A stretch of 34,487 nucleotides of DNA from Chloroflexi bacterium HGW-Chloroflexi-2. Lineage in GTDB: Bacteria; Chloroflexota; Anaerolineae; Anaerolineales; Anaerolineaceae. Both the position numbers and the translations under genes were made by a program. Below are positions 1 to 34,487 of this stretch, in pieces (within the stretch, counting starts at the first letter, position 1; every line of letters begins with the position of its first letter). The stretch spans positions 1 through 34,487 of the forward strand of contig PHBY01000026.1 in assembly GCA_002840735.1 (NCBI GenBank), given 5' to 3'. The notes below the pieces were generated by a model, which was given only the letters and a program-made list of their open reading frames with translations, did no database searches and had not been told where the DNA came from.

Positions 1-150
1 ATCGCGAATGGTTGTGAATCAGATCCTGAATCCGTACGGGCGAAGCATTGGATAGCTGGGATTGCATCCCGATTGGTTGTGAATCAGATCCTGAATCCGG
101 ACGGGCGAAGCATTGGATAGCCGGGATTGGATCGCGAATGGTTGTGAATC
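1..150. repeat. 65-bp direct tandem repeat, about 2.3 copies
   Basis: Two nearly identical 65-bp units occupy 1-65 and 66-130, and a third begins at 131 and is lost after about 20 bases. The units share the core GGTTGTGAATCAGATCCTGA and the later word CGAAGCATTGGATAGC, and differ at only a few positions. The array is cut by the left edge of the window, so its real copy number is unknown. No open frame runs through it and no function is evident. Confidence 0.85.
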
Positions 151-426
151 ATCCAATGCTTCTCCCCTACCACTTCAATCCTCAACACCTTAACACCTTT
201 CACTTCGGCCATTCAAAAAGCAAATGCGGAGAATACCATCACGATCCTCAACGAAACCCGCCTCATCGTGGACTGGCTTACCTGGCGCAGAGAGGTCGCC
301 CCGGAGCAACAACGATATTTAAATGAAATGACCTCAAAAATCAATTCCATGCGCCAACAGGCGATCCGCCAGGGCGTCGGCGTCACGGACAATGGCTGGT
401 TTTTCGCCGGCCTGTGGTCAATGTGA
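148..426 (+). pseudogene. Coding remnant, start-less, unknown family
   Basis: One frame is open from 148 to a TGA at 424-426 without any ATG, directly after the 65-bp repeats. The peptide is amphipathic and looks protein-like (for example NETRLIVDWLTWRREVAPEQ, then a Met/Gln/Arg-rich helix, then DNGWFFAGLWSM). A second short helical stretch in another frame follows at about 414-520 (ERELAEKIENLEMLRDIGRA), suggesting a frame break. I do not recognise a family. The lack of a start and the repeat fused to its 5' side suggest a decayed fragment. Chance openness is possible. Confidence 0.3.
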
Positions 427-1034
427 ATGAACGCGAGCTGGCCGAAAAAATTGAAAATCTGGAGATGCTTAGGGACATTGGACGGGCAGTTGAGTCTGAA
501 AAATGCCACCATCACGATCGATCTTTAACAATTAAACATGCTTCAGCGGCGAATCGAGAGTCAGTAGACCCCAAACCCTACCAGTTCGACAGAAACGTGT
601 CGACGCCTGTCAAAAACCCAGTTGTTTTGCGGGACTTCTCACCCCCTCAAAACACCCAAAGAAAAGCTGACCTGAGAAAGTTGAAAGTTTCTTCGCTCAA
701 GGCTGAACACTGAAAAAGGAAAGTTTACGGAAAACCACCAGCTGCCAGGTTAATGCAGCAAGGCATTAAACGCCCATTCTATGCGGGACGCTCTCATGGC
801 GGTGGCTGTCGTTCGGAGCATGATGTGTAAAAGACCGGGGACGGGAGACCGGGGACGGGGGGAAAAAAGGCGTAGAGGTAAGGTCAAGCCACTACTCCGT
901 TCGTCTCTACTGTAGTTTCCGGTGGTTAATTTATTTATCAATTCTGATAAGTAGGTTGTTTTCATTGGATTTATGATTTAGATTGATCATGATAATTTAT
1001 AATTTTTTTAAATTTATTTTTTTAAGAGTTTATT
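427..1034. other. Intergenic stretch with heptad traces; no convincing gene
   Basis: No supported gene lies here. Three 7-bp words (CTCAAGG, CTGAACA, CTGAAAA) sit at 696-716, and four GACNGGG-type heptads at 833-860. The phrase GGTCAAGCCACTAC near 880 resembles one near 30070. From about 950 the composition drops abruptly to AT-rich, marking the left edge of the AT-rich block. Short ORFs on either strand here have no ribosome binding site or recognisable domain. Confidence 0.5.
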
Positions 1035-1868
1035 ATGACTGAAGATTCTGATTTAATTTCCAAGATAAAAGAATATTTATTTGAGTTATCAAAGAAAACC
1101 AGTTTAATTTCGATATCGACGGAAGAGTTAAATCTCAATCCAAGGGTTTTTAATGCTTTAGGAAGGTCTGGAATTACGAATTTGCGGCGCGTTTACCAGC
1201 AATTAGATAATATTTTTAATGGAAATATTAAATACGTTGGAGAAAGCGAAACAATCGAATTTTCACAAAAACTAATTAATTATTTAGAAATTAATAAGAT
1301 AAATCAAGTATCAGATCACTCCGAAAATGAAATCCTAAAAAATAAAGATGCCGTTTATAAGAATAAAGTTTTTCTCAAGAAAAAAGAAACTATTGAAGCT
1401 GATATGCCTATCCTTTCAAAGAATATTTCTGACCTAGTAATATTCTTATACTATTTGAGTGCTAGAAAAAATGAAATTGATTTGGGAGATGGACAAGAAC
1501 CAATTAATTTACCTAAAATTGAAGGATACGAACTAAGAACGGGGGAAGCTAGAGAAATTCAAGAAATAGTAAATGAATTTGAGTTAATAGAAAAAGAAAT
1601 CGAAGAAATCTTTTCTATGTTGAAAGAAAGAGATTTAGAAATAGTAAATGCACGAATAGGTTTCGATCCTGATGAAAGAAAAACTTTGCAAGTTATTTCT
1701 GATGAGTTTGGAATTACAAGGGAAAGAGTTCGCCAGATTGAAAAAAGAGTTCTTAATAGAATTAAGCAAATAATGTGTTCTACAAAGAAATCCTACATTT
1801 TTGAATTTCTATATAGAACAGTAAAAATTAATGAAATATGTAGTAAAAAGACTTTGTTGATTAATTAA
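1035..1868 (+). CDS. RpoA-CTD-like / sigma-70 region 4 DNA-binding protein
   Basis: A 277-aa soluble protein with two recognisable nucleic-acid modules. Residues about 32-60 (LNPRVFNALGRSGITNLRRV) resemble the helix-hairpin-helix C-terminal domain of the RNA polymerase alpha subunit. Residues about 196-245 match sigma-70 region 4, including the recognition-helix signature GITRERVRQIEKRVLNRIK. No region 2 (the -10 and core-binding part) is visible, so it is not a complete sigma factor. A charged coiled-coil-like stretch (160-195) joins the modules. By inference it is an RNA polymerase-associated or promoter -35-binding regulator, possibly controlling the accessory genes downstream. The gene is AT-rich with a weak ribosome site (AAGAG), and ATG at 1035 is the only sensible start. 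Confidence 0.75.
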   Translation: MTEDSDLISKIKEYLFELSKKTSLISISTEELNLNPRVFNALGRSGITNLRRVYQQLDNIFNGNIKYVGESETIEFSQKLINYLEINKINQVSDHSENEILKNKDAVYKNKVFLKKKETIEADMPILSKNISDLVIFLYYLSARKNEIDLGDGQEPINLPKIEGYELRTGEAREIQEIVNEFELIEKEIEEIFSMLKERDLEIVNARIGFDPDERKTLQVISDEFGITRERVRQIEKRVLNRIKQIMCSTKKSYIFEFLYRTVKINEICSKKTLLIN

Positions 1869-2208
1869 ACTTTTAATAAATAATTAAAACCATAAGATGG
1901 ATATACTCAACAATTATATAATTAAATATTATTTTCTTTCCAATTGGAATCTATAGAAGCCATGCATTTACAGTAGGGCGATTTCAAGAAAACATGAAGA
2001 CATAAAGAGGCGCGCTAAATTGATTAATGAAAATGACTACACAGACAGGTATAATTAGGCCACCGGTTTTATTCTGAACAAGACTAACTGTGAAGAGGTT
2101 TCGAATTCGCAAGTATCCAAACTGATCATAGCTGTTTTTGGCTTACTCTAAACGAATAATGACCCCGAAATACAATTAAATCAAGGAACTCTATTTAAGG
2201 TCTTAAGC
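1869..2208. other. 340-bp AT-rich intergenic region
   Basis: No gene is supported. A perfect 12-bp palindrome TTCCAATTGGAA lies at 1938-1949, and the same palindrome, longer, recurs at 14321-14340. The region probably holds the promoter of the MazG-like gene, and an AAGG ribosome-site-like word lies just before its ATG at 2209. Confidence 0.5.
1938..1949. promoter_or_regulatory. 12-bp palindrome, candidate operator
   Basis: Perfect palindrome TTCCAATTGGAA in the gap between the sigma4-like gene and the MazG-like gene. An extended 20-bp copy occurs at 14321-14340. Two exact copies of a 12-mer palindrome in intergenic DNA of the same AT-rich block are not expected by chance. The binding protein is unknown. 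Confidence 0.3.
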
Positions 2209-2544
2209 ATGGAAATTAAAGACTTATCCGAACAAATCATCAAATTTCGCGATCAAAGAAATTGGGAACAATTTCACCAAATAAAAGATTTGTTACTGGG
2301 TCTGGACATTTAAGTGTCAGAACTGATGGAATTATTTTTATGGAAATCTGATTCGGAAATTGATCAAGTTCCAAAGGAAAAGATCAAACATGAATTAGCC
2401 GATATTTTCATCTACCTCGCTTATGTTGCTGAAAAATTTGATATCGATTTTGAAGAAGCGATTGTGGAAAAGATAAAACTTAATGGAGAAAAATATCCAG
2501 TCGAAATGAGTTATGGATCGAATAAGAAATATAGCGAGTTGTAA
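2209..2544 (+). pseudogene. MazG-like nucleotide pyrophosphohydrolase, broken by one TAA
   Basis: Reading from ATG 2209 gives a near-canonical MazG-like protein of 111 codons. Helix 1 contains RNWEQFHQIKDLLLGLDI, then an in-frame TAA at 2311-2313, then VSELMELFLWKSDSEI and the second metal motif HELADIFIYL. In this all-alpha NTP pyrophosphatase family the first motif is ExxE (usually EASELLE). The TAA sits exactly at its first Glu codon, consistent with a single GAA-to-TAA change. The frame is otherwise intact to 2544. A GTG directly after the stop could restart translation, but the product would lack helix 1 and that Mg ligand. Family members hydrolyse (d)NTPs to NMP plus PPi. Most likely a fresh pseudogene; a sequencing error is the main alternative. 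Confidence 0.8.
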
Positions 2545-2734
2545 AGAAGTTTTAACATAGGCAAAGAATCTTTTGACTGGCGGTAGGGCCAAGGAGAACC
2601 ATTGAGCTTCAATAAACAAAAAGGGTTTTGAAAAATAAGGCAGGAAAAAAAGGCGTTGATCCAAAAAGAGTGTGGAAATGATTAAATTACTATTGAACCC
2701 AATTTTCGTCTTGCCAGCATTAAGGAGAGAATAA

Positions 2735-3499
2735 ATGAGTAAGCCGCATGTCAATTATGCTTTAGACCCAAAACCAATCGGAATTGGCGGACAAGCCGAG
2801 GTTTTTAGAGCTCGTGATAAACAATCAAACCAATTTGTGGCTTTTAAGCGTCTTCTACCAAATCTCAGAATGGATAAAGATGCAACTGCGCGAATGAAAA
2901 GGGAAATTGATGTTCAATTTGGAATAAAGCATCCTAACATCATGCCAATATTGGATTATTCAGAACATTATTACTGGTACACCATGCCATTGGCAGAACA
3001 GTCTTTAATGGATATGCCGAATCCTATTGAATATCTACAAATTCTTCAAATAATTGAAGAAATTGCTTCTGGGTTGGAATTTGCTCATAAATTTGGCAAC
3101 ATACACAGGGATATTACACCAAGAAATATCCTTGAGTGTAAATCAGCTGACGGAAATACTAGATGGGTAATTTCGGATTGGGGACTTGTCCGTCGGATAG
3201 GTAATACATCTGCAATCAGAACCTCTCCAGGTTATCAATATGGTACGGAAGGATTTGCAGCTCCTGAATCCGGATTAGATGCTCATTTTGTCGATGCAAG
3301 AGCTGATGTTTATAGTTTAGGGCGAGTAGTTGCTTGGTGCATGTCAGGAATTTTGCCTCTTCAGAATATCCCCCTTAACCCCGATGGACCATTACAAGAT
3401 TTTATCTTGAGGACAACAAAACTATACCCTCACGAACGTATTGCTAACATGAATGATATTTTAAAAATGATTAAAGAGTTAAAAAATACAACTATATAG
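2735..3499 (+). CDS. Ser/Thr protein kinase, single cytoplasmic kinase domain
   Basis: A 254-aa protein that is almost entirely a Hanks-type kinase domain. The Gly loop GIGGQAEV is at 16-23, the ATP-anchoring Lys at K38 (VAFKRL), the alpha-C Glu near E57, the catalytic loop HRDITPRN at 124-131, the metal-binding DWG (variant of DFG) at 148-150, APE at 176-178 and the structural Asp at D191 (DARADVYSLG). All catalytic residues are present, so activity is expected. There is no transmembrane segment, PASTA or other sensor domain, unlike typical PknB receptors. A strong ribosome site (AAGGAGAG) precedes ATG 2735. It lies upstream of a TOPRIM protein in the same direction, suggesting a functional pair. 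Substrate unknown. Confidence 0.9.
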   Translation: MSKPHVNYALDPKPIGIGGQAEVFRARDKQSNQFVAFKRLLPNLRMDKDATARMKREIDVQFGIKHPNIMPILDYSEHYYWYTMPLAEQSLMDMPNPIEYLQILQIIEEIASGLEFAHKFGNIHRDITPRNILECKSADGNTRWVISDWGLVRRIGNTSAIRTSPGYQYGTEGFAAPESGLDAHFVDARADVYSLGRVVAWCMSGILPLQNIPLNPDGPLQDFILRTTKLYPHERIANMNDILKMIKELKNTTI

Positions 3500-3519
3500 A
3501 CATAGAAAGAAGGCTGAAT

Positions 3520-3588
3520 ATGATTGATGTTTTACGTATAGCTAATATTGGACAAACGTATTTAATTGATTTTGATACTTCAGGCTAA
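3520..3588 (+). pseudogene. Very short ORF between kinase and TOPRIM gene, possible remnant
   Basis: An ATG with a reasonable AGAAAGAAGG site upstream opens a 22-codon frame (MIDVLRIANIGQTYLIDFDT...) ending in TAA at 3586. The same frame stays protein-like for another 13 codons (VAIKNFYTNRINY) to TGA 3628-3630, which overlaps the TTG at 3627 of the next gene. It may be a genuine micro-ORF that couples translation, or a decayed gene with a nonsense codon like the MazG case. No family recognised. Confidence 0.25.
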
Positions 3589-3650
3589 GTAGCTATCAAA
3601 AATTTTTATACAAACCGAATTAATTATTGAGTCAAAGATACAAAGCTTCT

Positions 3651-5312
3651 ATGTTAAAACCAACCCAGCTTTCACAATTGATATACGAAAACCAAGATAT
3701 CTGGCAATTTAATTTTGAAGAGCCAAGAAATCTATCATCATTTTTCCGGGATCTCAATGTAAATTTTTCAGAGGACCAAATTATTCATTTTTGGCAAATA
3801 GGATGGGTGAGAGCAGATTTAGTTCACGGTAATTTTACCTCAGAGCTTGAAGGATTTGATATCCTCGACCTCTTAGAAGATGAAGGATCGCTGTATTCTG
3901 ACAACCGAATTCTTGGATCAACACAAATTCAGTTAGAAGAACCGGTCAAAAAATTTGTAGAAAAAATGCCCAACGTAGTCCCATATTTTCACCCATTCAA
4001 ATATTTTGTCTTTTGGGATATTCAAAGAATCATCCAATTTAGAGTTCATCCTTACCAAATGATGATTCCAACCAGATATCATTATATTTTGGATCAGGAA
4101 ATCAAAATCTTTTATAACTGGATTCAAAGCGAAAGTGCTAAAACTCGAATAAATTATATAAACGATATCACTAGTTTAGCAATCGCGACAGAGCCATGTT
4201 TTTATACTGAAATTTTTAACAATTTGAAATATTCTCCTAGAATCAGTGCCGAAGAACAATGGACTAATATTAATACTTATAAGACGCATCTCAAAGAGTA
4301 TTACCTTCAAATCGGGATTGAACCGATAAAAGAAATGACCAGGACACTTTGCATATCCGCCGAAATGTTAGAACACAACAAAAATATTCATTCTCTTTTG
4401 CGATTTATGAATGGTAGGCAGCGATTAAAAATAAAAGGAAACCTAGGAGGTTCGATTCTCTTGAAATCTATGTCTGAAATCATTCGACGTATGGCTGAAT
4501 GGACCTTCGATACACAACTTCCAGAGGAAGACGAGATGGGTTTTGGAGTGTGGATGAAAGATGCAAAGGAAATATTCTATGGTACAAAACGTCTTTTTGA
4601 CTCACAAGATTTAAAACCAAAGCGTCAATTCATACGGCAGATGGAGCTTGACACAGAAATTCGAATCCGCTTTTATGTTGAAGGGCCAACCGAGTATACA
4701 GCATTTACCCATCTTCTCGATTTCTGGCAGCAGATTGAAATAATCGATCTTGCTGGCCAGTTTATTCAAGGGAAAAAGAAAGGATTAGCTTTTCGGGATA
4801 ATCTTGTAACTGATGACAGACAGGGTGTTTTTAGCATAATTATCCTTGATGGAGATCGTGATGACAATATTCGAATTGTAAAAAAAGCTGCAGAAAATGA
4901 TATATTTTGTGGTTCTTTCTATATTTCACAACCAGATTTCGAATATTACAACTTTTCTATCAATGAATTAACAGAAATTGTTTGGGATATTGTGGACAGC
5001 ATTGATAAGACAGAGCAAAATTATAAGTTGTTACAAGAAGCATTAAAGGAAACAACATGCTCTGAAGAATTATTCAAAGCAGCAAAAAAAACCATTCCTT
5101 CCATTTGCAACATTACAAAAGGGAAAGAATGGGGTGAAAAACTTGCTGAATATGCCGCCAAAAGGCCAAGGAAAGATGGAGATGGAAAGGAAAGGCCATT
5201 CATTGAAGCATGCAATACAGCAATTCGATCTATCAATATTGATTACCAATTCAACAGACGCGACTATTGGGTTGATCCTGAAACAGGAAAACTTGTCAAA
5301 AGAATAATATAA
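3651..5312 (+). CDS. TOPRIM-domain protein (OLD-nuclease-like) without ATPase
   Basis: A 553-aa protein from ATG 3651; an in-frame TTG at 3627 would add eight residues, and neither start has a clear ribosome site. The C-terminal half contains a TOPRIM fold signature: the catalytic-Glu motif VEGPTE (E344-E348), then IIILDGDRDD (D400, D402, D404), then PDFEYYNF, reminiscent of the D/E-rich region after the DxD motif in OLD-family nucleases. TOPRIM domains cut or join DNA or RNA with Mg2+. The first roughly 330 residues carry no Walker A or B motif and no family I recognise, so this is not a classic OLD ATPase-nuclease. The neighbouring kinase suggests the two work together, perhaps in defence. 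Function is inferred from motifs only. Confidence 0.7.
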   Translation: MLKPTQLSQLIYENQDIWQFNFEEPRNLSSFFRDLNVNFSEDQIIHFWQIGWVRADLVHGNFTSELEGFDILDLLEDEGSLYSDNRILGSTQIQLEEPVKKFVEKMPNVVPYFHPFKYFVFWDIQRIIQFRVHPYQMMIPTRYHYILDQEIKIFYNWIQSESAKTRINYINDITSLAIATEPCFYTEIFNNLKYSPRISAEEQWTNINTYKTHLKEYYLQIGIEPIKEMTRTLCISAEMLEHNKNIHSLLRFMNGRQRLKIKGNLGGSILLKSMSEIIRRMAEWTFDTQLPEEDEMGFGVWMKDAKEIFYGTKRLFDSQDLKPKRQFIRQMELDTEIRIRFYVEGPTEYTAFTHLLDFWQQIEIIDLAGQFIQGKKKGLAFRDNLVTDDRQGVFSIIILDGDRDDNIRIVKKAAENDIFCGSFYISQPDFEYYNFSINELTEIVWDIVDSIDKTEQNYKLLQEALKETTCSEELFKAAKKTIPSICNITKGKEWGEKLAEYAAKRPRKDGDGKERPFIEACNTAIRSINIDYQFNRRDYWVDPETGKLVKRII

Positions 5313-5357
5313 AACCCCCATTATTAAATAGGTGTTTATCTAGAGGTTAATTTATAC

Positions 5358-5389
5358 GAGTATTCGAAATTCCAAGTATTCGAAATTCC
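5358..5389. repeat. Two tandem 16-bp repeats
   Basis: Two adjacent units of RAGTATTCGAAATTCC at 5358-5373 and 5374-5389, differing at the first base, just downstream of the TOPRIM gene. Each contains TTCGAA. They could be a protein-binding site or a simple duplication. Confidence 0.6.
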
Positions 5390-5466
5390 TTAATACTTTT
5401 CGATGTCACCAGATTAGAAAACATCACCAATTATATAATCTTCAGTTGTTTGATTATGTCAGTATA

Positions 5467-5950
5467 TTAATTACAAAATAGGTTGGTGAGGTCTTCCACT
5501 TGGAGGTCAATTAAAACATTATCACGAATTAATAATGTATGGGCATTAACATGCTTTCTATAATCGGTATATTTTTCAATAATCTGATGAGGGATTTTCA
5601 AAACACGTTCTACTTCGATCTCCTTATTAAATATAACGACAATTAAGTAGTCAAAATCGACCTCTTGGAGATTACGAATTGCACTTAGTTGTATGGTTGG
5701 TCTTATTGCCTCTTGTCACATGCCTGGATTTAATTTGAAACTTTTTTCCTGAAGAGTCCTCTGCGTCATAGCCTTTTGTTGAATTTGACATTAATTTCAA
5801 ACCAAATTTATTGGCAACTAGCCATTCTGTATAATCACCAACTGGGCTATTGGCTGTTAGGATGACTTTTCTCGTCTTTAACTCTTCAAGAATCCTCCCA
5901 TAAAGCTGAAGAAGTTCTGCAGTCGTTGCTGATTTTATATCTAATTTCAT
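5467..5950 (-). pseudogene. Frameshifted small protein resembling DUF6998
   Basis: On the minus strand an ATG at 5950 opens a frame with a leading helix, VILTANSPVGDYTEWLVANK and GYDAEDSSGKKFQIKSRHV, but it stops at 5672. From about 5693 the protein continues in another frame (QLSAIRNLQEVDFDYLIVVI, then KIPHQIIEKY and HVNAHTLLIRDNV) to a stop at 5467-5469. One inserted base near 5693 accounts for the break. The joined product of about 160 aa resembles DUF6998-type proteins, whose DxxxxGKxxQIKxR core is nuclease-like in appearance. I know of no proven function. The family name is from memory of its pattern and is moderately certain; the frameshift itself is clear. Confidence 0.7.
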
Positions 5951-6063
5951 TGCTTTGCCTTTCTTTCTGATGATTTCTTGAAATTACTATTATCAAGCTG
6001 TAAATCAATGTTGAAGCCATGAATTAGATCCAAATTACAATCCGGGCGTATGAAATATCTCAT
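5947..6063 (-). CDS. Small ORF upstream of and overlapping the frameshifted gene
   Basis: ATG at 6063 encodes 38 residues (MRYFIRPDCNLDLIHGFNID...) and its TGA overlaps the ATG of the frameshifted gene in an ATGA arrangement, a sign of translational coupling. The frame is open a few codons further upstream without a better start (preceding TGA), so it may be the surviving 3' end of a longer decayed gene. No domain recognised. Confidence 0.3.
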   Translation of the reverse strand: MRYFIRPDCNLDLIHGFNIDLQLDNSNFKKSSERKAKQ

Positions 6064-6204
6064 TTTTTCGTCCCAAAAGAGTCAGGGACAAAAAAACAAT
6101 TGTATTTAACACGAATGATATCACCAAGTGTTTGAAATTAAAGAATCGTTTTCCAAATTATCAGTTGCATTTCAATCGACTAATTTCTTGAAGGACAATT
6201 TTTA

Positions 6205-6801
6205 TCAATTTTTTACAATTAATATATTCAACCACAATTCATCCTCTCTATTAGGTCGGACATCATAAGTTTTCCACATTTTAAATATTTTTAATTTAGG
6301 AATGTTAGATAGAAATATTTTAAAGGAATGCTCATTGTAGTTAGAAAATATCCTACCGTTTCTAAATTCCTCATTTTCACCATATTTGAAAGACATATAA
6401 AAAACGCCATTTTTTCGAAGCGCATTGGAAAAAAGTTTGAGAATATTTTGAATTTGGGATTTTGGAATATGTAAAAGGGACGCACAAGCCCAAACCGCAT
6501 CGAATTCATTTTCGAATTGTACCTGTGAAAAATCCAACTGAAGAATTTCTAATCCAGTTACCTCACGTGCTTTTTTTACCATCTCTTCTGATGCATCAAT
6601 TCCAACCACCTCAAAGCCTAATCCATGGAAATATTTTACATCCCTACCAGGGCCACAACCCGCATCCAAGATTTTTGCACCAGGTTTTAAATGTTCTAAA
6701 AAGGGTTTGTACAACGACTCCAGATTTAAATCTAAAGTGCTTGAGATATATGATTCTGAGTTTTTATTGTAGTATTCAATAGTTTCTTTGGTTTTATTCA
6801 T
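6205..6801 (-). CDS. Class I SAM-dependent methyltransferase, small-molecule type
   Basis: A 198-aa Rossmann methyltransferase. Motif I is ILDAGCGPGRDVKYF (about 44-58), an acidic loop at the end of beta-2 is VVGIDASEEMV, and the motif IV region is FDAVWACASLLHIP. It has no [DNS]PP[YFW] or PC motif of DNA methylases. It therefore looks like the Methyltransf_11/25 group acting on small molecules or proteins. Its ATG overlaps the end of the HNH gene by eight bases (ATGAATAA), so the two are translated as a unit, downstream of an XRE regulator. The order regulator - nuclease - methyltransferase copies a type II restriction-modification operon, but the enzyme class does not fit. Substrate unknown. 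Confidence 0.85.
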   Translation of the reverse strand: MNKTKETIEYYNKNSESYISSTLDLNLESLYKPFLEHLKPGAKILDAGCGPGRDVKYFHGLGFEVVGIDASEEMVKKAREVTGLEILQLDFSQVQFENEFDAVWACASLLHIPKSQIQNILKLFSNALRKNGVFYMSFKYGENEEFRNGRIFSNYNEHSFKIFLSNIPKLKIFKMWKTYDVRPNREDELWLNILIVKN

Positions 6802-7792
6802 TATTTATTTTCACAAATGCTTGAAATATCGGATCTGTTGCAGGGTCATATCCGGCCAGTTCATCCCAGGGGGTTTTAAGTATCTGAACTGCCTCATTAT
6901 AAACCTTCATGACGGTTCCAAATCTCTTTTTGGGAGTTAATCCTAGAGCACTTATAATTTTATCTTTCAATGGATGATTGCTCTTAATCAAGAACTCATT
7001 TCGGTTAATGAGATGCTGAATATGTTGTTTTGTTGGCAAGTGATCACTTTTTTGTTGGTTGCATAAAGAATGCGCTAATACCAAATTCCACACTTCATCA
7101 TGATACACAATTTGTCTGGGGATCACGTGATCAACTTCGATGTTCTCTTCGAACATAGGTAATCCACAATAAAAACATTTACCTTTTTGGTATCCATCTA
7201 AAGCTGATCGCAAGTGGGTAATATCTGTTCTCTTGTATCCATTTAATAGATAAAAAGCACGGATATCATTCTCCAATTTACTGTTTGATTTCCGAATTTC
7301 AAATGCAGCTTCCAATAAGTCCCACCTAGTAGTTATTTCTTCAATAAGTGATTGCAAATTTGAGTTGGAGATTGCCTCAAATGTTTTATCAGTAATAGTT
7401 AAACCTGTGGAAAAATCGAAGTGATAAAAATTTGATGAAACAGTAATGTTATCGATAGTATGAAAACGTGGGAGCACATCATTGAATGCGTTTATCCTTA
7501 CTTCTTCAATCGCCTGTTCTTTTGATAGTATTTCTAAATTATATTTTGCTACAACTCTTTCCATTACTGTTTTTCTGGAAATATGATTCAATTGAGGGCG
7601 ATTAGTTTTAAGCCGTTCTTTGTATAATTCAAAGAAACTAGCAGAAAGTTCGTCCATCGAAATATGTGTTTTTCCTAAAATTGCCTGGTCTAATAATACC
7701 TTTGCAAGCCCCAGCTTATAAGTTGCAGTATTTTTTCCAAGTAATATTATTCCCCGCCAATTTTGTTCAGGCGTTAGTATATTCGATGCCAT
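6794..7792 (-). CDS. HNH endonuclease-domain protein
   Basis: A 332-aa protein from ATG 7792 (a TTG at 7795 is also in frame). The C-terminal part has an HNH module with Cys pairs: CFYCGLPM at about 206-213, VDHVIPRQIV at 220-229, then NLVLAHSLCNQQKSD at 236-250. This is the betabetaalpha-metal nuclease fold, with zinc knuckles formed by C206/C209 and a later Cys. The N-terminal 200 residues (starting NWRGIILLGKNTATYKLGLA) are helical and unassigned; they may recognise DNA or sense a partner. It sits 28 bp downstream of an XRE regulator and overlaps a methyltransferase gene. A restriction-like or abortive defence nuclease is a reasonable inference; the target is unknown. Confidence 0.85.
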   Translation of the reverse strand: MASNILTPEQNWRGIILLGKNTATYKLGLAKVLLDQAILGKTHISMDELSASFFELYKERLKTNRPQLNHISRKTVMERVVAKYNLEILSKEQAIEEVRINAFNDVLPRFHTIDNITVSSNFYHFDFSTGLTITDKTFEAISNSNLQSLIEEITTRWDLLEAAFEIRKSNSKLENDIRAFYLLNGYKRTDITHLRSALDGYQKGKCFYCGLPMFEENIEVDHVIPRQIVYHDEVWNLVLAHSLCNQQKSDHLPTKQHIQHLINRNEFLIKSNHPLKDKIISALGLTPKKRFGTVMKVYNEAVQILKTPWDELAGYDPATDPIFQAFVKINNE

Positions 7793-7820
7793 CAATCAAT
7801 CCCCAAGAAAAGAAAATAAA

Positions 7821-8045
7821 TTAACTTTGTTCGCTCTTAAAATCAAAAAAATCTTTGACCGGTACTTCTAACGCCAAAGAAAGTTTTTCTAATGTTTCAA
7901 AGGAAGGGGCATTTATTCCTCTTTCCATGAGGCTTAGAAAATCAACAGATATTTCAGCTTTTTGAGCTAATTGTTCTTGAGTTAAATTAATTTGATGGCG
8001 AAGATATAAAAGTTTCTTTCCAAATCTCTGTCTCAATGAACTCAT
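7821..8045 (-). CDS. XRE-family regulator, controller-protein size
   Basis: A 74-aa Cro/C1-type helix-turn-helix protein. The HTH spans about 19-58 (LTQEQLAQKAEISVDFLSLM, then ERGINAPSFETLEKLSLAL), followed by a short VKDFFDF tail. The size and composition match C (controller) proteins that open type II restriction-modification operons, although XRE antitoxins are also this size. It is the first gene of the minus-strand operon XRE-HNH-methyltransferase and faces a divergent plus-strand gene cluster across a gap of about 120-250 bp. It probably binds that gap and autoregulates. Confidence 0.9.
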   Translation of the reverse strand: MSSLRQRFGKKLLYLRHQINLTQEQLAQKAEISVDFLSLMERGINAPSFETLEKLSLALEVPVKDFFDFKSEQS

Positions 8046-8058
8046 TTTGCTATATTAA

Positions 8059-8095
8059 CGTAATGAGATTCAGAGTACCACCGAGCGAGATTACG
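8059..8095. promoter_or_regulatory. Candidate operator: spaced inverted repeat before XRE gene
   Basis: CGTAAT at 8059-8064 and ATTACG at 8090-8095 form a 6-bp inverted repeat separated by 25 bp, 14 bp upstream of the XRE start codon. The position suits an autoregulatory site, but the arms are short and chance is a real alternative. Confidence 0.25.
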
Positions 8096-8166
8096 GATTT
8101 TAATTTGGAAACAAGAATTTTTTCAAATTACTAAGTCATGATCTTCTAGTGAAATATAATATAAAG

Positions 8167-8322
8167 ATGGTATGGATGTATAAAGGTACTGGGAACATGA
8201 CCTTGTCTGTACTTGATGGTGATGGTTTTTTCCATTTAACATATTGTGGGAGCAAATCTTATCAAACATATTTAGGAAAAGTAAAAGAAGGAGGGGTACA
8301 TGTCACTCGAAGAGGAGTTTGA
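8167..8322 (+). CDS. Small ORF overlapping the next gene start
   Basis: ATG 8167 opens 51 codons (MVWMYKGTGNMTLSVLDGDG...) ending at TGA 8320-8322, so it overlaps the strong ribosome site and first 23 bases of the following gene. The middle (FFHLTYCGSKSYQTYLGKVK) faintly recalls short beta-hairpin segments in DUF6788-like proteins. It is preceded by an AT-rich stretch but no clear ribosome site. It may be a remnant or a leader that couples to the next gene. Confidence 0.3.
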   Translation: MVWMYKGTGNMTLSVLDGDGFFHLTYCGSKSYQTYLGKVKEGGVHVTRRGV

Positions 8323-8599
8323 TCGGCATTTACATCAACTTGGTGAAGCGACAAGAAAACACAATTATATTCCAACATATTTTATTAGAATGCTGGAAGA
8401 ATTTGGGGGAGTTGAAACCGCAAAACGGCTATTGCAAAAAACAGATGCGCTACAAGGTCTTTTCACGCTTTGGGAGTTGGGTTTATTAAAAGAATCGGTT
8501 GAAGCAGCTGTTATAAGTGAAAAATTCCAAGCACTCTTTACGAAAGAAGAGATATCAGAAGCTCGGAAAAGGTTAGAAGATTTAGGATATTTTGATTGA
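8300..8599 (+). CDS. Conserved-looking 99-aa helical protein, function unknown
   Basis: A strong AGAAGGAGGGG ribosome site lies just before ATG 8300, so expression is likely. The product is all-helical, acidic and soluble: an N-terminal helix with HQLGEATRKHNYIPTYFIRM, then FGGVETAKRLL, then LFTLWELGLLKESVEAAVIS and a C-terminal FTKEEISEARKRLEDLGYFD. The FGGVETAKRLL ... LWELG ... LF..EEI..AR.RL pattern looks familiar from small conserved hypotheticals, but I cannot name the family. It precedes a winged-helix/PD-(D/E)XK protein by 63 bp in the same direction, and that gene has its own strong ribosome site. The two probably form an operon and may act together. Confidence 0.7.
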   Translation: MSLEEEFDRHLHQLGEATRKHNYIPTYFIRMLEEFGGVETAKRLLQKTDALQGLFTLWELGLLKESVEAAVISEKFQALFTKEEISEARKRLEDLGYFD

Positions 8600-8662
8600 T
8601 AATTAGAGTAAAGCGTTGAGTAGAAAATAGCCTGAAAGAAGAAAATCGAAGGAGAGTAAATC

Positions 8663-9340
8663 ATGACCATCCGTGATCGAATCGAAGATTACTTAAAAAA
8701 CCACCCTGAAGGGATAAATGATGATGACCTGGCATTTAATCTTGGTCTGAAAAGTCGTCAGCAGGCAAACTCACGTTGTCGTCAATTGGAAAAAGAAGGG
8801 TTCGTTAAAAGAGTGGTGATAGGTGGAATCATACATAATTTCTGGTCAGAGAATTTCTATCCAAGGACCGCAACAGAGATACAAGCAAAGATAGTCTCAA
8901 CGCAAACAAAAACGACAAAACAACCAACAGATGTGCCAAAATCCAGCCATTGGTTTTGGGAAGGAAATGTCCAATCCAAAGTTATCAATTTCCTGGTCTC
9001 ACAAAAATATCAGATCCGTTCTGTGGCTGATACTGCCTCTCACCAAACGGGTATTGATATCATGGCTGAAAAGGATGGCAAAAAACTTTGGGTGTCGGTA
9101 AAAGGGTATCCACAAGGAACTGAAAAGACGAACGCATCAACCCAATCCAGACATTGGTTCAAACAAGCAATCTTTGACATCATCGAGTATCGCGAACGAG
9201 ACAAAGAAGCTTTTCTGGCGGTGGCGTTTCCTGATTTTCCGTCCTACCGAAATCTGGCAAAAAAGATCACCTGGCTAAAGTCTGCGGCCAAATTTGTGTA
9301 TATATGGGTCAAAGAAGATGGAAGTGTATCGGTTGAATAA
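8663..9340 (+). CDS. Winged-helix plus PD-(D/E)XK nuclease-like protein
   Basis: A 225-aa protein starting at ATG 8663 after a good GGAGAG site. Residues 1-60 form a winged helix-turn-helix (DDDLAFNLGLKSRQQANSRC). After a linker, residues 96-225 look like a PD-(D/E)XK or Mrr-type nuclease core: E100 in the first helix (WFWEGNVQSKVINFL), D132 in GIDIMAE, then WVSVKGYP with K147. The usual E/Q two residues before that Lys is a Ser here, a variant site. Downstream TQSRHWFKQAIFDIIEYR is a helix that could pack against the active site. The likely role is DNA binding with possible cleavage. Defence is suggested by its neighbours but not shown. It could alternatively be an inactive relative. Confidence 0.7.
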   Translation: MTIRDRIEDYLKNHPEGINDDDLAFNLGLKSRQQANSRCRQLEKEGFVKRVVIGGIIHNFWSENFYPRTATEIQAKIVSTQTKTTKQPTDVPKSSHWFWEGNVQSKVINFLVSQKYQIRSVADTASHQTGIDIMAEKDGKKLWVSVKGYPQGTEKTNASTQSRHWFKQAIFDIIEYRERDKEAFLAVAFPDFPSYRNLAKKITWLKSAAKFVYIWVKEDGSVSVE

Positions 9341-9365
9341 AAGGCATACTTTTAAATTAATTTTT

Positions 9366-9395
9366 TTGTGTGATTTTAATTATTCTAGCTATAAT
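9366..9395 (+). promoter_or_regulatory. Candidate sigma-70 promoter for the large secreted protein
   Basis: TTGTGT at 9366-9371 and a perfect TATAAT at 9390-9395 are separated by 18 bp in the gap before the 1547-aa gene. About 110 bases remain to the ATG, giving a 5' leader of roughly 105 nt. Confidence 0.45.
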
Positions 9396-9509
9396 TTTAA
9401 AACATAGAGAAATTTCGATATTTTATAAAATGGGAGGAAAAAATCATTATTAAAATTGAATATTTTCAACAGGTAAATTTCATTATTCAAAATAAATAGG
9501 GAGGACGAT

Positions 9510-12500
9510 ATGCGATTACTATATTTTGTTACAACTTTTTTTCTATTTTCAAGCGGTATTACGAATTTTTTTTATAATAATCATAAGCCGAGTAACGATA
9601 ATTTGATTAATGAAAGTATATTACTGCCAGGCTTTGCTTTACCTTATGATGAAAATGAGATCGTTTATTGGACAGGTGGACCTCATCAATTTAATAATTT
9701 GGATTTTACAGGTAAATACCCTTCCGGGCAAGGATCGGGGTTAGATTTTGCTAATGGAACTAATTTTGATGTTCTTGCAATGGCAACAGGTACAGTAATT
9801 CAAGCAGACCCTAATTGTAATAAAGATTTTGGATGTCAAGTAGCAATTAGGCATTTCACAGGTAATACGGTTCTAATTTATGGGCATCTTAAAAAGGGAA
9901 CTATTTCAGTAAAAGTTGGAGATAAAGTTTCTCGAGGTGATATTTTAGGAAAAGCTGGTAACACTGGGATGGAGTTCTTAGAACCTGATAAGCGCAAAAT
10001 CCACCTGCATATAGAATTGCGCGATGGCAGCACATCATGTTTCTCCAGATGCCTTAAAGATCAATTGGGCGGAAACCCAATAGGTTGGGATGATTTATTA
10101 GATCTTGTTGATGGTTATAGAATAGGAGGATATATCGCAGATAGTGAAGGGATTGAATCATATAATTATGACGGTTCCGCAATTAAAGGAGAAATAAAAA
10201 TACTTGACAATTTTAATTTTCTTGATCAACCAGGCGATATAAAAAAATTAGCAATAGTGAGGGTTCATCGCGATTTTATTTTTAACGAAGGTTCTAACAA
10301 TTATGAAGATAATTCAAACCCTTTAACTCAATTTGCCGGTCATGGGAGAATTTTTTCTGAAGTTTTTAATAGCTTGACAATTAATGACAAAATTAAAACA
10401 ATAGATAATGTTGCTTTTTTGAAATCATCAAATCAGAAAAATTGGAAGGAAATTGAAACTTTTTCGGACTCAGCTTCTTTCATCTCAGACATCACTCTTC
10501 CAGACGGCTCAATAGTCTCACCAAATCAAGCACTAACAAAAACGTGGCAAATAAAAAATACTGGATCAACTACCTGGGGAGATGGCTATAAATTAGTTTT
10601 TCTACGTGGGGATCGAATGAACTCACCTCTCGAAATAAATGTTCCAGTAACTTCTCCTGGGTCAATAACAAATATCTCAGTTCCGATTACAGCCCCAAGT
10701 GTCTCTGGAAGTTATAAAGGTTATTGGCAACTAAGAAATCCACAAGGGACATACTTTGGCTCTGAACTCTGGGCACAAATTGAAGTAAAAACATCCAGTA
10801 ATTACATAACCGCCATTGTTACTGATCCCCCATCACCCTCAAACACCAATTTAGTTCGTGTTTATGCAAAAGCAGAAAACTTTCCAAACTTCCGCGCAAT
10901 GCGTTTTAAGGTAAATGGAGAAGTTAAATATGAAATTGGATCATCCGAAGCTACTTTTGAGTGGTATACAGATGGTTACAATATAGGAAGTCACTCGATC
11001 ACGGTAGAAATTGCCGATCATACTGACACTTCGTGGACGAGAGCAGAAACCCGATCAATTTCTTATAATTTATTAGGAACGGGCGTTACACCAAATCATG
11101 TGCCCAATAAACCAACTCCGAAAAGTCCATATGACTGGTATGTATACTATTCAGGTAGCACTGCACAGCTATGCGCGCAACATAATGGTGATCCGGATGG
11201 TGATCCCATTTCGGGATACTATTTCGAAGTGTCAGGTGCGGAGATCTGGAATAGTGGTTGGACGAGTAATAGCTGTGTAACAACTGCAAGTATGGGACCA
11301 CATTCCTACTCGTGGAGAGTAAAAGTACGAGATAATAAAGGCGGAGAGAGTATTTGGAGTGATAGTTGGCATTATACATTGGTAAATCCAACGCTATCAA
11401 TCACACAATTATATTTTGAACCGCAAGATGCAACTAAAGAAAGAATTAAGATTCGAGCTTGCACAGAAGGTCAGGGTGGAATTGGAATCACCATGAAAGT
11501 GATGGTCAATGAAGCAACCGATGGTAGCAGTAATGGAAAATGGAACACTTTGTATGAATTAGGTGTACCTTGTTTTAGTGATATTGATGCACCCATCTGG
11601 GACACTTTTGGTTATTATGACGGCACCCATAGGGTTAGGGTTGAAGCCCATGGGCTCAATACTGGTTGGGATGGTGCGGCTGTTCGTGAAGAAACATATA
11701 CATTGCCTCAGAGAAGGCCTCCCGGGCCAAAATTATTTGCTCCTGTTCCTACATCAAGAAACAATAGGGATAAGATTTTTATAAATTCTCGCACAATTAC
11801 TTTTTCCTGGGAACCAACCATAAGAACGAACAGCTTTACTTTGCATGTAGGGACAAACCCAAACCCGAAGGATGATAGCAATCCAATTCTGAGACAAACA
11901 TTTGCCAGTACCACTACGAGTTATACTCATACATTTGATCAGGATTATCAAACTTTATATTGGCAAGTTACATCAACAAATAGTATTGGAACTTCATCGT
12001 CCACAGATCAATTATTTGGAATAGACAGAGTACAGCCTTCGTGTTTAGTAAAACCACTCACAGAAATAACATATGAAAATGCATTTCAAGTTAACTGGTT
12101 GGGGTCAGATATTTTATCTGGTATTTATCTTTATGATATTCAATTCAAGGATTCTGATAGAGGAGATTGGATAGATTGGCTTTCATCCCAGCCATCAAAT
12201 ATTACTTTTTCGTTATTTAACGGACAGCCTGGCCATACATATTATTTTAGATGTAGGGCTTCAGATAGGGCTAACAATTTAGGTGAATATCCTTCAATTG
12301 ACGACACATATACTAAAATTGATCCATCAGCACGGCCGCCTGAACCTTGGTGGAACAGCGCATATGGCAAAAAACGAAACATCATTATTCAAAACAACGA
12401 TAGCGATACCATGCCAGTTCATTATCCAATTCGGATCCATTTTGATTCAAACACAAATCCTACAGCAGAGGAAATTTACTATGCGTCTTTATCCACGGTT

Positions 12501-14153
12501 AAAGGAAATGATATTCGCCTTGTTTATCAAAACGCTGTTGAGATAAATAGATTCATTCAAAGATTTTCAATTAACCAAATTGATATTTGGATTCCACTTC
12601 AAAACACTCTTGTTAAGAATGCCGTAGACTCTTCAAATTATCAAATTTATTATGGCAACCCAACGGCAGTAAATCCACCAGCAAATATCTCCTCAGTATT
12701 TGTTCCATTGGTAGATTCTAACACCGTAGGTCTTTGGCATTTTCAAGAAGGAGGTGGTAGTACTGCGTATGACAGTTCTGGAAAAAATAACAATGGAGCT
12801 TTTTATAATGTAACCTGGAAAGACAGTCCTTTGGGTTGGGCGCCTTTGTTTAATGGAACAAGTTCTTACGCGTCAATACCTCATTCTTCGGTATTTAATA
12901 CCAATACTTTAACAGTAGAAGCATGGGTGTATGTTTCTGTCTTTGATGGTAGAAGCCATCCTGTTGCTATTAAGCGTATACCTTACACAGCAGGAGGGTT
13001 TGAATTTCGATTCAATAGAGATAGAGAAATAGTTTTCATTGTTGACCAAACAACTGGAAATTGGGACGTAACCTCTTCAGCACTTGAAGCGGGAAAATGG
13101 TATCACCTTGCTGGTGTTTATAATGGTTCGAATAGACTCTGTTTATATGTGAATGGTGTTCAAAATAAGTGTAGAGATATAACAGCAGGCACCTTAAAAT
13201 ATAACTCGGGAGCAATAACCGTTGGCGCATTTTTTAGCGGAAGTGGAACCACCTATTTTCCAGGTTATATTCATCACGTTCGTATCTCAAACATAGCCCG
13301 TACAGACTTTTCATATGCAAAGATAGACATCCAGCCCTCTGTCGCTGTAGGAATCCTTCAAATACCTCCAGCACAAGGAAAAGCCGACCTCGAAATTCAA
13401 ACCATAAATGCTTTTACTGATTCAGTTGGAGGAGTAATAATTGAAGCTACTGTGAAAAATATTGGAGTTGTAGGAACGTCCAATGGTTTTTATACCGATT
13501 TGTATGTAAATCGGATTCCAACTGGAATAGGTGATTTTGAAGGTAGTATAGAGTTCTGGGTAAACGATCCAATACCTGCTGGAGGAACGGTAAGGTTGAC
13601 AACCAGATTGGACTCACCAATCGAGATAGGACTAAAGTCAAGCTTGCCTAGCGAGGAGAGATATTGGACACTTTATGTACAGACTGATTCTACCGGGGCA
13701 ATAATCGAAGATGATAAAGCTAATAACATCAACACCGAAGGAACAATCGTATGTTTCGTTTCGGCAGACTCTTTTGAAGGAGACGATGATTTCTTAACGG
13801 CATCAAATTTAAAAGAAAGTCAAACACACAATTTCGATCGACCTGGAGATGAAGATTGGTTCAAAATAGAAGCAGTTCAAGGAAAAACATATCAGATCAA
13901 TACATTCAATCTTGGATCCAATGCAGATACCGTTATGTATCTATATGACCAAGATGGAACAACGATATTAGCTACTAACGATGATTATACTGATGATTTA
14001 TCATCGAGAATAATCTGGGAAGCTCCAGAAAATGGAATTTACTTTGTTCAGCTGAAGCAGTGGAACCCATTATCTTCTGGGTGTGGAACATCTTATACCA
14101 TTAGTATAGGAGATAGCTCCAATAAGATTTATCTTCCAATCCTTACAAAATAA
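9510..14153 (+). CDS. Giant secreted multidomain protein with degenerate M23 domain
   Basis: A 1547-aa exported protein; ATG 9510 follows an AGGGAGG site. A hydrophobic segment at residues 3-22 is a likely signal or anchor. Domains in order: M23/LytM-like at about 55-175; NBR1-type Ig domain at 320-430 (TWQIKNTGSTTWGDGYKLVF); FN3/Ig-like beta domains at about 525-630 and 735-940; DUF2341 at 946-1065 (WWNSAYGKKRN); LamG/ConA-like lectin at 1073-1270 (VGLWHFQEGG, LTVEAWVYV); CARDB at 1290-1405; and PPC at 1420-1535. The M23 domain keeps GLDF (D79), YGHL (H126) and HLH (165-167), but the zinc His expected at position 75 is Gly. It may thus bind rather than cut peptidoglycan. The end KIYLPILTK is typical in style of Chloroflexota secreted proteins. 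Adhesion or cell-wall attachment is inferred. Confidence 0.8.
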   Translation: MRLLYFVTTFFLFSSGITNFFYNNHKPSNDNLINESILLPGFALPYDENEIVYWTGGPHQFNNLDFTGKYPSGQGSGLDFANGTNFDVLAMATGTVIQADPNCNKDFGCQVAIRHFTGNTVLIYGHLKKGTISVKVGDKVSRGDILGKAGNTGMEFLEPDKRKIHLHIELRDGSTSCFSRCLKDQLGGNPIGWDDLLDLVDGYRIGGYIADSEGIESYNYDGSAIKGEIKILDNFNFLDQPGDIKKLAIVRVHRDFIFNEGSNNYEDNSNPLTQFAGHGRIFSEVFNSLTINDKIKTIDNVAFLKSSNQKNWKEIETFSDSASFISDITLPDGSIVSPNQALTKTWQIKNTGSTTWGDGYKLVFLRGDRMNSPLEINVPVTSPGSITNISVPITAPSVSGSYKGYWQLRNPQGTYFGSELWAQIEVKTSSNYITAIVTDPPSPSNTNLVRVYAKAENFPNFRAMRFKVNGEVKYEIGSSEATFEWYTDGYNIGSHSITVEIADHTDTSWTRAETRSISYNLLGTGVTPNHVPNKPTPKSPYDWYVYYSGSTAQLCAQHNGDPDGDPISGYYFEVSGAEIWNSGWTSNSCVTTASMGPHSYSWRVKVRDNKGGESIWSDSWHYTLVNPTLSITQLYFEPQDATKERIKIRACTEGQGGIGITMKVMVNEATDGSSNGKWNTLYELGVPCFSDIDAPIWDTFGYYDGTHRVRVEAHGLNTGWDGAAVREETYTLPQRRPPGPKLFAPVPTSRNNRDKIFINSRTITFSWEPTIRTNSFTLHVGTNPNPKDDSNPILRQTFASTTTSYTHTFDQDYQTLYWQVTSTNSIGTSSSTDQLFGIDRVQPSCLVKPLTEITYENAFQVNWLGSDILSGIYLYDIQFKDSDRGDWIDWLSSQPSNITFSLFNGQPGHTYYFRCRASDRANNLGEYPSIDDTYTKIDPSARPPEPWWNSAYGKKRNIIIQNNDSDTMPVHYPIRIHFDSNTNPTAEEIYYASLSTVKGNDIRLVYQNAVEINRFIQRFSINQIDIWIPLQNTLVKNAVDSSNYQIYYGNPTAVNPPANISSVFVPLVDSNTVGLWHFQEGGGSTAYDSSGKNNNGAFYNVTWKDSPLGWAPLFNGTSSYASIPHSSVFNTNTLTVEAWVYVSVFDGRSHPVAIKRIPYTAGGFEFRFNRDREIVFIVDQTTGNWDVTSSALEAGKWYHLAGVYNGSNRLCLYVNGVQNKCRDITAGTLKYNSGAITVGAFFSGSGTTYFPGYIHHVRISNIARTDFSYAKIDIQPSVAVGILQIPPAQGKADLEIQTINAFTDSVGGVIIEATVKNIGVVGTSNGFYTDLYVNRIPTGIGDFEGSIEFWVNDPIPAGGTVRLTTRLDSPIEIGLKSSLPSEERYWTLYVQTDSTGAIIEDDKANNINTEGTIVCFVSADSFEGDDDFLTASNLKESQTHNFDRPGDEDWFKIEAVQGKTYQINTFNLGSNADTVMYLYDQDGTTILATNDDYTDDLSSRIIWEAPENGIYFVQLKQWNPLSSGCGTSYTISIGDSSNKIYLPILTK

Positions 14154-14177
14154 TACTAATAGGTTTGTTCGTTTTGA

Positions 14178-14210
14178 AGCGGTTGAGATTTTTTCATCAA
14201 CCGCTTTTTA
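14178..14210 (+). terminator. Rho-independent terminator
   Basis: A 9-bp perfect stem AGCGGTTGA / TCAACCGCT (14178-14186 and 14197-14205) with a 10-nt loop is followed by a T run. It lies 25 bp after the stop of the large secreted protein gene. Confidence 0.85.
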
Positions 14211-14320
14211 TTACTATTTTCCAAAAGTTATGATTGGAATTTTCCATCTCAGTTGGGCTTGATACTTATTGAAATAACATGTGATCCATAGAAAGAAGCA
14301 CCTGACTCTAAATTTAGTAT

Positions 14321-14340
14321 TAATTTCCAATTGGAAATTA
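14321..14340. promoter_or_regulatory. 20-bp perfect palindrome
   Basis: TAATTTCCAATTGGAAATTA is fully self-complementary and contains the same TTCCAATTGGAA core found at 1938-1949. It lies in the convergent gap between the secreted-protein terminator and the end of the lipoprotein gene, so it could be an operator of a lost gene or a protein-binding site. Confidence 0.35.
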
Positions 14341-14437
14341 AATTATGTGGAAACACTCCCCATGAGGCAATTAATAGTGCAGAGAATGACATTTTAAAAG
14401 GGGTAGATATAGGTTTGATACTTAAATAACAGGAAAA

Positions 14438-15097
14438 TTATGGTGTTGAGGTTTCAAATATTTCACCAATACTTTGAATGGCTTCATCGCGAACTTTTTT
14501 CAATTCTTCTGCGTCGATTCCATTTATTCCACTTAATTCTTTTTCAAGATCAACCATAATCTTTTCTATTGATGCGTTCAAGGCTGGTGTTTTTTCCATC
14601 ACGATTGAGGAATCAATTTTTTTATTAAACCAATCTCCAAGCAATGTTTTTGTCTCTTCGTGTATCATGAGAGCATCTTCCCAATAAGGTTTTAAAAATG
14701 GTAATGGAGTTGTTACTGCTATTCCTTTATTTACTTCATCAATGATTGTTGCTAAACCTAATAATGCACCTAAGGCTTCAAAACCTGCTAATTCTCCATT
14801 ATTTACTTTAGTTGCAGTTTCTTCTAGCATATTTGAATCAATTTGAATGAATAAAAGGATTTGATACGCTTGGCGTAAAGAGTTAAGTTCCTCCTCTGTG
14901 AGTGGTAGAGGGGTCGGCGTGAGAGTTGGTTCAGGGGTTGCCGTAGCGGTAGGTGTTGGGGTTATGGTAGGGGTATTAGTTGGTGTGAAAGTAGCAGTCG
15001 GTAAAATCTCGGTTGGTAGTAATGTGGGTTCAACCAAACTTCCAGGTGAGCAAGCAGTAATTAGTAGAATCAAGAGGAATGATAAAAATTTTTTCAT
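14438..15097 (-). CDS. Lipoprotein with Pro/Thr-rich linker
   Basis: A 219-aa protein starting with a type II signal peptide (KKFLSFLLILLITAC, lipobox LITAC, acylated Cys16). Residues about 22-66 are a Pro/Thr-rich spacer (TPTNTPTITPTPTATATPEP) that would lift the domain off the membrane or cell wall. Such spacers are common in Chloroflexota lipoproteins. The rest, about 68-219, is helical and acidic (LTEEELNSLRQAYQILLF..., LEKELSGINGIDAEELKKVR) and I do not recognise it. A good ribosome site (AGGGAG) precedes the start. It is convergent with the big secreted protein and appears to be monocistronic. Function unknown. Confidence 0.8.
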   Translation of the reverse strand: MKKFLSFLLILLITACSPGSLVEPTLLPTEILPTATFTPTNTPTITPTPTATATPEPTLTPTPLPLTEEELNSLRQAYQILLFIQIDSNMLEETATKVNNGELAGFEALGALLGLATIIDEVNKGIAVTTPLPFLKPYWEDALMIHEETKTLLGDWFNKKIDSSIVMEKTPALNASIEKIMVDLEKELSGINGIDAEELKKVRDEAIQSIGEIFETSTP

Positions 15098-15364
15098 TAA
15101 CTACTCCCTTATCGTAATAAATATATGCTTCCAAATAATTTTCTAATTTTCATGGTTATCCCTAAAGCCATGATTTTCCGGTTTCATTATTATAGCAAAG
15201 GTGTCGTACCACAATTTATGATTAACAAAATTGTAAACCATCATCTTCTCATACAATTTCTTAAAAATTACAATTCTAAAACTATGGTATAAAAATACAG
15301 TGTGCATTAAAGTCGTAATAAATAGTTATCTAAACCCACTTAAAGAATCTCTCAAGGCTCCCCA

Positions 15365-15523
15365 ATGTTCCCAGACGAATCCTCCGAAGAACACCCCGAC
15401 TCCTTCTACCAGGACGGCTCCTACGACGACAGCGATGGTGACAACCACCCCTCCAGCAAAGGCTGCCTGGTAGTGATGGCCATCATCCTGATCCTCTCCC
15501 TGCTCCTGCGCTACCTGCAGTAA
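15365..15523 (+). CDS. Small single-pass membrane protein, acidic N terminus
   Basis: ATG 15365 encodes 52 aa. The first 30 residues are Asp/Glu/Ser-rich (MFPDESSEEHPDSFYQDGSY...), followed by a clear transmembrane helix CLVVMAIILILSLLLRYLQ at the C terminus. Codon use is strongly GC-ending, matching the genes to the right and not the AT-rich block on the left. This supports a real gene and marks the compositional switch. The ribosome site is weak (CTCAAGG). A shorter overlapping minus-strand frame is a shadow. Function unknown; possibly a small regulatory or division-associated membrane peptide. Confidence 0.6.
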   Translation: MFPDESSEEHPDSFYQDGSYDDSDGDNHPSSKGCLVVMAIILILSLLLRYLQ

Positions 15524-15555
15524 ACACGCTACCGCAGTACTCCGCATGAAACGGG

Positions 15556-15702
15556 TTGAGTGTTGAGTATTGAGGATTGAGGTTTGAGGTTTGAGGGTTG
15601 AGGTTTGAGGATTGAGGTTTGAGGTTTGAGGATTGAGGTTTGAGGATTGAGGATTGAGGATTGAGGATTGAGGATTGAGGGTTGGGGGTTGAGGGTTGAG
15701 AA
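15556..15702. repeat. 21-unit heptad array TTGAGGN
   Basis: Twenty-one consecutive 7-bp units, no gaps. TTGAG starts nearly every unit, and the variation is concentrated at the last base (A, T or G). Exceptions are the first two units, one TTGGGGG and the last TTGAGAA. Confidence 0.95.
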
Positions 15703-15722
15703 GTTGAACTGTCAGCTATAGC

Positions 15723-15772
15723 ATACCCTTTGGGTATATAATGCCCTTCGGGCATAACATACCCTTTGGGTA
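15723..15772. repeat. Three 18-bp-period hairpins
   Basis: Units start at 15723, 15741 and 15759. Each is a near-perfect stem with a 3-nt loop: ATACCC-TTT-GGGTAT, ATGCCC-TTC-GGGCAT and ATACCC-TTT-GGGTA. A degenerate echo follows near 15861-15900. Confidence 0.85.
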
Positions 15773-15819
15773 CTAGCATTTTCTCATCATAGTCAATCAT
15801 GAAATCACAAAAATCGGAT

Positions 15820-15861
15820 CAGCTTTCAACCGTCAGCTTTCAGCTTTCAGCCGTCAGCCAT
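15820..15861. repeat. Six heptads of CAGCTTT type
   Basis: Six contiguous 7-bp words: CAGCTTT, CAACCGT, CAGCTTT, CAGCTTT, CAGCCGT, CAGCCAT. These are the reverse-strand form of the CTGAAAG word seen at 17241-17261. Confidence 0.8.
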
Positions 15862-16161
15862 ATCTTACCTTTTGGGAATATCATGCCCTTTAAGTAAGAA
15901 CGACAGGTTGACGAAGCTACATCCTGTAAATCCTGCCAACATACCCTGAAAATCAATAAATCTTAACCTGCAACAGTTTCCAGTAAACCAGAATTTCATA
16001 AATCCTGTAAATCCCAGTTCAGACATTTTTTAACGCCAGGTGCAACGCACTTCTGCAGGGCTTTTCACCGGACCAATTTTATAAAAAGGTGTAGTTTTCT
16101 GATCACTAAGTGCACCCTAAAGGGCAGACGACAATGCACCAAATTCCCATCATAGATCGGA

Positions 16162-16210
16162 TTTTCGCCTTTCGCCTTTTGCCTTTGAGCTTTTAGCTTT
16201 TAGCTTTCAG
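16162..16210. repeat. Seven heptads of CTTTNNN type overlapping a stop codon
   Basis: Contiguous words TTTTCGC, CTTTCGC, CTTTTGC, CTTTGAG, CTTTTAG, CTTTTAG, CTTTCAG. The stop codon of the aldo/keto reductase (minus strand, 16207-16209) lies in the last unit. Confidence 0.8.
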
Positions 16211-17175
16211 CGCTCTTCACTCCGATCCGTCGCCACCGCCGGCCTGGGCGTCAGCGCACTGATCTGCTCGTACAGTTCCTCGGTCATCTCCAGTTCCACA
16301 GCTTGCAATGAGTCCTCCAACTGTGCCAGATTACGAGCTCCAATGATCGGAGTCGTCACCGCCGGATGATGCGCTACCCAGGCCACGGCCAACGAGGCCG
16401 GCGTATACCCATGGCTGCGCGCAAACTCGGCAAAGTCCGTTGCTGCTGTGTACATCCACTCCTCGCCATAACGGATCTCATACATTTTGGAACTCTTCAG
16501 CCGTCCCACCTCAGGCACCTGCTCCCTGGCGTACTTTCCGGTCAGCAAGCCACCCCCCAGCGGGCTATACGGCGTCACCGCCAACCCCTCAGCCTGGGCC
16601 AGCGGCAAAATCTCCACTTCCGCCTGGCGCTTGACCAAATTGTACATTGGCTGGATCACCTCAAAGCGCGCCAGTTGCTCGTAGTGCGAGATTCCCAGCG
16701 CCTTCATGATCTGCCAGGCCGAGAAATTGCTGACGGCCGGGTAGATGATCTTGCCCTGCCGGACCAGATCATCCAGGCTGCGTAAGGTCTCTTCGATGGG
16801 GGTGTGCTCGTCAAAGTGGTGGATAAAGTAAATGTCGATCCAATCGGTCTGTAAGCGCCGCAGACTCTTCTCCACGGCCATCTGGATGTTGCGACGACTG
16901 GCACCGCGTGCGTTGGGATCATTGCCCGTCGGAAAATACACCTTGCTGGTGATGACCACCTGCTCGCGCTCGGTTGCGATGAACTTCCCCAGCAGCTCTT
17001 CCGACTGCCCACCCGCGTACACATTCGCGCAATCAAAGAAATTGATACCAGCTTCGCGACAGCGCCGGTACATCTGTTCGGAAGTCTCCTCATCGGCATC
17101 CTCACCAAACGACATCGTCCCAAAACACAGCTCCGAAACCTGCACCCCGGTCCGTCCCAGATATTTATACTTCAT
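16207..17175 (-). CDS. Aldo/keto reductase
   Basis: A 322-aa NADP-dependent aldo/keto reductase, the usual length for the YajO/Gsp69-like group. The catalytic tetrad is present: D48 (FFDCANVY), Y53, K78 (VVITSKV) and H119 (YFIHHFDEHTP). The cofactor-binding end has TPIIGARNLAQLEDSLQAV. It reduces aldehydes or ketones in the cytoplasm; the substrate cannot be deduced. A perfect AGGAGG site is eight bases before ATG 17175. It stands alone on the minus strand, with heptad arrays on both sides, the downstream one containing its stop codon. Confidence 0.95.
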   Translation of the reverse strand: MKYKYLGRTGVQVSELCFGTMSFGEDADEETSEQMYRRCREAGINFFDCANVYAGGQSEELLGKFIATEREQVVITSKVYFPTGNDPNARGASRRNIQMAVEKSLRRLQTDWIDIYFIHHFDEHTPIEETLRSLDDLVRQGKIIYPAVSNFSAWQIMKALGISHYEQLARFEVIQPMYNLVKRQAEVEILPLAQAEGLAVTPYSPLGGGLLTGKYAREQVPEVGRLKSSKMYEIRYGEEWMYTAATDFAEFARSHGYTPASLAVAWVAHHPAVTTPIIGARNLAQLEDSLQAVELEMTEELYEQISALTPRPAVATDRSEER

Positions 17176-17226
17176 AGTTCAGTCCTCCTATCCGTGTTCA
17201 TTCCTCTTATTATAGAAGAAAAATTG

Positions 17227-17303
17227 CTCAAGGCTCAAGGCTGAAAGCTGAAAGCTGAAAGGAAAAGTCAGCCATCAGCTTTGAGCTTTCAGCTTTCAGC
17301 CAA
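17227..17303. repeat. Two opposing heptad arrays (5 + 5 units)
   Basis: Units CTCAAGG x2 and CTGAAAG x3 at 17227-17261 are followed by CAGCCAT, CAGCTTT, GAGCTTT, CAGCTTT, CAGCCAA at 17269-17303. The second block is largely the reverse complement of the first, so the pair can form a long imperfect hairpin in the divergent promoter gap. Confidence 0.85.
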
Positions 17304-17346
17304 TCTGTACTATAATTCTCCAATAATTCCAAAACAGGACCAACAC

Positions 17347-17976
17347 ATGCCCTTCTCCTCGCGCATACTCAAACAGCCAATAGCCCTGCTCCTCACCCTG
17401 GCCCTCATCATCCTGGCAGCCTTCCTGGCGCCAGTCGAAAAAACCATCGGATCCAACATCCGCCTGATCTACGTGCATGCCGCCTGGGTCTGGACTGGCA
17501 AGTTCGCTTTCGGTCTCTCTGCCATCGCCGGGTTGCTGGCGTTGGTCCTCTTCCGCCAGGAGCGCCTGGTGCACCTCAGCCGCTCCATCGCCTACAGCGC
17601 CCTGTTCTTCTGGCTCACCTATTTGCCCATGTCCCTGATCGTCATGCAGGCAAACTGGGGTGGCTTCTTCTTCGACGAACCGCGTTGGCGCGTACCTTTC
17701 CTGTTGGGAATTGTCGCTGTGCTGCTGCAAGGCGCGTTGTGGGCATTCAACAACAACCGTCTCACAGCGCTGGGAAATCTCGCCTTTGGCATTGTGTTGT
17801 GGTGGCAGCTGGGTGGTGTCGAGAACATCCTGCACCCCGACAACCCCATCGGTGCGTCCAATTCCACCGCCATCATGGGTTCCTATACCCTCATCCTCAT
17901 CCTGACCATTTTCCTCGGAGCCCAGTTAACTCTATGGATCTACGAACAACGCCACCCAATCCTCAAAGGCGCGTAA
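17347..17976 (+). CDS. Multi-pass membrane protein, CcmC/CcsA-like
   Basis: A 209-aa protein with about six transmembrane helices. ATG 17347 is chosen because AGGA lies just upstream and the longer frame (from 17281) runs through a heptad repeat. IRLIYVHAAWVWTGKFAFGL and NWGGFFFDEPRWRVPFLL recall the haem-handling protein CcmC, whose conserved WGTWWxWDxR region is here degraded to WGGFFFDEPR. It could be a divergent cytochrome c assembly or haem-transfer protein, but the aromatic WWD motif is not intact and no other ccm gene is near. It overlaps the MFS gene by 43 bases, implying joint translation. Confidence 0.65.
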   Translation: MPFSSRILKQPIALLLTLALIILAAFLAPVEKTIGSNIRLIYVHAAWVWTGKFAFGLSAIAGLLALVLFRQERLVHLSRSIAYSALFFWLTYLPMSLIVMQANWGGFFFDEPRWRVPFLLGIVAVLLQGALWAFNNNRLTALGNLAFGIVLWWQLGGVENILHPDNPIGASNSTAIMGSYTLILILTIFLGAQLTLWIYEQRHPILKGA

Positions 17977-19196
17977 TATTTAACGAATCGAAGAACCTTA
18001 CCGAGCAGGTAGGGATTCTCACTGCCACCCGTGTCGTACTGCATACCATGTACCGCACCATCTACCCCTTTCTGAGCGTCTTCTCGCGCGGGTTGGGGGT
18101 CGATCTGGCACAGCTTTCCATTGTCCTCACTTCGCGGTCGTTGATGGGATTCCTGGGTCCCTTCCTGGCGACCATCGCCGATCGTTACGGGCGCAAGATC
18201 AGCATGCTGCTCGGGTTGGGATTGGTTGTCCTGTCCTCGCTCATCATCTGGATCTTTCCCATCTTCCCGGTTTTCTTTGGCGGGCTCATGCTGGCCATGC
18301 TCGGCAATCTCATGTTCATCCCCGCGATGCAGGCCTTCATTGGCGACCGGGTGGCTTATGAGAAGCGCGGCAGGGTGCTGGGCATCACTGAGCTCTCCTG
18401 GGCAGCTGCTTTCATTGCCGGTGTACCCTTTATGGGTTGGCTCATGGCGCGCAGCCATCCTGATAAAGCCTGGCTGGTACCCTTCCCGGTCATCGCTTTC
18501 GCTGGGACGCTCTGCCTGATCCTGATCGCCTGGCGCGTGCCCAACAACCGTTCGCAAATCGCGGTACAGGGTAATGGGATTGCCACCATCCGCAAGATGC
18601 TCGGCATCACCTCCGTGCTGGCGGGGCTCGGCTTTGCGATTTCCGTCTCGGCTGCCAATGAGGTCGTCAACCTGGTCTTCGGCGTCTGGCTCGAGGATCG
18701 CTTTGCTCTCAAGCTGGCAGCCCTGGGTGCCGCTTCCGCCATCATTGGCATCTCCGAACTGGGCGGTGAGGGGCTTTCCGCGCTGCTGGCCGACCGTCTG
18801 GGCAAGGAAGTCGCCATCACGATGGGTCTCATCACTTCAGCCGTCGCCACGTTCATCCTGTATTTCTTCAGTGGTACGGTTGCCGGGGCACTCACCGGGC
18901 TGTTCTTCTTTTATCTGGGTTTCGAGTTCACCCTGGTCTCCAGCCTACCGCTCATGAGTGAGGTCTTCCCGGCTGCGCGCGCCACTGTCATGGCACTCAC
19001 CATCGCCTGCTTCTCTCTGGGGCGTGCTGTGGGAGCCATGCTCGCTCCCCGCCTCTACAACCTCGGCTTCCTCTTCAACCTGATCGCCGCCATCCTGTTG
19101 ATTGCCACCGGCTACTTCCTGCTGAAGCACATCCATCCCGCGGGACAGGATGATCTCGACGCCCGTAATGGCGAGTTGACCCATCCCGGCGTGTAA
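17934..19196 (+). CDS. MFS transporter
   Basis: A 420-aa major facilitator with about 12 transmembrane segments. Motif A is visible as DRYGRKISMLLG in the loop after helix 2. The open frame extends upstream to 17685, but those codons are a shadow of the preceding gene; ATG 17934 gives the family length and overlaps that gene by 43 bp. The substrate cannot be predicted. In the N-terminal half, LTSRSLMGFLGPFLATIADR followed by GRVLGITELSWAAAFIAG suggests a drug or metabolite exporter. It ends shortly before the hutI promoter region. Confidence 0.9.
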   Translation: MDLRTTPPNPQRRVIFNESKNLTEQVGILTATRVVLHTMYRTIYPFLSVFSRGLGVDLAQLSIVLTSRSLMGFLGPFLATIADRYGRKISMLLGLGLVVLSSLIIWIFPIFPVFFGGLMLAMLGNLMFIPAMQAFIGDRVAYEKRGRVLGITELSWAAAFIAGVPFMGWLMARSHPDKAWLVPFPVIAFAGTLCLILIAWRVPNNRSQIAVQGNGIATIRKMLGITSVLAGLGFAISVSAANEVVNLVFGVWLEDRFALKLAALGAASAIIGISELGGEGLSALLADRLGKEVAITMGLITSAVATFILYFFSGTVAGALTGLFFFYLGFEFTLVSSLPLMSEVFPAARATVMALTIACFSLGRAVGAMLAPRLYNLGFLFNLIAAILLIATGYFLLKHIHPAGQDDLDARNGELTHPGV

Positions 19197-19281
19197 GACG
19201 GCTGTGCTTTTGTGCTGTGGGACTCGCTTCTACTGTCGCAAATCTGTCCTCCCTTCCCAGCCTCTTGATCCGCAGTGATTG

Positions 19282-19287
19282 TATAAT
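19282..19287 (+). promoter_or_regulatory. Candidate -10 box before hutI
   Basis: A perfect TATAAT lies 33 bp before the hutI start. No well-spaced -35 hexamer is evident, so the assignment is tentative. Confidence 0.35.
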
Positions 19288-19319
19288 GAACTTAACCCTT
19301 TTCGATGGGGGGAGGTCTT

Positions 19320-20576
19320 ATGCTGATCTATAATGCCAAACAACTACTCACCCTGGCCGGCGGTCCCCAGCGCGGCAGACACCTGGGCGATTTGGGATTG
19401 ATCCCTGAAGGGGCTATTCTGATACGCGATGGAGTGGTGCAGGCGTATGGTCCAAGCCAGGATATGCTCGAGTGGTATCCAAAGGAGCCACGCTTCAATG
19501 CCGGTGGTAAAGTGGTCATGCCGGGCCTGGTCGACCCGCACACCCATCTGATCTTCATGGGCAACCGTGCCCTGGAGTTTGAGATGCGTCTGGAGGGCAA
19601 GTCCTACCAGGAGATCATGGCAGCCGGGGGTGGGATCGTCAACACGGTGCGCATGACGCGCGATGCCAGCCTGGAAGAGTTGGTGGCAGCCGCCCGTCCG
19701 CGCGCCGAGGGGATGCTGCGCTATGGCACCACCACGGCCGAGGCCAAAACCGGATATGGTCTCACCCAGTCCAGTGAGTTGCTGCAACTGCAGGCCATTC
19801 TCAAGCTGGATCAGGAGTGTACCCTCGAGCTGGTGCCCACCTACCTGGCGGCGCATGCCATCCCTAAGGAATTTACTCACGATCCGCAGGGCTATACCGA
19901 GCTGGTGGTCGAAAAAATGCTGCCCGATCTGCAATTGTGGTGGAAACGCACAGTCCCCAACCGCCCATTGCCGTTTGTGGATGTCTTCTGCGAGGTCGGT
20001 GCTTTCACCCTTGAGCAATCCCGCCAGATTCTGGTGAAAGCCAAAGAATTGGGCTTCCCGCTCAAGATCCATGCCGATGAGTTCGAGAACCTGGGCGGCA
20101 CCAGCCTGGCAGTTCGCCTGGGAGCCACCTCCGCCGATCATCTGGTCAAGACATCCAGCGCGGATATCCAGGCATTGGGTGTATCCGATACCGTAGCTGT
20201 CTCGCTCACCCCCACGCCTTTCGGTCTGGGGCACAGCGAGTTCACCCCGGCTCAGGAGATCATCGCTGCCAATGGCATTCTGGCCATCGCCTCTGATCTC
20301 AACCCGGGTACCGCCTGGTGCGAGAGCATGCAGTTCGTGATCGCCCTCTCGTGCCGCTACCTCAAGATCACGGTCGCCCAGGCCATCGCGGCCGCCACCA
20401 TCAACGCCGCTGCTGCCATCGGTCGCGCCGATCAGATTGGCTCGCTTGAGCCAGGCAAACAAGCCGACCTGCTGGTGCTCTCGGTCGATGATTATCGCAA
20501 TCTGGGCTACAAATTTGGCGGCAATCTGGTGCAGCGTGTGATGAAACGCGGCAAGTGGGTGGTCGAAAATAAATAA
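19320..20576 (+). CDS. hutI: Imidazolonepropionase
   Basis: A 418-aa amidohydrolase matching HutI, which opens the imidazolone ring to N-formimino-L-glutamate in histidine degradation. Visible metal-site and substrate motifs are DPHTHL (H74, H76), GNRALEFEMRL, YGTTTAEAKTGYGL, AAHAIP, IHADEFENLGG, SADHL and SDLNPGT. An upstream ATG at 19305 overlaps the GGGGGGAGG ribosome site, so ATG 19320 is the start. No hutU, hutH or hutG is in the window, so it may serve as a stand-alone enzyme or act on a related imidazolone. The HD-domain gene follows 43 bp later with its own ribosome site. A 413-codon minus-strand frame lies antisense across it and is a shadow. Confidence 0.9.
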   Translation: MLIYNAKQLLTLAGGPQRGRHLGDLGLIPEGAILIRDGVVQAYGPSQDMLEWYPKEPRFNAGGKVVMPGLVDPHTHLIFMGNRALEFEMRLEGKSYQEIMAAGGGIVNTVRMTRDASLEELVAAARPRAEGMLRYGTTTAEAKTGYGLTQSSELLQLQAILKLDQECTLELVPTYLAAHAIPKEFTHDPQGYTELVVEKMLPDLQLWWKRTVPNRPLPFVDVFCEVGAFTLEQSRQILVKAKELGFPLKIHADEFENLGGTSLAVRLGATSADHLVKTSSADIQALGVSDTVAVSLTPTPFGLGHSEFTPAQEIIAANGILAIASDLNPGTAWCESMQFVIALSCRYLKITVAQAIAAATINAAAAIGRADQIGSLEPGKQADLLVLSVDDYRNLGYKFGGNLVQRVMKRGKWVVENK

Positions 20577-20619
20577 ACCGGTCATCCCGCCGGATAGACG
20601 ATAAAACGAAGGAGCACAG

Positions 20620-21258
20620 ATGTTAACATTGGAAGCAGCAAGAGCCTGGTACCCGGAGGTCGATCCGGTGCATGGATTTGATCATATCGAGCGTGTCTAT
20701 CGCATGGCGGAAAAATTAGCTCGTCTCGAAGGCGCGGATCTGGAGATCGTACATGCCGCCGCCCTTCTGCACGACTCGCGCGGCAGCGATCCCAACAGCG
20801 GCGAGCGTCTCAGCCATCACGAAGCCTCCGCCCGTTTCGCTGAACAGGTGTTACGCGAGGAAGGCTGGTCTGAGGAGCGTATCCAGGCTGTCCAGCACTG
20901 CATCCGCGCCCATCGCTACCGTGGCGAGCAGGAAAACGAACCGCAAACCATCGAAGCTAAAGTCCTCTTCGACGCCGATAAACTGGATGTCCTCGGTGCC
21001 ATCGGGGTCGCCCGCACCATCGGGTATGCTGTCCAGGCTGGTCAACCGATCTATGCCGAACCCACCGAGCAATTTCTGACCACCGGCAGCAAACAACCCG
21101 GTGAAGCGCACAGCTCCTATCACGAGTACCTGTTCAAGTTGCGCAAGGTCAAGGATCGTCTCTTCACCGTCAGCGCCCAGCAAATCGCCACCGCCCGCGA
21201 TGCCTTCCTGACCGCTTTCTACGAGCAACTGCAGGCCGAGATTAAGGCCGAGCGGTAA
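20620..21258 (+). CDS. HD-domain phosphohydrolase
   Basis: A 212-aa YedJ-like HD hydrolase. Metal ligands are apparent as HGFDH (H18, H22), LLHDSRG (H51, D52), HxxH-type residues around H66/H67, HCIRAHRY (H93, H98) and FDADKLD (D118, D122). Such enzymes are metal-dependent phosphohydrolases of nucleotides or related small molecules; the substrate is not predictable here. A good GAAGGAG ribosome site precedes ATG 20620. It follows hutI on the same strand at 43 bp, suggesting co-transcription without proving a shared pathway. Confidence 0.9.
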   Translation: MLTLEAARAWYPEVDPVHGFDHIERVYRMAEKLARLEGADLEIVHAAALLHDSRGSDPNSGERLSHHEASARFAEQVLREEGWSEERIQAVQHCIRAHRYRGEQENEPQTIEAKVLFDADKLDVLGAIGVARTIGYAVQAGQPIYAEPTEQFLTTGSKQPGEAHSSYHEYLFKLRKVKDRLFTVSAQQIATARDAFLTAFYEQLQAEIKAER

Positions 21259-21309
21259 CGTGGAGACGAGGAGACGCAAAGGGGGCTAAGAACGCGAAGG
21301 ACGCGAAAG

Positions 21310-21462
21310 GACGGGAGACGGGGGACGGGGGAGGTCGTTGACAGTCGACAGCCGACAGTTGACAGGAATTGCTCAAGGCTCAAAGCTCAAAGTTCACCTC
21401 AAACTTCTGAGTTTTGAGTTTTGAGTTTTGAGTTTTGAGTATTTGATCCTCAATCCTCAACC
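21310..21462. repeat. Mixed heptad arrays, five word families in one gap
   Basis: In order: GACGGGN x3 (21310-21330), TTGACAG/TCGACAG/CCGACAG/TTGACAG (21338-21365), CTCAAGG and CTCAAAG x2 (21372-21392), CTGAGTT then TTGAGTT x3 and TTGAGTA (21407-21441), and CTCAATC/CTCAACC (21449-21462). All keep a 7-bp step within each block. Confidence 0.85.
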
Positions 21463-21471
21463 CCCCAACCC

Positions 21472-21678
21472 CTACGTCAATTCCAAAAATATCTCCGGTT
21501 TTTGTTCGGCAATTCTTAACAACGCCAAAGCCGGACCACTGGGTTTGCGCCGTCCCTGTTCCCAATCCTGGATTGTCCGCAAGCTGACGCCCATCATCCC
21601 GGCGAAAGTCGCTTGCGATACATTGAGCTTCGATCGTATGACCTGCGGAGGAGCCGGGCTAGTCTTTGAGCTTCCCAT
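21472..21678 (-). CDS. XRE helix-turn-helix, antitoxin-like, 5' end recombined
   Basis: The 68-aa frame contains a clear HTH: LNVSQATFAGMMGVSLRTIQ, DWEQGRRKPSGPALALLRIA, ending EIFLELT. This is the HigA/NadS pattern of type II toxin-antitoxin antitoxins. The first residues (MGSSKTSPAP) do not match the family and are an alternative frame of an alpha/beta-hydrolase fragment joined upstream. The normal N-terminal half and the partner toxin gene are missing. It is therefore probably a truncated relic, though the DNA-binding part is complete. Confidence 0.65.
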   Translation of the reverse strand: MGSSKTSPAPPQVIRSKLNVSQATFAGMMGVSLRTIQDWEQGRRKPSGPALALLRIAEQKPEIFLELT

Positions 21679-21770
21679 CCGAACCAGGCGTCCGGAAATC
21701 CGTGCAAGAGGAAAACAGGCTCACCACCTTCTGGTCCTGGTGGGTAGTGTTTAAATGAATCCCATTGGTG
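21665..21770 (-). pseudogene. Alpha/beta-hydrolase fragment
   Basis: In the minus-strand frame next to the truncated XRE gene, about 30 residues read HYPPGPEGGEPVFLLHGFPD followed by AWFGWEAQ. The HGFPDxWxGW segment is the oxyanion-hole region of alpha/beta hydrolases of the epoxide hydrolase type. No nucleophile elbow, catalytic acid or His follows, because the sequence runs into the antitoxin-like gene. It is a short relic marking a recombination junction. Confidence 0.55.
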
Positions 21771-21797
21771 GCGATGTTTTGGAAGTTTATCGAGACT

Positions 21798-22745
21798 TCA
21801 ATTTGCGAGGTCATTGCTGGCTTGATCAAGAGCAGTCACTTCATCGGAAGTGAGCCGCCAACCCATCGCACCAAGGTTTTCGGTGGCTTGTTTGGCGTTT
21901 TTTGCCCCGGGGATCGGTACGGTTCCTTTGCAGATCGTCCAGTTCAGGGCAACTTGCGCTGGTGATTTGCTGTAATTTGTACCGATTTCCTTCAAAAGGT
22001 TGATCAGTGGTTGCGCTCGTTGCAATTTTTCCGGTGGATACATGCGCTTACGTGGGCCGGGCGGTGGATTGTCCGGGCCGTATTTCCCCGTCACCATGCC
22101 TTTCGCCAGCGGACTGTAGGCAATCACGGTGATATCATTTTCCAGGCAGTAATCCAGTAAACCATTTTTCTCGATGCTGCGGTCAAATAAGCTGTACTCG
22201 ACCTGATTGGACGCAAGCGGTATTCCGGCAGCCTGCAAGGTTTCATGTGCCAGTCTGGTTTTTTCTGTGTTGAAGTTTGAAACGCCGACCGCGCGGGTCA
22301 AGCCTGCCTTAACCATATCGGCGAGGGTGGACACGTACTCTGGTTTGCTCCAGCGTCCAAAGGGCATATGGATTTGATATAAATCTACCTGGTTTTTTTG
22401 TAAACGATGCAGGCTTTTTTCAAGTGCACGCCGCAGTGCTGTTTTGCGAATCCGCCACGGAAACGGAAAAAATTTGGTTGCAATCATTACTTCTTTCGTG
22501 GCTGAGGGCAAAAATTTACCCAAAAATCGTTCTGATTTCCCAAAACCATACATTTCGGCCGTGTCAAACCAGTTCGTACCATTGGCAAGGCTGACGTCAA
22601 AAGCTGCGCGGATATCGCTGTCATCATAGCTACTCCCGCCGTACCCCCAAATCATTCGGTCGCCCCAGGCCCAGGCACCTACGCCTACCGTGGTAATATT
22701 GATATCAGTTTTTCCAAGTGGTACCAGATCTTGAAGGTTATTCAT
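21798..22745 (-). CDS. Aldo/keto reductase
   Basis: A 315-aa aldo/keto reductase with the tetrad D61 (WFDTAEMYG), Y66, K91 (VMIATKFFPF) and H126 (DLYQIHMPFG). The C-terminal KGTVPIPGAKNAKQATENLG supplies NADP-binding residues. It is distinct from the other reductase at 16.2-17.2 kb. Substrate unknown. An AGGAAAA ribosome-like site lies before ATG 22745. It follows the TerC gene on the same strand after about 106 bp, and its 3' end faces the relic region. Confidence 0.95.
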   Translation of the reverse strand: MNNLQDLVPLGKTDINITTVGVGAWAWGDRMIWGYGGSSYDDSDIRAAFDVSLANGTNWFDTAEMYGFGKSERFLGKFLPSATKEVMIATKFFPFPWRIRKTALRRALEKSLHRLQKNQVDLYQIHMPFGRWSKPEYVSTLADMVKAGLTRAVGVSNFNTEKTRLAHETLQAAGIPLASNQVEYSLFDRSIEKNGLLDYCLENDITVIAYSPLAKGMVTGKYGPDNPPPGPRKRMYPPEKLQRAQPLINLLKEIGTNYSKSPAQVALNWTICKGTVPIPGAKNAKQATENLGAMGWRLTSDEVTALDQASNDLAN

Positions 22746-22851
22746 TTTTTTATTTTCCTAACAATGAGTGTAACAAACCAGACACCAGACTGGTAGCTGT
22801 ATCGGGTCAGTCCTTCTTAATTTTACACCCAATAAATTTTGAACCAAAATC

Positions 22852-23616
22852 TCAAGAACTGGCTTCTTTTTTCTCCTGCGGAGTATATGGTTGGTGTAAC
22901 TTGATGGGTTCACGGTCCGTCTTGCGCAGCCGCAGGTTGAGCATCTCCACCAACACGGAAAAGCCCATGGCAAAATAGATGTATCCCTTGGGGATATGTT
23001 GGTGCAGGCTTTCCACAATCAGGGTGAAGCCGATTAATAACAGGAAGGAGAGCGCCAGCATCTTAACGGTGGGATGTCCATCCACAAAATTGCTGAGCGC
23101 ATCCGCAGATAGAATCATACCACCTGCTGCCACAATAACTGCAGCAATCATGACGGCCACATGATCCACCATACCCACTGCTGTGATGACTGAATCCAGG
23201 GAGAAGACCATATCCAGCAGCATCACCTGTAGGATTACATTCCAAAAAGTAGCCTTTACTTTGGCAGAGGAGTGACCTTCTACCCCTTCCAACTTTTGAT
23301 GGATTTCCATGGTGGCTTTTCCCATCAGGAATAATCCTCCAACCAATAAAATCAGGTCTCTACCAGAAACATGAAAATTTAAAATTGTGAAGATTGGGTC
23401 AGTTAAACCAATAATCCAGGAGAGTGAAAGCAATAAAAGAATACGGGTGATCACCGCCATGCCAATACCTGTGCGACGGGCTTTGGCCTGTTGTTGAAGC
23501 GGTAATTTTCCAGCCAGAATCGAGATAAAGATAACATTATCAACACCCAACACCAGCTCCAGGGCAACCAGTGTCAGAAACGCAATCCAGATTTGTGGGT
23601 CAGATATCCATTCCAT
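22852..23616 (-). CDS. TerC-family integral membrane protein
   Basis: A 254-aa TerC-family protein with about seven membrane helices. The acidic motif LELVLGVDNVIFISIL in helix 1 and the matching LLDMVFSLDSVITAVGMV in the second half are the repeated metal-site motifs. Family members such as Bacillus MeeF/MeeY and E. coli Alx are linked to Mn2+ export, and others to tellurite resistance; the metal here is not known. AAGGAG lies about 12 bases before ATG 23616. It is divergent from hom. Confidence 0.9.
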   Translation of the reverse strand: MEWISDPQIWIAFLTLVALELVLGVDNVIFISILAGKLPLQQQAKARRTGIGMAVITRILLLLSLSWIIGLTDPIFTILNFHVSGRDLILLVGGLFLMGKATMEIHQKLEGVEGHSSAKVKATFWNVILQVMLLDMVFSLDSVITAVGMVDHVAVMIAAVIVAAGGMILSADALSNFVDGHPTVKMLALSFLLLIGFTLIVESLHQHIPKGYIYFAMGFSVLVEMLNLRLRKTDREPIKLHQPYTPQEKKEASS

Positions 23617-23801
23617 TTGAATGCAATGCTCCTTGTGTTATGATTTTCAATCACTAATTCTATGCCTGTTTTCAATCTTTGATTAATTATTTTGCCGTTC
23701 ATTTTTCAACACAGCCATCAAAGAGCACAATTTGCGCGCTAACCTTGTCTCTTCGCATTTCTTCGATAGAATTGAGACAATACACAATACAGGAGTTCGT
23801 C

Positions 23802-24830
23802 ATGCAAGAAAAGCAAAAAATCATCCTTATAGGTTTGGGAAAAGTTGGACATGAAGTGATCCGTCAACTGGACGACTGCGCATTGCCACTTGAGGTATGC
23901 GCCCTGGCGGATAGCACAGCCTATGTTGCAGGTGATCCGCTCGATACTCAGTTGATCAACAGTGCCATCCACGCCAAAGCACTGGGCGAATCCCTGGCAT
24001 CTCTTCCTAACGCTCAACCATTAAAGGCTTTGTCCGATCATTTCAATAAAGGCACCATCATCGTGGATACCAGCGCTGCGAGAGGTATTGATTGGGGCAA
24101 TGCTATAAAAAACGAATGTAAGCTGGTGTTTGCCAACAAAAATGCTCACGCTGCTCCCTGGGCGCAAGCGTCTATTTTGTACAATCAACCGGGTATTCGC
24201 TATGAGTCGACTGTAGGTGCTGGACTCCCGGTGATTGCCAGTTTACGCAGCCAGGTTGTCAGTGGAGATCGGATCACCTGTATCGAAGGTGTGATGAGCG
24301 GTACGCTGGGGTATCTGTGTAGCCAGCTGGAAGCTGGTGTGAGCTACAGCCAGGCTATCAAGCAGGCATTTGATGCCGGATACACCGAACCCGATCCACG
24401 GGATGATTTGAGTGGATTCGATGTGCTGCGCAAAGCGCTGATCCTGGCGCGTACGGCTGGATGGCATCTGGAAGAGCGTGATTTTACAATCGAGCTGCTC
24501 TACGATGAGCGTCTGGTGGGTATGCCCGTCGCAGAATTTTTCAATCTCACACCTTTATTGGACGAAACCTATGCGCAACGAATTGAGAAAGCAACTCGAG
24601 AGGGCAGGGTGCTGCGCTATCTGGCTACCATCACCTCAAAGGGTGGCAAAATTGGCTTGCAGGCGGTGGAACGCAGTTCCCAGGTGGGCGCATTGCAAGG
24701 CCCGGGCAACTATTTTGCCATTTACAGTCAACGTTATAACAAGATTCCACTGGCCATTACCGGTCCCGGCGCGGGGATTGAAGTCACCGCGAATGGGGTT
24801 CTGAATGATATAATCGCGCTACTACGTTAA
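23802..24830 (+). CDS. hom: Homoserine dehydrogenase
   Basis: A 342-aa enzyme reducing aspartate semialdehyde to homoserine (threonine/methionine branch). The NAD(P) motif is GLGKVG (11-16). FANKNAHA, YESTVGAGLPV and DDLSGFDVLRKALILA (containing the catalytic Lys region) match the homoserine dehydrogenase half of ThrA/MetL-type enzymes. There is no C-terminal ACT domain, so classical threonine feedback through ACT is not expected. ATG 23802 has AGGAG seven bases upstream; the longer frame upstream is non-coding. It opens a tightly packed operon with a methyltransferase, asd and a DUF692-like gene. Confidence 0.93.
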   Translation: MQEKQKIILIGLGKVGHEVIRQLDDCALPLEVCALADSTAYVAGDPLDTQLINSAIHAKALGESLASLPNAQPLKALSDHFNKGTIIVDTSAARGIDWGNAIKNECKLVFANKNAHAAPWAQASILYNQPGIRYESTVGAGLPVIASLRSQVVSGDRITCIEGVMSGTLGYLCSQLEAGVSYSQAIKQAFDAGYTEPDPRDDLSGFDVLRKALILARTAGWHLEERDFTIELLYDERLVGMPVAEFFNLTPLLDETYAQRIEKATREGRVLRYLATITSKGGKIGLQAVERSSQVGALQGPGNYFAIYSQRYNKIPLAITGPGAGIEVTANGVLNDIIALLR

Positions 24831-24853
24831 TGACAGGCAGGCAAGAAGGCGAG

Positions 24854-25450
24854 ATGAAGAAATACGAACGCATGGAAGAAATTTACGAATCTGATGCAGT
24901 TCCCTGGGACCAGACCGATCCTCCTCCCGAGGTTGTCACTCTGGCTGCTCAGCTCTTGCCGGGACGGGCACTGGATTTGGGCTGTGGTTTTGGTCGGGCT
25001 GCCATTTACCTGGCTCATCTGGGCTGGCAGGTAGACGGGGTGGATTTTGTCGACCAGGCAGTTCAAGAAGCTAAAATTCGGGCTGCGCAGGCTGGTGTTT
25101 CAGATCGCGCTCACTTTTTTCAATCCGCCGTGACCCAGCTGGATTTTCTGCACGAACCTTATGACTTTGCCCTGGATGTTGGCTGTGCTCATGGCTTAAC
25201 TTTGGAAGAATTACGGACTTATCACCTGCAGTTGTTACGATTGCTCAAACCTGGCGCGATTTTTCTGCTGTTCGCCCATTTAAATGAAGAAGCTGACGAG
25301 CGTGAAGAGAAAAATTGGATGGATGAAGCCGCTTTAAGAAAGCTCTTTGCTGAGGTTTTTCATCTCGAAAAAGCAAAATACGGGCAGACACAAGTAAAAG
25401 ATCAACCCCCCTGGCGCTCCGCCTGGTTCTGGTTCAGAAAGGATTTATGA
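24854..25450 (+). CDS. SAM-dependent methyltransferase inside hom-asd operon
   Basis: A 198-aa class I methyltransferase. Motif I is ALDLGCGFGRAAIYLAHLG, then VDGVDFVDQAV as the acidic loop, and the motif IV area is YDFALDVGCAHGL. ATG 24854 is preferred because AAGG lies at a good distance; ATG 24830 overlaps the hom stop and is also in frame. It ends in an ATGA overlap with asd. This resembles the small-molecule group (thiopurine/tellurite-like, PWDQTDPPPEV). Its placement between two aspartate-family genes suggests a link to that pathway, but no substrate is apparent. Confidence 0.9.
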   Translation: MKKYERMEEIYESDAVPWDQTDPPPEVVTLAAQLLPGRALDLGCGFGRAAIYLAHLGWQVDGVDFVDQAVQEAKIRAAQAGVSDRAHFFQSAVTQLDFLHEPYDFALDVGCAHGLTLEELRTYHLQLLRLLKPGAIFLLFAHLNEEADEREEKNWMDEAALRKLFAEVFHLEKAKYGQTQVKDQPPWRSAWFWFRKDL

Positions 25451-26502
25451 TGAATAAAATTCCCGTTTCCATCTTAGGGGCTACCGGCGCTGTCGGACAA
25501 CGTTTTGTCGAAATGTTGGTGGATCACCCCTATTTCGAGATTGTTGCATTAACCGGTTCGGAACGCAGCGCTGGCAAAGTCTACGGACAGGCTTGCCGCT
25601 GGTTGTTGACCGGTTCCATGCCGGAACAGGTGCGCGATATGATCATTCAGCCAACCAGCACTAACCTACCCGGAAAAGTGGCTTTCTCGGCGCTACCAGC
25701 CCCCATTGCGCGCGAATGGGAACCGCAACTGGCTGCCGCTGGTTATGCGATCTGCTCCAATGCATCCGCGCTCAGGCAAACCCCCGGGGTGCCGCTTTTG
25801 ATCCCAGAAATTAACTATGACCATCTGGAGATGATCCCTTTGCAGCATAGCGAGCTGGGCTGGAAAGGACTGGCCGTCACCAGCCCGAACTGCACCACGA
25901 ATGGGATCGCCATGACCCTGAAACCGCTGGATGATGCCTTTGGGGTGGAGGCTGTCTTCGTCAGCACCATGCAGGCCATCTCTGGTGCAGGTTATCCTGG
26001 ATTGGCCTCGCTGGATATTCTGGATAACGTCATCCCCTTCATCAATGGCGAGGAGGAAAAAATCCAGCTGGAGACCAACCTGTTATTGGGGAAGATGCTG
26101 AATGGTAAACGGGTGAACGCCCAAATCCAAGTCAGTGCGCATGCAAACCGGGTGCCAGTTTTCGATGGACACACCATAGCGCTTTCGATTAAATTCCATC
26201 ACAAACCCAGCGTGGAGGATGCCATACATGCGCTGGAAAGCTTCCGTGGTCCGGTGGAAGTACAACAGATGCCAACCGCTCCGGAGTGTCCAATCCTGGT
26301 GCGGCAGGAAACTGATCGCCCGCAACCACGCCGCGATCGCGATGCCGGCAATGGCATGTCAATCAGCGTGGGACGCATCCGCCCCTGCACGCTCTTTGAT
26401 TTGCGCATGGTCAGCGTGGTGCATAATACCGTGCGGGGAGCTGCGGGTGGTTCGGTTTTGAATGCTGAACTTTTGTATGCCAAAGGCTTACTGGACACTT
26501 GA
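25447..26502 (+). CDS. asd: Aspartate-semialdehyde dehydrogenase
   Basis: A 351-aa enzyme making aspartate semialdehyde from aspartyl phosphate with NADPH, the step before Hom. GATGAVGQRFVEML is the N-terminal nucleotide motif; the catalytic Cys is in SPNCTTNGIAM and the catalytic His in HANRVPVFDGH. The SPNCTT form and length match the archaeal/fungal-type enzyme. It overlaps the methyltransferase by four bases and the next gene by four (TTGA), so translation is coupled. An aspartokinase is not in the window. Confidence 0.93.
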   Translation: MMNKIPVSILGATGAVGQRFVEMLVDHPYFEIVALTGSERSAGKVYGQACRWLLTGSMPEQVRDMIIQPTSTNLPGKVAFSALPAPIAREWEPQLAAAGYAICSNASALRQTPGVPLLIPEINYDHLEMIPLQHSELGWKGLAVTSPNCTTNGIAMTLKPLDDAFGVEAVFVSTMQAISGAGYPGLASLDILDNVIPFINGEEEKIQLETNLLLGKMLNGKRVNAQIQVSAHANRVPVFDGHTIALSIKFHHKPSVEDAIHALESFRGPVEVQQMPTAPECPILVRQETDRPQPRRDRDAGNGMSISVGRIRPCTLFDLRMVSVVHNTVRGAAGGSVLNAELLYAKGLLDT

Positions 26503-27284
26503 TTCAACTGGGAATGACCGACTGCCCTGTTGTACGCCAACTCCTGGACACCAATCAACTGGAACTGGATTACCTGGAAGTGCATGGACCTTTTGTTCAG
26601 AATGCCCGGCAGGCATATCCTGACAAGCCCATGCTGCTGCACAATGCACTGTATCAATGGTCACTGACACATGCGGATGGGCTGGAAAATAAAAACGCTG
26701 CGCAGGTCACTTTGGAGCGTCTGGTGCTGTCCAGATCCCCCTGGTATAGCCTGCATCTGGGTTTCTCTGTGGAGGAAGTCGATTTCTACGATGAAGCCTT
26801 GCAGGGGATCTCCCCGTTGCAACCGCGCGAACTGGTACTGGAGCGCTGTATATCACGCCTGAAGCAGCTGAAATCCATTCTGTCGATGCCGATTCTGATC
26901 GAGAACCTGGATTACAACCCGACGCAGGCATATGAATATGTGTGTGATCCTGATTTTATACAGAAAGTCCTATCCGAAACAGACACTTATCTTTTATTTG
27001 ACCTTGCACATGCCCGTGTAACGTCGCACGCTTTTGGCATATCTGTTGAGGACTACATTGCACAGCTTCCGCTTGAAAAAATACGGCAGATTCACCTCAA
27101 TTGCCCTGGTTGGCGGGAAGGTCGCCTGGTGGATGCTCACCTGGCGTTGGAAGAAGATGATTATCAGCTCTTCGAACAGATCCTATCGCGCTGCCAGACC
27201 TGGTCGGTGACACTGGAATACAATCATGAGCCGGAAAACATTCTGTCCCAGATCAGGCGATTACGAGAAATTCTCAATAGATAA
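26499..27284 (+). CDS. DUF692/MNIO-like TIM-barrel, putative iron oxidase
   Basis: A 261-aa protein resembling DUF692 (multinuclear non-haem iron oxidase). Candidate metal ligands are H48 (LLHN), H86 (YSLHLGFS), E135 (ILIENLDYN), D168 and H171 (LLFDLAHAR), H199 (QIHLNCPG), D212 and H214 (VDAHLAL), and E240 (TLEYNHEP). MNIO enzymes such as MbnB modify Cys or other residues of peptides, usually beside a partner protein and a precursor. No precursor or MbnC-like partner is seen here. The start is TTG 26499 within the asd stop codon (ATG 26514 is the alternative), showing translational coupling. Family assignment is by pattern; a sugar-phosphate-isomerase-like TIM barrel is the alternative. Confidence 0.6.
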   Translation: MIQLGMTDCPVVRQLLDTNQLELDYLEVHGPFVQNARQAYPDKPMLLHNALYQWSLTHADGLENKNAAQVTLERLVLSRSPWYSLHLGFSVEEVDFYDEALQGISPLQPRELVLERCISRLKQLKSILSMPILIENLDYNPTQAYEYVCDPDFIQKVLSETDTYLLFDLAHARVTSHAFGISVEDYIAQLPLEKIRQIHLNCPGWREGRLVDAHLALEEDDYQLFEQILSRCQTWSVTLEYNHEPENILSQIRRLREILNR

Positions 27285-27349
27285 GCAGACTCCAGCAGTC
27301 AAACTTCATCAAGTATTAATCTTTTTCACCTGAAATCTTATTTCTCGGA

Positions 27350-27377
27350 TTGTAAAGCCTGTAAAACGCGATAAAAT
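27350..27377 (+). promoter_or_regulatory. Candidate promoter for the acyltransferase gene
   Basis: TTGTAA (27350-27355), a 16-bp spacer and TAAAAT (27372-27377), 24 bp before ATG 27402 and after the end of the hom operon. Confidence 0.5.
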
Positions 27378-27401
27378 AGTAACAGAAAATGTACGGAGAG
27401 G

Positions 27402-28097
27402 ATGCTTTTGGAAAGAGATACCTTGCAGCGAATCATGTATTACCTGTTCGATCACATTACTGTGACTCGGTTTGAAGGCATTGAAAATATTCCTAAGGAA
27501 GGTGGCGTGATCGTTGCCACCAATCACATGAGCCGCATGGATATCCCCCTGCTGTTTGTTAACCCGGTTCGCAAAGATATCACCGCGCTGGTAGCTGAAA
27601 AATACGTCAATTATCCGGGCATCAGCTGGTTTGCTAAAACAGCGGGGGCCGTTTACATCGACCGTGATCGGGCGGATTTTGGCGCTTTTCGTGAAGCACA
27701 AAAACTGATCAAGTCTGGTATTGCCATGGGCATTGCTCCGGAAGGCACGCGCAGCAAGGTCAATGAACTCTTGGAAGGCAAGGCGGGCACCATTTTACTG
27801 GCATTACGTACCGGAGCGCCAATTGTCCCGGTTGGACTGGCTGGGACTGAGGACAGCTTCAAACGTTTGTTCACCTTTCGTAAGCCCCGTATGGTGGTGC
27901 GTTTTGGAGAACCCTTCGTTATTGACGATCTACCACGTGAAAACCGCGAAGAAGCTTTGCAGAAAGCTGTGGACGAGATCATGTGCCGGATTGCAGCCTT
28001 GTTACCTCCACGTTATTGGGGTTTTTATAAAGATCACCCTCGGTTGCAGGAACTGATCGCCGAGCAGGGTGGACCAGTCTCCAGTGAGAGACCCTGA
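27402..28097 (+). CDS. plsC: 1-acyl-glycerol-3-phosphate acyltransferase
   Basis: A 231-aa PlsC-type acyltransferase. The HX4D box is NHMSRMD (H42, D47), and the substrate-binding motif is APEGTRSK (112-119), with TAGAVYIDRDRADFGAF between them. It adds the second acyl chain to lysophosphatidate at the cytoplasmic membrane face in phospholipid synthesis, or acts on a related lipid. GGAGAGG directly precedes ATG 27402. Four bases separate it from the next membrane-protein gene, so the two probably share a transcript. Confidence 0.92.
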   Translation: MLLERDTLQRIMYYLFDHITVTRFEGIENIPKEGGVIVATNHMSRMDIPLLFVNPVRKDITALVAEKYVNYPGISWFAKTAGAVYIDRDRADFGAFREAQKLIKSGIAMGIAPEGTRSKVNELLEGKAGTILLALRTGAPIVPVGLAGTEDSFKRLFTFRKPRMVVRFGEPFVIDDLPRENREEALQKAVDEIMCRIAALLPPRYWGFYKDHPRLQELIAEQGGPVSSERP

Positions 28098-28101
28098 GAT
28101 T

Positions 28102-28713
28102 ATGCAAACCGGTTTCTGGTGGATTTTATTCGCGTTGCTGCTGTATGGAGTAATCCATTCGATTCTGGCTGCCCATCGCACCAAGGATTGGGTCAAAGCC
28201 TGGTGGGGTGAGAGACACTATAACCGGTATTACCGTCTGTTCTTTTCCATGCAAGCGGTGGTGTTGTTCATTCCAGTGCTACTGCTGGTGGGTCTTTTGC
28301 CCGATGAGACCATCTACCGGATTCCTGCTCCCTGGGTGTATCTGACGATCGGGCTGCAGATCATGGCCGTTTTTGGCATCCTGCACAGCATCATGTTGAC
28401 CGGAATGCTGCGGTTTACCGGTATTCAGCAAGCCATCGAGCCTGCCCGGGCACAGAAACCGATGAAGCTGGTTATTCGCAGCCTCTACCGCTGGATCCGC
28501 CATCCCATTTACACCTGCATGTTTGTATTCATCTGGCTGGTACCGGTGATGACCTGGAATGTGCTAGCCCTCAGTATTGGTATTTCCGTTTACAACATCC
28601 TCGGTGCTTTATTGGAAGAGCACAAACTCAAAAGCGAGTTCGGGCAGTCTTATGAGGATTATAGCCTACAGACTCCCTTTCTCATTCCCGGTCTCAAATT
28701 TCGAAAACAGTAG
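28102..28713 (+). CDS. ICMT/NnrU-like integral membrane methyltransferase-type protein
   Basis: A 203-aa protein with about five membrane helices; a GTG at 28069 could extend it by 11 residues. The C-terminal YRWIRHPIYTCMFVFIW and LLEEHKLKSEFGQSYEDYSL match the SAM-binding region shared by isoprenylcysteine carboxyl methyltransferases, phospholipid methyltransferases and NnrU/MddA proteins (RHPxY and ExxLxxxFGxxYxxY). It may methylate a lipid or a thiol in the membrane. The gene follows plsC by four bases, which favours a lipid role, but that is inference. Confidence 0.8.
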   Translation: MQTGFWWILFALLLYGVIHSILAAHRTKDWVKAWWGERHYNRYYRLFFSMQAVVLFIPVLLLVGLLPDETIYRIPAPWVYLTIGLQIMAVFGILHSIMLTGMLRFTGIQQAIEPARAQKPMKLVIRSLYRWIRHPIYTCMFVFIWLVPVMTWNVLALSIGISVYNILGALLEEHKLKSEFGQSYEDYSLQTPFLIPGLKFRKQ

Positions 28714-28770
28714 TAAAATTTACCAACAGTAAAGAAATTATTCGTCAATAAATTCACCTCCGGATATTTA

Positions 28771-29682
28771 ATGACTCAATCACAGAACAATCGCTCAACT
28801 CTCAAACGCTACGCCTGGCTGTCCATTGCTGCCGCATTGGTCACCATGGGATTGAAAGCCACGGCTTACTTCCTGACTGGATCGGTGGGGTTGCTCTCCG
28901 ATGCAGTCGAGTCGCTGGTCAATCTGGCAGGTGGCATCATGGTCCTGAGTATGCTTAGTATTGCTACCCGTCCTGCGGATGATAATCACGCGTACGGGCA
29001 CAGTAAAGCCGAATACTTCTCCAGTGGATTTGAGGGTTCCTTAATTTTGATTGCCGCTGGTAGCATCATCTACACAGCTGTCAAACGTCTGATAGAACCC
29101 CAACCTCTGGAACAATTAGGAATCGGACTGGTTGTGTTATTTCTGGCATCCATGGTGAATCTGGGCGTCTCATTGATCCTGAAACGCGCAGGAAAACGTC
29201 ACAACGCGATATCACTGACCGCTAATTCCCACCACCTGATGACGGATGTGTGGACCTCTGGTGGTGTGCTGGTGGGCGTGGGCTTAGTAGCGCTCACGAA
29301 CTGGCAACCACTCGACTCGATCGTCGCGATCCTGGCAGCCATCAATATTCTCTGGACCGGGTACAAGATCGTACGCGACTCTGCCTATGGGTTGATGGAC
29401 ACAGCTTTACTGCAGGAAGACCTGGATTTAATCGACATGGTGCTGGATCAGTACAAATGTCAGGGGTTGGAATTCCACGCCGTGCGCACCCGCCAGTCGG
29501 GATCCAGTAAGTTTATCAATATGCACGTGCTGGTACCGAATGAATGGACGGTTGAATATGGTCATGCTTTGCTCAACCAGATCGAGAACGAACTGAAAGA
29601 ACGCCTGCCGAATACTAATATCTTCACACATTTGGAACCACTGCACGATCCGAGTTCGTATACGGATATTGAGGTGTGTTAG
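28771..29682 (+). CDS. Cation diffusion facilitator (metal exporter)
   Basis: A 303-aa CDF transporter with about six membrane helices and a cytoplasmic C-terminal domain. Metal-site segments are LLSDAVESLVN in helix 2 (D44) and SHHLMTDVWTS in helix 5 (HxxxD). HAYGHSKAEY lies in the first loop. The C-terminal ferredoxin-like part has NMHVLVP and FTHLEPLHD. Members export Zn2+, Fe2+, Mn2+ or Co2+ with proton antiport; the ion is not determined. Its TAG stop sits at the beginning of a heptad repeat array. Confidence 0.95.
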   Translation: MTQSQNNRSTLKRYAWLSIAAALVTMGLKATAYFLTGSVGLLSDAVESLVNLAGGIMVLSMLSIATRPADDNHAYGHSKAEYFSSGFEGSLILIAAGSIIYTAVKRLIEPQPLEQLGIGLVVLFLASMVNLGVSLILKRAGKRHNAISLTANSHHLMTDVWTSGGVLVGVGLVALTNWQPLDSIVAILAAINILWTGYKIVRDSAYGLMDTALLQEDLDLIDMVLDQYKCQGLEFHAVRTRQSGSSKFINMHVLVPNEWTVEYGHALLNQIENELKERLPNTNIFTHLEPLHDPSSYTDIEVC

Positions 29683-29757
29683 CTGGTAGCTGGTGGCTGA
29701 CGGCTGACGGCTGACGGCTGACGGCTGACGGCTGACGGCTGACGGCTGACGGCTGAC
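29681..29757. repeat. Eleven heptads, nine perfect GGCTGAC
   Basis: Two AGCTGGT units then nine identical GGCTGAC units, starting on the stop codon of the CDF gene. The perfect identity suggests recent expansion. Confidence 0.95.
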
Positions 29758-29903
29758 GGAAAAATTATAATTCGTACCGGCATGGTCCGTGACCTGCCCG
29801 AGGGTCGGGTGGGTTGGAATCCACGCCGTACGGATGGTTTGTTGCGGGGTACACCTGTGGTTGATACCCGTTCCGAGTACACGAACCACAGGCTGTTAAC
29901 ATT

Positions 29904-29925
29904 CAAACCGATTGAAATCGGTTTG
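29904..29925. repeat. 22-bp palindrome, shared with window end
   Basis: CAAACCGATT - GA - AATCGGTTTG, perfect 10-bp arms, with ATTTTGG to its right. The same palindrome with the flank on the other side occurs at 34467-34487 (cut by the window end). Confidence 0.9.
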
Positions 29926-29972
29926 ATTTTGGTAGACACGGATTTTTCTGTGGTGTGGAGCCAGGGTAGGGG

Positions 29973-30044
29973 CAATCCCTTGTGGTTGCCCAATCCCTTG
30001 TGGTTGCCCAATCCCTTGTGATTGCCCGATCCCTTGTGATTGCC
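29973..30044. repeat. Four tandem 18-bp repeats
   Basis: Units of YRATCCCTTGTGRTTGCC at 29973-29990, 29991-30008, 30009-30026 and 30027-30044, the first two identical and later ones drifting by one or two bases. With the preceding GGGGCAA they can form GGGCAA/TTGCCC stems. Confidence 0.9.
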
Positions 30045-30092
30045 CGATCATGCGGACAAGCCGGGGTAGGGACAAGCCACTACCCCTACGGT

Positions 30093-30121
30093 TTGGGCTT
30101 GTCGTCCCAACCGGGTATAAT
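30093..30121 (+). promoter_or_regulatory. Candidate promoter for the membrane acyltransferase
   Basis: TTGGGC (30093-30098), 17 bp, then TATAAT (30116-30121), 43 bp before ATG 30165. Confidence 0.5.
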
Positions 30122-30164
30122 AAAGGCTGGTTTTACCCCGAACAGCGATTTGTAATCATGAGTG

Positions 30165-31652
30165 ATGAAAGATTTTTTGAATAAATTATTTCCCTGGCTA
30201 GTGTTGGTCGTCAGTTTGATCAATGCTTTCTGGCTGTTGCTCATCCCCGGGGAGAAGAGCGGCTCTTTCTTTAACATTTCCATTCTGCGCTTGATTTTGA
30301 TCGGGTTGATTTTATTGCCTGGCATTGTGATGCTCATCCTGCGAACTGCTTGGGGAAAATTCCTGACGATCAGACATGCGAAGAGGATAACAAAAATAAT
30401 CTCAACCGTTGCCTTCTGGACGCTGATTGGCGTTGGTTTCTTCTTGTTGATGCCGTATACCCGTTTCCGTCTGGAACTCGCTTATGAGGTCTGGTTGCGG
30501 TTATTGCCGGTCGTCCTGACATATGGGTTGATTGGCCTGTTATGGATTGGGTACAAATGGCTGGGGTTGAGATCACAACAGGTTCCAGCAACACGGTTGA
30601 GCAACCGGGAGGTGTTCATCGATTTTGCGCGCGGATTTGCGATTCTACTGGCAGTCGGGTCGCATGCTTTTTATGCGTTTGGATACGATGTCCTGTTTGG
30701 TGATGCCATGTACCAGGTCATGTCTTTTACCCGGTTGGCCACCCCCAGCTTCATCCTGATCACCGGTATGATGTTTGAGCTGGTGTATTTACGCAAGGCA
30801 GAGAAACAGGGTTTCAAAGTAATGGTCAAGAGTCTGGTCAGCCGGGCGGTACAATGTTACCTTGCTTATGGGATTACCGTTCTGATCGAGTGGTTCAACC
30901 AACAATTGAGCACAGCCGATGCGCAACTTGCCGTGATTTTTATGGGTAATTCCCTCTTCTCGGGGATTTTACAGTTCTATACGCTCTTCTTATTGTTAGC
31001 GATTCCGATCATCTGGCTGCGCAGACGCTTTGGCATCTGGTGGACGAGTGCAATTCCAGTGTTGGTCTGGTTGGGGGATGTTTTGCTCGAGCGAATGACC
31101 TGGCCAGCTGAAGACCAACCATTCGGACATTTTACTGCGCTACTATTTGGGCATCCGTCTGTATCCCATTTCAGCATGTGGCATGCCCTCACCTTCATGT
31201 CATTTGGGATGCTGGTGGGGTACATGCTCAAGCGATCCAAACTGGAGGGAAATTGGAAGCATTTTCAGATCATCCTACTGATATTGTTTCTGCTCAATCT
31301 TCTCATAAGCCTGGTAACTGTGTTACCTACCACCCGGGATGCCTTCTTTTTTGATTTTTCGAATACTTTCCGGTTTAATCATGACCTTCCATATTACAGC
31401 ATCGGCAGTATGGGTGCTTTCCTGCTGTTGTGGATCACCTGGAAGCTACGCCGCTGGCTTGTGCATCCCTGGTTGGAGCACACAGTGACCACGCTGGGTA
31501 AGGATTCTTTGTGGGCCTTTGCAGTGGGTAATAGTCTGGTCGCTGTGCTGCCTGCGCTTTCCACGCAGATCTGGTTTGTGGTGTTGTTTGTGGTGGCGGT
31601 GTTGGGGGGAAGTGTGGTGGTGATAAAAGTAAAAAAGTTGCTGAGCTCTTGA
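30165..31652 (+). CDS. Multi-pass membrane acyltransferase (OpgC/Acyl_transf_3-like)
   Basis: A 495-aa protein with roughly 12 membrane helices. After an N-terminal set of helices, residues about 145-200 (REVFIDFARGFAILLAVGSH) match the opening of OpgC/DUF1624-type membrane acyltransferases (RxxxIDxxRG). A later TRLATPSFILITGMMFEL segment fits the catalytic face. These enzymes transfer acyl groups to extracytoplasmic glycans. Which glycan is unknown. The start is ATG 30165 (GTG 30162 adjoins it) with no clear ribosome site. It is convergent with the DUF255 gene. Confidence 0.7.
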   Translation: MKDFLNKLFPWLVLVVSLINAFWLLLIPGEKSGSFFNISILRLILIGLILLPGIVMLILRTAWGKFLTIRHAKRITKIISTVAFWTLIGVGFFLLMPYTRFRLELAYEVWLRLLPVVLTYGLIGLLWIGYKWLGLRSQQVPATRLSNREVFIDFARGFAILLAVGSHAFYAFGYDVLFGDAMYQVMSFTRLATPSFILITGMMFELVYLRKAEKQGFKVMVKSLVSRAVQCYLAYGITVLIEWFNQQLSTADAQLAVIFMGNSLFSGILQFYTLFLLLAIPIIWLRRRFGIWWTSAIPVLVWLGDVLLERMTWPAEDQPFGHFTALLFGHPSVSHFSMWHALTFMSFGMLVGYMLKRSKLEGNWKHFQIILLILFLLNLLISLVTVLPTTRDAFFFDFSNTFRFNHDLPYYSIGSMGAFLLLWITWKLRRWLVHPWLEHTVTTLGKDSLWAFAVGNSLVAVLPALSTQIWFVVLFVVAVLGGSVVVIKVKKLLSS

Positions 31653-31667
31653 GCTGGTAAAAAAAGA

Positions 31668-31745
31668 TTCAAGGCTCAAGGAAAAAGGCGAAGGGGGAAA
31701 AAGTTGACAGCCGACAGTCGACCGTGACCTAGTGACTAGTCACCG
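31668..31745. repeat. Heptads plus a 12-bp palindrome between convergent genes
   Basis: TTCAAGG, CTCAAGG, a purine-rich spacer, then TTGACAG, CCGACAG, TCGACCG and degenerating units. A perfect 12-bp palindrome GTGACTAGTCAC is at 31732-31743, two bases before the neighbouring stop codon. No conventional terminator was seen, so this repeat may serve there. Confidence 0.75.
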
Positions 31746-31746
31746 G

Positions 31747-33792
31747 TCAGCTGGCAACGTTGAGCAGCTCTTTTAGTTCGCTCACAGAAGTCGCCGGCCT
31801 TTTACACACAAAGCCTTCGCACACATACGCCGTGACCTTCCCATCCAGCATCGGGCGATCCGCCAGCAATGCCGGGCTCCCTTCCGGGATCGGCAAACCC
31901 GAGGCTGCCACCACTGTGTTGGGACGATACTCATCCCGGATCTCGCGCAGGAATTCAGCCATCTGCGCGCTGTCCTCCTTTGGATCCCCAATCAGGGCGA
32001 TCTGCCGGGTAGAGTTCTGAGAAAAATCAGCAGCGGAGAGCCAGCGACTGAAAGCGGTCGGATACTCGGCTACCATACCCGCCACTTGAGTCAGGGACTG
32101 CTCTGCCAGGTGCAGCCATTCCTCGTTCTCCGAGAAAGCTGCCATCTTCAACAGGGCTTCGGTTGCCAGGGCATTCCCGGACGGAGTAGCATTGTCCTGC
32201 AGATCTTTGGGACGCAGCAGCACGGCCTCGGCTTTCTGGGTGGTGTCGAAGAAGCCACCATCGGGGTCCTGAAACAGCGTGATCATCTCTTGCGTCAATG
32301 TCTGGGCCGCCACGAACCAGCGCGGGTTGAAGTCGGAGTGGTAAAGCTCGAGTAGTCCCAGGATCAGGGCGGCGTAATCCTCCAGGAAGACTTCCGGGCT
32401 GGTCTGCCCCTGCCGCCACGAGCGTCGCAGTCGACCCTCCACCAGCATCTCACGCAGGATGAAGTCGGCGTTGACCTGCGCGACGAGCAGATAAGTGTCG
32501 TTCTCCAGGGCACGCGCGGCTTCGGCAAAGGCAGCCAGCATCAATCCATTCCAGGATGTCAGCACCTTGTCATCCGTGCCGGGGCGAATTCGTGTGTTTC
32601 GCTGTAATAATAATTGCGCATGGCGCTGCGCCAGTCTCGCGGGAATTTCTTCCGCGGGGAGTCCAAAGCGCTCAGCCAGTTCGTCATCCGTGGCAGCACG
32701 TTGCAGCACGATCTTGCCCTCCCAATTGCCATCTTGAGTCAGCCCATAAGCTGCTTCAAACAGCTCGTCCGTCTCCCCCAGCGTTGCGCGAATTTCGTCC
32801 AGCGTCCAGACATAGAACTTACCCTCCACCCCCTCGGAGTCCGCATCCAGGCTGGAGTAGAAGCCCCCTTGTGGATCCAGCAACTCGCGCTGCACGAAGT
32901 CCAGGGTCTCCTGCACCACCTGACGGTAGCGCGGCTCGCGGCTGATCTGCCAGGCATGCAGGTAGGCGCTGGTCAGCTGGGCGTTGTCATACAGCATCTT
33001 CTCAAAATGCGGTACCAGCCAGTCCGCATCTGTCGAATAGCGCGCGAAACCACCGCCAACGACATCGTACATCCCGCCGCGTGACATAGCGTCCAGGGCG
33101 TGTTGTACCGTCTCCAGGGCTTTGGGATCTCCTGCGGCGTGGCGTCGCAACAGGAACTCAAGCGACATCGGTTGTGGAAATTTGGGCGCTCTGCCCCAAC
33201 CGCCGTGTCCCCCATCATAGCTGCTGAGCAATGCCCGTGTGGCTTGCCGGGTGGTTTCTGGCGTGAGGCTGCCCCCCGACGCATTGCCGGTCTTTTGCTG
33301 CAGGAGCGCCTCCAGAATGCGCTGCCCGGACTGGATGACCTCGTCGCGCTGATTGTACCAGTAATCCGCCAACGCGAGCAGCACTTCGTGAAAGGAGGGC
33401 ATCCCATAGCGCGGTCGCGGTGGGAAGTAGGTACCGCCATAAAACGGAACCAGATCGGGCGTGAGGAAGACCGACATCGGCCAACCGCCCTGCCCGGTAA
33501 AGGCCACTACTGCGGACATGTAGATGCCATCCAGGTCGGGACGTTCTTCGCGGTCGACCTTGATATTAATGAAGTGCTGGTTCATTTGCGCTGCGATGTT
33601 GGCATCCTCGAAGGATTCGTGCGCCATAACGTGGCACCAATGGCAGGCGGCATAGCCAATGCTCAGGAAGATCGGTTTGTCCTCCTGTTTGGCGCGCTGC
33701 AGGGCTTCGGGACCCCAGGGGTACCAGTCCACCGGGTTGCCGGCGTGTTGCCGCAGGTAGGGAGAGGTGGCGTGAGCGAGTCGATTGGTCAT
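31747..33792 (-). CDS. DUF255 thioredoxin-domain protein (YyaL/SPATA20 family)
   Basis: A 681-aa protein of the YyaL family, near the usual length. The N-terminal thioredoxin-like domain has [15 protein letters not shown] (C50-x-x-C53) and [15 protein letters not shown], followed by [13 protein letters not shown]. The rest is an (alpha/alpha)6-barrel-like region (for example [33 protein letters not shown]). Enzymatic role is not established for the family. ATG 33792 is 13 bases after the stop of the upstream thioredoxin-like gene, so the two form an operon with a shared redox theme. Confidence 0.93.
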
Positions 33793-33805
33793 AGGATCCT
33801 CAATG

Positions 33806-34132
33806 TCATGATTGAAGAATGATTGCGCGAATTTGCTCTCTCAACATATCCACGGATGGGTAGCCTTGAAGGCCATCTTCCGTATGATACACTCTGCAGG
33901 CAATCTGGAATGATGTTCGTTCTTCTGGCCACAAATCCTCTCCATTGAAATGGAATGAGGGTGACCCCAGAAATTTCTCTTTCCTTGCGTCTTCTTCATT
34001 GTTAATGAGAACAAGCTGAACATCTACGTCGTGCAGCCCTTCGTCTTTCAAAGCGGAGTTGAGATTTTCGAGACCATAGACCCAGTGTGGGCAATCTTCA
34101 AAATACAAGAGTTCAATTTTCAGTTCTGCCAT
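33806..34132 (-). CDS. Small thioredoxin-like protein, single active-site Cys
   Basis: A 108-aa thioredoxin-fold protein from ATG 34132; the upstream extension to 34216 is not plausible coding. The segment [19 protein letters not shown] has one Cys (C14) in place of a CxxC pair, and [11 protein letters not shown] carries the cis-Pro (P58). A second Cys is at C79. This matches a small family of redox or glutaredoxin-like proteins with a monothiol site. It precedes the DUF255 gene by 13 bases and may act as its partner, which is inference. Confidence 0.75.
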
Positions 34133-34437
34133 GATTAATAACTGCCTTTCTATATACGTGCTCTTCGGTTTTCCATTCAGCCACATTTTGTTTATGGGAC
34201 ATCTGAATGGTGGCAATTTTTAGCATAACATCTTGCATGCCCATTTGCAATGAATTGTAGGGGCGCACCCTTGTGGACTCCCCGTTCACGTACCCTTGTG
34301 GCCTCCCCGTTCGCGCACCCTTGTGGTCGCCCCGTTCGCGTACCCCGGTGGTCGCCCCGGTTTATGGTCGCCCCGTTCGCGCACCCTCGTGGTCGCCTCC
34401 AATTGCGTACCGCATATAATGCCATCAGGGTATCCGC

Positions 34438-34455
34438 CACAGGTTAAAACCTGTG
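34438..34455. repeat. 18-bp palindrome
   Basis: CACAGGTT - AA - AACCTGTG, perfect 8-bp arms, followed after 11 bases by the CAAACCGATT palindrome. The pair has a diverged counterpart at 29884-29925 in inverted layout. Confidence 0.9.
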
Positions 34456-34466
34456 TCTGCCAAAAT

Positions 34467-34487
34467 CAAACCGATTGAAATCGGTTG
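34467..34487. repeat. Palindrome truncated by window end, copy of 29904-29925
   Basis: CAAACCGATTGAAATCGGTT then G, running off the window. The flank CCAAAAT lies on the left, the opposite side to the 29.9-kb copy, so the element is inverted relative to that copy. Confidence 0.85.

Follow-up and report, generated by a model that had tools for sequence, protein, structure and literature searches.

The catalytic residues of the class 2 OLD nuclease BpOLD are given as E400, E404, D455, E508 and K562 (PMC6755086), and Retron-Eco2 is described as an RT-TOPRIM fusion, that is, a TOPRIM effector without an ATPase (PMC12405507). A 2023 review calls for cases in which an OLD-type protein alone suffices for broad defence (PMC10568477). 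Here we describe a gene (3651..5312, plus strand) from a stretch of 34,487 nucleotides of Chloroflexota DNA (positions 1–34,487 of the contig; hereafter the window), the product of which looks, from its sequence and predicted structure, like a stand-alone OLD-type nuclease without an ATPase. We favour, as somewhat more probable than all else, the reading that this gene encodes a single-gene, ATPase-free OLD-like nuclease, probably acting as an antiphage effector beside an unrelated kinase.

The gene lies in an AT-rich island, with 27–41% GC in 1-kb bins over positions 1001–16000 and 45–60% in the bins beyond. The plus-strand ORFs at 1035–1868, 2735–3499 and 3627–5312 agree with the initial annotation, which had described an AT-rich block of genes running in one direction. 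The last of these is open from a TTG at 3627 (561 aa); the ATG at 3651 is the more likely start because a relative with 58% identity begins there.

The TOPRIM protein carries EGPTE and DGDRDD motifs and, as had been noted at the outset, no Walker motif: GxxxxGK[ST] (Walker A) is absent from all 12 family members checked (the window protein and 11 relatives). The window protein had no match in Pfam or NCBIfam, AAA and ABC families of Pfam included, and 5 of the 12 members matched the Pfam OLD-like TOPRIM model at E values up to 1 (best 9.5e-05). The predicted model (pLDDT 80.5) contains an OLD-type TOPRIM and helical nuclease domain at residues 343–540 (4653..5246, plus strand), with E352, E356, D408, D410, E439 and K498. 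Comparison of model residues 343–542 with OLD C-terminal regions matched 6nk8 with Z 11.4 (165 residues at 3.9 Å, model residues 343–537), followed by 6njx (Z 10.6), 6njv (10.5) and 6njw (10.2). Lower matches were GajA and Thermus scotoductus OLD (both Z 8.1) and AriB (8ux9, Z 7.5, 172 residues), a range of 7.5–8.1 that overlaps unrelated structures such as a designed Rossmann fold (8.1) and manXA (7.9). Foldseek returned no match to the model at E ≤ 0.001. All 12 members checked retain E352, E356, D408 and E439, and 11 retain K498, the exception (L008) being disrupted at that point by an IS3-type element; the second Asp of the DxD is kept in just 8. The resulting E..E..D..E..K order appears to match that of BpOLD when residues are paired by order and offset.

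The N-terminal domain (3651..4634, plus strand) has two parts, the first helical with short beta elements and reaching roughly residue 92 (numbered on the 561-aa ORF), the second a helical bundle, and conserves H122, E284, R287, E291, E301 and Y318. Structure prediction of this part, suggested in the initial annotation, gave a well-predicted domain and no structural counterpart: Foldseek against PDB and BFVD found nothing at E ≤ 0.001, and a second structural comparison gave Z of at most 3.6. HEPN or another known fold was dropped on these grounds, which is not proof of a new fold. Weak PADLOC matches of the protein to Cas11a (0.00045, residues 439–499) and AbiLii (0.044) are unlikely by its anatomy.

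Thirteen relatives of the TOPRIM protein were found in Chloroflexota, Pseudomonadota and one Desulfobacteraceae MAG. A genome scan with the bare sequence found nothing, and one with the alignment found seven loci. The family is rare and patchy, present in 6 of 301 phylum genomes and in 3 of 299 genomes of another set, one of the three having been chosen for its match. No relatives appeared in three IMG/VR pattern scans or in phage records, and we found no description of a stand-alone TOPRIM family of this kind. Assignment to a known housekeeping family, which had been raised as the alternative to a defence nuclease, is rejected on this rarity (6/301), and the fold matches are to OLD, Gabija and PARIS proteins.

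As to whether homologues adjoin known defence genes, 5 of the 13 relatives do so, a raw count rather than an enrichment, from neighbours picked by eye of which a minority were scanned. The 58%-identical relative (L015) has QatABCD and AbiEi/ii genes, with integrases on the other side and an AAA/STAND-like ATPase gene upstream of the TOPRIM gene; the others adjoin a type IIG enzyme and PDC-S02 (L059), PD-Lambda-5-like A and B (L014), HKD+Snf2 (L012) and type I restriction (L016). Eco57I-like and type I S/M genes are also among these neighbours. Across 210 flank ORFs of the 14 loci, no neighbour recurred except one generic methyltransferase pair.

Because replication and repair proteins commonly contain TOPRIM domains, the protein might instead be a mobile-element or DNA-repair nuclease, which we consider improbable. 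No defence gene was identified beside 8 of the 13 relatives, whose neighbours were scanned in part; in L018, L021 and L011 the one neighbour per locus selected for PADLOC had no match, the surroundings of L009 and L010 look like ordinary chromosome genes, and L018 likewise sits among chromosomal genes. The rarity and patchiness of the family argue against such a role, however, as do the identity of the nearest structure matches (OLD, GajA and AriB) and the position of the 58%-identical relative between QatABCD/AbiE genes and integrases.

Upstream of the TOPRIM gene, an intact ORF (2735..3499, plus strand) encodes a protein of 254 aa that the initial annotation had called a soluble Ser/Thr kinase with all catalytic residues; the G-loop, VAFK, REI, HRD and APE motifs bear this out, with DWG replacing DFG. 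Its sequence places the kinase in a rare clade, in which the DWG motif and an N[VI]PLxP stretch occur in 7 of 7 aligned members. It scored 127–159 bits against six Streptomyces proteins versus about 100 or less against other chromosomal kinases, and its relative in L080 is 53% identical. Searches of genome sets for clade members matched 1 of 301 (1e-45), 0 of 299 and 2 of 298 (1e-38) genomes, the extra match in the last set (G745) having DFG; a single-sequence scan of IMG/VR gave no close relatives.

Clade kinases adjoin Lamassu genes (LmuB/LmuC) in 3 of 13 Streptomyces plasmid loci (L074, L075 and L078), and in two of these the kinase is fused behind an LmuA copy, the fusion partner being an LmuA-type domain in L074 and a Cap4 nuclease domain in L075. 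In L080, which lies on a mobile element, the gene after the kinase is pP_pnuc_1, predicted to encode a pAgo-associated nuclease. No description of a kinase–LmuA fusion was found in the papers searched on Lamassu with protein kinase or LmuA, PMC11084316 among them; such a fusion, lying within Lamassu operons, would make protein phosphorylation a part of this system.

The kinase and TOPRIM genes had been noted as looking like a pair. That inference fails because their homologues do not co-occur: a kinase profile (E 1e-10) found no kinase in the flanks examined of the 13 TOPRIM relatives, so that the window alone among 14 TOPRIM loci has one detectable in this way, and no TOPRIM gene of this family was found near any of the 15 kinase relatives examined. 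In the same 301 genomes, TOPRIM matches number 6 and kinase matches 43, and both occur only in the genome of the window. A conserved pair is therefore rejected. That the two genes form a system in this genome, in which phosphorylation (for example of the N-terminal domain) switches the nuclease on or off, is a more doubtful reading than a repair or mobile-element role. It accords with the shared strand, the 151 bp from the kinase stop to ATG 3651, the intactness of both genes, and the ties of same-clade kinases to nucleases in L074, L075 and L080, but the partners are kept in neither set of relatives (0/13 and 0/15), and the 58%-identical TOPRIM relative and the 53%-identical kinase relative each lack the other gene.

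The initial proposal that the kinase could switch the nuclease thus loses the conserved pair on which it was built, and kinase control of a nuclease in the window is a possibility by analogy, because DWG-clade kinases elsewhere adjoin Lamassu genes or are fused with LmuA. In a broader idea, to which we give little credence, the DWG kinase would be a portable switch for varied antiphage nucleases (the LmuA fusions, the pAgo-associated nuclease and the TOPRIM protein of the window), with phosphorylation releasing or restraining the nuclease. In the favoured reading the window kinase is a gene in its own right, from a clade that in other loci occurs with defence nucleases, and it may have lost an earlier partner. 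Between the two genes there is indeed a short ORF (3519..3587, plus strand, 22 codons), although the coupling once suggested for it was not borne out: it overlaps neither neighbour. It has no counterpart in the six Streptomyces kinase proteins or in L080; an origin from the C-terminal part of these kinases was rejected for lack of similarity, and the ORF may be a remnant.

The remaining genes of the block bear on its state of preservation. The first (1035..1868, plus strand) encodes a putative DNA-binding regulator of 277 aa, for which the predicted sigma-70 region 4 was recovered at the C-terminus (PF04545, E 5e-10); the match to alpha-CTD, towards the N-terminus, is weak (E 0.004, 17.2 bits, under the Pfam cut-off of 23.8). 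Among the matches listed, its relatives occur in 150 of 151 phylum genomes and cover mainly the sigma region-4 part; it had no match in plasmids at 1e-8 and no close relatives in a single-sequence scan of IMG/VR, and it showed no link to the other block genes. The MazG-like gene (2209..2544, plus strand) is interrupted, as annotated, by one in-frame TAA (2311–2313), downstream of which the frame matches PF12643 (7e-15); it is a pseudogene or reflects a sequencing error. The same island holds a 92-aa piece (5672..5950, minus strand) resembling the first half of a methyl-directed restriction enzyme (PDLC03212, 1.9e-29, profile positions 3–84 of 161). Promoter and terminator patterns in the block are near shuffled expectation. 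That the whole block is debris with intact ORFs heading for loss is very unlikely: the interrupted MazG gene, the restriction-enzyme piece and the long gene-free gaps (1869–2208 and 2545–2734) speak for it, but the ORFs of the kinase and the TOPRIM protein are unbroken and retain their catalytic residues, and dN is well under dS against their nearest relatives (0.41/2.47 for the kinase and 0.29/2.20 for TOPRIM versus L015), values in which dS above 2 is saturated and the low dN mostly reflects a shared past.

We return to the single-gene nuclease. The TOPRIM gene and the kinase are most likely two independent antivirus-type genes, neighbours by chance in a decaying island, because their relatives show each travelling separately. 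The block as a whole would be a partly decayed island with separate modules, and we rate this explanation, taken jointly, at somewhat better than even. The TOPRIM gene is intact; its product has an OLD-type fold with a conserved set of catalytic residues and lacks an ATPase, no partner gene recurs beside it, and 5 of 13 relatives have defence neighbours. Its N-terminal domain would hold the nuclease in check and sense an infection cue, upon which the C-terminal TOPRIM domain would cut nucleic acid by two-metal catalysis. Nuclease activity, substrate, sensing and antiphage role are predicted from sequence and modelled structure, as are the functions of all block genes. If this is correct, OLD-type TOPRIM nucleases can act without any ATPase, each as a single gene that brings its own control domain, and the family would make the question posed in the review (PMC10568477) testable with one gene.

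Comparison with known systems places the locus as follows. The kinase domain resembles the defence kinases PD-T4-6, MAD6 and Stk2 (PADLOC 2.5e-36, 2e-30 and 7e-26), profiles that probably score protein kinases in general; unlike them, the window kinase is 254 aa long and of the DWG clade. It shares that clade with the Lamassu-associated kinases, whereas phmmer searches of the window for LmuA (two queries), LmuB (three) and LmuC (three) found no relative, a test that is not very sensitive because two of the three LmuB queries miss the locus of the third. Unlike Gabija, PARIS and Retron-Eco2, the locus shows no UvrD-like (GajB-like) helicase Pfam match, no AriA-like ATPase and no reverse transcriptase among the ten window genes scanned, nor does the TOPRIM protein itself match a reverse transcriptase; PARIS also differs in that no neighbour recurs over the 14 TOPRIM loci. 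Like Retron-Eco2, as described in PMC12405507, the protein is a candidate TOPRIM effector without an ATPase, and like PARIS AriB it has a TOPRIM nuclease domain with no ATPase in the same chain, although a Z below 8, as with AriB, may reflect a common arrangement. In contrast to Class 1 and Class 2 OLD nucleases, the family has no N-terminal ABC-type ATPase or Walker A motif, and in contrast to OLD nucleases and GajA it has an N-terminal domain of its own. The closest likeness is to the class 2 OLD nucleases BpOLD and XccOLD, with which it shares the C-terminal TOPRIM and helical domain (Z 10.2–11.4 for isolated C-terminal regions) and the catalytic order of OLD nucleases.

The sigma-4 protein gene (1035-1868), MazG-like gene (2209-2544), kinase gene (2735-3499) and TOPRIM gene (3651-5312) of the initial annotation were all found in the window on the forward strand. 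As that annotation had it, the MazG-like gene is broken, its frame interrupted by a single TAA at 2311-2313, and the kinase is complete in its catalytic parts, but with DWG replacing DFG. For the TOPRIM gene, ATG 3651 is the probable start. The window is an entire contig of its source genome (4.1 Mb, 40 contigs); GC content falls to 27-41% across 1001-16000 of the window and is 45-60% in its remainder. Adjoining the block is a 92-aa fragment of a methyl-directed restriction enzyme, and beside it on the opposite strand lie in a row a methyltransferase, an HNH protein (Cas9/IscB/PtuB-like HNH) and an XRE regulator (6205-8045), which could form a restriction-like cassette. These adjoining genes place the block within a larger island that is partly decayed. 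Further along the forward strand are a protein weakly matching an EcoO109I-like restriction enzyme (8663-9340; E 0.0027, below the cut-off) and an ORF of 1547 aa with a signal-like start and many extracellular-type repeats (9510-14153).

Relatives of the TOPRIM protein are scarce. Matches were found in 6 of 301 genomes of the phylum, the window's own included, and the plasmid search gave one record, from Ideonella dechloratans. Scanning genome contigs with an alignment turned up seven loci, of which three were already known from other searches, and around one such locus 3 of the 299 genomes searched had matches, counting the starting genome. After removal of duplicates, 13 relatives and the window remained. 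The closest, at locus L015, shares 58-59% identity over the full length, that at L059 (genome G372) 32% across the N-terminal part, and the remaining aligned relatives 17-35%; L060 (genome G591) holds a remote one.

The kinase and TOPRIM genes had been proposed as a pair with a short coupled ORF between them. The ORF exists (22 codons); the pairing found no counterpart among relatives. When translated stretches of 116 loci were searched with profiles of the kinase (A7, E ≤ 1e-10) and of the TOPRIM protein (A4, E ≤ 0.01), both matched only in three overlapping pieces of the window's contig. The 15 kinase relatives fetched (13 of 16 Streptomyces places, the IMG/VR contig L080 and locus L116) contained no TOPRIM gene of the window's family within 4.5-7 kb on each side (for L116, the entire 9.6-kb contig), nor was there a TOPRIM match in the rest of L080's 41.6-kb record. 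L110, L112 and L116 are looser kinase relatives (142-161 bits vs. 359-433 for the other Streptomyces ones), and the L080 kinase fragment scored 201 bits. Around the TOPRIM genes, with flanks of up to 8-9 kb (shorter on one side at L016, 0.2 kb; L014, 3.3 kb; and L012, 4.3 kb), no neighbor recurred except one generic methyltransferase pair (14 loci, flanks ≤ 8 kb, 210 ORFs; similarity between the two Herpetosiphon loci is set aside). Since relatives from both sides show no co-occurrence, the pairing is particular to the window's genome.

The window TOPRIM protein matched no Pfam or NCBIfam family, and with an E-value ceiling of 1, Pfam OLD-like TOPRIM was matched by 5 of 12 members (best E 9.5e-05). 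Foldseek with the full predicted model (pLDDT 80.5, pTM 0.58, 11 sequences) returned nothing at E ≤ 0.001. The top rows in VIA-align 2 were four OLD C-terminal regions (Z 10.2-11.4), followed by GajA and Thermus scotoductus OLD (Z 8.1 each) and AriB (Z 7.5), a range in which unrelated Rossmann-like proteins also appear (Z 7.9-8.1). The BpOLD study lists E400, D455, D457, E404, T506 and E508 as metal-binding and K562 as likewise catalytic (PMC6755086). In the window protein, E352, E356, D408, D410, E439 and K498 follow the BpOLD order; E352, E356, D408 and E439 are conserved in all 12 members, K498 in 11 and the second Asp in 8. A Walker A motif is absent from the protein.

The N-terminal 336 residues were predicted confidently on their own (pLDDT 83.7, pTM 0.85), with no match at E ≤ 0.001 in PDB and BFVD and Z ≤ 3.6 in further structural comparison. 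H122, E284, R287, E291, E301 and Y318 are invariant in 12 of 12 members, with exceptions once the remote L060 protein is added. Because this polar set lies outside the nuclease domain and is conserved, it may mark a sensing site or a second site of function.

Defense genes adjoin 5 of the 13 TOPRIM relatives, a raw count from hand-picked neighbors. PADLOC identified QatA-D and AbiEi/AbiEii in the L015 island, which by reading is flanked by integrase-like ORFs; at L059, a type IIG enzyme together with PDC-S02 and a PD-Lambda-2_B-like protein; PD-Lambda-5-like A and B and PDC-S73 at L014; an HKD+Snf2 helicase at L012; and a type I restriction enzyme at L016. Both L012 and L016 have additional restriction genes. 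At L018, L021 and L011, the single picked neighbor was without a match; the PADLOC scans covered neighbors of eight of the 13 relatives, all but L008, L009, L010, L013 and L060. Two more ATPase genes adjoin the 58% relative in the QatABCD/AbiE island (L015 with L061 and L062).

The kinase matched PADLOC PD-T4-6 and other kinase profiles (best 2.5e-36), which may say no more than "protein kinase". Scored against it, kinases from chromosomes of the phylum reached ≤ 100 bits and six Streptomyces plasmid proteins 127-159, DWG and other residues being common to all seven aligned sequences. An N-terminal region distinct from the LmuA-like one described below is shared by 8 of 13 Streptomyces proteins, without a Pfam match in the seven scanned (all but L115). 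In the L080 stretch 5977-10350, the nearest relative (53% over residues 8-187) is encoded by a gene with an inserted transposase gene, on a contig with a tyrosine integrase; next come a pP_pnuc_1 nuclease (PADLOC Aga_Nuclease, 8e-06) and Mrr-type nuclease genes. At two Lamassu operons with both LmuB and LmuC, on Streptomyces plasmids NZ_CP130719.1 (L074, 2505-8281) and NZ_CP108136.1 (L075, 5981-12253), the DWG-clade kinase is fused behind a second LmuA-like region closely copying the adjoining LmuA (phmmer 360-477 bits); the LmuA types of the two plasmids are unlike each other. On a Streptomyces sp. NBC_01361 plasmid (L078, 5798-11092), a DWG-kinase gene whose product differs in its N-terminal region is directly followed by LmuC and LmuB, and the stretch examined contains no LmuA relative; this kinase protein may substitute for LmuA. 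With the Lmu proteins of these three loci as queries, neither the remaining fetched kinase loci nor the window yielded further Lmu genes, a weak negative because LmuB is divergent.

In the window, the kinase may have the TOPRIM protein as its target, or some other one, or none at all. For the TOPRIM protein, the best supported reading is a stand-alone OLD-type nuclease with its N-terminal domain in the ATPase's place as a control module. The steps observed are its domain make-up, its catalytic residues and the lack of a constant partner; the N-terminal domain would control the predicted nuclease activity, and the protein would be an active nuclease with an antiphage role. The papers searched included none on OLD-like TOPRIM, and among those on OLD, Gabija, PARIS and retrons we found no description of an ATPase-free OLD-type family like this one. 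Class 1 and 2 OLD proteins have an ATPase, whereas the TOPRIM protein has none and is therefore a member of neither class; in its predicted way of working, it resembles OLD and AriB as an effector.
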